Notes under the pieces: model-generated
The model's database searches: none
Told to the model about the DNA's origin: nothing
The model's input: the letters and a program-made list of their open reading frames with translations, nothing else
Shown: positions 1-53,027 of the stretch, in pieces
Layout of the letters: each line of letters starts with the position of its first letter
Position numbering within the stretch: the first letter of the stretch is position 1
Translations under genes and position numbers: made by a program
Assembly: GCA_026706845.1 (NCBI GenBank)
Contig: JAPOXY010000005.1
Location: forward strand, 42,492 to 95,518
DNA: 53,027 nucleotides
Source: Gemmatimonadota bacterium
Lineage (GTDB): Bacteria; Latescibacterota; UBA2968
Direction of reading: 5' to 3'

Positions 1-69
1 CGAGAGAGGCTACTTCGTAGCGGTGTTACACGGGGTGAGCGCACCGCTCCAGTCCCCAACCCCTCTTTT
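1..69. other. Left-edge segment, no gene seen
   Basis: The 69 bases beyond the stop codon of the XRE-type regulator hold no open frame with a usable start and no clear hairpin terminator. Whatever follows the regulator lies outside the window. Confidence 0.4.
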
Positions 70-573
70 TCATTTTATATCAGCAAAAGCTTTTGCTGTA
101 CTGAGCAATACCTGCCATTGTTGGACGGGGATTTGGGTGATGATCTTAATGAGTTCGGGAATATCCCGGTCTGTGGTTGAAGCACTCTCCTTCAGGGCTT
201 CGCACCACTGCTTGTCCTTGAGTACTTTGCGAATATCGGGGCTCTGGAGTGCTTTGACAATGCCTGCATCGAGCATTTTGGGGTTGACAATTACCTGGCT
301 TATGACCAGATCGATCATCAGTTTTTCCATCTGAGAAAAAAGTCTGCGGCCTTCAGGTGTTTTCTGTGCGCGTTCTTTATATACTAAAAAAAGAAGCCTC
401 TGAGGATCGAGATCGAGTGCTTTTGCAAGATACGCACACACGTCGTCGGATGGTATGCGTTCCCCTTTTTCTATTTGATAAATATACGTGCCCCACACCC
501 CAATACTTTCACCTAACGCCTGCTGGCTAAATCGCCCATTACGAGCGCGTTTAATTATTTCACCAAACCTCAT
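70..573 (-). CDS. XRE-family helix-turn-helix transcriptional regulator
   Basis: A 167-residue protein with an N-terminal helix-turn-helix of the Cro/C1 (XRE) type in about residues 1-62 (motif 'SQQALGESIGVWGTYIYQIEKG', with Gln-Gln-Ala-Leu starting helix 2 and the recognition helix around 'GTYIYQIEKGER'). The remaining 100 residues are helical, charged and not assigned to a family. I chose the ATG at 573 because a strong Shine-Dalgarno (GGAGAGG) lies 5 to 12 bases before it and because the HTH begins right there. The frame is open further upstream to 768, but that stretch is low quality and runs into a palindrome. The protein probably binds DNA as a dimer; its target is unknown, though the palindrome at 754-793 is an obvious candidate. 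The gene stands alone. Confidence 0.85.
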   Translation of the reverse strand: MRFGEIIKRARNGRFSQQALGESIGVWGTYIYQIEKGERIPSDDVCAYLAKALDLDPQRLLFLVYKERAQKTPEGRRLFSQMEKLMIDLVISQVIVNPKMLDAGIVKALQSPDIRKVLKDKQWCEALKESASTTDRDIPELIKIITQIPVQQWQVLLSTAKAFADIK

Positions 574-1017
574 ACACCTCTCCCAATGGTCAGTCGCGTT
601 TAAAAATTTGATGCCATAATATGAATCGAAAAGAGCCGCGTGGCAAGCTAAATCCTTGAGAAACAGACAGGTTAAATGAAGATATTTCCTCTTGACAACA
701 CAAACTTGAGAGTGTATATTTGGGTAATTGCTTTCTGGATCTCCCCATACAGAAAGTCCTTCATACACACTTGTTTGTGTGTATGAAGGACTTAACGTCC
801 TGAAAAATAAAGAGAAACGAGATTCAGTTTAATCCCTAATTCCCCTGGACTCAAGACTCTCTTTATTGGGTGGGGAGGGTAACCGATCTTGCTCTGATTC
901 CCCTTTCTCCCCAGATCGTCAGGCTTATCCTCCCCATTTCCCCACCTTCTCCTCCTTTTTTTTCGTCTAAGTATCGCTATTTTTCGGACGTCGTCTGCCT
1001 TTTTCAGGAATTCGCCC
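574..1017. other. Long intergenic region upstream of the XRE regulator
   Basis: This 444-base stretch separates the divergent regulator and coiled-coil genes. It contains the palindrome at 754-793 and, from about 838 to 966, a strongly pyrimidine-rich plus strand (runs of C and T, ending in a T-run before the coiled-coil gene). Open frames here on the minus strand are Arg/Lys-rich translations of that tract and do not look like proteins. Confidence 0.6.
754..793. repeat. Perfect 17-bp inverted repeat with 6-base loop
   Basis: The left arm AAGTCCTTCATACACAC (754-770) is followed by TTGTTT and the exact reverse complement at 777-793. No T-run follows on either strand, so it does not look like an intrinsic terminator. 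It lies about 180 bases before the start of the XRE-type regulator and could be an operator or the site of a structured leader RNA. That role is inference. Confidence 0.8.
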
Positions 1018-1368
1018 ATGGCCCTTGATGGTGGCGAACTCGACCTTATTCGAGAAGCCGTTCGCGATGCCGTTGAGTCTTCGCAAGAAAATTTCGCTCA
1101 AATGGTCGCCAAGCAGTTTGTCGATATTCGATCTGACATCCAGAATGTACAGGATGAGATTCGCAAAATAAGCACACGCCAGACTCAGGTCGAGGCCGAT
1201 ATATCTGAAGTCGGCCACATCTGCGAACAGCTCAAGCGCAGGCTTTCGATCATACACGATAGTATGGGTACCGCTGATCGGTTCTTGCACGAGCGTGAAG
1301 TTTCACTCAGATTGGATCATCTCGAACGCGAATTGGCAGAATTGCGGAGCCGTTTGCCTTCCGTTTAA
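1018..1368 (+). CDS. Small coiled-coil protein, unknown function
   Basis: A 116-residue acidic, almost entirely helical protein with heptad patterns across about residues 8-113 (for example 'SDIQNVQDEIRKISTRQ' and 'LDHLERELAELRSRL'). No signal peptide, membrane segment or catalytic motif is seen. The ATG at 1018 has AGGA about 9 bases upstream. A 107-codon antisense frame overlaps it, but that product is not protein-like. The gene is isolated between a divergent regulator and a convergent FAH-family gene, so context gives no function. A structural or adaptor role through coiled-coil pairing is possible. Confidence 0.6.
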   Translation: MALDGGELDLIREAVRDAVESSQENFAQMVAKQFVDIRSDIQNVQDEIRKISTRQTQVEADISEVGHICEQLKRRLSIIHDSMGTADRFLHEREVSLRLDHLERELAELRSRLPSV

Positions 1369-1424
1369 TATTCCTCCCAAACGTCAAGTCCCTCCAAGAG
1401 TCCTCCCATTGACTTTGGGAGATC

Positions 1425-2285
1425 TCAATCTGAAATGACTGGATTTTCGAGCCGTCCTAACCCATCAATTTCACATATCACATGATCGCCGTGTTTGAGC
1501 CAGAGTTGTGGCTCACGCCCCATACCCACACCGTGTGGTGTACCGGTAAAAATCAAATCTCCGGGGGTAAGCGTGAATACATGTGCGAGATAAGCAATGA
1601 GTTTGGGTACGCCGAAAATCAGTTGAGAGGTATTGGAATCCTGTACTGTTTCGCCATTGAGAATACACCGAATGCCCAGGTTATGAGGATCGGGCACATC
1701 GTCGGTTGTGACCAGGTCAGGTCCTATTGGAGCAAATGTGTCAAAGGTTTTGCCCATCATCCATTGTGCACCTGGTTTTTCGAGCTGGTAATCACGAGCA
1801 CTCACGTCGTGTCCAACCATGTAGCCCGCAACGTGGTCGAGGGCATCTTCTTCAGAAATGTTGCGACCGCGTTTGCCAATAACGACGACGAGCTCGACTT
1901 CGTAGTCAACCTGGGTACTCGCGCTGGGGGCTACGATATTCTCATCGGGACCGATGATGGATGATGCGTATTTGGAAAAGACAATGGGTTCGTCGGGAAT
2001 GGGCATACTGCTCTCGGCGGCATGATCGGCGTAGTTGAGACCTATGCAAATGATTTTTTCTGGGTTGTCGATGGGCGCATGAATGGTGACATCGGTTGCA
2101 GAAATAGCATGCGTCCCACTATCAATTATTGCCTGGGCTCTGGAATTGGCATTATCGCCCGCTTCGAGAAATTCTTTCATGGTGGAGGGTAATGACGGGT
2201 CGGCAGCGCTGAGGTCAATAATTGAATCGCCTGATCGGGCACCGAGCCGACGTTGTCCTTGGTGCGTAAATGTAACGAGTCTCAT
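1425..2285 (-). CDS. Fumarylacetoacetate hydrolase family protein
   Basis: A 286-residue soluble enzyme of the FAH superfamily, which cleaves or isomerises 2-oxo acids or acylpyruvates with a divalent metal. The metal ligands of the family are visible: Glu129 and Glu131 in 'VDYEVEL' and Asp160 in 'GHDVSARDYQ', followed by the active-site lysine segment 'MGKTFDTFAPIGP' (Lys179) and the late 'GTPHGVGMGREP' loop. The layout (N-terminal roughly 70-residue cap, 'GLNYADHA' entry to the core) is that of YcgM-like acylpyruvases and 5-carboxymethyl-2-oxo-hex-3-ene-dioate decarboxylases. The exact substrate cannot be read from the sequence. AAGGA lies before the ATG at 2285. Sugar-acid catabolic genes further along (SMP-30, dehydratase) make a sugar-acid substrate possible. 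Confidence 0.92.
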   Translation of the reverse strand: MRLVTFTHQGQRRLGARSGDSIIDLSAADPSLPSTMKEFLEAGDNANSRAQAIIDSGTHAISATDVTIHAPIDNPEKIICIGLNYADHAAESSMPIPDEPIVFSKYASSIIGPDENIVAPSASTQVDYEVELVVVIGKRGRNISEEDALDHVAGYMVGHDVSARDYQLEKPGAQWMMGKTFDTFAPIGPDLVTTDDVPDPHNLGIRCILNGETVQDSNTSQLIFGVPKLIAYLAHVFTLTPGDLIFTGTPHGVGMGREPQLWLKHGDHVICEIDGLGRLENPVISD

Positions 2286-2472
2286 AATGATGTTGTCCTT
2301 GGGAATGTGGAGGTTTGTGTTGTTTTGCGCGGCGGCGTTTCAGCCCCGCGATAGGCGCAATGGGTGACCGACGTTGTGTTGCGCCTGTATCACCATAGCG
2401 CGAACAATAAAGCGTGGAGAAGAACCACTGTCAAGGGAGATTTGGGGGTATTATTTTTTTAAGGAGATATGT

Positions 2473-3162
2473 GTGTCTATGAAACGATTTGTTTTTTTGG
2501 GAATATGTCTTTCGATAGCGAGTTGTGGAGGTAGCGGAATGGAAGATTTAAAACAAGCCAATGAGAAGTTGAACAATGAGAATCGGTCGTTGAAAAGCTC
2601 GTTGAACAAAGCGCAAAACCAGATTAAGCGAACTGGCGAGATCGGCAGCCGAATGCTATTTCTGGTAAATCAGATTCGGGGTGTGAAGGCGCGTATCGCG
2701 ACGAATATGGGCGATATCGAATTGAAGTTTCACCCCGAAAAAGCACCTGTTCATTGTCTGGCCTTTATCACCAGAGCAGAAAGCGGATTTTACGACAATA
2801 CCAAATTTCATCGCGTAATTAAAAATTTCATGATTCAGGGCGGCGACCCAAATTCAAAGGACGATGACCCGTCCGATGATGGAATGGGGGGACCCCTCGT
2901 GCATATCCCTCATGAATTTAATGACACAAAACATGTACCGGGAATTCTTTCCATGGCTCGCATTTCAGATGTGTCGGCAGGTGCCGGGTCACAATTTTTT
3001 ATTATGCATGGGACTGCGCCCAATTTGGACAATCAATATACTGCTTTTGGAGAAGTGACAAAGGGAATGGATGTGGTTGACAGTATCGCAATGGCCGAAA
3101 CCGCACCGGGGGATCGGCCTGTAAAATCTGTGGTGATCAAGCGCATAGATGTGTTTCGATAG
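2473..3162 (+). CDS. Cyclophilin-type peptidyl-prolyl isomerase, lipoprotein
   Basis: The protein has an N-terminal lipoprotein signal (basic Met-Lys-Arg, hydrophobic stretch, lipobox 'IASC' with Cys18), a short coiled coil (about residues 23-55), then a full cyclophilin domain beginning at 'GVKARIATNMGDIELKF'. Family motifs are present: 'FHRVIKNFMIQGGD' (catalytic Arg), 'SAGAGSQFFI' and 'NLDNQYTAFGEV'. It should catalyse cis-trans isomerisation of prolyl bonds in the periplasm, anchored to a membrane. The start is either GTG at 2473, 6 bases after AAGGAG (2461-2466), or ATG at 2479 two codons later. I prefer 2473 on spacing; the mature protein is the same. The frame is open back to 2374, but that part has no signal-peptide character. 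Confidence 0.93.
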   Translation: MSMKRFVFLGICLSIASCGGSGMEDLKQANEKLNNENRSLKSSLNKAQNQIKRTGEIGSRMLFLVNQIRGVKARIATNMGDIELKFHPEKAPVHCLAFITRAESGFYDNTKFHRVIKNFMIQGGDPNSKDDDPSDDGMGGPLVHIPHEFNDTKHVPGILSMARISDVSAGAGSQFFIMHGTAPNLDNQYTAFGEVTKGMDVVDSIAMAETAPGDRPVKSVVIKRIDVFR

Positions 3163-3477
3163 ACAGATGGGAAGATATGGACACTCATGGGAGGTGTCGC
3201 ATTGAATGTGGAAAAGTGGATAACATTATCAACAATTTAAATGGTTGATTTTATTGGATAAAAGTACTAAAATTATGCGAACTTTTGAAAGTTATCCACA
3301 TATTTTTCCACACTATTTTTCGGATTTCCCACCACTGAAATGCAGGCTGTTCAGGTTGTTTTTTCACCTATTTTGGAGGGATATTTCGCTTGCAACACCT
3401 GCAGAATTGGCCTATATTTGGATTTGTTCTAAACATTAGAAAATTCAACCAAAAACTTCACTCTCTGTGGGTTTACA
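3163..3477. other. AT-rich intergenic region with DnaA-box-like cluster
   Basis: The 315 bases between the cyclophilin and phosphatidyltransferase genes hold no credible gene. The stretch 3207-3312 carries the DnaA-box-like cluster listed separately. The remainder is AT-rich with no clear terminator. Confidence 0.6.
3207..3312. promoter_or_regulatory. Symmetric DnaA-box cluster around an AT-rich core (candidate origin or DnaA-controlled site)
   Basis: Four 9-mers fit or nearly fit the DnaA-box consensus TTWTNCACA. On the minus strand TTTTCCACA (3207-3215) and TTATCCACT (3215-3223, one mismatch). On the plus strand a perfect TTATCCACA (3292-3300) and TTTTCCACA (3304-3312). The two pairs mirror each other around about 68 bases of very AT-rich DNA. 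This is the kind of arrangement found in chromosomal origins, where DnaA opens an AT-rich element. No dnaA, dnaN, gidA or parAB is in the window, so an origin is only a candidate. A DnaA-regulated promoter is the alternative. Confidence 0.5.
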
Positions 3478-4071
3478 GTGATTGAAAAAGTTAAAGATGA
3501 TGTCGCCGAGATTTTGGGACCATCTACAGAATTTCTCGTAGAAAAGCGCTTTACGCCCGATTTGTTGACCATGATCGGGTTTGTTTTCAATATAGGTGCC
3601 GCGGTGCTCTTTGGCTTTGGATTGTATATGTGGGCCGGGCTGACGGTGCTTGTCGCGGGTGTTTTTGATTTCCTCGACGGGCAGGTGGCGCGCAAGGGCA
3701 AAACAGAGTCCAAATTTGGTGCGCTTCTCGATTCCACTGTTGATCGATATTCCGAAATTTTCATCTGGTTTGGCATTGCGATCAGTTTTATACGGGCTGA
3801 TGATCTCTGGACAAGCGCGGCGGTCTTTTTTGCACTGGCAGGATCTTTGATGGTGAGTTATGTACGCGCGCGCATTGAGGGGCTTGGAGCAGAGTGCAAA
3901 GTTGGATTTATGCAGCGGCCCGAGCGCGTTATTGCCATTGGCGCTGGCGGGGTGATCGTTCCTCTGATTGGGGATATTGGTCTGATCGTTGTGGTCTGGG
4001 CAATTGCTCTGTTGGGAAATTTTACTGCGCTGGAGCGGGTAATTCACTTTCGAAAGCTGACAAAATCATAG
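3478..4071 (+). CDS. CDP-alcohol phosphatidyltransferase family protein
   Basis: A 197-residue integral membrane enzyme with the complete CDP-alcohol phosphotransferase signature D-x2-DG-x2-AR-x8-G-x3-D-x3-D: Asp64, Asp67-Gly68, Ala71-Arg72, Gly81, Asp85, Asp89. About five or six membrane helices are visible. The family transfers a phosphatidyl group from CDP-diacylglycerol to an alcohol. The following 'SYVRARIEGLG' and 'QRPERVI' motifs recall the phosphatidylinositol-phosphate/archaetidylinositol-phosphate-synthase and PgsA-like branches, but the acceptor alcohol cannot be assigned. The only start upstream of the motif is GTG at 3478, with a weak ribosome site. An intrinsic terminator follows at 4099. 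Confidence 0.93.
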   Translation: MIEKVKDDVAEILGPSTEFLVEKRFTPDLLTMIGFVFNIGAAVLFGFGLYMWAGLTVLVAGVFDFLDGQVARKGKTESKFGALLDSTVDRYSEIFIWFGIAISFIRADDLWTSAAVFFALAGSLMVSYVRARIEGLGAECKVGFMQRPERVIAIGAGGVIVPLIGDIGLIVVVWAIALLGNFTALERVIHFRKLTKS

Positions 4072-4098
4072 GCCCGATTGTCCAATACTGGATGACAA

Positions 4099-4131
4099 AA
4101 CCCGGGGGCATATCGCCGGGTTCTTTTTTTC
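4099..4131 (+). terminator. Intrinsic terminator after the phosphatidyltransferase gene
   Basis: The stem AACCCGG (4099-4105) pairs with CCGGGTT (4116-4122), followed by CTTTTTTTC. It separates the phosphatidyltransferase from the thymidylate kinase gene that starts 23 bases later, which therefore probably has its own promoter or depends on read-through. Confidence 0.8.
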
Positions 4132-4153
4132 TTTATAGAAAAATTGGGAACAA

Positions 4154-4783
4154 ATGTCCGGTCTTTTCATATCATTAGAAGGCATTGATAAAAGCGGGAC
4201 GAGTACCCTGGCCAGATTGCTGGTTGATCACCTGAGAAGTAGCGGTCACGCTGTTGTATTTACTTATGAGCCAGGCAGTACAGAACTTGGAGGAGAAATT
4301 CGGCACCTGGTACTCGACTGGAAACCACAGGGCGAGATCGATGCAACTGCCGAGATGTTTTTATTTGCAGCAGATCGCGCACAGCATGTCAACGAAGTGA
4401 TTCGGCCTTCGCTGGATGCAAACAAAGTGGTGATTTCAGATCGGTATATCGATTCCACACTGGCTTATCAGGGCTATGGTCGCGGGTTGAATCTCAATGA
4501 CCTGAGAATGATTCAAAATGTGGCCACGGGTGGTTTGATGCCAGCCATAACGATCTGGTTAGATGTCGATTTACAGACTGCGCGAAAACGCGGTTGGGGA
4601 TCCGGAGCAGATCGCATTGAGAAGGAAGATGAAGCATTTTTTCAAAGGGTTCGACAGGGTTTTGCCGCGGGATATAAATCTGAACCCGATCGCATTTTCA
4701 GGGTTGATGGCTCTCAGCCCATAAGCGATGTATTTGAAGATGTTAAAAAGGTGGTTGTCGATCGCATGTCGGCGACTAAATAA
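4154..4783 (+). CDS. tmk: Thymidylate kinase (dTMP kinase) with an atypical P-loop
   Basis: A 209-residue protein of usual Tmk length. Family motifs are intact downstream: 'EPGSTELGGEIRHLVL' (EPGGT-like; Gly replaced by Ser), 'AADRAQHV', 'ISDRYIDSTLAYQG-GRGL' (DRY and the dTMP-binding Gln) and 'WLDVDLQTARKRG'. It should phosphorylate dTMP to dTDP with ATP. The P-loop reads E-G-I-D-K-S-G-T-S-T: Thr16 sits where nearly all P-loop kinases have the catalytic Lys (GK[ST]), and a Lys appears three residues earlier at 13. The codon is ACG; AAG would restore Lys. Whether Lys13 compensates cannot be told from sequence. The GC/AT texture is like its neighbours. The S41 protease gene follows closely. 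Confidence 0.9.
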   Translation: MSGLFISLEGIDKSGTSTLARLLVDHLRSSGHAVVFTYEPGSTELGGEIRHLVLDWKPQGEIDATAEMFLFAADRAQHVNEVIRPSLDANKVVISDRYIDSTLAYQGYGRGLNLNDLRMIQNVATGGLMPAITIWLDVDLQTARKRGWGSGADRIEKEDEAFFQRVRQGFAAGYKSEPDRIFRVDGSQPISDVFEDVKKVVVDRMSATK

Positions 4784-4863
4784 TCGCGATATGATTTCAA
4801 GTGAACTTGCCGTTTGTCAAAAATGAACTGCTGATGCAGTTGTACATCGCCTGGAGGCGCCCT

Positions 4864-6774
4864 ATGTTTGTCCGAAGAAGACTTGCCGTTTTTACAACTT
4901 TAATTGGTGTTTTGAGTGTTTATCTCGTGCTCGATTCCCGGTTGGTGACCGGCGAAGATGCGTATGCAAAATTGGGGCGCGGGTTTGATGAGATTCAACA
5001 GGCCTATACCCTGCTGTTCAACGAGTATGTCGATGAGTTGAAGGCAGAGGATTTGAGCAAGACTGCCATTTCCGGCATGTTGTGGGATCTGGATCCCTAT
5101 ACCACCTTTTTTGATAGTAGAGACCTCAAGCAACTCCAGATCGAAACGCAGGGCAAATTTGGTGGGCTGGGCATTATGATCAGCAAACGGGGAAAGGATG
5201 ATGGCCCGCCAGTTGTGATGAATGTTATTGAAGGCACGCCTGCGGACACCTCGAAGCTCGTTGTAGGAGATCGCATTATCGCCATTGAAGGAGATCCGAC
5301 TTTTGACAAGGAACTGCGCGAGATTGTCAATATTTTACGGGGTGATCCAGGTGCTGGTGTGACCATTAAAATTGAACGACCAGGGATGGAGGTACCATTT
5401 GATCAGCCAATTATTCGGGCGCGCATTGACATTTCAAGTGTACAAATTCCGGGCGAAGTAGATCCCGATATCGGTTATATTTCCATGTCCTGGCTCAGCT
5501 CTTCTCGATTTACTGAACGCACGGGAGGGGAGTTGCAACAGGCAGTGATAAAGTCGCTCAACAATGGTGCTACGGGGATTGTCCTGGACCTGCGCGGCAA
5601 TCCTGGCGGACTGCTCAACGCAGCGGTTGATGTGGTCGATAAGTTTTTGCCATCCAATCATCTGGTGGTGTCAACCAGAGGTCGCCTTCGCGAGCAGAGT
5701 CGCAGTCACAAAACGCGGCACGACCCCATATTGCCCGCCGATATTCCACTTGTGATCCTGGTTGATGAGCGCAGTGCCAGTGCATCAGAAATTGTCGCCG
5801 GGGCAATTCAGGATTGGGATCGGGGTTTGATTGTGGGCACGCAAACATTTGGGAAAGGCTCTGTACAAACCGTGCGTCCATTGGGTCGTGATGGCGATAA
5901 AGCTTTGAAGTTGACGACAGCAGCCTATTATACGCCGAGCGGGCGCAGCATTCACAATGCTGAAAAACGCCGATATCGCGGCGGTCCCATTGAGATTACA
6001 GTGGGAAATTCAACCAAGGTCTCGGCTTATGAACTCTTTGGCATTATAGGTCAGGCTGAACGGCGAGAAGATGTTATTACAGAACTCGAGGAAAGATTTG
6101 GTCTGGAAAATCACCTGGCAGAAGAGGTCCTTGGAATGCGATTAGAAGGGTTGTTGGGTCTGGCTTCCAGCGCGCATAACGGACCCGAAGATATCGATCC
6201 TGAAAAGGTATTTACAACGCGCGTGAACAAGCGCAAAGTTTATGGTGGTGGTGGGATTAAGCCCGATGTGGTGGTGCAACAAGAGCGCAGGCCGCGGCTG
6301 GTGCTGGCGTTATTGCGCAAAGGCCTGATTTTTGATTTTGCGGTTGATTTTGCAACGAAACAATCATTCCCCAGTCGATTTGAAAACTACACATTGCCCG
6401 AAGATATTGTCGATCAATTCTGGACTTTCATGGCAGATTCGGTCAACGCCGGTGGTTTTTCATATCAAACGGATACAGAGATTCAAGTGCAAGAAGTCGA
6501 AAAATCACTGAAAGAAAAGGATGTATTGACAGACGATGCTACCGTAGCGCTCAATCAATTGTCACAGGTTGCAGAGCGCGAGCGCGAAGCAGATTATGAC
6601 AGGGCCAAGCCGTATATCCGGCTGGAGATTGAACGGGCATTGGCCAATCGCGTGTGGGGCACTAATGGCAAAATTTTAGCGGCGCTGAAGGGGGACAAGC
6701 AGTTTCAGGAGGCTGTTCGTCTGTTAAAGGATCGGGCTGTTTACGCGCAAAAATTGGCATTGGTAAAAGAGTGA
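4864..6774 (+). CDS. S41 family (C-terminal processing) serine protease with PDZ domain
   Basis: A 636-residue CtpA/Prc-type protease. An uncleaved or cleaved N-terminal hydrophobic segment (about residues 8-23) sends it to the periplasm. A PDZ domain follows in about 95-175 ('GGLGIMISKRG' to 'VTIKIERPG'), then the S41 fold with 'LDLRGNPGGLL', the catalytic serine within 'DERSASASEI' (about residue 306-308) and catalytic lysine in 'FGKGSVQTV' (Lys331). A C-terminal extension of about 250 residues is largely helical. It should degrade or trim periplasmic and envelope proteins. I chose ATG 4864 over the upstream GTG 4801 because GGAGG sits 6 bases before it and the signal segment starts there. 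It is probably co-transcribed with tmk and the sulfatase. Confidence 0.93.
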   Translation: MFVRRRLAVFTTLIGVLSVYLVLDSRLVTGEDAYAKLGRGFDEIQQAYTLLFNEYVDELKAEDLSKTAISGMLWDLDPYTTFFDSRDLKQLQIETQGKFGGLGIMISKRGKDDGPPVVMNVIEGTPADTSKLVVGDRIIAIEGDPTFDKELREIVNILRGDPGAGVTIKIERPGMEVPFDQPIIRARIDISSVQIPGEVDPDIGYISMSWLSSSRFTERTGGELQQAVIKSLNNGATGIVLDLRGNPGGLLNAAVDVVDKFLPSNHLVVSTRGRLREQSRSHKTRHDPILPADIPLVILVDERSASASEIVAGAIQDWDRGLIVGTQTFGKGSVQTVRPLGRDGDKALKLTTAAYYTPSGRSIHNAEKRRYRGGPIEITVGNSTKVSAYELFGIIGQAERREDVITELEERFGLENHLAEEVLGMRLEGLLGLASSAHNGPEDIDPEKVFTTRVNKRKVYGGGGIKPDVVVQQERRPRLVLALLRKGLIFDFAVDFATKQSFPSRFENYTLPEDIVDQFWTFMADSVNAGGFSYQTDTEIQVQEVEKSLKEKDVLTDDATVALNQLSQVAEREREADYDRAKPYIRLEIERALANRVWGTNGKILAALKGDKQFQEAVRLLKDRAVYAQKLALVKE

Positions 6775-6789
6775 GATATCGGAAAATAT

Positions 6790-8085
6790 ATGATGTCATT
6801 GCCCAACATTATTTTTATCCTCTGTGATGATATTGGCTATGGCGATCTGGGTTGTTATGGGCAAAAGGTTATTCCCACACCCCGATTGGATCAGCTTGCG
6901 TCGGAATCCATGCGGTTCACGCAGTGTTATACCGGGTCTCCTATTTGCGCGCCATCTCGGGCGGTTTTGATGACGGGTTTGCACAGTGGACACACGAGGG
7001 TGCGCGACAATATGGGCATTGTGGGCGGTGTGGGAGAGCAGAAACGGGTACCGCTCGAGCCGGAGGATTTTACGGTTGCCGAGATGCTCAAGGAGGCGGG
7101 ATATACCACTGGGATAACCGGCAAATGGGGGTTGGGTGAACCCGATACGACGGGTATTCCCACCCGCAAGGGATTTGATGAATGGTTTGGCTATCTCAAC
7201 CAGCGCAACGCGCATTCGTATTATCCGCCTTATTTGTGGCACAACGAAGAGAAGGTTATTCTCAAAGGCAATCTGGACAGCCAGGAGAACGACTATTCTC
7301 ACGATATGATTTTTGACTTTGCCTGTGGCTTTATTCGCGACAATAGCGATGGTCCGTTTTTTTTGTACTTGCCGTGGACATTGCCGCACGGGAGATATGA
7401 AATTCCCGATGCGAGTGCCTGGGACGGTAAACCCTGGACAGATGATGAGAAAGTTTATGCGGCGATGATTACAAAAATTGATACGCAGGTTGGACAGATT
7501 GCGGATTTGTTGCGCGAACTGGATATAAAGGACAATACGCTTTTGTTTTTTGGTTCTGACCACGGGGCTGCGCGCCGGTGGGAACCGTTTGGCAGTTGTG
7601 GTGCTTTGCGCGGGCAAAAAGGGACGATGTACGAAGGTGGTTTGCGCACGCCTATGATTGTGCATTGGCCGGCGCGCATTCCGGCAGGTACTGTGAGCGA
7701 TCAGGTGTGGTATTATGCCGATTTTATGCCTACGGTTGCAGACGTGATCGGCACAGACGCGCCAGATAATATGGATGGCGTGAGCATATTGCCGACGCTT
7801 TTGGATGAATCACGGGATATTGGGGAACGCTTTTTGTACTGGGAGCGCTTTGGCGGGGGCTTCAAACAGGCTGTGCGCTGGAAAAATTGGAAGGCCGTGC
7901 GCAATCCGTCGCCCCGGTTGCTCGACGAACCGCTTGAGTTGTACGATCTGGACAGGGATATTGGCGAGGAAAACAATGTCGCAGCGGATCATCCGGATGT
8001 GATCGCAGAAATTGAGAACTTTATGAAAGATGTACGCATAGACTCCCCTAATTGGCCAATTGGCGTCAAGGGGTCTCATGGGTGA
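6790..8085 (+). CDS. Sulfatase (Cys-type, formylglycine-dependent)
   Basis: A 431-residue sulfatase of the arylsulfatase/alkaline-phosphatase superfamily. It has Asp13-Asp14 of the calcium site ('FILCDDIGYGDLG'), the complete C-x-P-S-R signature at Cys53-Ala-Pro-Ser-Arg57 with 'AVLMTG' after it, and the late metal pair in 'FFGSDHG'. Cys53 would be converted to formylglycine by FGE or anSME, neither of which is in the window. No signal peptide is evident, so it may act in the cytoplasm. It should hydrolyse a sulfate ester, likely from a sulfated sugar. It starts 15 bases after the protease gene (ATG 6790 or 6793). Strong terminators follow. Confidence 0.93.
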   Translation: MMSLPNIIFILCDDIGYGDLGCYGQKVIPTPRLDQLASESMRFTQCYTGSPICAPSRAVLMTGLHSGHTRVRDNMGIVGGVGEQKRVPLEPEDFTVAEMLKEAGYTTGITGKWGLGEPDTTGIPTRKGFDEWFGYLNQRNAHSYYPPYLWHNEEKVILKGNLDSQENDYSHDMIFDFACGFIRDNSDGPFFLYLPWTLPHGRYEIPDASAWDGKPWTDDEKVYAAMITKIDTQVGQIADLLRELDIKDNTLLFFGSDHGAARRWEPFGSCGALRGQKGTMYEGGLRTPMIVHWPARIPAGTVSDQVWYYADFMPTVADVIGTDAPDNMDGVSILPTLLDESRDIGERFLYWERFGGGFKQAVRWKNWKAVRNPSPRLLDEPLELYDLDRDIGEENNVAADHPDVIAEIENFMKDVRIDSPNWPIGVKGSHG

Positions 8086-8212
8086 TTTATAATTGTATAT
8101 ATTCCAAAAATAGGTTGACATTGCTGCTTATATAGGACAATTTGTTTATTAACATGACCCATCGAACCGTCGCCCGTATAGGGAATTAACGCGTGTTCGA
8201 TTGTTTCTACCC

Positions 8213-8242
8213 CAGGGACGCCAGGTGCGTCCCTGTTTTTTT
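8213..8242 (+). terminator. Intrinsic terminator after the sulfatase gene
   Basis: The stem CAGGGACGC (8213-8221) pairs perfectly with GCGTCCCTG (8227-8235) around a 5-base loop and is followed by a run of seven T. It ends the tmk-protease-sulfatase transcription unit. Confidence 0.88.
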
Positions 8243-8267
8243 GAGAACACTATGTAGATGACAATTT

Positions 8268-8299
8268 AAAAAGGAGATACCAGACGGTATCTCCTTTTT
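8268..8299. terminator. Bidirectional hairpin terminator
   Basis: AAAAAGGAGATACC (8268-8281) and GGTATCTCCTTTTT (8286-8299) form a perfect 14-bp stem with a 4-base loop. Its A-run/T-run arms make it a terminator for both strands. On the minus strand it lies directly after a transporter-gene remnant and the toxin gene. Confidence 0.85.
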
Positions 8300-8306
8300 G
8301 CATTTC

Positions 8307-8345
8307 TCAGATCAAAATACCAGCAACACAGGCACTCATCATTCC
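8307..8345 (-). pseudogene. Remnant of the 3' end of a nucleoside transporter gene (copy A)
   Basis: Read on the minus strand, the last 12 or so codons and the stop (ending MMSACVAGILI, stop at 8307-8309) match the C-terminus of the intact transporter at 12600 (MMMTACVAGILI) with several base changes. Nothing upstream of these codons matches. It is the most diverged of the three copies and sits right before the terminator, as a real gene end would. Confidence 0.7.
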
Positions 8346-8376
8346 CATGCTGGTGAAGACTTCTTACCTGTGGCGA

Positions 8377-8763
8377 TTACCATATCACATCAATTGAATA
8401 CTCCTGAAAGGGTCTGTCTCTGCTAACCACTGGTATGTTCTCTACCATAGCCTGTGCAATGATCAAGCGGTCAAACGGGTCGCGGTGATGAAATGGAAGT
8501 TCGGTATATCTCGCAAGATGAGGTAATGAGATAGGTAGTACATCTATTTGGTTTATCAGAAGTTGCTCTGGGATGAACTCGCTGAAGGCACGCGACAGGC
8601 TCAACTTACCGATACCATACTTAATAGCTATCTCCCACAGACTTCCTATGCTCAGCAGCACCTCATTATCTATATTAGAGATCATTTGCTCTGCTCTCTG
8701 GCTGAGCCTGTCATCGTCTTCTATATACCATAAAAAACTGTGCGTATCGAGTAAAAGGCGCAT
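8377..8763 (-). CDS. Type II toxin, PIN-domain ribonuclease (VapC-like)
   Basis: A 128-residue PIN-domain protein. The acidic metal-binding residues expected of the fold are seen: Asp in 'LLLDTHSFLW', Glu in 'SLWEIAIK', Asp in 'RDPFDRLIIAQA' and Asp in 'VVSRDRPF'. This is the COG3744-type subgroup of toxin-antitoxin nucleases. It would cut RNA with Mg2+ unless bound by the antitoxin. I chose ATG 8763 because it overlaps the antitoxin stop as TGATG, the usual translational coupling; an in-frame GTG lies one codon earlier. It is downstream partner of the Phd-like antitoxin. Confidence 0.92.
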   Translation of the reverse strand: MRLLLDTHSFLWYIEDDDRLSQRAEQMISNIDNEVLLSIGSLWEIAIKYGIGKLSLSRAFSEFIPEQLLINQIDVLPISLPHLARYTELPFHHRDPFDRLIIAQAMVENIPVVSRDRPFQEYSIDVIW

Positions 8764-9008
8764 CACATATATTCTCGGAAATCTTCGAGCGGTTCGTCGA
8801 AATCATCGCTTATATGAACAAGCCCTTTGGCACTTCCAGGTCGTCGTCGTTTCGTCGGAACTGCTGGGGTAGTTGTAATCTGCTCAACAGCCACAAATTT
8901 GACTACGGGCTGATTGCGCTCTGTAATAATGATATTCTCGCCACGCCTAGCTCGTTCAACGAGTTCAGGGAACAGTTGCTGTGCTTGGTCCAACTCAAAA
9001 CAATTCAT
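8763..9008 (-). CDS. Antitoxin, Phd/YefM family
   Basis: An 81-residue protein. The N-terminal half has the Phd/YefM DNA-binding and dimer fold pattern ('QAQQLFPELVERARRGENIIITERNQPVVKFV'-like, seen as two pieces around residues 8-40). The C-terminal half is charged and disordered, ending 'ISDDFDEPLEDFREYM', the part that typically wraps round the toxin. I start at ATG 9008 because GGAG lies 8-9 bases before it; the upstream ATG at 9023 has no ribosome site. It should neutralise the VapC-like toxin and autoregulate the pair. A 27-base piece of this gene is repeated at 12521. Confidence 0.9.
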   Translation of the reverse strand: MNCFELDQAQQLFPELVERARRGENIIITERNQPVVKFVAVEQITTTPAVPTKRRRPGSAKGLVHISDDFDEPLEDFREYM

Positions 9009-9063
9009 TGCAAAAATCTCCATAAATCAGGATATGGTGTCCAGTAACGCCAGGTCCTCGGGA

Positions 9064-9249
9064 TTATGGCTCATAAGCCGCTGCTCGATCATACCCGCCA
9101 ATCAGGTAGGACTTATGCGTCGCAAACACGATTTCTTTGTCTTTGCACGCCTTTCTGTGCTGGGTCTGTTCCCGTAAACTATCAACCATCTTCTGTAACC
9201 AGATGGTATATTCATCGGGCAAGCCTCGCACATCGAGTGTATCCATCAT
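9064..9249 (-). CDS. Small protein resembling an orphan PIN-type antitoxin, possibly decayed
   Basis: A 61-residue protein from ATG 9249 (or 9246), with AAGGAG just upstream. The start 'MDTLDVRGLPDEYTIWLQKMVDSLRE' looks like the short antitoxins that begin with a 'LDVRGLPEE' strand and helix and often pair with PIN toxins. After residue about 32 the sequence loses that character (Lys/Tyr-rich tail), so it may be a frameshifted or truncated antitoxin. No separate toxin follows it other than the Phd-VapC pair 55 bases downstream. Its 5' flank is duplicated at 12548-12590. Confidence 0.5.
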   Translation of the reverse strand: MMDTLDVRGLPDEYTIWLQKMVDSLREQTQHRKACKDKEIVFATHKSYLIGGYDRAAAYEP

Positions 9250-9287
9250 TTTCTCCTTTGGAATTGATTGCAAGGGGCATGAACCGC

Positions 9288-9330
9288 TTATGTTCGAAAT
9301 TACTATACCCAACAACAAAAGTCAACCAAC
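9288..9330. repeat. 43-bp repeat, left copy
   Basis: This stretch matches 12548-12590 at 40 of 43 positions by direct reading (differences at three positions). On the minus strand it contains TTGACT and, 17 bases later, TAATTT, so it may be the promoter of the small antitoxin-like gene. In both copies it is followed on the right by transporter-gene sequence. Confidence 0.75.
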
Positions 9331-9379
9331 AGCTCATTGAGGGGTGTGCACATTGTCTGCGGGATGGTGGTTTTAGATG

Positions 9380-9491
9380 TCAGATCAAAATACCCGCAAC
9401 ACAAGCGGTCATCATCATTGCAAGCAAGCTGATTACGCGCTCCATAGACCCTTCTTTAACGGTTGCTGATGTCTGTAAATGCCCGTAAATT
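9380..9491 (-). pseudogene. Collapsed copy of the nucleoside transporter gene (copy B)
   Basis: On the minus strand the first eight codons of the transporter (MERVISLL, start at 9445) are joined directly to its last thirteen (AMMMTACVAGILI, stop at 9380-9382), with about 1.17 kb missing between. The match continues roughly 45 bases upstream of the start, through the ribosome site and 5' region of the intact gene at 12600-13832. The result is an in-frame 21-codon mini-ORF, almost certainly an internal-deletion remnant. Confidence 0.85.
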
Positions 9492-9556
9492 AATTCGGTG
9501 TCTTTTGTTCTCGTCCCCATTTCTATGCGGTCTAAAGGCGCATAAGGAGGTCGCTC

Positions 9557-10846
9557 ATGGCAGCAAAACTCGCTATATATGGTGGTAAAGGGACTGTCCC
9601 TGATGGATTAATTCAGCCGTGGCCACAGGTTACCCCATCCGACAAAGACGCGATTGCCGAGGTTATCGCCTCCGAAAAAATTACGGAACAGCAACGGATC
9701 CAATCCGAAGGTCTCGCGAAGGAATGGGCGGAATATATGGGTGTCCAGTATTGCATCCCGGTCAACAGCGGAACCGCTGCGTTGCATCTGTGTGTCGCAG
9801 GTGTTGGCATTGAGCCGGGTGACGAGGTCATTATCCCTGCCTTCACTTTCTGGGCAACGGCAGCAGCTGTTCTCCATCACAACGCTATTCCCGTCTTTGT
9901 TGACATTGACCCAATAACCTACTGTATTGACCCAAACGACATCGAAGCGAAAATCACGGAGCGAACACGTGCGATTATGCCGGTTCATATCCACGGTATG
10001 CCCGCCGACATGGATCCGATTTTAGCGATTGCGAAGAAGCATGACCTGAAAGTTATTGAGGATGTCGCTCAGGCACACGGGGCATATTATAACGGCAAGC
10101 TTTGTGGGTCATTTGGCGATGCGGCGGGTTACAGCACGCAAGCCTCAAAGACGCTGAGTAGTGGGTGTCAAGGCGGTTTGTTCACAACGGATGATGAGCA
10201 AATCTACAAACGCGCAGCGTTATTGCAGTATTTCGGGGAAATCGTCGTGCCGGGTAGGGAACGCGAGGAACAGGAGTACAATGCTTACGGGCTTGGGTGG
10301 ATGTATCGTGGGGATATGTTCAGTCAAGCGTTCATCCGTAGCCAGCTCAAACGGCTTGATGTGAACAACGCGCTGCGGATCAGGAATTGCCACTATCTTA
10401 CCGAACATCTGGATGAAATTGACGGCATCGAAACGCCTGTTACGCCAGAAGCGTGTGAACCGGTGTATTACAACTATGTTATCGGTTTCGATCCAGAGGC
10501 GTTGGGGTTGGATATTCCCGCACGAACCTTGCGTGAGAAGGTGCAAGCGGCACTACGCGCTGAGGGGGTGCCGACCGGACAGTGGCAACGGCTCCCCGTG
10601 CCGTCTCAAAAGATTTTCCAGAATCGGATTGGTTACGGGATAGGCTGTCCGTGGCGATGTAATCAGTCGACGGTTGAATATAAGACAAAGGATTATCCTC
10701 GAACTGTTGAATTCATTGATTCTCACTGTTATATCTTCGATGTCAACCCACCCAACGATTTCGAGTTGATGTCCTGTTACGTCGAAGCGTTTCACAAAGT
10801 GATGGATCAGCTTGATGCCGTGCTTGATGTACCTGATAATACTTAG
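9557..10846 (+). CDS. DegT/DnrJ/EryC1/StrS family PLP-dependent aminotransferase
   Basis: A 429-residue fold-type I aminotransferase. It has 'NSGTAALHL' (phosphate binding, 71-76), 'DEVIIPAFTFWATAAAV', 'VIEDVAQAHGA' (Asp169 pairing with the PLP nitrogen) and 'STQASKTLSSGCQGG' with Lys198 as the PLP Schiff-base lysine. The family transfers an amino group to keto-sugars, often UDP- or dTDP-linked, or works on cyclitols. The strong AAGGAGG is 6-7 bases upstream of the ATG. No nucleotide-sugar genes flank it; its neighbour is a convergent sulfatase-like gene. It lies between two decayed duplicate units, so it may have arrived by insertion. Confidence 0.93.
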   Translation: MAAKLAIYGGKGTVPDGLIQPWPQVTPSDKDAIAEVIASEKITEQQRIQSEGLAKEWAEYMGVQYCIPVNSGTAALHLCVAGVGIEPGDEVIIPAFTFWATAAAVLHHNAIPVFVDIDPITYCIDPNDIEAKITERTRAIMPVHIHGMPADMDPILAIAKKHDLKVIEDVAQAHGAYYNGKLCGSFGDAAGYSTQASKTLSSGCQGGLFTTDDEQIYKRAALLQYFGEIVVPGREREEQEYNAYGLGWMYRGDMFSQAFIRSQLKRLDVNNALRIRNCHYLTEHLDEIDGIETPVTPEACEPVYYNYVIGFDPEALGLDIPARTLREKVQAALRAEGVPTGQWQRLPVPSQKIFQNRIGYGIGCPWRCNQSTVEYKTKDYPRTVEFIDSHCYIFDVNPPNDFELMSCYVEAFHKVMDQLDAVLDVPDNT

Positions 10847-10974
10847 GTTTTCAGTACTTCATTTGGGAATGAAAAGCAAAAGGAAATTTGAAACCAGATC
10901 ATCCCTTTCTGAGGTGGGGAGCATCCGAAGCTTTTTGAGATTTGAGCGTCGGTGCATGGATAAAGAATGAATAC

Positions 10975-11008
10975 AAAAAGGGCGGAACACTTCGGTGTCT
11001 CGCCTTTT
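10975..11008. terminator. Shared terminator between convergent genes
   Basis: An imperfect hairpin with a TTCG loop (10991-10994): the A-rich, G-rich left arm from 10976 pairs with the CGCCTTTT right arm ending near 11008. It serves both the aminotransferase (plus) and the sulfatase-like gene (minus). Confidence 0.7.
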
Positions 11009-11016
11009 ACCAATTT

Positions 11017-12465
11017 CTATTCATCTGACTCGTCGGGATAGTCGATCGACCATTTGCCGCGTCCGTCGCCAGAGGGTTCTTCCTTCCAGAGATCAAGGAA
11101 CTTCTCAGGCGCATTATGCTCCGTGAGATGCGCCATAAAGAGTTCATGCAATTCCTTGACGAGTTCCATGTTATCCGTAGCGATGTTGTTCTCCGCTATG
11201 GGGTCTGCGGGCAGGTCGAACAGTTCCGGTCTACCGTATTCACCGACAGGTGCGTATCCCCAGCGTTCGGTGACGAGGAACGGCGTTGTTGCGCGACGTG
11301 GTACACTCCCGTCCGGTGCGCCGATATGGCAACCTGTTACGGCGTATTCCCTGTGTTGTGTATCACCGTTAAGGAGAGCCTGTGTGAAGGAATGTCCCTC
11401 AAATGGTTTGGGTAGATCCAAGGTAACACCAGCCAATTCACAGAGTGTCGGCATAATATCCATCGGTTGCGCGATAAGATCGAGGCGTTGCCCGCACGGA
11501 ACATCTCCACCAGCAATCAGGAACATCTCATGGTTAATCTCTGGATACGTGGGCCAGTAGCGTGAATCGTCTGGATCGATGTTGGATTTACCCGTTCTAC
11601 TGTGTTCACCGATGGACATGCCGTGGTCGGAAAGCACAACGACGAGGGTATCATCCCATAACTCCAGATCTTCCACTTTCTGCAGAACCCGTCCGATGTG
11701 TCGGTCAATGAGTTCTGCCTCTGCTGCGTAGTGTGCCCAGAGGTTGTGCAATTCCGCATCCGTAAAGAGGGACGACAGACCGTAGTTCGGATGTATCATC
11801 GGTGGATCGGTATAATCTGGATCGTATCGTTTGACAAGGTATTCAGGTGGGTCCCACGGTTCGTGTGGATCGAAGAAGTCAACCCAGAGGAAAAAGGGAC
11901 CCGAGCGGTGGTTTTCCTCCAACCATCGAATTGTAGTCTCGGAAGTCCTACTGGAGAACGTTTCCGCCTCGTACTGGTAGTAGCGGTTCGTCCAGCGGTG
12001 CGTGTTCGGTAGGGTGTGTCCGCGGTATGATGGATGCGGTCGCGTCTTTTCATTCGGCATAACGATTTTTATTTCATCGTTGAGGTGGAGAAGCGGTTTG
12101 TCTCCTTCCTGTCCACGATGCTGGAAAGCGGCATCGAAACAGTGCTGGAACCGTGTGTTAAACAGGTGCGGGGTGTCACAGATGAGCTGCGTTGCGTATC
12201 CCTGCTCACTCAGAAGTTGCGCGGTGATGTTCCGTCCGCTCAGATCGATTGGCTGCCACGGGTAGTGGGGCCACCCGACTGTTCCCGTCATAATATCTGT
12301 GCGGTGCGGTACCGTCGGGAAACTACTCATATAGAATTTGTCAACAGCAGTCGCTCGTTCTGCCTCAAATTTATCGAGCATTGGCGTGCGAATCGGACGT
12401 CTCGCCCGCTCGCCGAGATTGTCATACCGAAAGGTATCGGTGATAAGTAAAACAATATTTTTCAT
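11017..12465 (-). CDS. Sulfatase-superfamily hydrolase with Thr at the nucleophile position
   Basis: A 482-residue member of the sulfatase/alkaline-phosphatase superfamily: first metal Asp in 'LLITDTFRYDNLG' (Asp10), second metal pair in 'VVLSDHGMSIGEH', and 'VDFFDPHEPWDPP'. The nucleophile motif reads Thr51-Val-Pro-His-Arg55 ('SFPTVPHRTDIMTG'), where a true sulfatase has C/S-x-P-S-R. Thr cannot become formylglycine, so it is unlikely to be a classical sulfatase. Related phosphatases and phosphodiesterases of this superfamily use Ser or Thr, so a phosphate or phosphonate ester, or a sulfate by another chemistry, is possible. No signal peptide is seen. It has a close-looking paralogue at 17135. 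Confidence 0.85.
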   Translation of the reverse strand: MKNIVLLITDTFRYDNLGERARRPIRTPMLDKFEAERATAVDKFYMSSFPTVPHRTDIMTGTVGWPHYPWQPIDLSGRNITAQLLSEQGYATQLICDTPHLFNTRFQHCFDAAFQHRGQEGDKPLLHLNDEIKIVMPNEKTRPHPSYRGHTLPNTHRWTNRYYQYEAETFSSRTSETTIRWLEENHRSGPFFLWVDFFDPHEPWDPPEYLVKRYDPDYTDPPMIHPNYGLSSLFTDAELHNLWAHYAAEAELIDRHIGRVLQKVEDLELWDDTLVVVLSDHGMSIGEHSRTGKSNIDPDDSRYWPTYPEINHEMFLIAGGDVPCGQRLDLIAQPMDIMPTLCELAGVTLDLPKPFEGHSFTQALLNGDTQHREYAVTGCHIGAPDGSVPRRATTPFLVTERWGYAPVGEYGRPELFDLPADPIAENNIATDNMELVKELHELFMAHLTEHNAPEKFLDLWKEEPSGDGRGKWSIDYPDESDE

Positions 12466-12520
12466 TTTTTACCTATTAACCTCTCTATGATCGCCCCCTG
12501 GACGACCATCGGTTTCTAAG

Positions 12521-12590
12521 TCGTCGTCGCTTCGTCGGAACTGCCGGTTATGTTCGAAGTTACTATACCCAACCATAAAAGTCAACCAAC
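12521..12590. repeat. Composite scar of toxin-antitoxin sequence
   Basis: Bases 12521-12547 match the antitoxin gene at 8841-8867 with two differences, and 12548-12590 match the 43-bp repeat at 9288-9330. The roughly 420 bases that lie between these pieces in the left unit are missing here. The scar sits right at the 3' end of the intact transporter gene, in the same order and orientation as the left unit. Confidence 0.75.
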
Positions 12591-12599
12591 CGCGTTTTT

Positions 12600-13832
12600 T
12601 TAGATCAAAATACCCGCAACACAGGCAGTCATCATCATCGCGAGTGTGCCGCCGATCATGGCGCGTATGCCGAGGATGGCTAATTCTGTGCGGCGTTCTG
12701 GGGCAATGCCGCCGATGCCGCCGATTTGAATGCCCACGCTGCCAAAGTTGGCAAAGCCGCACAGTGCATAAGTCAGGATCAAGGTGCTCCGTTCGCTCAA
12801 GACCACGCCGGAATCGGGCTGGGACCATTCCATCATTTGTGCATAGGCGATAAATTCGTTGAGCACCATCTTCTTGCCCAGTAATTCCCCGGCATAAAAG
12901 CAATCGGCCCACGGGATGCCCAGCAGATAGGCAAATGGTGCAAAGACATAACCGAAGAGTGCGGCGAGGGACCAGTGCCAGTTATATCCAAGGAGCGCGC
13001 CAATCCACCCACCAATCAGTCCGAGAATGGCATCGACCAGTGCGACAAGGGCAAGGAAAGCGATGAGCATTGCGACGACGTTGAGGGTTAGCTTCATGCC
13101 GTCTAATGCTCCGTTGGTGGCTGCATCCACGATATTGGCATGTTTTTCGTCCACACTTAATTCAACTTGTCCCAGGGTCACGGATTGCTCGGTTTCGGGA
13201 ATCATCAATTTGGAAATCAACAGTGCTGCGGGTGCGGAGATGACCGACGCGGCTACGAGATGTCCCGCGTCAATGCCCATGCCCACATAGGCGACCAGAA
13301 CGCCACCGGCGATGGTTGCAAAGCCTCCGACCATCAATGCCATGAGTTCCGATTTTGTCATGCTGCTTATGTATGGACGCACCATCAGCGGGGCTTCTGT
13401 TTGTCCGACAAAAATATTGGCCGCTGCAGAGAGTGTTTCCGATCCCGAAGTTCCCAATGTGCGTTGCATGACCCATGCAAATGCTTCGACGACTTTTTGA
13501 ATAATGCCCAGATAATAGAGGATGGACATCAATGATGAAAAGAAGATGATGGTGGGCAATACTTTGAAGGCAAAGAAATGGTGGAGGTATTCTTCTCCAA
13601 ATACCAGGCTTGTGCCCGCATCGACAAAGCCCAATGTGGCGGTGAAAAAATCTCCAATGCTTTGAAATATAGCCGCACCTATTGACGTTTTCAAAATGAA
13701 TACCGCAAGGACAAACTGCAACAACAGCCCGCCCCATACTACGCGAAAACTCACCTGTTTTTTGTGCTCACTCATAGCCCAGGCCAGGGCCATCATGACC
13801 ACCAGACCCAGCAGGCTGATTACGCGCTCCAT
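12600..13832 (-). CDS. Concentrative nucleoside transporter (CNT/NupC family)
   Basis: A 410-residue polytopic membrane protein of CNT length. The family core is clear: the 'GIPWADCFYAGELLGKKMV' segment with 'G-K-K-M-V-L-N-E-F-I-A-Y' (G-x-K-x3-NEF motif, about residues 290-301), 'QTEAPLMVRPY' (the Q-x-E-A-P nucleoside-binding motif) and 'TYALCGFANFGSVGIQIG'. It should import nucleosides with H+ or Na+. The start ATG 13832 has AAAGGAGGGG just before it. Fragments of the same gene occur at 8307 and 9380, so it was once duplicated. Downstream it is cut off by the antitoxin scar. Confidence 0.95.
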   Translation of the reverse strand: MERVISLLGLVVMMALAWAMSEHKKQVSFRVVWGGLLLQFVLAVFILKTSIGAAIFQSIGDFFTATLGFVDAGTSLVFGEEYLHHFFAFKVLPTIIFFSSLMSILYYLGIIQKVVEAFAWVMQRTLGTSGSETLSAAANIFVGQTEAPLMVRPYISSMTKSELMALMVGGFATIAGGVLVAYVGMGIDAGHLVAASVISAPAALLISKLMIPETEQSVTLGQVELSVDEKHANIVDAATNGALDGMKLTLNVVAMLIAFLALVALVDAILGLIGGWIGALLGYNWHWSLAALFGYVFAPFAYLLGIPWADCFYAGELLGKKMVLNEFIAYAQMMEWSQPDSGVVLSERSTLILTYALCGFANFGSVGIQIGGIGGIAPERRTELAILGIRAMIGGTLAMMMTACVAGILI

Positions 13833-13946
13833 AACCCCTCCTTTAACGGTTGCCGATGTATATAAATGCTCTTAAATTGTTTCGTTACCCTTAATATAAG
13901 ACGTTGAAAAGGTTCACAAGGCTTTTTTTAATAGAGACTTTGAGAT

Positions 13947-14114
13947 ATGAAAGTACGATACTTTTCCGATACGGATACGGCACTGGTTGAATTTGTAGAT
14001 AAAAAATTTTTTGAGACCAGAGAAATCAATGAAAACATCTATGTCGATCTCGATGAAGAGGGTAATCTGGTAAGTATGACAATTGAACACGCCAAAGCAA
14101 ATGCAGGACTCTGA
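13947..14114 (+). CDS. Small DUF2283-like protein
   Basis: A 55-residue protein beginning 'MKVRYFSDTDTALVEF' and containing 'VYVDLDEEGNLVSMTIEHA'-like strands (here 'IYVDLDEEGNLVSMTIEH'). The pattern is that of the short DUF2283 proteins (one beta-rich domain with 'DLDEDG'), many of which sit beside toxin-like genes. Function unknown. A purine-rich AGAGACTTTGAG lies before the ATG. No partner is adjacent; the SMP-30 gene starts 73 bases on. Confidence 0.7.
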   Translation: MKVRYFSDTDTALVEFVDKKFFETREINENIYVDLDEEGNLVSMTIEHAKANAGL

Positions 14115-14187
14115 GAATTTTCATTTCAGGAAGTGACCGCATAACTATTTTTTGTTTTTTTACAACTTTTTATGAAAGGTTGACACA

Positions 14188-15060
14188 ATGGGTATTGAAG
14201 TTATTCGGGACGAGATGGCTGATCTGGTCGATCCCGCGGCAGAACCCGAATTGGTTGCAGATGGGTTTCAGTTCACCGAAGGTCCGGTCTGGGACCCCGC
14301 ACAAGTCTGTTTGTTTTTTTCGGATATTCCGGCAAATACCATTTTTAAGTGGACGCCAGAAGGGGGGATAGTCGCATATCGTCAGCCGAGTTATCATTCA
14401 AATGGATTGACCCTGGATGGACAGGGGCGGCTTCTTTCGTGCGAGCACTCTGGCCGGCGGGTGAGCGTTGAGGCAGATGGCGAGTTGAAGACGCTGGCGG
14501 ATTCCTATCAGGGCAAAAAACTCAATTCGCCCAATGATCTGGTTGTATGTCAGAATGGGGACATCATTTTCACGGATCCTCCTTATGGTCTGTCGAGCAG
14601 CCACGGCGTGGTGGCAGAACAGGAATTGCCGTTTCTGGGCGTGTATCGTCTGCCTGTAGGCGAATCAGAGCCCGTTCTTTTGATTGACGATTTTGAACGC
14701 CCCAATGGGTTGGCGATAACAGCCGATGAAAAGACCCTGTACGTCGATGACACGCAGCGGGGACATATTCGCGCATTTGATGTGCAGGATGATGGCTCTC
14801 TCGCAAATGGCAGAGTATTGGCGGAACTGAAAGGCGATGAAGATGGCGCACCCGATGGCATGAAGCTGGATCGCAATGGGAATATTTACTGCACGGGACC
14901 TGGGGCTGTGTGGGTGTTTAATCCCGCGGGTGACCTTCTTGGGAAAATTAGACTGCCTCTTCCCGCTGCCAATTTGAACTGGGGCGGCGAAGATCGGAAG
15001 ACGTTGTTTTTTACAGCGCGAACGGATGTTTATCGCGTGGCGTGCAAAGTGGGAGGATAG
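14188..15060 (+). CDS. SMP-30/gluconolactonase family protein
   Basis: A 290-residue six-bladed beta-propeller of the SMP-30/Gnl family. Metal and substrate residues expected of the family are visible: Glu31 in 'FTEGPVWD', Asn116 in 'NSPNDLVV', Asn173 in 'RPNGLAIT' and the Asp in 'DGAPDGMKLD'. It should open an aldonolactone to the sugar acid using a divalent metal, most likely in the cytoplasm, since no signal peptide is seen. AAAGG precedes ATG 14188. Its end overlaps the upstream region of the dehydratase gene, and the pair probably acts in sequence (lactone to acid to 2-keto-3-deoxy acid). Confidence 0.93.
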   Translation: MGIEVIRDEMADLVDPAAEPELVADGFQFTEGPVWDPAQVCLFFSDIPANTIFKWTPEGGIVAYRQPSYHSNGLTLDGQGRLLSCEHSGRRVSVEADGELKTLADSYQGKKLNSPNDLVVCQNGDIIFTDPPYGLSSSHGVVAEQELPFLGVYRLPVGESEPVLLIDDFERPNGLAITADEKTLYVDDTQRGHIRAFDVQDDGSLANGRVLAELKGDEDGAPDGMKLDRNGNIYCTGPGAVWVFNPAGDLLGKIRLPLPAANLNWGGEDRKTLFFTARTDVYRVACKVGG

Positions 15061-15062
15061 AT

Positions 15063-16208
15063 ATGAAGATCACAGCAATCAAGACGTTTATGGCGAGCAT
15101 GGGGCAGCGGTCTCGTGCGCTGGTGAAGGTCGAAACTGACGAAGGCATTTACGGATGGGGAGAGTGCTATAGCCCCGGTCCCGATCTGGCAATTGGTCCA
15201 ACGATGGATTATATTTTTCAACTGGTTAAAGGCGAAGATCCGCGGCGGATTGAGTATATCATGCTCAAGCTGTTTCAGCAGTTCAGATTTCCACCCGGAG
15301 CAATAGGCCTTTCCGCTATGTCGGGTCTGGACCACGCGCTGTGGGATATCAGTGGCAAAGCTGCGGGATTGCCGGTTTATATGCTGTTGGGCGGTGCTGT
15401 GCGCGATCGCATTCAGGTTTATCGGAGTGTCGGTGGAAAAGACGGCAGGGAAGCAGCAAGAGTTGCGCGCCAGCTAAATGAAGATCACGGCATTACGGCA
15501 TTTAAGACCAGTCCGTTTCGCCTGGATCCCAGTGCGGATCGGTGGGGTCGGGTATGCGCGGCTGCCGCCGATTATTTCGAGGCATTGCGAAAGTATTCAG
15601 ATGACAATTGGGAATTTGCATTTGATCCACATGCCAAAATTTTTGAGCCAATTCGCGCATTGCAACTAGCCAACGCCCTTGCCCCTTACGATCCACTTTT
15701 TTATGAAGAACCGTTAAGGCCCGAGAACAGCGATGCGTGGGCGCGCTTGCGTTCACAAATGCAGGTGCCGCTGGCAACGGGTGAATCTCTGTACACGAAG
15801 TTTGAGTTTTTGGATTTGATGTCGAAAGATGGCGCGGATATTATTCAGCCAGACATTTGTATATGCGGTGGGTTGTTGGAGATGCGAAAGATCGCTGCGA
15901 TTGCACAGGCGCATTATGTGTCGGTGGCACCGCACAATCCGATGGGACCATTGGCTACAGCGGTCAATGTCCAATTTGCCGCTGCCACGCCCAATTTCAA
16001 AATTCTGGAATATCACCTGCCCGATGAAAACAATGCCCTGAACTGGTTGGACGAACCCTATTGGCCCGTGGATGGATATTTGGAACTGAGGCCAGACCGC
16101 CCCGGTTTGGGTGTGGAAGTGAATGAAGAAGTCATCAGGGCTGGTGAATACGTCCACTGGGAACGGGGGAGTACTAAAGCGCCTGATGGTTCGACGAATT
16201 ATATTTAA
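15063..16208 (+). CDS. Mandelate racemase/muconate lactonizing enzyme family, galactonate-dehydratase-like
   Basis: A 381-residue enolase-superfamily enzyme. Metal ligands follow the family order: Asp188 with His190 in 'FDPHAKIFEP', Glu215 in 'YEEPLRPEN' and Glu241 in 'GESLYTKFEF'. His291 in 'VSVAPHNPMGPL' matches the base of D-galactonate dehydratase-type members. It should dehydrate an aldonic acid to a 2-keto-3-deoxy acid; the sugar is not certain. I start at ATG 15063 because GGAGG lies just before it. It is two bases beyond the SMP-30 stop and 14 bases before the oxygenase gene, so these three form an operon. Confidence 0.9.
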   Translation: MKITAIKTFMASMGQRSRALVKVETDEGIYGWGECYSPGPDLAIGPTMDYIFQLVKGEDPRRIEYIMLKLFQQFRFPPGAIGLSAMSGLDHALWDISGKAAGLPVYMLLGGAVRDRIQVYRSVGGKDGREAARVARQLNEDHGITAFKTSPFRLDPSADRWGRVCAAAADYFEALRKYSDDNWEFAFDPHAKIFEPIRALQLANALAPYDPLFYEEPLRPENSDAWARLRSQMQVPLATGESLYTKFEFLDLMSKDGADIIQPDICICGGLLEMRKIAAIAQAHYVSVAPHNPMGPLATAVNVQFAAATPNFKILEYHLPDENNALNWLDEPYWPVDGYLELRPDRPGLGVEVNEEVIRAGEYVHWERGSTKAPDGSTNYI

Positions 16209-16222
16209 AAGAGGAGGGCGAA

Positions 16223-16999
16223 ATGACACCAGAAGAAAGGTTTATGTTTGACCTCGAGGGATATCTGGTCATCAAAAATGTGTTGACGCCCGAGGCAGTC
16301 AAACGGCTCAATGAAGTCGCTGATGCGACATTTGTGCGCGATTACGACGATCCGGGTAAGGACTCAAAGGGGCGAGTTGGTCGCCGACAAGTGGGGCGCG
16401 TGTCTGCATGGTCGCCAGAGACACAGGCTCTGATCGATCACCCGCGTATTTTGCCGTATTTAATTGAATTGCTCGGTCCAGCTTTTCGGCTCGATCACGA
16501 CTATTGCATCTTTATGAGACCGGGGGCTGCATGTGGTCGTCTGCACGGTGCGCCCGGCGGGCATACGGGCAGTCAGCGCAAGTACCTGTATATAGAAGGT
16601 GAGATGCTGAATGGGTTGAGTGTGGTGACGTTCTTTTTGGCCGATGCAAAGGCAGGAGATGGTGGCTTTACGTGTATTCCCGGAAGCCATAAGACCAATT
16701 TTGGCCAAAATGTGCCACCCGAAGTGCGAAATTTTGAACGCGTTCCCGATTATATGGTTCAACCAGAAGTGGAAGCAGGCGATGCGCTGATTTTTACAGA
16801 GGCGCTGATGCACGGCACGATGCCTTGGAGAGCAGGCCATGAACGCCGCGCATTTCTGTATAAATACGCGCCGGGCCATCTGGCATATTCCAATAAGTTT
16901 TACAATGCAGATGATTATACCAACCCATCAGATCAACAGCGGCGTATCTTAACGCCGCCATCTGCAGGAAGACGACCATCTGTGGTGGAGGGAGTGTGA
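16223..16999 (+). CDS. Phytanoyl-CoA dioxygenase family protein with an H-x-A motif
   Basis: A 258-residue double-stranded beta-helix protein of the PhyH family (Fe(II)/2-oxoglutarate oxygenases). The distal His187 ('EALMHGTMPW') and the 2-oxoglutarate-binding Arg (198 or 199) are visible. The proximal site, where most members have H-x-D/E, reads His108-Gly-Ala110 ('GRLHGAPGG'). Loss of the carboxylate is what 2OG halogenases of this family do (H-x-A or H-x-G), but it also occurs in uncharacterised branches, so a substrate or halide role is not claimed. It shares the operon with the dehydratase and SMP-30; a terminator follows. Confidence 0.85.
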   Translation: MTPEERFMFDLEGYLVIKNVLTPEAVKRLNEVADATFVRDYDDPGKDSKGRVGRRQVGRVSAWSPETQALIDHPRILPYLIELLGPAFRLDHDYCIFMRPGAACGRLHGAPGGHTGSQRKYLYIEGEMLNGLSVVTFFLADAKAGDGGFTCIPGSHKTNFGQNVPPEVRNFERVPDYMVQPEVEAGDALIFTEALMHGTMPWRAGHERRAFLYKYAPGHLAYSNKFYNADDYTNPSDQQRRILTPPSAGRRPSVVEGV

Positions 17000-17006
17000 T
17001 CCGCAG

Positions 17007-17070
17007 AAAAAAACGCGAGTGAGCGGTGTACAACTGGCCGCCTATCAGGCCAGTTCATTTGAGCGTTTTT
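17007..17070 (+). terminator. Hairpin terminator after the PhyH-like gene
   Basis: AACTGGCC (17032-17039) pairs with GGCCAGTT (17048-17055), and an outer AAAAACGC (from about 17008) can pair with GCGTTTTT (17063-17070), leaving a T-run at the end. It ends the SMP-30, dehydratase and oxygenase operon. Confidence 0.7.
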
Positions 17071-17096
17071 CGCAGATACACACAGATAAATGGGAG

Positions 17097-17116
17097 GGGC
17101 GAAAAACCTTTCGCCC
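17097..17116 (+). other. Short hairpin in the leader of the second sulfatase-like gene
   Basis: GGGCGAAA (17097-17104) and TTTCGCCC (17109-17116) form an 8-bp perfect stem with a 4-base loop, ending about 18 bases before the start codon and just before the AAGGGAGA ribosome site. It could affect translation; that is inference. Confidence 0.6.
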
Positions 17117-17134
17117 GTTGTGAAGGGAGATTCT

Positions 17135-18577
17135 ATGAATATTGTTCTCATTATTATTGATACGATGCGCTACGACTATATTGGTGCTAATGGAAATGAC
17201 TGGATTGAAACGCCCAATCTCGATCGCTTGGCCGCACAGTCGTGGTGTTTTGACCGCGCTTTTGCCGCCAGCTTTCCCACGATTCCCTATCGCACGGATG
17301 TTATGACCGGAAAATACGGCAGCCCCTTCCACACCTGGAAACCCTTGCCTTTTGACACGCGGTCTCTTCCCTCGGTGCTGGGCGAAGCGGGATACGCGAC
17401 ACAACTCATTCACGATACGCCTCATCTCGTCAACGGTGGGCACGCATTTGATTATCCCTTCCACACCTGGACATTTATTCGCGGGGCAGAGGTTGACCGC
17501 GCCTGGATGGACGATGAAGCGCAGTGGCCGAGCAATTGGAGCAGAGATCCCTTATTCGATGTTCTGGGCAAAGACGCGGATCTGACAAAACACAATTACA
17601 CGTATGCCCGTACCAATCGGGGACGCACAAATTTAGACGATTGGAATTGCGCGAAGTTATTCAATACCGCAGCCCAATTCTTGCGGGACAATGCGCGGCG
17701 GGAAAATTTCTTTCTCTGGATTGACTGCTTTGATCCCCACGAACCGTGGGACGTGCCTCCGGCCTTTATGCTGAAATACGACAAGACCCCCGGTTACGAT
17801 GGGCGGCTTGATCCCCGCGCTTTTCAAGGCGGAGGACGCAATAACCCCAATTTGCCCGATGAAGCCAAAGCGCGCCTCAAAGCGAGTTATGCCGCCAAAG
17901 TTACGTGGATGGACCACTGCTTCGGGCGGTTTCTCGAGGCTTTCGACGCCACGGGATTGAGCAAAAATACCGCGATCATAATTGCTGGGGATCACGGTAC
18001 TAATGTAGGTGAGCGCGGGCGCTTTGGCAAGTACGCGCCTGTGTACGAGCAGGAGATTCACATTCCGCTTATTATCAAAACTCCTGATGGCGACGCGGGA
18101 CGCAGTTCAGCTATTTTTCAACCCCAGGATTTTTTCGCTACTGTTGCCAACTTGACCGGTGCGCCAATTCCGGGAGAGATAGACAGCCAGGATATCCTCA
18201 CCGCCGCACGGGAAGGGAGTGCGGGAATGCGACAACTCGCGCTTGCTGGCACTGCCCGGGGGTGGGCACCACAGCGCGGATTTTTCACTGTGTTCGACCA
18301 GGACGGGTACCTGGAATGGCAACCCGAAGCAGAAGACTGCATGCTCACGCCTTATGGTTCGCTGGACAACACGGCGGCAGAATATCCCGATCGCGTCCAG
18401 AATCTGCATGCCGCTGGTCTTTCTGAACTCGAGCGCCGGGGAGCTGATCCACTCTTGATCGACTGGCTCAAAAATGGTGCAGAGGGCCAGGTGCCCGAGA
18501 ATTGTCGCCTTTTCGATGGCTGGCCCGGGCCAGAAGGGTTTCAGACGTATTTTGCAAGAGCTTATGGCGGTGCGTGA
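17135..18577 (+). CDS. Sulfatase-superfamily hydrolase with Thr at the nucleophile position (second copy)
   Basis: A 480-residue protein related to the one at 11017. Metal Asp9 in 'VLIIIDTMRYDYIG', 'IIAGDHGTNVGERG' for the second metal site and 'WIDCFDPHEPWDVP' are present. The nucleophile motif is Thr49-Ile-Pro-Tyr-Arg53 ('SFPTIPYRTDVMTG'), again without Cys or Ser. No signal peptide is visible. I chose ATG 17135 because AAGGGAGA sits 7 bases upstream; the open frame starting at 17090 lacks a ribosome site. Downstream is a head-on GWxTD gene whose stop is 2 bases away. Substrate and ester type unknown. Confidence 0.88.
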   Translation: MNIVLIIIDTMRYDYIGANGNDWIETPNLDRLAAQSWCFDRAFAASFPTIPYRTDVMTGKYGSPFHTWKPLPFDTRSLPSVLGEAGYATQLIHDTPHLVNGGHAFDYPFHTWTFIRGAEVDRAWMDDEAQWPSNWSRDPLFDVLGKDADLTKHNYTYARTNRGRTNLDDWNCAKLFNTAAQFLRDNARRENFFLWIDCFDPHEPWDVPPAFMLKYDKTPGYDGRLDPRAFQGGGRNNPNLPDEAKARLKASYAAKVTWMDHCFGRFLEAFDATGLSKNTAIIIAGDHGTNVGERGRFGKYAPVYEQEIHIPLIIKTPDGDAGRSSAIFQPQDFFATVANLTGAPIPGEIDSQDILTAAREGSAGMRQLALAGTARGWAPQRGFFTVFDQDGYLEWQPEAEDCMLTPYGSLDNTAAEYPDRVQNLHAAGLSELERRGADPLLIDWLKNGAEGQVPENCRLFDGWPGPEGFQTYFARAYGGA

Positions 18578-18578
18578 T

Positions 18579-21500
18579 TTACCTGGCAATAAAAAATATC
18601 ACGTCTTTGGCGACTTTTTCTTTTGTATGCAAATCCGTCACTGCCACCTCTAATTCATAGCGCCCCGCCTCTGATCCCTTTACGTCAATCTCCAGATAAT
18701 TGTACTCTGTTTTCTGCGTGCCTGTTTGTTCGTAAGAAATCGTTACCACTTTCTTTTGTTCAATACCCAGGAGTTTTCCGACCGCGCGCAAAATTGTCAC
18801 GGCCAGGGGTTTACCTTTGCGGGGTGATATTTGGTAATCCATCTGGTAGCGCGTTTGACCCAATTCGTCGTGTGTCAACCCATAGACTTCGTAATAAATT
18901 GTCACGGGTTGTCCGGGCAAATAGGTTTTGGATGGCATAGGTACGACTTTGTGTCCACCTTTTACTTTTGTGGAAGGGTCTTCTACCACCAGACCGGCCA
19001 TCTCGATGTCGGAAAGCATCAGCGAAGGACCTGTATATGGCTCCACTGTCAGCGACCGGGTATATGCGCCTCGCAGGTTGCCTTTCGGGCTGCGTACCTC
19101 TACCCCCAGGTGATAGTTGCCCGGCGGTAGATTGAGGGCGATTTGATCAACGGCGAGATCGCCCGCTCCCAGCGAATCTGTCGCATCTACCGCAAAAGGC
19201 AGGGGTGCCATCTTGCGATAGACGGGTCTCCAGGTGCTGTCAAATAACGCAATGCCCCGTTCCAAAATACCGGTTGCCTGTACGCTGTCTGGCAAATTGG
19301 CAAGGGGTACGCCGTAATACACTTCCATGCGGCTGTGCTCGTTTTTTCCCTGGAAATCGACCGCGTCGAAATGGAAATTCAATACATCATCAAAGGGCGG
19401 CATGAGATCTGCCTGCGCTTGAATGGCCGATGCCACCTGCCGGTCCGGCCGTCGGTCTGTCCACAGCGCCATGTTGAAGTGCGATTCGCTGCGGCCCTGT
19501 GGGATATCGGGATAGATGTAGTTCCCTTTCCGATCTAAAGCTGTGAATACCACTTCAATTCCCCCGGCGACATCCGGATAAATCCAGTATTCCCAGCGCG
19601 TGCCGCTATCGATGGGATAGAGCGGATAGCCCCGCACCGTCTTATCGCTCGCACCCCGATCATAGCCGCTGAGTTCCACTGTGGGCTGGTAGCGGTCAGT
19701 GCTTACCTGGTTATAAGATGTGGCACCAAAACGGGAGCGGTTGGGGTTCAATTCAAAGTCTATTGCCTCAAAATCGTTTACAGTGACCTCAAGCCCGTAT
19801 TCATCCTGGATCGCCACATCTTGCAGAGATGTCCGCAACCTGCCCATCCGCGCGATTATCTCTTTGCGACCATCTACTGGAATGCCCAGCCACAGCCGCT
19901 CCTTGACCCGCACGACATCGGGGTCCGTCTCATAGCGCACATTGCCCGAACGGCTTTTGTGCGCGGGTTCTCCATAGCGAATATAAATTTCTCCGCGCCT
20001 GTCCCACGGCTTGCGCCCGGTTGAAAAATGCTGCATCGCATATAGCACCCTACGATAGTGCTCTACCAGACGCTCGTTGCCCGGCGTGGCTGGCGTGGGG
20101 TCTCGGCGCTGCCAGAACATCCGCACAAAGTCCGGTTGCTGCTCGGGCGGCAATGCCTCGTAAGTGGCAGTCTCTTTCAGGGTCGCAATAAGGCGGATGT
20201 CTTGCAGAAGTCCGCGCGTGTCGTCATCTACGGTGCGCAAATACTCGGCCATCACCTTTTGCGCTTCTCCTGTTTGTCCCATCAGTTGATACACACCCAG
20301 GAGCAGAGGAAGGCATTCTTCGCGCAGTTCGGGCCGCGTGTCCATCAGTTCGCGCCACACATGCGTCGCCCTTGCGCGTTGTCCCCGTTTCAACCATATT
20401 CGCCCCAGATCGAATCGCGCGCGCGCGTGCATCGGGTTTACCACAATCTGTCGGGTATAGGCTTTCTCGGCAGCTTCGATCTTGCCCTCGCGTTCAAACA
20501 CCCGCCCGAGCAAATACAGCAACTCAGGGTGATGGGTATAGGCTTCAATGGCCTCTTTCAAGGCGTCTTCCGCTCGCTGTTTACCCCCGAGCAAGCGGGC
20601 AAGCGCGCGGTTGACCTGCGCGGTTTTCCAGTCGGGACGAAGGGCGAGAGCCTGACCATAAGCCGTCACGGCTTCGTCCCACCGCTTGCGTCCCATGTGG
20701 GATATTCCCACACCGTTGTACACTTCGGGCAATACTCCGCCTGAGTTCAATGCCGAGTTAAATGTCCGTTCCGCATAGGGTAAGTTGCTCGCAAACAAAT
20801 AGGCATATCCCTGCGCGGCTTGTCCCATTAAATCTTTTCCATCTTCATCGAGGAGTTCCTCAAGCACCGCCAGGGCATCTCTTGCCATTGCTGTATCTGG
20901 CAGCACCTGTCGAGCTGTATAGCGCGGGTCGAGATGCTTTGCCATTTCTTTGCGCCTGCCCATGGCCGTGATTATCGCCCCGTTCAGGTTGGGAGGTGCA
21001 CCAAAACCGAACAGTGGATTGTAATACGACCGCGCCACGATTGGATTGCGATCCATCCAGAATCCATAGAGGAATGCCGCGCGGTCTGCGCGTCCCAGGC
21101 CAGTATATACGGTTTCAACCTCAGACCTACCAAATCGTTTTAATAAGTGCTGCGCTGTTTTTGCACGCTGGTCGTCAAAGCCAGAAGCCGGAACGAGTGC
21201 GTCGCCCAGTATTTCAAATTTTCGGGCCGATACGAGCGTATCCCTCCCCGCCGCGACCTGAACCCGCAACGTGTATGTTCCCGGCAGAAGTTCACGAGTG
21301 GGAATGCCTTCGGCGAATTTGACTTCACCCCGATACCCGGGAAATGACCGCTGATCGCGCCAGAGGCGATGTCCGTATCGGTCTTCTATCTGCATCTCAA
21401 TCCGGTGGCTCTGATAGCCCAGATAATACACCTCAAAATACAGGTAGAGCGGTGTCCCTCGCTGATATTGCCGCGCTGGATTGGGCAGGATCAAGCGCCC

Positions 21501-22049
21501 GTTTTTTCGAAACATCTCAAGAGCTTCTCCAGCTCCCTGTGGATTGAATCCGGAAGACAGGTACAGATCGCTCATGCCTATTTTCCCGGGATCGTAAGCG
21601 GGTACATCGAGAGAAAATACCGCCAATCCCGCCCGGTCGGCCTGCAAGTCGCTCAGGGTCAGTTCCCCGCGATAGCGACCTGTGGGCAGGCGCACCTGTA
21701 CCATGTCATATACCATGCGGTCTGTATCGACGGTGGCTTCCAGCGATTCGGCTGTCAGCCTGCTTTCTGCCTCCACCTGCTGCACAACGTCTCCGGCATC
21801 GTTTAAGACCCGCAGCGAGGGCTTGTACCGCGCGAGATAAATCCCCGAATTTTGGCGCAAAAATGCAAATTGCGCCACGGGGAACCGCAGGGTAACTTCT
21901 TCGAATCCCTCGCGGCCCCGATATAGAAAACTGCACACATCAATCTCAAAAGCTATGGATCCTTCTCCGCGCGGCGGGAGATCCATCTCGCTGGCGTGTA
22001 TTTCACAAACTGCGACTATTAAACTCAAAAATATCGTCGCGATACGCAT
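18579..22049 (-). CDS. GWxTD-domain TPR protein, large form
   Basis: A 1156-residue secreted protein (signal peptide about residues 1-19). In order: beta-rich N-terminal region (about 20-290) not seen in its paralogue; a region with 'RADRAAFLYGFWMDRNP' (about 320-335); TPR-type helix pairs (about 405-600, e.g. 'PEVYNGVGISHMGRKRWDEAVTAYGQALAL'-like); a GWxTD-type domain (about 635-760) with 'FWQRRDPTP', 'NERLVEHYRRVLYAMQHF' and 'DRRGEIYIRYGEP'; then a beta-rich C-terminal part with repeated 'YEVYGL...YQMDYQI' strands (about 850-1156). Proteins with TIGR04514 (GWxTD) domains are common in Bacteroidota and related phyla, function poorly known, often cell envelope. It is 17 bases after the permease gene, so probably co-transcribed. 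Confidence 0.9.
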   Translation of the reverse strand: MRIATIFLSLIVAVCEIHASEMDLPPRGEGSIAFEIDVCSFLYRGREGFEEVTLRFPVAQFAFLRQNSGIYLARYKPSLRVLNDAGDVVQQVEAESRLTAESLEATVDTDRMVYDMVQVRLPTGRYRGELTLSDLQADRAGLAVFSLDVPAYDPGKIGMSDLYLSSGFNPQGAGEALEMFRKNGRLILPNPARQYQRGTPLYLYFEVYYLGYQSHRIEMQIEDRYGHRLWRDQRSFPGYRGEVKFAEGIPTRELLPGTYTLRVQVAAGRDTLVSARKFEILGDALVPASGFDDQRAKTAQHLLKRFGRSEVETVYTGLGRADRAAFLYGFWMDRNPIVARSYYNPLFGFGAPPNLNGAIITAMGRRKEMAKHLDPRYTARQVLPDTAMARDALAVLEELLDEDGKDLMGQAAQGYAYLFASNLPYAERTFNSALNSGGVLPEVYNGVGISHMGRKRWDEAVTAYGQALALRPDWKTAQVNRALARLLGGKQRAEDALKEAIEAYTHHPELLYLLGRVFEREGKIEAAEKAYTRQIVVNPMHARARFDLGRIWLKRGQRARATHVWRELMDTRPELREECLPLLLGVYQLMGQTGEAQKVMAEYLRTVDDDTRGLLQDIRLIATLKETATYEALPPEQQPDFVRMFWQRRDPTPATPGNERLVEHYRRVLYAMQHFSTGRKPWDRRGEIYIRYGEPAHKSRSGNVRYETDPDVVRVKERLWLGIPVDGRKEIIARMGRLRTSLQDVAIQDEYGLEVTVNDFEAIDFELNPNRSRFGATSYNQVSTDRYQPTVELSGYDRGASDKTVRGYPLYPIDSGTRWEYWIYPDVAGGIEVVFTALDRKGNYIYPDIPQGRSESHFNMALWTDRRPDRQVASAIQAQADLMPPFDDVLNFHFDAVDFQGKNEHSRMEVYYGVPLANLPDSVQATGILERGIALFDSTWRPVYRKMAPLPFAVDATDSLGAGDLAVDQIALNLPPGNYHLGVEVRSPKGNLRGAYTRSLTVEPYTGPSLMLSDIEMAGLVVEDPSTKVKGGHKVVPMPSKTYLPGQPVTIYYEVYGLTHDELGQTRYQMDYQISPRKGKPLAVTILRAVGKLLGIEQKKVVTISYEQTGTQKTEYNYLEIDVKGSEAGRYELEVAVTDLHTKEKVAKDVIFFIAR

Positions 22050-22066
22050 AGTATTCCTCTTTGGAT

Positions 22067-23806
22067 TTAGACAGGTGCGTTCACGCGCACGGTTACGATA
22101 TCCGTGTCGTGATATTGCTGGTGGCGCACAGACGACGCGAGATGCTGCAACAGCCGAAGTGAAATTTCTCGCTCACTGGACAATTCATCCGTCTGTGCAT
22201 TGAGTAGCGCGAGTCGATCCTGAAGATTTTCCTTTCCGGGTGCGATAACGAACTCGAGGACTGCGTCGCCTTCTTCTCTGTACGCGGTAAGGCGCAAGCG
22301 CCGTCGGTCGCGTTCTTCTTCATCTTGCGGGATGAGTGTCAGCAATGTCTCCTCAGCGGCAGCGTCCAGACGGTTCGACATTGCCGTGTCCCAGCCGTTG
22401 CGGGATGTAAATGCGCCGAGAAAGTCGCTGATTTTTGGCAGGGCGGAGATATCGAACTCTGTTTCTATCCGACTGCGGCGAGGTTCTGTTAGTTCCACGA
22501 ATATGGTCATGAGGATGGCTGTGAAACCGCCCGCGCTCATTCCATTCTGCAACAGACCGCCTGCAAATTCCGAGATGTATTCGGGAAATATCAGGCCGCT
22601 CTGGAAACCAACACCGACAAAGAACGCGATGCCGACAATCATGCCGTTGCGATAGTCGATTCCATCCTGGACGACTATCTTCAGGCCGACTACGAAGAGC
22701 GCTGATAGCAGTACGGTGAGATAAGCCGCGATGACGGGACCTGGTATCGCCAGGATTGAGGCGAGTACTTTCGGAAGAAACGCCATCGCAATGAACACTG
22801 CCCCGGTGGCAACCCCGACGCTGCGGGCGCCGACCCCGGTGAGTTCGGTCACCGATACACCCACTGTATAGGCTGTGTTTGGCATTGTTCCCGCGAGACC
22901 GGAAATCAGAGTGCTCATACCATCTACGGTTAACGCACCCTGCACTGTCCGAAAATCCACTGCCCGGCTCTGGCGCCACGATATGCGCTGGATGGCGATG
23001 GCACTGCTGATCGTTCGGATGGTATTGATTACGGCGACGAGCAAGAATGCCGGAAGCAGTGCCCAGAATGTCGGTCCAAAATCGAGATCAAAGCCCGGCC
23101 ATTCGTTCGTCGGTATGCCGATCCACGAAGCCGAGGCGACGCGGTCTGTGTCGTATAGACCGAAGAAGCCGCCAATTACTGAGCCAGCGACGACGCCGAT
23201 GACCGGTGCCCACAGACGCAACGCTCCTGTCGCCTTTAGCGCGGTGCCGCTGATGATGATGATTGTTGCAAGCGCACTCAGCGGAGCAGATAGGACCGGG
23301 GTTCCGGGTGGTGTGGCCGACAGCAGGTTCAAGATGGCTGGCATTACCGTGATGGGTATCAGCATGATAACTGTTCCCGCCACAGTAGGGGTTAAGAGGC
23401 GCTGGAACAGCGAAAGCCGATGGGAAAGTACAAGGGGGACGAGCGATGTGATGACGACCAGGGTGGCGAGCATCGCCGGACCGCCTTCGGCAACGGCTGT
23501 GATGCAGACCGCGATAAAGGCCGCAGAAGGTCCCATAGCGAGTATGTAACCCATGCCGATCCGGCCGATGCGGACCGATTGCAGGATTGTGGCTGCGCCG
23601 CCGACCGCGACAGCGGTAAACACTGCCCACGATAGATAGGCTTCGGTCGCACCCGCAGCGCGCATCACGACTGTTGGGATCAATATGATGCCGGCTATAC
23701 TGAGGACGGCGATTTGGAAGCCAAGGCCAAGGGAGAGAGGGGCCGAGAGCCTGTCGTCGGGCTGGTAGCGGATGCGTGAGGATCCGCCGGGGTTATTGGT
23801 GCTCAT
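22067..23806 (-). CDS. NCS2-type nucleobase permease with an extra C-terminal domain
   Basis: A 579-residue protein. Residues about 20-440 are a nucleobase-ascorbate transporter (NCS2) with about 14 helices and the conserved 'GTMPNTAYTVGVSVTELTGVGAR' core (the substrate-site motif). It should import xanthine, uracil or a similar base by proton symport. Residues about 452-579 form a soluble extra domain ('SNRLDAAAEETLLTLI', 'RRRLRLTAYREEGDAVLEFVIAP', then 'ISLRLLQHLASSVRHQQY') that faintly recalls RsbW-type ATPase domains but lacks their clear N-box Asn. This is unusual for NCS2. The ATG at 23806 has no ribosome site; a heptamer tandem repeat lies directly upstream. Confidence 0.9.
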   Translation of the reverse strand: MSTNNPGGSSRIRYQPDDRLSAPLSLGLGFQIAVLSIAGIILIPTVVMRAAGATEAYLSWAVFTAVAVGGAATILQSVRIGRIGMGYILAMGPSAAFIAVCITAVAEGGPAMLATLVVITSLVPLVLSHRLSLFQRLLTPTVAGTVIMLIPITVMPAILNLLSATPPGTPVLSAPLSALATIIIISGTALKATGALRLWAPVIGVVAGSVIGGFFGLYDTDRVASASWIGIPTNEWPGFDLDFGPTFWALLPAFLLVAVINTIRTISSAIAIQRISWRQSRAVDFRTVQGALTVDGMSTLISGLAGTMPNTAYTVGVSVTELTGVGARSVGVATGAVFIAMAFLPKVLASILAIPGPVIAAYLTVLLSALFVVGLKIVVQDGIDYRNGMIVGIAFFVGVGFQSGLIFPEYISEFAGGLLQNGMSAGGFTAILMTIFVELTEPRRSRIETEFDISALPKISDFLGAFTSRNGWDTAMSNRLDAAAEETLLTLIPQDEEERDRRRLRLTAYREEGDAVLEFVIAPGKENLQDRLALLNAQTDELSSEREISLRLLQHLASSVRHQQYHDTDIVTVRVNAPV

Positions 23807-23841
23807 TGTGAAGTGTGAAGTATGAAGTGTGAAGTGTGAAA
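23807..23841. repeat. Heptamer tandem repeat (TGTGAAG)5 abutting a start codon
   Basis: Five 7-base units: TGTGAAG, TGTGAAG, TATGAAG, TGTGAAG, TGTGAAA. The tract begins right next to the ATG (23804-23806) of the permease gene, where a ribosome site should be. Changes in copy number would alter the leader without touching the frame. Confidence 0.85.
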
Positions 23842-23880
23842 GGTTGAATAAGCGGAACCGTCATCAAATCCCCATAAACC

Positions 23881-23914
23881 AACAGGCCCCGAATTTCCAT
23901 CCAGGGCCTGTTCT
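23881..23914. terminator. Hairpin after the ACP gene
   Basis: AACAGGCCC (23881-23889) pairs perfectly with GGGCCTGTT (23904-23912) around a 14-base loop. The T-run is weak on either strand, so it is a probable but not certain terminator for the hydrolase-PKS-ACP operon. Confidence 0.55.
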
Positions 23915-23948
23915 TTAAGAAGCGTACGTTCTCCGGCTGGAGAGGATT

Positions 23949-24191
23949 TTAGCCAGCTGCGTCCAGCCGCTCGACCAACTCCTGTACGCTTTTGACATCA
24001 CCGCAATCTTCAAGCGTAAATTCAACGTTGAATTCCTGTGCGACTACTTTCGCGAACGCGACGAGATCTACAGAGGAAATTCCGGCCTCCTGGAGGCTGA
24101 TGTCCAGATCATCGGGCAACTCAATTGGCTGTCCATCGACTTCCAAATTTTCCGCGATGAGGTTTCTGATACGTTCTGCGGTTGAAGCCAT
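23949..24191 (-). CDS. Discrete acyl carrier protein
   Basis: An 80-residue ACP of standard length. The phosphopantetheine site is in 'AGISSVDLVAFAK' (Ser in the place of the usual D-S-L-D; second Ser attached to the prosthetic group by position), preceded by 'IELPDDLDISLQE' and followed by the acidic helix 'EFTLEDCGDVKSVQELVERL'. GGAGAG precedes the ATG by 6 bases. It lies 91 bases after the PKS stop on the same strand. Because the PKS second module has no ACP, this free ACP probably carries its intermediate; that is inference. Confidence 0.92.
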   Translation of the reverse strand: MASTAERIRNLIAENLEVDGQPIELPDDLDISLQEAGISSVDLVAFAKVVAQEFNVEFTLEDCGDVKSVQELVERLDAAG

Positions 24192-24281
24192 TGTTACTCT
24201 CCTTTCGTAAGGTAGATGGTTTGAACCGAAAAGATAGTGTTCGGCAGGCGTAAAGTCAAATTTTTTTTCAGGTCGTTTTGG

Positions 24282-27200
24282 CTATTGAATCCAGTAGTGC
24301 TGGTGCTGGAATGGATAGCTCGGCAGCGAGATGCGGCGGCGCGTTTCTCCCGCAAATAGCCCGGGAAATGATACCGAAAGTCCCGCTTCATAAGCTTTTG
24401 CTACTGCTTCTATAAAACCGTTGTCTCCCAGACTCGACAATACAACGGGTGGATTCGCGTCGCCTTCTATCGGTCCCGGCACCGCACTCGGGCCGATCTC
24501 GATGAGTACATTGACTCCCAGGTTCACAAGCTTCTTCGCGCATTTGTCCAATGCCGCCGGTTCCTGTGCTTGCCGACGCCAATACGCCGCGTCGAGGACT
24601 TCGACGCCCCCTGTCACACTGCTCACAAGGACCAGAGATGGCGATGCGATTGTGACGTCTGTGAGGGTGGCTTCCAGACTGTCCGTGTCCCATTCCAGCG
24701 CAACCCGCAAGCCATCCTCCAGGCTAAAGACGCCCGCCGCCTGTGCCGCTGCAATTTCCCCTATACCGTGCCCGACCACCACGCTGGGCTGAATCCCCAC
24801 GCTTGACCACAGTGCCGTAAGCGCGGATCCCATTGCATAGATGGCAGGCAGGTCAGATAGATCACCGGTCTGACCGAACATCGCGTCCAGCAACGAGGTG
24901 TCCCGCTCTTCCCGAATTACTTTGTCGCAGCGATCCAGAACGGCTCGGACTACTGGCTCGCTTTCGTAGAGGTCTTTCCCCATGCCGATCCACTGGCTAC
25001 CCTGTCCGGTGTACGCGAAGGCGATTTTTGTCGCTGTGCGCGGTTCCGGTCTTTCTCCTGTTTCTGAGAGTGCCTGTAGTTTTTCTCGTAGAGACGCAAC
25101 ATCCTGGAATACGATGCCCGCGCGGTGGTCGAAATGGCTGCGTCCCACACCCGCTGTCCACGCCATGTCGGCAAGCAGGTCCACATCTTCGGAGGCAAGC
25201 TCTTCAAGCCAGGACAGATAGCGTTCTGTCAGATCCCGGAGAGCTTCATCGGATTTCCCCGATAGGGGCAGGAGCCGCGTCTGGCGCAGAGCAAACGCTT
25301 CTTCCTCGTCTGGGAGATCCAGAACGGATAGGGAAACGGGTTGTGCTGAACCCACAGGTGTTGTATCCGGGCTGTCATACCCCTCTACGACAACATGTGC
25401 GTTCGTGCCCGATATCCCGAAGGCGCTTACCCCGGCCCGCGGCGGTCGGTCGGGATGGCTCGGCCAGTCCGTCAATTCGGAAGTCACCTGTACCGGCAAC
25501 CGATCCCAGTCTATATGCGGACTCGGATTCTCAAAGTTCAGGTGCTTCGGTATCTTTCCTCGCTTCATCGCCAGCACTGCCTTGATCAGAGCCGCAACCC
25601 CGGCAGCTGGCTCCAGGTGGCCGATATTGGTCTTCACTGAGCCGATCAAAAGCGGGCGGTCTGCTTCGCGGCCCTTGCCGTAAACAGTAGCCGCTGCCTG
25701 AACTTCGATCGGATCGCCCAACTCCGACCCTCCTCCGTGGGCTTCCAGATAATCTACTTCTGATGGGGCAACGCCCGCTCGCGACAGCGCTTCTTCGATC
25801 ACCCGCTCCTGTGCCGGTCCATTTGGCACGGTGGGTCCTGCGCTGGCTCCGTTCTGGTTGACCGCAGACCCGCGGATCACGCCCCAGATGCGGTCGCCGT
25901 CGGCTTCTGCCTCGCTCAGCCGCTTGAGGACGACTATCCCGCAGCCCTCGCCGCGCGTGAAGCCGTCTGCAGAGGCATCGAAGGGCCTGCCCTGCCCCTC
26001 TCGTGACAACATGCCCAGGTCCGCCATTTCTCTGGTTAAATCAGGTGATAAAACTGCGTGTGTCCCTCCAACCAGAGCCATATCTACTTCGCCCTGCCGC
26101 AAACCCATCACTGCCTGGTGTACCGCGACCAGTGATGACGCGCAGTTGAGTTCCACCGGTATCGTCGGTCCCTCCAGACCAAGGAGGAAAGCAATTCGCC
26201 CGACCGTCATGCTCGCGGCAGTGCCCAGATAACTGATGCCGTAGTCGCTGGCAGTCATCAGGTCCCGGTATTCGCTGGTGGCGATGCCGGCATATAGCCC
26301 GGTGCGGCTGCCCTTCAATTCGTCTGGATCCATCCCCGCATCCTCGAGCGCTTGCCAGGTCGTCTCCAGCATCATGCGTTGCCGCGGATCCATAATGCGC
26401 GCCTCAATCGGCGAAATCCGAAAGAATCTCGCGTCAAATTGATCAATGCCCTCCACAAATCCGCCCCGGCGATAAGCTGCGTACTGGGGTGGAAGGTCTT
26501 TGGCGAGATTGTTCCATGAACCGGGATCCTGGCGTCCGTCGGTCACCGCGTCTTTGCCGTTTTCGAGCAGGTGCCAGAAGGTGGAAAGATCCGGAGCGCC
26601 GGGGAAGTGGCACGCCATGCCCACGATTGCAATACCGTCGTCCTCGCGCTGCACTGCCGTCTGCGGTTCTGGCTCGGGTTGCACCTGAGGCTGAGGGGCG
26701 GGCGCATCGCTGACTTCGCCGAGTTCCTCGACCAGATGGCGGGCGAGACTGGCGATGTCCGGGTAGTCAAATACCACGGTGTTGGGGACCACGTACTCAT
26801 CGGCAAATGCCCGGTTCAGACGATTCCGCAACTCTACCGCCATCAGTGAGTCCATTCCCAAATCGAAAAATCCCACTGTGGGTTCCGGCGCTGTCGGCAA
26901 CCTCAGCACTGCCTGTACCTCCTGCTGCAGGAAGGATACAAGCAGGTCCTCGGGTGCCGCTGCAGGTGCCTCTCGCAGTTGGGAAAGCAGGTCCTTTGAC
27001 GAGGCCGAGGCGTCGGCTTCGTCGTCCGCATCGGCGGACAGCAAGTCCTCCAGGAAGGGAGGACGATCTTCGACCGCCTCTTCGAACACTGACCAGTCCA
27101 TCGACATCACCACGGAAGTCGTGGCGTCCTGACGCACCAGTTGATCGAATGCCCGGATACCCTGTTGCGGGGTAAACCAGCGGCCGCCAAGCGCTGACCG

Positions 27201-30200
27201 CTGTTGGTCAATCCGCTCCCGCTGTTCCGCTGCTTCGCCGATCTCCGACCACGCTCCCCAGGCAATGGCCTGTCCGGGTAGCCCCATCGCGCGGCGGTGC
27301 CCGGCGAGTTGGTCCAGAAATGCATTGGCTGAGGCGTGGTTCGCCTGTCCCGGATTGCCCATGACGCCAACCCGGCTCGAGAAGAGGACAAACATGTCCA
27401 GGTCGCGATCCAAAGTCGCCCGATGCAGATGCCATGCGCCCAGTATCTTTGGCCAGAGCACGGTTTCGAATCGCTCCCAACTCTGGTTGGTCAGCGCGCC
27501 GTCCGACAGCACGCCCACGCTGTGGATCACGCCTCCGAGCGGCGGTAGCGTCTCATCTATCCGCGCCATCATCTCATCTATTGCGTCGGCATCTGTCACG
27601 TCTGCGATCTCTACCTGCACTTTCACGCCGCGTTCTCGCAGCCTGCGGATCACCTCCTCAGCCTCGGGGTCCGGTGCCCGGCGCCCGTTTAGCGCAATTG
27701 CGCCCGCACCGCGATCCGCCAGCCAGTCTGCTACGGCGCATCCGATCCCACCCAGACCGCCGGTCACCAGATAGGTGCGGTCCTGTCGCAACTTGCCTTT
27801 CAGGATCGGTGGCGTTGTTACGACGATTTTTCCTATGTGCCGGGCGGCGCGCATGAAGCTCAGCGCGGCTCCGGCTTCGGCGAGCGGCCACCTGCTGTGG
27901 GTGATCGTTTTCAGTTCTCTCGACGAAAGGCGCGCCATCACGTCCCGCAGGACTCTTCCCACCCACGCCGGATCGGTTTTTTTCAGAACATCCAGTTCCA
28001 GGATGTCGTAGGCCACATCCGGACGTACAGCCGCCATCTCTTCCTCGCTCAAGATGTCCCGCCGTGCCAATTCCACGAATCGACCGCCGTGCTTGAGGCA
28101 GGACAGGCTCGCGTCGATGAAGCCCTCTCCAGTCAGGCTGTTCAGCACCACATCGATGCCCTCTCCATTTGTAGCTTCGAGGATCTCTTTTCCAAACGCT
28201 GTCTGACGGCTGTCGAATATGTGTTCCACGCCCAGTGATCGGAGATAGGTCTGCTTCGGCTCGCTCGCGGTGGCAAAGACTTCTGCGCCTGCGGCTTGCA
28301 CCAGCTGAATGGCAGCCAATCCCACACCACCCGAACCCGCGTGAATCAGCACCCGATCGCCAGCCTCCAGTCCCGAGAGTTCGAAAGACAGCGCGGCGGA
28401 TACGAACGCGCTCGGCACTGTGGCAAGTCCAGTGACGGAGAAGCCCGATGGCGCGGGTGCTACCAGTTCCTCCCGCGTGACCATTTGCGCCCCGAACGCC
28501 CCAAATCCCAATCCGACCACATGGTCGCCGACGGAGATGGTCGAGACATCGGAACCCACCTCGAGGATATAACCGCACATCTCTCTGCCCAGATTTCCCT
28601 CCTCAATAAAGCCGAGTGAACGAAACACATCCCAGAAGTTGAGCCCGGAAGCCTCGACTGAGACGCGAACCTCGCGCGGTTCGAGAGAAGGTGCCGGTAG
28701 CGGCTGGACATACGGTCTCTCGAACACGCCGTCCGGATCCGGAGCCAGCACCCAGTCCGGCTCCTCAGGCAGAGACAGACGCTCCGCTTCGGTGCCCATC
28801 CGAATCAGGCGGGCAACCTGGCGACTTCCCGATCTGTATGCGATGTGATTCTCGGGATCGGGATACAGGAGTTCATTGACGAGGTCGGGTGCCGGTGCCA
28901 TATCGCCGGGGTCCAGATCGATCATCCTCGGCTGCAGATGCGCTGCTTCTCGGGCTACTGCTTTGCCGAAGCCCCAGAGTGCTGCGCCGGCGAGTTCTCC
29001 ACCGCGCTCCCGCTCTAACACCTGCGCTCCGCGCGTGATAAACCACACGCCCTTTTCAGGTGTCATATCGGAGTCGGCGACGGCCTGCACCAGCGCGAGT
29101 GCGCTCGCCCCCACTCGCCGTACATCCTCCGCCATTTCCCCGGTCGTTGCCTCTGCTCCATGGCCTTCCAGTGACGCGAGATGTACAATGCCGCTGAGTG
29201 GCATGTCGTCCGGTAGCTCCATCAGGAGTGATCCCCACGCCTCGCGCTGTTCCATATCTATGGTCTTTCTGATAATTTCAGAGTCTTCCTCTACCTGTGG
29301 GCCATCGCTACAGGCCAGCACGACCGTCTGGTTTCGCGCCGCGAGTTCTGACGCGAGTTCCTCTGCGGCTCTTCTCTGGTCTGCCGCCAGAATCCACGCG
29401 CCTCCCTGCTCTGTCACCACCGCTGGTCCCTGCGCCACGATTACGCCCTTATCCAGCGTCCTGGTGGCGTCGGACTCATCTACGCCCAGGACTTCTACTT
29501 CCTCGAAGCCCACGTTGCCGAGCGCTCGTCGCCATACCGAAGGCTCAGCCAGGGCGTGGTGCGGGCGGTAGCTGTCGGCAAATCGCCACCAGCCATCCAG
29601 TTGTCCGAAAGTCAGATCCATCCAACCCAGGCCGCTGAGGTTCTCGAGTGCGATTAACTGCCCCGATGGCGCGAGAAGGTCACGACAGTGTGCGAGTGTT
29701 TCCTCCAGGTATCGCGTGGCGTGTAGCACATTGGACGCGATCAGCAAGTCATAACTATGGGCGTCAAAGCCCTGTGCCACGGGATCCTTTTCGATATCCA
29801 GCGGACGGTATTCGATAGCCTCGTCTCCGAACCGCGCTTCGGCTTCCGCAAAGAAGCCCGCGGATATATCCGTGTACATGTAGTAGAACCGTCCGTCCGG
29901 AAGTTCTGGCAATACGGACGCGGTTGCCGAACCCGTACCCGCGCCGACCTCGATGACTCTGAGGCGCCGACCGTCTGGCAATGCGGACACGAGTGCTCGC
30001 ACCGCATCGCCCAGCATACTGTTCGCCGCTCGTGCCACAGGTGCCTTCAGATACAGATCGGCTGCGGTCGGTTCTCCGCTGCTGAACAGAAGGGTCAGCG
30101 GATCTTCGCGACCGCGGAGCACCTCGGCCAGAGCGCGGCCAGAGCGCCGAAACAGCCCGATCTCGGTCAGGCCGTGGGAGTGCAGGTCGGTCATCCGGGA

Positions 30201-33200
30201 GGCGAATTCCTCAAGGTCGCCCGGCATTTCTTCCGGCAGCGGATCTTCGGGTCCTATGACCACGACAAAGTTGTCGCCCTTCTCTTCCAATACCCCCGAT
30301 TTGGCGAGCATTTCGAGCATTCGGCGGAAGAGGCGCTTGTGCTCCTCGGTAACTTGCAGGCGTTGCCGCAAGTCTTCGGGATCCACGGTCTCGCCCGCCT
30401 TGCGCTGCCAACCCAGCTCTTTCAGGGTCGCGAGTGCGCGGGACCGGGACCACCGTTCCAGATCCGCGAGCAGAGCGTTCCTGCCTTCGGGATCGACGCC
30501 TGCATCTATCAGATAGTCGGAGAACAACTGCGAGCGGGCGGCAACAGTTGACGGACCCGGGAAGAAGTCCGCGGGTGTTATTCCAGGTGAAAGGTCGCGC
30601 TCGCGCCACATCACTTCGTACAGGAGATCCTTCACGCCTTCGACTGCCGAGAGCAGTGCCTCCTGCGTCGCCCGCTTCACCGTGTACCCACTCAGGCGGC
30701 CAAGTGGAACGCCGTTCAGGTCGTAGATGTTCAGTTCACCGCTCAGGACTTCCGGAGGTTCGTCCGTTTCCTGGGAAGCCTCATTCAAACGCACGTGACA
30801 GACAATCCGATCCGGTAGCTGTCCCGTCAGCCACAGCCGCTCCCAGCCGAATGGCAGATATGTGGTTTCGCCCCCGGCTCCCTCCAGGTTTCGCGCCGCG
30901 CCCACGACTTGAAAGCAACCGTCCAGGACGAGCGGATGGACATCCAGCCCGTGCCTGGTCAGAGTTTCGGGCAGAGACACCTCTCCCAATGCCTCGCCCG
31001 GGCGGGACCAGACGTTCCCCAGCGTGCGGAAGAATGGACCGAGATCGACCCCGGTACTCGCCCTGTGGCGGTAGTAGCCCGCCACATCTACTGGTGAGAG
31101 GCTGGCCTTGAGACTTTCCAGATCAATCCTCTCACCTGCTTCCGGTATAGGAACACCAGACGACACGCGACCTTCCACGTGTACTGTCCATTCCCCTTCA
31201 CTACCCTTGCTGAAGATCTGGACTTCGCGCGACGACGCCTGCTCAGAGGCGTCGAGCACGACCTGCATCTTTCGTCCCTCTTCATCCGCCCCGTCCTCCT
31301 CTTCGAAGACCATCGCGTTGTGCAACTGGAAATCCTCCACGACTACTGATTCGCTCTCCTCGAGGAACGCTGCCGCGCACGCCATGGCCCCGTAGAGCGC
31401 GCCGGGTGCCACGATCCGGCCAAACACCTTGTGGTCGTTCAGATAGGATGGATCCGAGGGGAATACTTCCGTCTCAAAGGTGATTTCTCCGCGGGCTGAT
31501 TCGTGCCGAGCACCCAGCAGCGGATGGTCGGAACTCCGGCGCTGACGCTTCGGTGGCTCAAGCCAGTGGTGATTGCGCTGGAATGGATAGCTGGGCAGCG
31601 AGATCCGCCGCCGTGTCTCTCCTGCGAAGAGTCCCGCGAAACGAATCGGGAATCCCGCCTGGTACGCCTCTGCGACCGATCCCACGAAACCGTCGGTGCT
31701 TTCGGACTCTGATGGCGGAGAGAGGCTCGACAGCACTACTGGCACCGGTGTCTGTGGCGACGCTGGCCAGGCGGAGGCCGCCATTGGCGCCAGCACGGAT
31801 CGCGGGCCAATCTCCAGTACCACATCGACCCCGAGATCCGATAGTGTTTTCACCCCCTGGGCGAATGCCACTGGCTCCCGAGCATGCCGTCTCCAGTAGG
31901 CTCCGTTTTGCGACTGGCCCGGTTCTACGGCTCTACCCGTCAGGTTGCTGACCACAGTAAGGGAAGGCGGCTGGATCTCCACACCATTGAGGGACGCTTC
32001 CAGTTCGTCCAGGATGGGTTCAACAAGGGCGCTGTGGAATGCTTTGGCAGTGTTCAGCCGCCTGACCCGTATGCCCTCCTGTTCGAATCGCTTCGAGATC
32101 GCTTCAATTTCCGCAATCGGGCCGCTGACCACCTGGTGGTTCCCGTTGTATCCCGAGATGCTCAACCCGGCGCCAGAGGAGGCTGCGTTTACCGTCTCCA
32201 CCGCCACCGCCACGCGATCGGCCGGTGCGAAGACCGCGGCCATGCCGCCCTCTTCCATCTGCGACATCAGCGCGCCGCGCACGGCGGCGAACCGCATCCC
32301 GTCTTCAAGGCTGAACACGCCTGCTGCCTGCGATGCCGCGAGTTCTCCGATGCTGTGTCCGACGACCACATCGGGACGGATGCCGACGCTCGACCAGAGC
32401 GCTGTCAGTGCGCACTCCAGCGCGTAGAGGGCAGGCTGTTCCCAAGCCGTGTCGCCGAGGTCCTCTTCACCTTCGGACCGACCGAACATCACGTCCAGCA
32501 GCGAGGAACCTCTCTCCTGAAGAAGGACTGCCTCGCAGCGGTCCAGGACTGCCCGCGCCACTGGCTCGCTTTCGTAGAGCACCTGTCCCATGCCGACCCA
32601 TTGGCTTCCCTGTCCGGTGTAGGCGAACGCCGCCCGGGTCGGTGTTCGCGATGATGCGCCCCCATCTGCTTCAGTTAGACTACGGAGGCGCTCTCGCAGC
32701 GATTCCGCGTCGTGGAAGACGATGCCCGCGCGGTGATCGAAGTGGCTCCGGCCCACGCCCGCTGTCCACGCCATGTCTGCAAGTATCGCCTCTTCTTCTT
32801 CGGCGTGTTCGTCGAGCCATGAAAGGTACCGCTTCCCCAGGTCCCGAAGTGCCCCATCGGATTTTCCCGACAGCGGAAGGAGACGGGTCCTTCGCGGCTG
32901 GACTTCCTGCTCCGGCAGCGGGAGATCCCCAACGGTCGCTGGCAGCGAGATTGCCACTGGCTTCGCGGAGCCAACAGCAGCGGATGCACCATCCGAAGCA
33001 CGGTATTCCTCCATTACAATGTGGGCATTCGTCCCGGAGATCCCGAAGGAGTTTACCCCCGCGAGTCGCGATCGATCAGGACGGTGCGGCAAGTCCATCA
33101 TCGACGATGTCACCCGCAATGGTAGGCTGTCCCAGTCGAGACTCGGGTTGGGATTATGGAAATGGAGGTGTTTTGGAATCACACCCCGCTTCAGTACCAA

Positions 33201-34331
33201 CGCGGCTTTGATCACTCCGGCTACGCCTGCGGCTGACTCCAGATGGCCGACATTGGTCTTCACGGAACCGATGAGAAGGGGTCGGTCAGTTGATCGTCCC
33301 TTCCCGTAAACATTGGCCACAGCGTTGATCTCGATGGGATCACCCACCGTCGTTCCGGTCCCGTGCGCCTCCAGGTAATCTACGTCCGATGCGGGGATTC
33401 CCGCGTCGGACAGCGCAGTCTCGATCACTTCTTCCAGCGCGGGTGTGTTCGGCACGGTTAGCCCTGTACTGGCTCCGCCGTGGTTCACCGCCGCGCCCCG
33501 AATCACCGCCCAGATCCGATCGCCGTCCGCCTCCGCCTCATCGAGCCGCTTGAGGATGATGACCCCACAGCCCTCACCTCGCACGTAACCGTTTGCGGAC
33601 GCGTCAAAGGTTTTGCACTGCCCATCCGGAGACAGCATCATCGCATCCGCGCGCAGTTCGTATATGCGACCGTTCAGAATCGCCTGTACGCCGCCTGCGA
33701 TGGCAAGATCTGCTTTGCCCTGCTGCAGGTCTGCCACCGCGTCGTGGACTGATACCATGGATGACGCGCACGCGGCATCTACTGCCTTTGCCGGTCCCCT
33801 TAGCCCCAGCACGAAAGAGACCCGTCCGCTGGCGCCGTTGAGGTTGGTGCCGCTGAGGGCGTAGAGACAACTGGCAGCCTCGGCGGGTTTGCTCGAGTCC
33901 ACGACCAGCATTCGGTATTCGTCGTTGCTGATCCCGGTGTACACGCCGGTGCGGCTCTCTCTCAACCCCTCTGGATCGATTCCCGCGTCCTCAAGAGCCT
34001 CCCAACTCGTCTCCAGCATCATTCGCTGCTGCGGATCCAGTAGTTCTGCCTCCACCGGGGAAATCCGGAAGAAGGCGTCGTCGAACTGGTCGATATCGTC
34101 AACGAAGGCACCGAAACGGCAACCTTCGCTCTGTACCGTGTCGTCGGGAAAGAGCTGGCTCCACCGCCCTACGCCTGAGCCCGGGACGCCTTCGCTGACG
34201 GCATTCCCGCCGGCTTCGAGCAGACGCCAGAAGGCAGAGATGCCCGGCGCGCCGGGGAATCGGCAGGCCATACCTATGATCGCTATTGGTTGGTCTGATA
34301 CGGAAGGACCGAAAGATTTGTCCGGTTTCAT
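24282..34331 (-). CDS. Type I polyketide synthase: KS-AT-DH-MT-ER-KR-ACP then KS-AT remnant
   Basis: A 3349-residue megasynthase. Module 1: KS (Cys188, His323, His363), AT (Ser660 in GHSIG; His766 in 'AFHS', the malonyl-type motif), DH (His967 in H-x3-G-x4-P, Asp1137), C-methyltransferase (1461-1467 'EVGAGTG'), ER ('HAGSGGVG' 1997-2004), KR ('GGLGGIG' 2191-2197; Ser2318/2319; His2332 where Tyr is usual), ACP (Ser2495). Module 2: KS (Cys2730, His2865, His2905), then AT with GHGIG at 3187-3191 (Ser replaced by Gly3189) lacking about 87 residues including the catalytic His; it stops without ACP or thioesterase. It should make a reduced, alpha-methylated chain from malonyl units. GGAGG lies 8 bases before ATG 34331. 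The DNA looks more G+C-rich than the flanks by eye. Confidence 0.95.
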   Translation of the reverse strand: MKPDKSFGPSVSDQPIAIIGMACRFPGAPGISAFWRLLEAGGNAVSEGVPGSGVGRWSQLFPDDTVQSEGCRFGAFVDDIDQFDDAFFRISPVEAELLDPQQRMMLETSWEALEDAGIDPEGLRESRTGVYTGISNDEYRMLVVDSSKPAEAASCLYALSGTNLNGASGRVSFVLGLRGPAKAVDAACASSMVSVHDAVADLQQGKADLAIAGGVQAILNGRIYELRADAMMLSPDGQCKTFDASANGYVRGEGCGVIILKRLDEAEADGDRIWAVIRGAAVNHGGASTGLTVPNTPALEEVIETALSDAGIPASDVDYLEAHGTGTTVGDPIEINAVANVYGKGRSTDRPLLIGSVKTNVGHLESAAGVAGVIKAALVLKRGVIPKHLHFHNPNPSLDWDSLPLRVTSSMMDLPHRPDRSRLAGVNSFGISGTNAHIVMEEYRASDGASAAVGSAKPVAISLPATVGDLPLPEQEVQPRRTRLLPLSGKSDGALRDLGKRYLSWLDEHAEEEEAILADMAWTAGVGRSHFDHRAGIVFHDAESLRERLRSLTEADGGASSRTPTRAAFAYTGQGSQWVGMGQVLYESEPVARAVLDRCEAVLLQERGSSLLDVMFGRSEGEEDLGDTAWEQPALYALECALTALWSSVGIRPDVVVGHSIGELAASQAAGVFSLEDGMRFAAVRGALMSQMEEGGMAAVFAPADRVAVAVETVNAASSGAGLSISGYNGNHQVVSGPIAEIEAISKRFEQEGIRVRRLNTAKAFHSALVEPILDELEASLNGVEIQPPSLTVVSNLTGRAVEPGQSQNGAYWRRHAREPVAFAQGVKTLSDLGVDVVLEIGPRSVLAPMAASAWPASPQTPVPVVLSSLSPPSESESTDGFVGSVAEAYQAGFPIRFAGLFAGETRRRISLPSYPFQRNHHWLEPPKRQRRSSDHPLLGARHESARGEITFETEVFPSDPSYLNDHKVFGRIVAPGALYGAMACAAAFLEESESVVVEDFQLHNAMVFEEEDGADEEGRKMQVVLDASEQASSREVQIFSKGSEGEWTVHVEGRVSSGVPIPEAGERIDLESLKASLSPVDVAGYYRHRASTGVDLGPFFRTLGNVWSRPGEALGEVSLPETLTRHGLDVHPLVLDGCFQVVGAARNLEGAGGETTYLPFGWERLWLTGQLPDRIVCHVRLNEASQETDEPPEVLSGELNIYDLNGVPLGRLSGYTVKRATQEALLSAVEGVKDLLYEVMWRERDLSPGITPADFFPGPSTVAARSQLFSDYLIDAGVDPEGRNALLADLERWSRSRALATLKELGWQRKAGETVDPEDLRQRLQVTEEHKRLFRRMLEMLAKSGVLEEKGDNFVVVIGPEDPLPEEMPGDLEEFASRMTDLHSHGLTEIGLFRRSGRALAEVLRGREDPLTLLFSSGEPTAADLYLKAPVARAANSMLGDAVRALVSALPDGRRLRVIEVGAGTGSATASVLPELPDGRFYYMYTDISAGFFAEAEARFGDEAIEYRPLDIEKDPVAQGFDAHSYDLLIASNVLHATRYLEETLAHCRDLLAPSGQLIALENLSGLGWMDLTFGQLDGWWRFADSYRPHHALAEPSVWRRALGNVGFEEVEVLGVDESDATRTLDKGVIVAQGPAVVTEQGGAWILAADQRRAAEELASELAARNQTVVLACSDGPQVEEDSEIIRKTIDMEQREAWGSLLMELPDDMPLSGIVHLASLEGHGAEATTGEMAEDVRRVGASALALVQAVADSDMTPEKGVWFITRGAQVLERERGGELAGAALWGFGKAVAREAAHLQPRMIDLDPGDMAPAPDLVNELLYPDPENHIAYRSGSRQVARLIRMGTEAERLSLPEEPDWVLAPDPDGVFERPYVQPLPAPSLEPREVRVSVEASGLNFWDVFRSLGFIEEGNLGREMCGYILEVGSDVSTISVGDHVVGLGFGAFGAQMVTREELVAPAPSGFSVTGLATVPSAFVSAALSFELSGLEAGDRVLIHAGSGGVGLAAIQLVQAAGAEVFATASEPKQTYLRSLGVEHIFDSRQTAFGKEILEATNGEGIDVVLNSLTGEGFIDASLSCLKHGGRFVELARRDILSEEEMAAVRPDVAYDILELDVLKKTDPAWVGRVLRDVMARLSSRELKTITHSRWPLAEAGAALSFMRAARHIGKIVVTTPPILKGKLRQDRTYLVTGGLGGIGCAVADWLADRGAGAIALNGRRAPDPEAEEVIRRLRERGVKVQVEIADVTDADAIDEMMARIDETLPPLGGVIHSVGVLSDGALTNQSWERFETVLWPKILGAWHLHRATLDRDLDMFVLFSSRVGVMGNPGQANHASANAFLDQLAGHRRAMGLPGQAIAWGAWSEIGEAAEQRERIDQQRSALGGRWFTPQQGIRAFDQLVRQDATTSVVMSMDWSVFEEAVEDRPPFLEDLLSADADDEADASASSKDLLSQLREAPAAAPEDLLVSFLQQEVQAVLRLPTAPEPTVGFFDLGMDSLMAVELRNRLNRAFADEYVVPNTVVFDYPDIASLARHLVEELGEVSDAPAPQPQVQPEPEPQTAVQREDDGIAIVGMACHFPGAPDLSTFWHLLENGKDAVTDGRQDPGSWNNLAKDLPPQYAAYRRGGFVEGIDQFDARFFRISPIEARIMDPRQRMMLETTWQALEDAGMDPDELKGSRTGLYAGIATSEYRDLMTASDYGISYLGTAASMTVGRIAFLLGLEGPTIPVELNCASSLVAVHQAVMGLRQGEVDMALVGGTHAVLSPDLTREMADLGMLSREGQGRPFDASADGFTRGEGCGIVVLKRLSEAEADGDRIWGVIRGSAVNQNGASAGPTVPNGPAQERVIEEALSRAGVAPSEVDYLEAHGGGSELGDPIEVQAAATVYGKGREADRPLLIGSVKTNIGHLEPAAGVAALIKAVLAMKRGKIPKHLNFENPSPHIDWDRLPVQVTSELTDWPSHPDRPPRAGVSAFGISGTNAHVVVEGYDSPDTTPVGSAQPVSLSVLDLPDEEEAFALRQTRLLPLSGKSDEALRDLTERYLSWLEELASEDVDLLADMAWTAGVGRSHFDHRAGIVFQDVASLREKLQALSETGERPEPRTATKIAFAYTGQGSQWIGMGKDLYESEPVVRAVLDRCDKVIREERDTSLLDAMFGQTGDLSDLPAIYAMGSALTALWSSVGIQPSVVVGHGIGEIAAAQAAGVFSLEDGLRVALEWDTDSLEATLTDVTIASPSLVLVSSVTGGVEVLDAAYWRRQAQEPAALDKCAKKLVNLGVNVLIEIGPSAVPGPIEGDANPPVVLSSLGDNGFIEAVAKAYEAGLSVSFPGLFAGETRRRISLPSYPFQHQHYWIQ

Positions 34332-34364
34332 GATTTAATCCTCCATGTTCGGACGGCTTTTTCC

Positions 34365-34400
34365 AGGACGGGCGGGCACGGGGACGCCGCCCCTACAATT
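34365..34400. repeat. GC-rich palindromic intergenic element
   Basis: Between the hydrolase and PKS genes lies a block (34365-34400) rich in GGGCGG/CCGCCC pairs ending CCCCTACAATT. It resembles short REP-like palindromes that recur in intergenic DNA of related bacteria. A stem of GGCGG (34371-34375) with CCGCC (34387-34391) is visible. No second copy was seen in this window, so its repetitive nature is inference. Confidence 0.45.
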
Positions 34401-34420
34401 TTCCCCTGTTTGCATGGGTT

Positions 34421-35347
34421 TTACTGCAGGTGGTTACTCTCGATAAATTCCCTGACCAACTCAACGCATTCCTCTGGTTTTTCCAGTTGAAGAAAGTGCG
34501 TTGTTTCAGGGACAAAATCGTAATCTACAGTTAGAATGTCACCGAGGTCAATGGTCGGCAGGAATGTATAAGGCAAGGTGGGATCGGATCCAATGACTTT
34601 TGTGGGGCAAGGGAGTGTTTCAAAATCCATCAATGCGGAAAAGCTTCTCATATAATCGACGATCTGCGCTTCGTAGTCGCGGGGGCATCGAAGCTCATAA
34701 CCCTGCCCATCGGCGGCCTTTCGAAGCGTTGTTTTTGCCATGAGTTCCCGAACCCCAGGAACGAGGCGTGAGAAGCCAGGTAGATAGCTGAGGAGTTCTG
34801 AAAAATCCTCTTCTGTTTGGAACAGATACCCGCGGCGGCGGGTAACGTCGGCTGCGTATTCGGCAGCCTCATCAAATTCTATCTGGCTATTGCCGGGCTT
34901 GCACAGGGGGGGATCGAATAGTATCATCGCGGATAAGTGGCTGCTCTGGGCAGATGGCAAGAGGTCTGCCATAGTCGTTAGTGATAGGAGTGTTATCAAT
35001 GCGGAAGCAGAGTGAAATACACCGATTTTTGGTTTGTTTCCGTAGTGATGGTCGATGGCTTCAAAAATGCAGAGATGGTCGCGGACCAGCGTTGGAACAT
35101 TGTGATTTGCGCGTGGGCCAACGGTATTCCAGCCGTGGTTTCTGAGGTCGAAGATGATGAGGTCGAAGTCCTCGGCGAGCAGTGACCAGAAGGGGTAATA
35201 AAGGTCCATTGCGAGACCATTGCCGTGGCCCAGAACGAGGCGGGGTCCTGCGGGATTTCCATGTCGGCGCAGAATGGTGACGGTATCGTCGTCAAGCTGG
35301 ACTTGGCATGTCGAAAGTGGCTCGGGTACTTCCCATACATTGTTCAT
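34421..35347 (-). CDS. Alpha/beta hydrolase with an atypical nucleophile elbow
   Basis: A 308-residue alpha/beta-hydrolase fold protein. The oxyanion HG motif is 'LGHGNGLAM', the nucleophile Ser113 lies in 'GVFHSASALI' (F-H-S-A-S, both glycines of the usual G-x-S-x-G missing), Asp in 'GSDPTLPYTF' and the C-terminal His in 'PETTHFLQLEKPEE' complete a triad by position. It may act as a hydrolase or as release enzyme for the PKS, which has no thioesterase; that is inference from position. The ATG at 35347 has GGAA upstream; a GTG at 35386 is a poorer alternative. It opens the hydrolase-PKS-ACP operon, 89 bases before the PKS. Confidence 0.85.
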   Translation of the reverse strand: MNNVWEVPEPLSTCQVQLDDDTVTILRRHGNPAGPRLVLGHGNGLAMDLYYPFWSLLAEDFDLIIFDLRNHGWNTVGPRANHNVPTLVRDHLCIFEAIDHHYGNKPKIGVFHSASALITLLSLTTMADLLPSAQSSHLSAMILFDPPLCKPGNSQIEFDEAAEYAADVTRRRGYLFQTEEDFSELLSYLPGFSRLVPGVRELMAKTTLRKAADGQGYELRCPRDYEAQIVDYMRSFSALMDFETLPCPTKVIGSDPTLPYTFLPTIDLGDILTVDYDFVPETTHFLQLEKPEECVELVREFIESNHLQ

Positions 35348-35600
35348 AGCAGGGTTTCCAATGGCATTAGTACTAAAGAATGGCACGCAACGTCACACGA
35401 CACAAATGCGTCGAGGACGAGCGTGTCATGTTATGAAGTTATAGAAAGTCGTGCAAGGATATTTTTATGCTAACATTTTGAGAAAATAAAAAATTAAAAA
35501 TCACGGATAGCCCTTGACAGAATGTTTGGAAAGGCGTTGTTTGACGGAGTGTTAGTGGTAAGAAACAACCACCGATGAACACCGAAAAAAAGTAAAATTC

Positions 35601-38438
35601 ATGACTCGTATTTTATCCCCCACCCTGTACGCGATATTCTTTCTTTCGGGTGCAGCTGCTCTGCTGTTTGAAACCCTGTGGTTTCGCCAGGCAGGGCTCA
35701 CTTTTGGCAATAGTATTACGGCATCCAGTCTGGTGCTGGCCGCATTTATGGGTGGTCTGGCTCTGGGCAATGGTCTATCTGCGCGTTTGGGAAGGCGCGT
35801 CGAGCGTCCCGTGCGCGTGTATGCGTTGTTGGAAATTGCCATTGCCCTGTCGGGCGTGGTTATCGTTTGGATGTTGCCCACGCTTACCGCTGCGCTCTCT
35901 GCTTTTCTCGCATCTTTTTTTGACCAACCATTGTTGCTCAACGCGCTGCGCCTGGTACTGAGTTTTGCCCTTCTCATTGTGCCGACTACTGCGATGGGCG
36001 CTACTCTGCCCATTTTAGTCAGGGCATTGCGGGTGCGAGACGACGCTTCTATATCTGACGATGAAGGTGGTTTTGGGATCGCGCTCGGTCGGCTCTATGC
36101 GTGTAATACGCTGGGTGCCGTGGTCGGCGCGGTCGCGGGAGAGGTTGCTATTATCGAATGGGTTGGGGTTTTGGGCACGGCGTGGGTCGCCGCGCTGTTG
36201 GATCTCATCGCCGCTGGGGGTGCGCTGGGTATTGCGCGCTATTTCTCTGGCGCGCGCGAGGCTCTTCCCCCAAAATTGGACGGGTTTCCCAACTTTCGGG
36301 CCAGGTGCTTGCTGGGTGCTGCCTTTCTATCGGGGGCTGTTCTGCTGGCGCTGGAGGTGGTCTGGTTCCGCTTTCTCCACCTTTTTGTGCCCGCGACGAC
36401 GCTTGCTTTTGCCGTGATGCTGTCTGTGGTGCTCACGGGTATTGGTGTGGGAGGTGGGTTGGCCGCCCGATGGCTGCGACACAATGCCGGGGCATTTCGC
36501 GTGCTTCCCGCCCTCGCTCTCGGTTCCGGGATACTCACGGTTGTCACTTATCTGACTTTTGTCTATGTGGTGACGCCTTTTGGAACGGGATATATTGGCA
36601 ATATATCGCAAATCCTGACGCTGTCTCTGGCTCTGATGTTTCCCGTATCCCTTCTCTCTGGCATCCTGTTTACCTTCACCGGTGCCGCGCTCAATCGCCA
36701 TATCCAGCCCGATACCCGGGCCGCTGGCTTGCTCACGCTTGCCAATACCATCGGTGCTGGTCTGGGCGCTCTTATTGCGGGTTTTGGGCTGTTGCCGCTT
36801 TTGGGCATGGAGGTCGCTACGTTTGTTCTGGCGATTTGCTACGGCGTTGTCGCTTTTCTCGTTTCAGGTCTGCGCCGGAAGTACCGGGTGTATTATGTTC
36901 TCTTTGCCGCGTACCTCTTGTTTCTGGTCCTTTTTCCCTTTGGCCGAATGGAGAATACGTATTTCACCTTTGTCGCACAGCGCTTTGGCTATCCCGATAC
37001 ATGGAAAATCGCCGGTACCCGCGAAGGACGCACGGAGACGATTATCTATTTGGAAGGTGCTTATTTTGGCGTGCCGGTTGCGTACCAGATGCTTACGGAT
37101 GGCTTTTCAATGGCGTCCAGTAGTCTGGTCAATCGCCGCTATATGAAGCTCTATGTGTACTGGCCCATGGCTCTTCACCCCGATTTCAAAAGTGCACTGC
37201 TGATCAGCTTTGGCGTGGGTTCTACAGCCAAAGCACTTACGGATACACGGTCGCTCGAGCATATTGACGTGGTCGATATCTCCAGCGATGTGCTCGAGAT
37301 GAATCGCATTGTGTATCCCGACCCGGATACGCAACCTTTGAAAGATCCCCGGGTGCGCGTGCATATTGACGATGGGCGCTATTTTTTGCAGACGACGCAA
37401 AACCGCTACGATCTGATTACCAGCGAGCCGCCGCCGCCGAGGCAGGCCGGCGTGGTCAATCTCTACTCGCAGGAGTATTTCCAACTGATCTACGACCGTC
37501 TTTCAGATGGGGGGTTATGCACGTACTGGCTTCCGGTTCACCATCTCAAACCCGAGGACACAAAGGCTATTATCCGCGCGTTTTGCAATGTTTTTGAGGA
37601 CGCCTCTCTTTGGGCTGGGGCGGGTTTTAACTGGATGCTCGCTGGCTCTCGCAATGCCTCTCATTCCCCCTCTGAGGTCTCGTTTAGCCGACAGTGGCGC
37701 GATCCGGTCGTGCGTTCCGAACTCCTCGCCCTCGGTCTGGAGCGCCCCGAGCAACTCGGTGCTCTTTTTATGTCTGACGCCGACCACCTCAACGCGCTCA
37801 CGCGCGATACCCCACCGCTGGTGGATAATTATCCCAAACGCCTTTCCGTGGGGTTTTTCAACCGCGAACCCCATCGGGCATTTTACGACCGCTGGATGAA
37901 TCCCCTGCTCACCCGCGAGCGCTTTGAAAAGAGTGCTTTTATTCGCAATGCATGGCCCTCTGGCATGCGGATGCGCACACTCGATTATTTTGAAGCGCAG
38001 CGCCTTCTCGAGGCTTCGCTGGTTTCCCAAGCTGACGAAACGCGCGATGAGGGCACTCGCATCGCCATGCTCCACACGCTTCTCACGCAGACCGATTTGC
38101 GGACGCTCCCGCTATGGCATCTCCAGATTCAGGACGATTTGCTCTATGCGGTTGATACCCGCCTGAAGAAAGGCGATGAGGAAAAGCCGTATCTCCCCTA
38201 CTTATCTGCACGCGCCCTGGCGGAGCGCGACTATACTCTTGCCGCACGGTATTACGCCCAGTCTTCCGATCCGACTCTGCGCTATTTATATCTCTACGCG
38301 CTGTGTATGGCGGGTGATACTGCGGAGGTCGAACGTCTTGTCGCTGGCTGGAAAGACCAGATTCTGCGCGATACGACACAGCGTTTCTACTATCAATGGC
38401 TCGCCCAGACTTTTGGTCTCGATATTCCCGTTCCGTGA
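35601..38438 (+). CDS. Membrane protein fused to a spermidine-synthase-like domain
   Basis: A 945-residue protein. Residues about 1-440 are a polytopic membrane region (start 'FFLSGAAALLFETLWFRQAG', the usual mark of the fused MFS/spermidine-synthase family). About 520-700 is a spermidine-synthase-like Rossmann fold ('SFGVGSTAKAL', 'VDISSDVLEMNR', 'DDGRYFLQTT', 'LYSQEYFQLIYDRLSDGGL'). The catalytic Asp segment reads 'ITSEPPPP', so polyamine synthesis is doubtful. The last 220 residues are helical. Function unknown; perhaps a SAM- or nucleotide-binding membrane enzyme. ATG 35601 has no strong ribosome site. It begins a plus-strand run of related-looking genes. Confidence 0.88.
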   Translation: MTRILSPTLYAIFFLSGAAALLFETLWFRQAGLTFGNSITASSLVLAAFMGGLALGNGLSARLGRRVERPVRVYALLEIAIALSGVVIVWMLPTLTAALSAFLASFFDQPLLLNALRLVLSFALLIVPTTAMGATLPILVRALRVRDDASISDDEGGFGIALGRLYACNTLGAVVGAVAGEVAIIEWVGVLGTAWVAALLDLIAAGGALGIARYFSGAREALPPKLDGFPNFRARCLLGAAFLSGAVLLALEVVWFRFLHLFVPATTLAFAVMLSVVLTGIGVGGGLAARWLRHNAGAFRVLPALALGSGILTVVTYLTFVYVVTPFGTGYIGNISQILTLSLALMFPVSLLSGILFTFTGAALNRHIQPDTRAAGLLTLANTIGAGLGALIAGFGLLPLLGMEVATFVLAICYGVVAFLVSGLRRKYRVYYVLFAAYLLFLVLFPFGRMENTYFTFVAQRFGYPDTWKIAGTREGRTETIIYLEGAYFGVPVAYQMLTDGFSMASSSLVNRRYMKLYVYWPMALHPDFKSALLISFGVGSTAKALTDTRSLEHIDVVDISSDVLEMNRIVYPDPDTQPLKDPRVRVHIDDGRYFLQTTQNRYDLITSEPPPPRQAGVVNLYSQEYFQLIYDRLSDGGLCTYWLPVHHLKPEDTKAIIRAFCNVFEDASLWAGAGFNWMLAGSRNASHSPSEVSFSRQWRDPVVRSELLALGLERPEQLGALFMSDADHLNALTRDTPPLVDNYPKRLSVGFFNREPHRAFYDRWMNPLLTRERFEKSAFIRNAWPSGMRMRTLDYFEAQRLLEASLVSQADETRDEGTRIAMLHTLLTQTDLRTLPLWHLQIQDDLLYAVDTRLKKGDEEKPYLPYLSARALAERDYTLAARYYAQSSDPTLRYLYLYALCMAGDTAEVERLVAGWKDQILRDTTQRFYYQWLAQTFGLDIPVP

Positions 38439-38499
38439 AAATGAATTTGGACGCCAGAATCTTCTTTGACTTTTTTGTCTGACTTTTTACTTTTGCTGT

Positions 38500-39729
38500 A
38501 TGTTCAAGATTATCTTTATATTTATCCTTGTCATCAGCCTTTCCGCAGGGGCCAATGGGACACAACTTCTCGAAGCCGCAGCAAAGGGAAATCTGTCCGA
38601 TGTACAGGCGCGTCTGAGTGCTGGCGATAATGCAAATGCTCGGGATAAATACGGTACTACCGTGCTGATGGTCGCAGCCAGAGGTGGGCATACAGATATC
38701 GTCAATGCTCTTTTGGAAAAGCGTGCCGATCCCAATGCTCAGGGTATGAGCGGGGAAACGGCTTTGATTGTTGCGGCTTTTCAAGGACATATCCAGACGG
38801 TGCAGGCGCTTTTGTCGGGCAAAGCTGACCCCAATATTCAGGACAAGCACGGTGCCACCGCTTTAATGTCTGCGGCTTTTGATGGGCATACAGATATTGT
38901 CAATATTCTCCTGAAAAAAGGCGCAAATCTCCATTTGAAAAATGCCCATGGTGCCACTGCGTTGATGCCCGCAGCGGTAGAAGGTCACACAAACACGCTT
39001 CAAGCGCTGATAGACGCGGGCGCAGATGTCAACGCGCAGGACAGCGATGAGCGCACGGCTTTGATGAGTGCGATTGTTGCAGGCCATACGCATGCTGTAA
39101 AAGTTCTTCTCGAAAACGGTGCTGATCCCAATATCAGAGATAAGGACAGTCGGACTGCACACACCTGGGCGACAATTGAAGGCCAAACAGATATGGTGGA
39201 TGCCCTCCTGAATGCGGGTGCTGATCCAAATGCCAAAGACAATCTGGGCGATACGCCCCTGTTGCTGGCTGCGTTCAAAGGTCATATCGCTGTTGTCGAT
39301 ACGCTTCTGGCAAAAGGCGGAATTCCCAATATCAGAGGTGGCGCTGGCGAAACCCCTTTGATGCGGGCTGTTTTACAAGATCATCGCCAAATTGTGCGGG
39401 TGCTCATAGCAGGTGGCGCCGACCTCAATGTTAGAGATAACATGGGCGATACGGCTTTGATGGGTGCAGCGTGGGATGGTGAGACCGCACGTGTCGAGTT
39501 TTTACTGGGGGTGGGCGCGAATGTCAATGCGCCCGACCGGGAGGGCCGCACGCCGTTGATGGCTGCCGCTTTTGAGGGACACGTCGAAGCTGTTCGCGTG
39601 CTTTTAAGAGGCGGCGCCGATGTGGCTATTGAGGATAAAGATGGGGTTACAGCCTTGATGTGGGCGAGGGCAAAAGGCCATACGGCGATTGTTCAGGAAT
39701 TGGAACGGGTGGGAAATGCTAATAGATGA
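38500..39729 (+). CDS. Secreted ankyrin-repeat protein
   Basis: A 409-residue protein with a signal peptide (about residues 1-18, 'FIFILVISLSAGANG') and twelve ankyrin repeats of 33 residues filling the rest ('G-x-TALM-AA-GH-IV-LL-GADPN-D' pattern). It should be exported and bind a protein partner. The last repeat is shorter. The gene ends 19 bases before the beta-propeller gene, whose ribosome site is at once downstream, so they are likely co-transcribed. Confidence 0.93.
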   Translation: MFKIIFIFILVISLSAGANGTQLLEAAAKGNLSDVQARLSAGDNANARDKYGTTVLMVAARGGHTDIVNALLEKRADPNAQGMSGETALIVAAFQGHIQTVQALLSGKADPNIQDKHGATALMSAAFDGHTDIVNILLKKGANLHLKNAHGATALMPAAVEGHTNTLQALIDAGADVNAQDSDERTALMSAIVAGHTHAVKVLLENGADPNIRDKDSRTAHTWATIEGQTDMVDALLNAGADPNAKDNLGDTPLLLAAFKGHIAVVDTLLAKGGIPNIRGGAGETPLMRAVLQDHRQIVRVLIAGGADLNVRDNMGDTALMGAAWDGETARVEFLLGVGANVNAPDREGRTPLMAAAFEGHVEAVRVLLRGGADVAIEDKDGVTALMWARAKGHTAIVQELERVGNANR

Positions 39730-39748
39730 GTCGATGAGAGGAGTTTTT

Positions 39749-40972
39749 ATGCGTGTCGTTATTATCACCTTTTCGATTGCCCTGCTCTTCCTGACGGGCA
39801 GTGGCTTTGCCGCGGATTGGCCGCAGTGGTTTGGTCCCAATCGCGATGGTATTTCCTCTGAGACAGGGTTGCTCAAAGATTGGCCTGATTCCGGACTTGT
39901 TGTTCTCTGGCGAATACCGCTGGGCGAGGGTTTCTCGAGCATTGCCGTTGCACGGGGCGCAGCCTATACTATGTTTGCTGAAGGCGAAGATGAGTATGCG
40001 GTATGTCTGGATGTCGCGACAGGGGAAGAGCGCTGGCGGGTTAAGACAGGACGCAATTTTTCAGATTGGCAGGGCGGGAACGGTCCCAGAGCTACGCCCA
40101 TTATTGACAAAGAACGGGCGTTCTTTTTAGGTGCATACGGACAGCTTTATGCACTCAATGTTGAGGACGGAGAAACTGTATGGTCTCACCATTTTCAAAC
40201 TGAATACATAAGCGATCCCCCCCATTGGGGCTTTTCTACGTCTCCTTTGATAGAAGGCAATTGGCTGATTGTCGAGGTTGGAGGTTCTTCTGGAAACGCT
40301 TTTATTGCTTTTGATAAAACCACTGGCGAGGTTGCCTGGGCATCTCAAGATGACGCTCCTTCTTATGCTTCACCTATTGCGATTACTGTGTCTGATGTCC
40401 GGCAAATCGTCTTTTTTCCAGTCTCTGGTCTGGTCGGTGTCGCTGCCAGAGATGGTCGATTCCTGTGGCGGCATTCCTGGCAAACAGGTCCCGATGTCAA
40501 TGCTGCGACGCCTATTTTTCTCCCCCCAGATAGACTTTTTATCTCTTCGGGTTATGGCAAAGGCGCGACGGTTATCCAGCTTATTTCCCAGAACGGTCAG
40601 TTTTCGGTAAAAAGAGTATGGTTCAATCGCAGTATGAAAAACCACTTTGCCTCTTCCATACATCACGAGGGGTACCTCTATGGCTTTGACAACGCCATTC
40701 TCAAGTGTATTGCCGCAGATACCGGGCAGGAGCAATGGCGCAAACGCGGCTTTCAAAAGGGGTCACTCATCTTTGCGGATGGCCATCTGATCGTCCTGGG
40801 CGAACAGGGCAAGCTGGCGCTCGTGGAGGCCAAGCCAGAAGCGTACATAGAAAGAGCCAGTGCTCAGGTTTTGTCTCCGCGGTGCTGGACGCCACCCACA
40901 CTATCTAATGGCAGGCTTTATCTTCGAAACCACACTGAGATGGTTTGTCTGGAAGTGGGAAGTGAGAAGTAG
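39749..40972 (+). CDS. PQQ-type beta-propeller protein, secreted
   Basis: A 407-residue protein with a signal peptide (about residues 1-20, 'VVIITFSIALLFLTGSGFA') and PQQ-enzyme-like repeats ('CLDVATGEERWRVKTG', 'ALNVEDGETVWSHHF', 'AFDKTTGEVAWASQDD', 'CIAADTGQEQWRKRG'). These blades recall PQQ-dependent dehydrogenases and BamB, but no PQQ/Ca ligand set is evident, so it may be a structural or binding propeller. The ATG at 39749 has GAGAGGAG 5-6 bases before it. The last codons are part of a heptamer repeat (40951-40971) that also supplies the ribosome site of the next gene. Confidence 0.9.
   Translation: MRVVIITFSIALLFLTGSGFAADWPQWFGPNRDGISSETGLLKDWPDSGLVVLWRIPLGEGFSSIAVARGAAYTMFAEGEDEYAVCLDVATGEERWRVKTGRNFSDWQGGNGPRATPIIDKERAFFLGAYGQLYALNVEDGETVWSHHFQTEYISDPPHWGFSTSPLIEGNWLIVEVGGSSGNAFIAFDKTTGEVAWASQDDAPSYASPIAITVSDVRQIVFFPVSGLVGVAARDGRFLWRHSWQTGPDVNAATPIFLPPDRLFISSGYGKGATVIQLISQNGQFSVKRVWFNRSMKNHFASSIHHEGYLYGFDNAILKCIAADTGQEQWRKRGFQKGSLIFADGHLIVLGEQGKLALVEAKPEAYIERASAQVLSPRCWTPPTLSNGRLYLRNHTEMVCLEVGSEK
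40951..40971. repeat. Heptamer repeat spanning a gene end
   Basis: Three units GGAAGTG, GGAAGTG, AGAAGTA occupy the last codons and stop of the propeller gene and run straight into the GGAGGGG ribosome site of the next gene. The GAAGTG core and 7-base period are shared with the tract at 23807. Confidence 0.55.
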
Positions 40973-40985
40973 GAGGGGAATCCCT

Positions 40986-41969
40986 ATGTCCGTTGAAAAA
41001 AAACATACACTCTGGGTCGTTACGCCCGTTGTTGATCTTTCCTGTATTACCTTGGGCTGGTTGCTTTTCTTTTTTGCCCCCTACCTGTTTCCCAAATACT
41101 TCGATACCATCCGCATTATCTCTGTTACGTTTCTTTTTGCGACGCACCGGTACTTCACGTTTCTGCTGGTCTATTTAGATCGCGCTGAGTTTAACCGCGC
41201 GCGCGTCCTTTATACGCTTATTCCCGTTCTCTGTTTTGTCTTTGTGGGGCTCTGTTATTTTTTTCGCATTGATGAGCCCGAGATGTTCGCGTTCTGGTAC
41301 CTTTTTAACTATTTTCACTTTGTTCGTCAGAAATACGGCATTCTCCGCATCTATTCCGGCAAAGCCCGATGGGGTCACAAGCGCCTGGATGAATGGACGA
41401 TGTATCTCTGGGGGCTGGCTGGGTTCTTTTACCTTTTCGGTTCTGAAGCCGATGTCAAGGTCATGCACTATCTTCGCAATTTGCTCGACTTCACGCCGCC
41501 GCTCCTGATCTCCCACATTTTATACGGTCTGGCTATTCTGATCACTCTGGCCTGGCTCATCTATGAATTTCGCAGCACTCAGGGTGTCAGTGTCCCCAAA
41601 TTGCTCTTTTTTGCCTCTGTGGTCTTCCTCTATGGGATTGGTCCTACCCTGTCGGCTGGCGCTATCTATATTGCCACGAGTATTAATCACGCTTCCGAAT
41701 ATATCGCTCTGGTCGCGCTTACGATTAAAAACAAAGTCCGCACTTCGGCTCTCGATGCGCCGCTTCTCAATAGGGCCGCCACCCATATTGTACGCAATAC
41801 CTTTCTCTTTACCGCTGTTATCTGTGGGATCCTCTATGGTCTTTACGCCTATTCCCTTTTTGCCTTCCTCTTCTTTGCCTACGGCACCTCATTTGCCCAC
41901 TTTGTTCTGGATGGTTTGATCTGGAAACTCCGTCGGCCCAAAGTCGCACGCGAAGTTGGAACAGCGTAG
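40986..41969 (+). CDS. Polytopic membrane protein with conserved histidines, unknown
   Basis: A 327-residue protein with about eight membrane helices. Not recognised. Histidines sit in or next to the membrane segments: 'FATHRYFTFLLVYLDR', 'YFHFVRQKYG', 'ATSINHASEYIALV' and 'SFAHFVLDGLIWKLRRP'. Such spacing is seen in membrane metal enzymes (for example the Brp/Blh carotene oxygenases), but homology is not established. ATG 40986 is preceded by GGAGGGG; the longer frame back to 40860 lies inside the propeller gene. It meets the second GWxTD gene end to end (stops 5 bases apart). Confidence 0.85.
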   Translation: MSVEKKHTLWVVTPVVDLSCITLGWLLFFFAPYLFPKYFDTIRIISVTFLFATHRYFTFLLVYLDRAEFNRARVLYTLIPVLCFVFVGLCYFFRIDEPEMFAFWYLFNYFHFVRQKYGILRIYSGKARWGHKRLDEWTMYLWGLAGFFYLFGSEADVKVMHYLRNLLDFTPPLLISHILYGLAILITLAWLIYEFRSTQGVSVPKLLFFASVVFLYGIGPTLSAGAIYIATSINHASEYIALVALTIKNKVRTSALDAPLLNRAATHIVRNTFLFTAVICGILYGLYAYSLFAFLFFAYGTSFAHFVLDGLIWKLRRPKVAREVGTA

Positions 41970-41974
41970 CTGCC

Positions 41975-44557
41975 TTATTTCCCTATCGCTACCCAGACAT
42001 CTTTTGTCGCTGTGGGTATTCCCGGGCGGTTCAGGTCGGTTACGGTTACGCCTATCGTGAGTTTTTGTCCCGGGTTTGCCGCTACGTTGAGGGCAACATA
42101 TACGGGTTCTGTTTCCTTATTGCCTCGGTGTTCATAAGATACCTGCACGCCTTCTTGCTTTTCAGATATGCCCAGCAATGTGCCGATGCCTTTTAGCAAC
42201 CGGGCACCGGCATTTTTGCTGCCACGTACAGTATAATCCACGCGGTAATGCGTTTGCCCCGTGTCGTCTCGGAAGAGGTTATACACTTCGTAGTACAGAT
42301 AGACTGGCTGTTCTGGAGCAAAGGTGTGTGACGGCAGGGGGAGCACTTCGAGATCGTCTCGGATGAATTTGCCTTCTGCAGGGGTTTCTATTGTTGCAAT
42401 TTTTCCCGCTACGACGGGGTCGCTTACCATCAGGATTGGGGCATTGTATGGTTCTACATCGACGAGTTGTCGGTGAATTTGCAATTTCCCCGAGGCCGGG
42501 TCGGTCACCCGCACGGCCATGAGATAGTGGCCTGGTTTGACTTCTGTAGTGACCTGATCTACCCATAAAACGCCGGGGTCGTCAACGGCTTCGCGCTGTG
42601 TTGCCCGCGTGTTCAGGCTGTCGCGGGCAATTTCTATTCCCTGTACGTCATAGAGGACCCACATTCGCTTCACCGAAGCCTCTATCTGTGTTCCCCGTTT
42701 TTGCGTTTTCAATGCGGTCCAGGGTATGCCGATAAAGGCATCCAGGCGCGTATCGCGTCCATTGCCCCTAAAATCCGCTACGGACATAAGCAGCGGCATG
42801 GGGTCTCCGGGATATGGATAGTGGTAAACAGAGGGCGTGCGGTTGACGACTCGTGCGACCACGGCTTCGGGTGCGAGGTGTAGCCACAGCAATCGATTGG
42901 GCGAGTCAACAGGCGGCTGGGGAAATTGAAAATCAAAATTGCCCAGGGCGTCGAGGAATGTCACTTCAATTCCCTCGCCAATATGGGCGTAAATCCAGGA
43001 CTCCCACTTGTAGTTCAAAGACGCGCCATCTCGAAACAATGCACCCTGATGCGGCAGGGGAAATATCGGCAGTCCCCGAACTTCGGGTGTTACCTTCAGT
43101 ACCGTGCTTGCGCCCAACGACGATTCTACCTGTAGCGATGTCGTCGGAGCGATTTCATGCAGCGCATTTCTCGCGAGGTCCATGAGCCGATTCTTTACCC
43201 GAATCACTTTTGCATTGGTTTCGAATACGAGGTGATCGGACCAGCTTCGATGATCGGGATGACCAAAGCGGATATACACATCGCCGCGCGCATCATAGGG
43301 TATTCGACCTTCGGAAAAGTTCTGAATCGCGTAATTCACGCGCCGGTAGTGTTCCAATCTGCGCTCGTTAACCGGTGTGGTCGGCGTTGGGTCTATCTTG
43401 CGCCAGAACAAATTGGTAAATGCGCGTTTTTCATCTCCCCTGATCATGCGAAAGGTCTCAAATTCACTTGCCGACAGGAGTAAGGTGACATCTTCGTACA
43501 GGAGGCGTTCGTTTTGCGGTAAGAGGGATAAAAATTGCGAAAATGACGCTTCTGCCTGCTCGTACGCGCCCGATTCCAGATATTGTGCGCCCAAAAGCGG
43601 CAGATAACGCTCGGGATCTTTTTGGGCGAGGTCGCGCAGTTCTGTGGTTGTGTGCAGTTCTTGTTTTAAATACTTCAATTCCATTGCCACGCGCGCCAAT
43701 CTGCCCCTTGCCACGGTGTGCGCTGGATTTACAGCGACTTGCTTTGACAATGCCTTGACGGCTTTTTCAAAATAATAGAGCGATACATAAAATACCCCCA
43801 GTTTAAAATACGCATCGCGATGTTGCGGAAAACGCTTGACCACATTGCCAAAGTGATAGTCCATATCTACGCTACGCATTGCCAGGTGACACATTGCCAG
43901 ATTGTAATACGCTGCCTCGTATTGCGAATCGAGAGATACGGTGTCCTGGAAAAGATCCAGTGCGCGGCGCACCTGTTTTTTCTGGATCAAGCACGCCAGT
44001 GCCCGCCCGTGTCGCGCGATGAGAAACCGCCGGTCTTTTTCCAGTACGCGCACAAAAATGCGTTCTGCTTCCACGCCTTTGTGCTGTTCTAACAAACAAT
44101 ATCCCAGCGCGCACAGGGCGATTCGGTCGTCGGCATTGTCCCGTAGCAGGCGTTCAAATAGTGCTACGGCATCGTCGAGCAGGGCGGGATCTGGTGGTGT
44201 GGCGCGCGTTTTATAGCGCTGGGGTATCAATCGACCGCGTTCAAAAAAAGCGTCTGATACCGTCAGGTAGCGGCGCCCGATGTGATATCCGTAATAAAAT
44301 TGCAGGACTACGGGATTGTGTCGTTGCCAGAAGTCGATTAAAAATTGCGTTTTTTCCTCTCGCTGCAATGCCCGATAGATGGCTGAGCTGTCTGGTCCGG
44401 CGCGTTCTGCGACCAGGACTGCGGCGAGCGAATCTGCCCGTGCATCGAAGCTTTCCTGCAGGCGATCTGCCCAGACAGGCACACATATCATGGCAAATGC
44501 ACACGCGATAAAGATGCGTTCACAGATGGAGCGAATTTTTCTTTTGTCGTTACACAT
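41975..44557 (-). CDS. GWxTD-domain TPR protein, short form
   Basis: An 860-residue paralogue of the protein at 18579. Signal peptide about residues 1-30; region with 'EEKTQFLIDFWQRHNPVV' (about 70-87); TPR-type helices (about 140-340); GWxTD-type domain (about 365-480) with 'FWRKIDPTPTTPVNERRLEHYRRV', seen in two halves, and 'ARGDVYIRFGHP'; beta-rich C-terminal part (about 500-860) with 'YEVYNLFRDDTGQTHYRVDYTV'-like strands. It lacks the extra N-terminal beta region of its paralogue. It lies 10 bases after the membrane protein at 44568 and is probably co-transcribed with it. Confidence 0.9.
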   Translation of the reverse strand: MCNDKRKIRSICERIFIACAFAMICVPVWADRLQESFDARADSLAAVLVAERAGPDSSAIYRALQREEKTQFLIDFWQRHNPVVLQFYYGYHIGRRYLTVSDAFFERGRLIPQRYKTRATPPDPALLDDAVALFERLLRDNADDRIALCALGYCLLEQHKGVEAERIFVRVLEKDRRFLIARHGRALACLIQKKQVRRALDLFQDTVSLDSQYEAAYYNLAMCHLAMRSVDMDYHFGNVVKRFPQHRDAYFKLGVFYVSLYYFEKAVKALSKQVAVNPAHTVARGRLARVAMELKYLKQELHTTTELRDLAQKDPERYLPLLGAQYLESGAYEQAEASFSQFLSLLPQNERLLYEDVTLLLSASEFETFRMIRGDEKRAFTNLFWRKIDPTPTTPVNERRLEHYRRVNYAIQNFSEGRIPYDARGDVYIRFGHPDHRSWSDHLVFETNAKVIRVKNRLMDLARNALHEIAPTTSLQVESSLGASTVLKVTPEVRGLPIFPLPHQGALFRDGASLNYKWESWIYAHIGEGIEVTFLDALGNFDFQFPQPPVDSPNRLLWLHLAPEAVVARVVNRTPSVYHYPYPGDPMPLLMSVADFRGNGRDTRLDAFIGIPWTALKTQKRGTQIEASVKRMWVLYDVQGIEIARDSLNTRATQREAVDDPGVLWVDQVTTEVKPGHYLMAVRVTDPASGKLQIHRQLVDVEPYNAPILMVSDPVVAGKIATIETPAEGKFIRDDLEVLPLPSHTFAPEQPVYLYYEVYNLFRDDTGQTHYRVDYTVRGSKNAGARLLKGIGTLLGISEKQEGVQVSYEHRGNKETEPVYVALNVAANPGQKLTIGVTVTDLNRPGIPTATKDVWVAIGK

Positions 44558-44567
44558 GGCGTAGCCT

Positions 44568-46520
44568 CTAATACAATGCCAGCGAATGTCCTTGCCCAGG
44601 GAACCAGATACAATCTACCAGAAACGACACAAATACGCCCGTGAAATATCCCACCATAAGTCCCAGGAAAAACGGCGATGCTTTGCGGTATAGATCAATG
44701 CCGCCCGCCCGCAAGATGACAAATTTGGCAAACCATGCAAAGAAGATCGAGAATACAATGCGGTTGACCGGATAGGCTGTTACGGCGGCAAATCCGATCG
44801 GATGCAAGGGCCACCAGGGCCATATATAGCGCAAGGATAGCATCAGTGCCGTGGTTGCCATTCCAATGAGCGCGATGAGCATGCGCTCGCGTTTCAGGGC
44901 AAAGGGGTCCCGAATATGACCGGCGATGGTATCAAAAGTGTTTTGCACATAGGGACCGTAAATGCCGCCGTAATTAAATGCGCCGGTTACATAGCTCGAT
45001 GATATTTGATAATACGCGCTTGTGGTTATCACCACCAGCATGGCCAATCCCAGGGCGATGACCAGGCGCGTTCTCTCGTGTCGGATGCTGTCGTAAAGCC
45101 GCGTGGCATTGGCCAGATTGGCCATCAATATGGTTTTGATATCGTGGTGCCATGTTTCTGTGAGGGCAAATGCCGCCATTCCCGATGGGGAAATATTAAC
45201 GGGTCCGAGCAGGTGATAGGCGACAAATTGTCCCTGTATCATGCGGCTGCTGATCATGCCGCCTTCCACGCAGACGCGCGTGATGCCCAACCAGATCACG
45301 CCCACAAGGCTCAAAAAAGTCAGGGCGACAAAGACCGACATGCCGGAGGCTACGCACCAGCTCAAAATAAATAGTCCGCTCGCCAGCAGTCCGCCGAGTG
45401 CTGCGCGATAGGACAATAATTCGCCCGCGTCTTCAACCTCCCGCGCATTGAGCACGGCTTTGCGAAATACATTTCTCAGATGTTCTCGCGCCATCCACAA
45501 GCTCCACGGCACCAGCACGCACAGGGCACCAAATCCCTGCCAGTTTTCGAATTGCGATGCCGGCCACACATGGGTTGGGCCTATTTCGATTCCCAGGCGG
45601 TTGAACAGCCCCATTTCAAGGGTCAATAACAGGTGAAAGGCAATAATGCTAAACAATACATCCAGATCCATAAAATACGATACGCCAATGATCACTGGAT
45701 AAAACCGCATGTGAATCGGCGGGAAATACCGACCGAATTCCATCAATCCCAGGTATCGGGGAATGGTTGGAAAATGCGGCTGGAAATATTCAACCATGTT
45801 CCAGTATATGGGAAATGAGGCGAGCGCGAATCCCCACCAGAATACGGGGCGATTCATGATGCCCACGGGCCAGAATCCACGCGGTTCTCTGTTGACGAGT
45901 TCCAGCGGCAATGTCATCAACGGAAAGGTGAGGCGCTCGTGTTCTACCCATTGTTTGCGCAGGATTGAGACCGCGCAAAATCCAAATACGCCGATCATAA
46001 ATACGAGGCTCAGGCGCCAAATCATCGGCGTTATCCAGATTTCCCAGGGGATGGTTGCGCCAGCTGGCAGTCCTTCAAAAAACCACCGCGCAGCTGTCCT
46101 GTCGGTTACGACCGCCCATTCAGCTAAATACGGATGTATGTCGTCTGCCCATCGGTTCTCCGTGTTGGCAAAGTAAAATGGCGCGGATACGTTGGCGATT
46201 AAATGTCCCATGAAATAGCTGGGCAATGCCGATGCGACCAGGCCCATGCTGAAGATGACCAGCAATTCCGATGGGCGCAAGACCCATTGCGGGCGTACTT
46301 TTTCCAGGACTTTGTTCAATACGACTGCTATTATCAAAAATGGTACGACTGCGCCCCAGGGCAAGTGATCTTGCGCCATTTTTGTGGTGTGGGCAATGTG
46401 TCGCGTAAAATGTCCACCCCATCCGAGGAAGCCCGCGCACATAGCACCTATCACAATTGACCGCGCGGTTACGGCTCGTTGAAGAGGTGCTGTCTGTGTT
46501 TGTGTTTCGCGAATTGCCAT
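44568..46520 (-). CDS. Multipass membrane protein, DUF6785-like
   Basis: A 650-residue protein with about 12-14 membrane helices. The pattern ('VLRPSELLVIFSMGLVASALPSYFMG', 'ISYFMDLDVLFSIIAFHLL', the Gly- and Trp-rich loops) recalls the DUF6784/DUF6785 membrane proteins of Planctomycetota-like genomes, loosely similar to oligopeptide transporters. Transport is possible but substrate unknown. Start ATG 46520 overlaps no other gene. It sits between the glycosyltransferase and the GWxTD gene on the same strand. Confidence 0.75.
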   Translation of the reverse strand: MAIRETQTQTAPLQRAVTARSIVIGAMCAGFLGWGGHFTRHIAHTTKMAQDHLPWGAVVPFLIIAVVLNKVLEKVRPQWVLRPSELLVIFSMGLVASALPSYFMGHLIANVSAPFYFANTENRWADDIHPYLAEWAVVTDRTAARWFFEGLPAGATIPWEIWITPMIWRLSLVFMIGVFGFCAVSILRKQWVEHERLTFPLMTLPLELVNREPRGFWPVGIMNRPVFWWGFALASFPIYWNMVEYFQPHFPTIPRYLGLMEFGRYFPPIHMRFYPVIIGVSYFMDLDVLFSIIAFHLLLTLEMGLFNRLGIEIGPTHVWPASQFENWQGFGALCVLVPWSLWMAREHLRNVFRKAVLNAREVEDAGELLSYRAALGGLLASGLFILSWCVASGMSVFVALTFLSLVGVIWLGITRVCVEGGMISSRMIQGQFVAYHLLGPVNISPSGMAAFALTETWHHDIKTILMANLANATRLYDSIRHERTRLVIALGLAMLVVITTSAYYQISSSYVTGAFNYGGIYGPYVQNTFDTIAGHIRDPFALKRERMLIALIGMATTALMLSLRYIWPWWPLHPIGFAAVTAYPVNRIVFSIFFAWFAKFVILRAGGIDLYRKASPFFLGLMVGYFTGVFVSFLVDCIWFPGQGHSLALY

Positions 46521-46589
46521 TCATGATACTCCGGATCGATGGAAAGCGGAGGGCAATATAAGGATAGTAATATCAAGTGTCTATTTAAT

Positions 46590-48422
46590 TTAGCGCGTGC
46601 GCGCCATCCCAGCTTTTGCCGAGGGGTGGTCGGGCGCTGTTTGCAAGACTTGCTGCCAGGCGTTGCGCGCTTCATCTGTCCTTCCCAGAGACCAATACGC
46701 CCAGCCCATGTTCGCGCGCGCATTGTGGGTATTGGGATCTCTTTTCAGTGCTTCCCGATAGTTATTTATCGCTTCGTGAAATTTTTTTTCGTGAAACAGG
46801 ACGTTGCCCAGGTTGACGTATGCGCGCACCATGTCGGGGTCCCGGGACAGTGCCTGTTGATATGCGTTTTTGGCGGCTTCCATTTTTTCGGTGCGTGCAT
46901 ATGCCAATCCCAGGTTGTAATACAACACGGCGTCGCCCTGTCCGTATTTTTCCGCTTCTTCCAGATATAATTGCGCCGGTTCATTTTCGTTTGCCCACAA
47001 ATAAGCCGTGCCCAGATTAAAGGGGTCCATGGTCCAGTTGTTTTGGGCGAGCTGTGCGTTTAGTTCTATGCGGTAGCCGGTCCACAGGATGATTAGTGCC
47101 GCCGCACCGATGCAGAGGTTTTTCCACTTTTGCGACTGTACACAGGATATCAATGTCCATGTTCCCATGCCTGCAAATATCATGAGGATGGGGATTGCGG
47201 GCATGCGATAGCGCGACGATACGTGAAATGCCAATACGCCTGCCGCATATCCTATGAGCCATAGATACAGGATGGCATGGCGGTCAAATTGCCGGGCTGC
47301 GACGATGAGTCCCACGATGGATAGGGGAAATAATATCCACAGTTCTGCGATTGGTAAGCGCAAGATGGCAGAGAATTTTCTCTGGTAATAGAAATTGTAA
47401 TTGAGTGGGACTTCGTATCCCGATGCAAATAGGCGCACTTTTCGCAAGGTTACGGCTATCGCGCCTGTTGGATCGTCTATCCAGAATGCGAGTCCCTTAT
47501 TAAACCAGAAGGAAGAGACTTCAGATGCTTTCAAAGATCGCCCCAAGGCGTCTTCGGCCACGCGGCGCGGGCCTTCCAAATTGCCCTGTGCCCCATCCGG
47601 GGTGATCTGTGCATCCACACCAGGAGGTGCGGAGAACCAGCCGGGCGCATCCGGGTGATTGCCCATGTAAAAGTTGATGCCGCCGTGCGCGGTCATCAAT
47701 ACCCAGTCGTCCGCGACCAGGCCGTTGCGAAGTCCGCACAGGAGGAGTGGGAGGATGAGGCCCCCTAAGAAGTAACTCGCCAGTCTTATTGAACGTTTTG
47801 CCGGTGTTGCTTTGTGGTAGGCCCACCACGCGCCGAATAGCAAGAATGGGATTGCGGATAAGATGTTGGGGCGCATGAGTGTTGCCAGTCCAAAGACCAA
47901 TCCGGCCAGCCCCAGGTGCCAGTGGGTTTTATTCTTGCCCGAGATTAGCGTCAATCCTACCAGGCTGAGGAATACGGCACCCGATGTGCCCAGTAGCATG
48001 CCTTCGTAAAATAGTTGCGGTCCATAGCTCGCAAATAACAATCCCGCGAATAATCCCGCGTATGCGCCAAAGTGCCGCGCGCCCAATCGATAGACCAGTA
48101 TCGCACTGGCACATCCGGCGGCAGCCTGTAAGCCTATTATCAGTTTGGGCGCATGTCCGAAGATCGCATATACAACCGCCATGAGGTATGGATACAGGGG
48201 GGGGAGAATGAAGACTTCAGCCGTGCCGAGCCAGTCTCCCGAGGCGATGCGCAGTGCCCAGTCGTCGAATATCCGCGCGTCTGAGATGAGTTTCTGAGAG
48301 AACGGATGAGTGGCCCAGAATGACCAGAGATAAAAAAAACGGACCACTATCGCAGTCCCGCCCACAATATAGGGAAAATAATGCGAGATCCGATCTGTTG
48401 CGTTGTTTGTTTTCGATGTCAT
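46590..48422 (-). CDS. GT-C type glycosyltransferase with C-terminal TPR
   Basis: A 610-residue protein. Residues about 15-430 are a polytopic GT-C (family 39/ArnT-like) region with 'SDARIFDDWALRIASGDW' holding the catalytic-type acidic pair and 'PPLYPYLMAVVYAIFG'. About 470-610 is TPR ('YNLGLAYARTEKMEAAKNAYQQAL', 'VRAYVNLGNVLFHEKKFHEAINNYREAL' in pieces). It probably moves a sugar from a polyprenyl-linked donor to an acceptor at the outer face of the membrane. The start ATG 48422 begins 'MTSKTNNATDRIS'. It starts the minus-strand trio ending with the GWxTD gene. Confidence 0.9.
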   Translation of the reverse strand: MTSKTNNATDRISHYFPYIVGGTAIVVRFFYLWSFWATHPFSQKLISDARIFDDWALRIASGDWLGTAEVFILPPLYPYLMAVVYAIFGHAPKLIIGLQAAAGCASAILVYRLGARHFGAYAGLFAGLLFASYGPQLFYEGMLLGTSGAVFLSLVGLTLISGKNKTHWHLGLAGLVFGLATLMRPNILSAIPFLLFGAWWAYHKATPAKRSIRLASYFLGGLILPLLLCGLRNGLVADDWVLMTAHGGINFYMGNHPDAPGWFSAPPGVDAQITPDGAQGNLEGPRRVAEDALGRSLKASEVSSFWFNKGLAFWIDDPTGAIAVTLRKVRLFASGYEVPLNYNFYYQRKFSAILRLPIAELWILFPLSIVGLIVAARQFDRHAILYLWLIGYAAGVLAFHVSSRYRMPAIPILMIFAGMGTWTLISCVQSQKWKNLCIGAAALIILWTGYRIELNAQLAQNNWTMDPFNLGTAYLWANENEPAQLYLEEAEKYGQGDAVLYYNLGLAYARTEKMEAAKNAYQQALSRDPDMVRAYVNLGNVLFHEKKFHEAINNYREALKRDPNTHNARANMGWAYWSLGRTDEARNAWQQVLQTAPDHPSAKAGMARTR

Positions 48423-48482
48423 GTTTTGTAATATCTAATCCGTGACATTAGAATGCAACCCTAATTAGGAGAGGAAAATAAT

Positions 48483-48521
48483 AAAGCCCGTCGATCACCA
48501 CCGATCAATGGGCTTTGTTTA
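48483..48521. terminator. Hairpin terminator
   Basis: AAAGCCC (48483-48489) pairs with GGGCTTT (48510-48516); a GATC/GATC inner stem extends it, and a T-rich run follows on the plus strand. Confidence 0.6.
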
Positions 48522-48704
48522 TTTTTAACTTAATCCAGGAGGTTTGGGTTGTCATCGCGGCATGATGAAAAGAACATATCTTTCACCATACCACTCATTC
48601 ATCGCTCAAAATATACACTCTTTCCACGTTGCGTCAGTGTATTCACACGGCTCATGCGCGGCCAATTCCCAATCTTGCGCCTTAAACATCATTCAGAAAA
48701 ACAA

Positions 48705-48739
48705 AAAAGCCCGACCTGTTCTAATCAAGTCGGGCTTTT
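48705..48739. terminator. Terminator after the LRR gene
   Basis: AAAAGCCCGAC (48705-48715) pairs perfectly with GTCGGGCTTTT (48729-48739). Read on the minus strand it ends with a long T-run and lies about 55 bases after the LRR stop codon, so it terminates that gene; it can work in both directions. Confidence 0.82.
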
Positions 48740-48795
48740 GCAATTAGAATGCAAACAGAGCCGGGCTAACGGTTTGTAATCTGCCCGAGTGCATC

Positions 48796-51700
48796 TTATT
48801 CCGAGCAAGTTGGGCCGTTGACATCTTCAATGCCCTGCAGCCACGCCTGGAAGGCTACATCAGACGGCGCACATAGGCCTCCTTCACCCCAAAAGTGAAA
48901 TGTCTGTAGCTTTGTCAGGCCGGTCAGGCTCTGAGGTAGAGAACCACTCAACTTATTTTCGCCAAGCCACAGTTCCGTGAGCTTGGTCAGGTTGCTCAAT
49001 TCTGTAGGAACTGAACCACTTAACTCAGTATTCTGAAGCGCCAGGTAAGTGAGGTTTGTCAGGTTGCTCAATTCGGAGGGGATCTCTCCAGTCACCGGAT
49101 TGCCCCAGATAGCCAGGCGCGTGAGCTTGGTCAGATTACCTAATTCCATTGGTATCTGCCCAGTCAATGGATTGCCACCAAAATTCAGGTCCTCAAGGTT
49201 TGTCAAGTTGCCTAATTTTGCTGGGATCTCCCCAGTCAACGCATTATCGTGAAGTCCCAGTTGCATAAGATTGGACAGGTTACCCAATTCTTCTGGAATC
49301 TCTCCACTCAATTGATTGTCCCAGAGATGCAGGTAAGTGAGGTTTATCAGGTTGCCCAATTCTGTTGGTATCTCTCCTGTCAGGTTATTCCCTCCCAGAT
49401 GCAATGCTGTCACCGAACCGTCAGAGACCTCGACGCCATACCAGGAGGAAATGTCGTTTTCCGTGAGCCAATTGTCGTTATTTGTCCAATTAGGTCCATC
49501 CGTAGCATTATACAGTGCTACCAGTGCCTCGCGCTGGCCTGGCGGGGGTGGTGGGGCACAAGTTGAGCCGCCGTGATCTTCAATACCCTGAAGCCATGCC
49601 TGAAAGGCTGCATCAGTTGGCGCACATAGACCTCCCTCACTCCAAAAGTGAAAGCCCTGTAGATTTGTCAGCCCGGTCAGGCTCTGGGGCAGTGCACCAC
49701 TCAATTGGTTACCGGCAAGCCAAAGTCCAGTGAGATTGGATAAGTTGCCGAATTCTGCTGGGATCTCACCAGTCAACTGATTCTCGCTAAGATTCAGATT
49801 TCTAAGATTGGTCATGTTGCCCAATGCCGCAGGAATCTCTCCGCTCAACTGATTGTCCCAAAGCTCTAGGGCTTCGAGGTTGGATAAGTTGCCGAATTCT
49901 GCTGGAAGTGCTCCTGTCAGATTATTCCGTTCAAGGTCCAGGTACCCAAGATTGGACAAGTTGCCCAATTCAGTTGGGATCGAGCCGTTCAACTGATTCC
50001 CGCCAAGCTTCAATTCAGTGAGGTTTGTCAGGTTGCCCAATTCAGTTGGAATCGAACCTCTCAACTCATTATCGAAAAGCTCCAGGTACCTAAGGTTAGA
50101 CAAGTTGCCCAATTCAGTTGGGATTGAGCCAGTCAATTGATTCCCGCCAAGCTTCAGATGAGTGAGGTTTGTCAGGTTGCCCAATTCAGTTGGGATCGAG
50201 CCGTTCAACTGATTCCCGCCGAGAGTCAGTTCCTCAAGGTTTGTCAGGTTGCTCAATTCAGTTGGGATTGAGCCAGTCAATTGATTCCAGCCAAGCTGCA
50301 GATGAGCGAGATTTGTCATATTGCCTAATTCAGTTGGGATTGAGCCGTTCAACTGATTCCCACTGAGACCCAGCCATCCAAGGTTTGTCAGGTTGCTCAA
50401 TTCTGCTGAAATCTCCCCAGTCAATTGATTGCCCTCAAGACCCAGATACCCAAGGTTTGTCAGGTTGCTCAATTCTGCTGGAATCTCCCCAGTCAATTGA
50501 TTGTCCCAAAGACCTAATCCCCCCAGATTGGACAAGTTACCCAATTCGGATGGTATAGGGCCAGTCAACGCATTTTGGCTGAGATTCAGATTCCCAAGAT
50601 TGGTCAGGTTGCCCAATTCTGCTGGGATCTCTCCTGTCAGATTATTCTCTTCCAGTTCCAGGTTTGTCACCGAACCGTCAGAAACATGGACGCCATACCA
50701 TGTGGAAATGTCATTGTCCGTGAGCCAATTGTCGTTATTCGTCCAATTGTCTCCACCTGTCGCATTATACAGTGCCACCAATGCCTCGCGCTGGCCTGGG
50801 GGAGCGCACGTTGGGCCATGAGCCTCTTCAATGCCCTGCAGCCACGCTTGAAAGGCTGTATCAGATGGTGCACATAGTCCCCCCTCACCGTCAAAGGAAA
50901 GCTTCTCCAGCATCGTCAGTCCTGTCAGGCTCTGAGGAATCTCACCACTCAACAGGTTGCCGCCAATCTCCAGTATCTTCAGGTTGGTCAGGTTGCCCAA
51001 TTCAACGGGTATTCCACCACTCAATTGATTACCGCCAAGCTTCAGTTCTGTAAGCTTGGTCAAGTTGCCCAATTCTATTGGAATCATCCCACTCAACATA
51101 TTGTCGGGGAAATGCAGGATTTCAAGGTTAGACAAATTGCCCAATTCTATTGGGATAGAACCACTGAACTGATTGTCCCAGAGCAATAGCACCCTAAGAT
51201 TGGATAGGTTGCCCAATTCTGTTGGAATCGAACCGTTCAACTGATTCTGGCTAAGATACAGCACCTCAAGATTGGACAAGTTGCTCAATTCTGCTGGAAT
51301 CCCTCCGCTTAACTGATTATCGTTAAGACTCAGTTCCGTGAGATTTGTCAGGTTGCCTAATTCTGCTGGGATCTCACCAGTCAACTGATTGCGGCCAAGA
51401 CCCAGAGTCTCAAGGTTTGTCAGGTTACCCAATTCTGCTGGAATAGAACCACTCAATGCATTATTGAAAAGATACAATCCCCCAAGGTTGGCCAAATTGC
51501 TCAATTCTGCTGGGATTTCACCAGTCAATGCATTGCGGTCAAGACCCAGGTAGCCAAGGTTAGTCAGGTTGCCTAATTCTGCTGGTATCGAGCCACTCAA
51601 CTGATTGCTGTGAAGACCCAGCCCTCCGAGATTTGTCAGGTTGCCCAATTCAGATGGAATCTCCCCGTTCAACTGATTCTGGCTAAGATGCAACTGCCCA

Positions 51701-53027
51701 AGGTTAGTCAGGTTGCCCAATTCTGCGGGAAGTTCACCCGTTAGATTATTCTCTCTCAGGTTCAATGCTGTCACCGAACCGTCAGAAACATCAACGCCAT
51801 GCCATGTAGAAATGTCGTTGTCCGTGAGCCAATTGTCGTTATTTGTCCAACTGGATCCATTCGTTGCATTATACAGTGCTATCAATGCCTCGCGCTGGCC
51901 TGGTGGGGCACACGTTGGACCATGAGCCTCTTCTATGCCATCAAGCCACATCTGAATGGTCGGATCAGATGGCGCACATAGCCCTCCCTCACCTCCAAAT
52001 GAAAATGTCTCCAGTTTCATCAGCCCAGTCAGGCTCTGAGGTATCTCACCACTCAGTGCATTGTCGCCGAGATTCAGATAAGTGAGGTTTGTCAGGTTGC
52101 CCAATTCTGATGGAATCATACCCGTCAATTGATTGTTCCAAAACGTCATATACGTGAGATTGATCAGGTTGCCCAATTCGACGGGAATAGGACCACTTAA
52201 TTGGTTACCGCCAAAACTCAGATGCACGAGGTTTGTGAGGTTACCGAATTCAACGGGAATAGGACCGCTCAAATCATTATCCCAAATTGCCAGCAACGCA
52301 AGATTGGTCAGGTTACCTAATTCTATTGGGATCGGACCACTTAATTGATTCACGCCGAGATTCAGGTAAGTGAGATTAGATAAGTTGCCCAATTCTGTTG
52401 GAATAGAGCCAGTCAACTGATTGCGGCTGAGATTCAGGCGAATGAGATTAGATAAGTTGCCCAATTCAATGGGTATTCCACCACTCAACTGATTGCGGTC
52501 AAGGTGTAGCCGCTGAAGGTTGGATAGATTGCCCAATTCAATAGGTATTTCACCACTCAACTGATTACTATAAAGATACAGGTACTGAAGGTTGGTCATG
52601 TTGCCCAATTCTGTTGGAATCTCCCCGCTCAACTGATTATCAAAAAGATAGAGTCGCTCAAGGTTGGCCAGATTGCCCAATTCTATTGGGATTTCCCCGC
52701 TCAACTGATTATCAAAAAGATACAGGCGCGTGAGATTGGTCAGGTTGCCCAATTCGGGGGGAATCTCGCCACTCAACTGATTCCTATAAAGATACAGGAG
52801 AGTCAGATTGGACAGGTTGGTCAATGCCACGGGAATACCACCACGCAACTGATTACTGTTAAGATACAAGCGTTGAAGATTTGTCAGGTTGCCCAATTCG
52901 GGGGGAATCTCGCCACTCAACTGATTGTCGTTAAGATTCAGGTGAATGAGGTTGGACAGGTTACCCAGTTCCACAGGAATCGAACCACCCAACGGATTGT
53001 CGTTAAGACTCAGTTGCTCAAGATTCG
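48796..53027 (-). CDS. Giant leucine-rich-repeat protein, cut at the window edge
   Basis: The frame is open through the right edge of the window (codons before the apparent TTG at 52992 also read as LRR), so the N-terminus and signal are missing; at least 1409 residues are present. It holds plant-type LRRs of 24 residues (consensus ELGNLTNLxxLxLxxNQLSGxIP) in four blocks of about 13, 11, 13 and 6 repeats. Each block ends with a cap ('GGLCAPSD' to 'PTCAPP', two Cys), and the first three caps are followed by a linker ('GQREALIALYNAT', 'WTNNDNWLT', 'WHGVDVSDGSVTAL') that resembles an LRR N-terminal cap. Such proteins are typically exported or surface-bound and bind protein or glycan partners. 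A terminator follows. Confidence 0.93.
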   Translation of the reverse strand, partial: NLEQLSLNDNPLGGSIPVELGNLSNLIHLNLNDNQLSGEIPPELGNLTNLQRLYLNSNQLRGGIPVALTNLSNLTLLYLYRNQLSGEIPPELGNLTNLTRLYLFDNQLSGEIPIELGNLANLERLYLFDNQLSGEIPTELGNMTNLQYLYLYSNQLSGEIPIELGNLSNLQRLHLDRNQLSGGIPIELGNLSNLIRLNLSRNQLTGSIPTELGNLSNLTYLNLGVNQLSGPIPIELGNLTNLALLAIWDNDLSGPIPVEFGNLTNLVHLSFGGNQLSGPIPVELGNLINLTYMTFWNNQLTGMIPSELGNLTNLTYLNLGDNALSGEIPQSLTGLMKLETFSFGGEGGLCAPSDPTIQMWLDGIEEAHGPTCAPPGQREALIALYNATNGSSWTNNDNWLTDNDISTWHGVDVSDGSVTALNLRENNLTGELPAELGNLTNLGQLHLSQNQLNGEIPSELGNLTNLGGLGLHSNQLSGSIPAELGNLTNLGYLGLDRNALTGEIPAELSNLANLGGLYLFNNALSGSIPAELGNLTNLETLGLGRNQLTGEIPAELGNLTNLTELSLNDNQLSGGIPAELSNLSNLEVLYLSQNQLNGSIPTELGNLSNLRVLLLWDNQFSGSIPIELGNLSNLEILHFPDNMLSGMIPIELGNLTKLTELKLGGNQLSGGIPVELGNLTNLKILEIGGNLLSGEIPQSLTGLTMLEKLSFDGEGGLCAPSDTAFQAWLQGIEEAHGPTCAPPGQREALVALYNATGGDNWTNNDNWLTDNDISTWYGVHVSDGSVTNLELEENNLTGEIPAELGNLTNLGNLNLSQNALTGPIPSELGNLSNLGGLGLWDNQLTGEIPAELSNLTNLGYLGLEGNQLTGEISAELSNLTNLGWLGLSGNQLNGSIPTELGNMTNLAHLQLGWNQLTGSIPTELSNLTNLEELTLGGNQLNGSIPTELGNLTNLTHLKLGGNQLTGSIPTELGNLSNLRYLELFDNELRGSIPTELGNLTNLTELKLGGNQLNGSIPTELGNLSNLGYLDLERNNLTGALPAEFGNLSNLEALELWDNQLSGEIPAALGNMTNLRNLNLSENQLTGEIPAEFGNLSNLTGLWLAGNQLSGALPQSLTGLTNLQGFHFWSEGGLCAPTDAAFQAWLQGIEDHGGSTCAPPPPPGQREALVALYNATDGPNWTNNDNWLTENDISSWYGVEVSDGSVTALHLGGNNLTGEIPTELGNLINLTYLHLWDNQLSGEIPEELGNLSNLMQLGLHDNALTGEIPAKLGNLTNLEDLNFGGNPLTGQIPMELGNLTKLTRLAIWGNPVTGEIPSELSNLTNLTYLALQNTELSGSVPTELSNLTKLTELWLGENKLSGSLPQSLTGLTKLQTFHFWGEGGLCAPSDVAFQAWLQGIEDVNGPTCSE

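Follow-up and report, generated by a model that had tools for sequence, protein, structure and literature searches.

A conserved second DnaA-box cluster in the origin region of Latescibacterota that is probably not oriC itself

Background

Does a dense group of DnaA boxes lying several kilobases from dnaA mark the replication origin, or does it serve a neighbouring gene or some other purpose? The question is raised by positions 3207-3312 of a 53,027-nucleotide stretch (the window, that is, the whole stretch of DNA analysed), which corresponds to bases 42492-95518 of the 95.5-kb contig C5 in a draft genome of 5.46 Mb. On the contig the group occupies C5:45698-45803. This genome is a MAG of the uncultured phylum Latescibacterota; its close relatives are named Latescibacterota MAGs, and such relatives are mostly marine or sponge-associated. 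An earlier note on this DNA had suggested that the group could be oriC or a DnaA-controlled region for the genes beside it. Our analysis indicates that it is probably a second, origin-linked DnaA-box cluster and not oriC itself. DnaA-regulating sites away from oriC have been characterised in very few species.

Genomic context

The dnaA gene (C5:35987-37399, minus strand) is located 8.3 kb to the left of the cluster. Rightward of dnaA lie rpmH (an assignment read from the sequence), rnpA, the yidC region, mnmE, rsmG, an HTH gene, a fumarylacetoacetate hydrolase gene and the gene for a cyclophilin-type peptidyl-prolyl isomerase (2374-3162, plus strand), which is missing at this place in family f4. 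The cluster follows. Beyond it are a CDP-alcohol phosphotransferase gene (CDP-alcohol phosphatidyltransferase, here called the lipid gene; 3478-4071, plus strand), whose product has as its nearest families the phosphatidylinositol-phosphate synthases but falls below their cut-offs, and the thymidylate kinase gene tmk (4154-4783, plus strand). The lipid gene is preceded by a promoter (3389-3418, plus strand) that is conserved in relatives, with a -35 element TTGCAA at 3390-3395 and a -10 element TATATT at 3413-3418.

Elsewhere in the window, positions 24282-34331 (minus strand) encode a modular polyketide synthase of 3349 aa (two KS, AT, DH, methyltransferase, ER, KR and ACP) with a G+C content of about 61%, above that of its surroundings, and positions 48796-52992 (minus strand) encode a 1398-aa protein composed largely of leucine-rich repeats. 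Strong AT skew occurs at 36001-37000 (-0.45) and 41001-42000 (-0.35), in a gene with a spermine synthase domain (35601-38438) and near 41 kb, respectively.

Layout of the cluster

A box scan of the 106 bp at 3207-3312 identifies three perfect TTWTCCACA boxes and two with one mismatch. The left pair, on the minus strand, consists of an outer box TTTTCCACA (3207-3215), which is kept in all 11 genus members, in tandem with TTATCCACT (3215-3223; one mismatch). The right pair, on the plus strand, consists of an inner box TTATCCACA (3292-3300) and an outer TTTTCCACA (3304-3312); both pairs also appear in the genus alignment. They point outward from a core of 68 bp (3224-3291, no strand) with 76% A+T. 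The earlier note had described four boxes in opposite-facing pairs around about 68 AT-rich bases, exactly as we find them, and had overlooked a fifth, weaker box, TTATCAACA (3226-3234, plus strand), which overlaps a palindrome inside the left edge of the core.

The AT-richness of the core is equalled by 0.16% of the 68-bp windows of the contig, and the core overlaps its third least stable 80-bp window. The 53-kb window has three perfect TTWTCCACA sites, and each of them falls within the cluster. When the window was shuffled 300 times with dinucleotide counts preserved, no shuffle gave more than three boxes with at most one mismatch per 110 bp (five observed) or more than two strict boxes (three observed), which bears out the earlier claim that four boxes in some 106 bp are unlikely by chance. 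The tandem TTATCCAC-N(0-8)-TTTTCCACA is present in exactly two copies, one on each strand, in this genome and in seven of eight same-genus relatives, and these copies always form the mirror pair. It is absent from G008, the eighth relative searched, in which the inner right box reads TTATCAACA.

Two matches to the IHF consensus WATCAANNNNTTR (PMC10380432), which is that of E. coli and may not be that of the host, overlap and form the palindrome of the core: TATCAACAATTTA (3227-3239, plus strand) and AATCAACCATTTA (3238-3250, minus strand), the second being present in all eight genus members checked. The whole 95.5-kb contig contains three matches, two of them in the core. The palindrome is restricted to its own genus, is not found in other families and may be nothing but weak DnaA boxes. 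The genome carries four genes of the HU/IHF family.

Conservation across the phylum

In the genus alignment the box pairs are 93-99.5% conserved (the left pair has a mean column conservation of 99.5%), whereas the spacer reaches about 70% and the right half of the core 74%. Few non-coding parts in the genus are as well conserved as the pairs and the promoter. All 11 members keep the pairs 67-68 bp apart, with core identity down to 52%. In g13, a genus of another family, the boxes face inward and the spacing is again fixed, at 115-116 bp, with an intervening identity down to 42%. Box orientation varies by family, being outward in the present genome and inward in f4. A spacing that stays constant while the sequence between diverges suggests a protein complex with a definite shape.

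The cluster also recurs at greater distance; conservation of the boxes in relatives was one of the checks named in the earlier note. We considered the 27 genomes of the phylum in which dnaA and the place of the second cluster share one stretch. In these, the mean is 4.6 boxes (at most one mismatch) in the 470 bp that precede the gene following the second cluster, compared with 0.22 per window in 701 control windows between dnaA and the second cluster, none of which contains at least four. These genomes also have box groups 3' of dnaA, except G006, whose contig ends before that place.

The downstream gene changes between lineages. In G041, a genome from a different family that lies outside the class, the mnmE-mnmG-rsmG block has four perfect boxes on its 3' side, before a class I (E/Q) tRNA-synthetase gene, probably glnS. 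This genome has three box groups (L246:2588-2879, 4561-4581 and 11532-11744), located 3' of dnaA, in the dnaA-rpmH spacer and 3' of rsmG before the tRNA-synthetase gene. Family f7 has weaker boxes of the type TTWTCAACA in an AT-rich stretch between rsmG and rsmI. Near dnaA and 3' of rsmG, the box-like sites of this family (L275, L276, L277 and L280; in G048 and G049, the dnaA loci) read TTTTCAACA or TTATCAACA and not TTWTCCACA, and the sequences suggest a shifted DnaA-box consensus.

No box cluster was found 3' of rsmG in families f6, f9 and f10, and it is therefore not universal in the phylum. In family f10 (G056 and G057; L255 and L256), stretches of 18-20 kb contain no DnaA-box cluster near dnaA, and the origin of this family may have moved away from the gene. 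Before the lipid gene, G011 has no boxes and G018 has just two weak ones. These absences indicate that the second cluster is dispensable or movable. Its rigid layout seems to have been retained through much of the history of the Latescibacterota.

Two clusters and the location of oriC

A second place on the contig is richer in boxes. The intergenic stretch between dnaA and an HhH-GPD glycosylase gene (C5:35355-35986; dnaN takes the place of the latter in family f4) lies outside the window and contains, at C5:35491-35779, a cluster with five strict boxes. It includes TTTTCCACAGAATTCACAGCGTTATTATTATTATC, a DnaA box followed by a spacer and four trios. In B. subtilis and H. pylori, it is at such a unit that DnaA unwinds the DNA (PMC8235120). 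We defined a BUS-like unit as a box, up to 22 nt and four YT[A/T] trios; a pattern with at least five trios missed even the dnaA site and was relaxed for this reason. The one match on the 95.5-kb contig, TTTTCCACAGAATTCACAGCGTTATTATTATTA at C5:35771, belongs to the dnaA-adjacent cluster, and this pattern search found no DnaA-trio or BUS unit beside the boxes at 3207-3312. Read by eye, relatives have similar trio runs at the corresponding site; those of family f4 are on the opposite strand and have dnaN on their far side. Since the box, spacer and trio unit occurs on this contig only at the dnaA-adjacent site, we take C5:35355-35986 as the likely unwinding origin and 3207-3312 as the second cluster. 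These two are the only places where boxes cluster among the 100 listed of the 184 strict boxes of the genome. No convincing parS sites (for ParB) were seen near the origin, and our search for literature on the oriC of Latescibacterota returned nothing relevant.

GC skew was examined in several relatives, in all of which the 10-kb distance between the clusters is beyond its resolution. In the closed genome G008 the cumulative minimum over 200 kb lies at 4,703,238, between dnaA and the lipid gene, as would be expected if the origin were here; in G007 the local minimum is about 70 kb off and does not fit. In G037 and G061 the skew climbs steadily rightward from the dnaA-lipid gene interval and is roughly flat leftward, with slightly lower values 75-90 kb away. 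Sampled over the whole chromosomes of G007 and G008, skew is too noisy and affected by apparent rearrangements, the global minimum of G007 being at ~6.19 Mb.

The main rival reading is that both clusters are halves of one bipartite origin, with DnaA interactions looping out the 10 kb between them, as occurs across dnaA in B. subtilis and H. pylori. Two clusters with a trio or unwinding unit in just one of them is the defining layout of such origins (PMC8235120, PMC4285127) and is what we observe. The two clusters are also conserved together, and the skew of G008 changes within the dnaA-lipid gene interval. However, in the bipartite origins that have been described the span is at most about 2 kb and the spacer is usually dnaA (PMC4285127), whereas here several genes, and not dnaA alone, occupy a spacer of 6-12 kb (about 10 kb in this genome, 6-7 kb in f4) whose length differs among families. 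No literature was found that ties DnaA boxes to rsmG or mnmG in a bipartite origin. We regard this reading as unlikely.

Relation to the lipid gene promoter

The cluster could instead make the promoter at 3389-3418 responsive to DnaA, tying the inositol-lipid/tmk operon to the cell cycle. The well-conserved -35/-10 promoter starts 77 bp downstream of the last box, and tmk supplies dTTP. DnaA is, moreover, a known transcription factor (PMC8203912). Against this, the distance and orientation of the boxes relative to the promoter vary between genera, and the downstream gene is a tRNA synthetase gene in G041 and rsmI in f7. G011 has kept the promoter without the boxes, and in G021 the lipid gene is elsewhere, beside an ino1-like gene (read from sequence), with no boxes before it. 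Different downstream genes and variable spacing and orientation make it unlikely that the lipid gene is the reason for the existence of the cluster. The box positions in G041, f7, G021 and G011 indicate that the cluster tracks a place in the origin domain, where the mnmE-rsmG block ends, and not one operon. We therefore consider control of this promoter an improbable explanation of the cluster as a whole; of the earlier proposal of a DnaA-controlled region, a possible side-effect on the adjacent promoter is what survives.

The other suggestion of the earlier note, that 3207-3312 is oriC, in which case the AT-rich core would be the unwinding element, is very unlikely. Several intergenic DnaA boxes (five in 106 bp), as expected of an oriC, are indeed present, and the core ranks among the three 80-bp windows of lowest stability on the contig, together with the dnaA-rpmH spacer and the dnaA-adjacent cluster. 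The local skew minimum of the contig (searched over 30-60 kb) lies at 44.0 kb, closer to this cluster (45.7 kb) than to that beside dnaA (35.5 kb), but such a minimum is displaced by gene orientation and a distance of 10 kb is too short for it to decide. The DnaA-trio unit and the larger number of boxes are at the dnaA-adjacent site. The note was thus right about the origin region (dnaA-rpmH-rnpA-yidC-mnmE-rsmG directly to the left, the skew minimum of G008 and the conserved boxes) and probably wrong about oriC itself. That the boxes arose by chance or are a relic without present function is hardly credible and, as regards chance, rejected, since the shuffles, the conservation and, most strongly, the fixed spacing all oppose it, even though G011 and three families lack the cluster.

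Proposed role

We favour the reading, with a probability of roughly 0.55, that 3207-3312 is the second DnaA-box cluster of the Latescibacterota origin domain, about 10 kb (6-7 kb in f4) from a dnaA-adjacent oriC, and that it tunes the timing of initiation. The boxes have a fixed geometry, are conserved, keep their position in the origin domain and are independent of the downstream gene. DnaA binding, bending of the core and an effect on initiation are what we infer in addition. In this model both outward-facing pairs would be occupied by DnaA, and a bend in the palindromic, AT-rich core, whose length is fixed, would bring the two DnaA groups together in one nucleoprotein complex; one of the four HU/IHF-type proteins may cause the bend. 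The cluster would be duplicated very soon after the origin fires and, because it is copied so early, would determine when initiation occurs by retaining or inactivating DnaA, as do the B. subtilis clusters and E. coli datA. The restriction of the palindrome to one genus, the absence of the cluster from several lineages and the family-dependent orientation speak against this role.

More broadly, and as a tentative suggestion, much of the phylum might have a long-range two-site origin with an unwinding site beside dnaA and, 6-12 kb from it, a rigidly spaced DnaA complex that either reaches the unwinding site by looping or inactivates DnaA, which would make it a counterpart of datA outside the proteobacteria. 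With position and geometry conserved between families while the neighbouring genes change, long-range control of an origin becomes testable by comparison and by DnaA binding in vitro. The second cluster also predicts where replication starts in these genomes.

Comparison with known systems

In B. subtilis, DnaA-box clusters (DBCs) outside oriC delay initiation, and deletion of six of them leads to early initiation (PMC5295017). One of the strongest DnaA-binding regions of this species lies upstream of trmE/mnmE near dnaA (PMC4447404). The cluster described here similarly lies outside yet close to oriC and beside a gene promoter, and some DBCs, too, are near the dnaA/rpmH-mnmE block. It differs in being located 3' of rsmG or before the following gene, in its mirror layout and fixed spacing, and in being single: besides oriC it is the one cluster among the 100 of 184 strict boxes listed, as opposed to six in B. 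subtilis. The DBCs show strong DnaA binding (PMC4447404), whereas our cluster is known from its sequence.

The datA locus of E. coli consists of DnaA boxes and an IHF site near oriC, in which spacing matters (PMC10380432). It promotes the hydrolysis of ATP bound to DnaA, acts with real IHF and differs from our cluster in its set of boxes and in its genomic place; the IHF-consensus match here is predicted and confined to one genus. Within that genus, the core has two overlapping matches to the E. coli consensus and the box pairs a constant spacing of 67-68 bp, and a likeness to datA may be seen in non-coding DnaA boxes near an origin, placed at constrained spacing around an IHF-consensus site.
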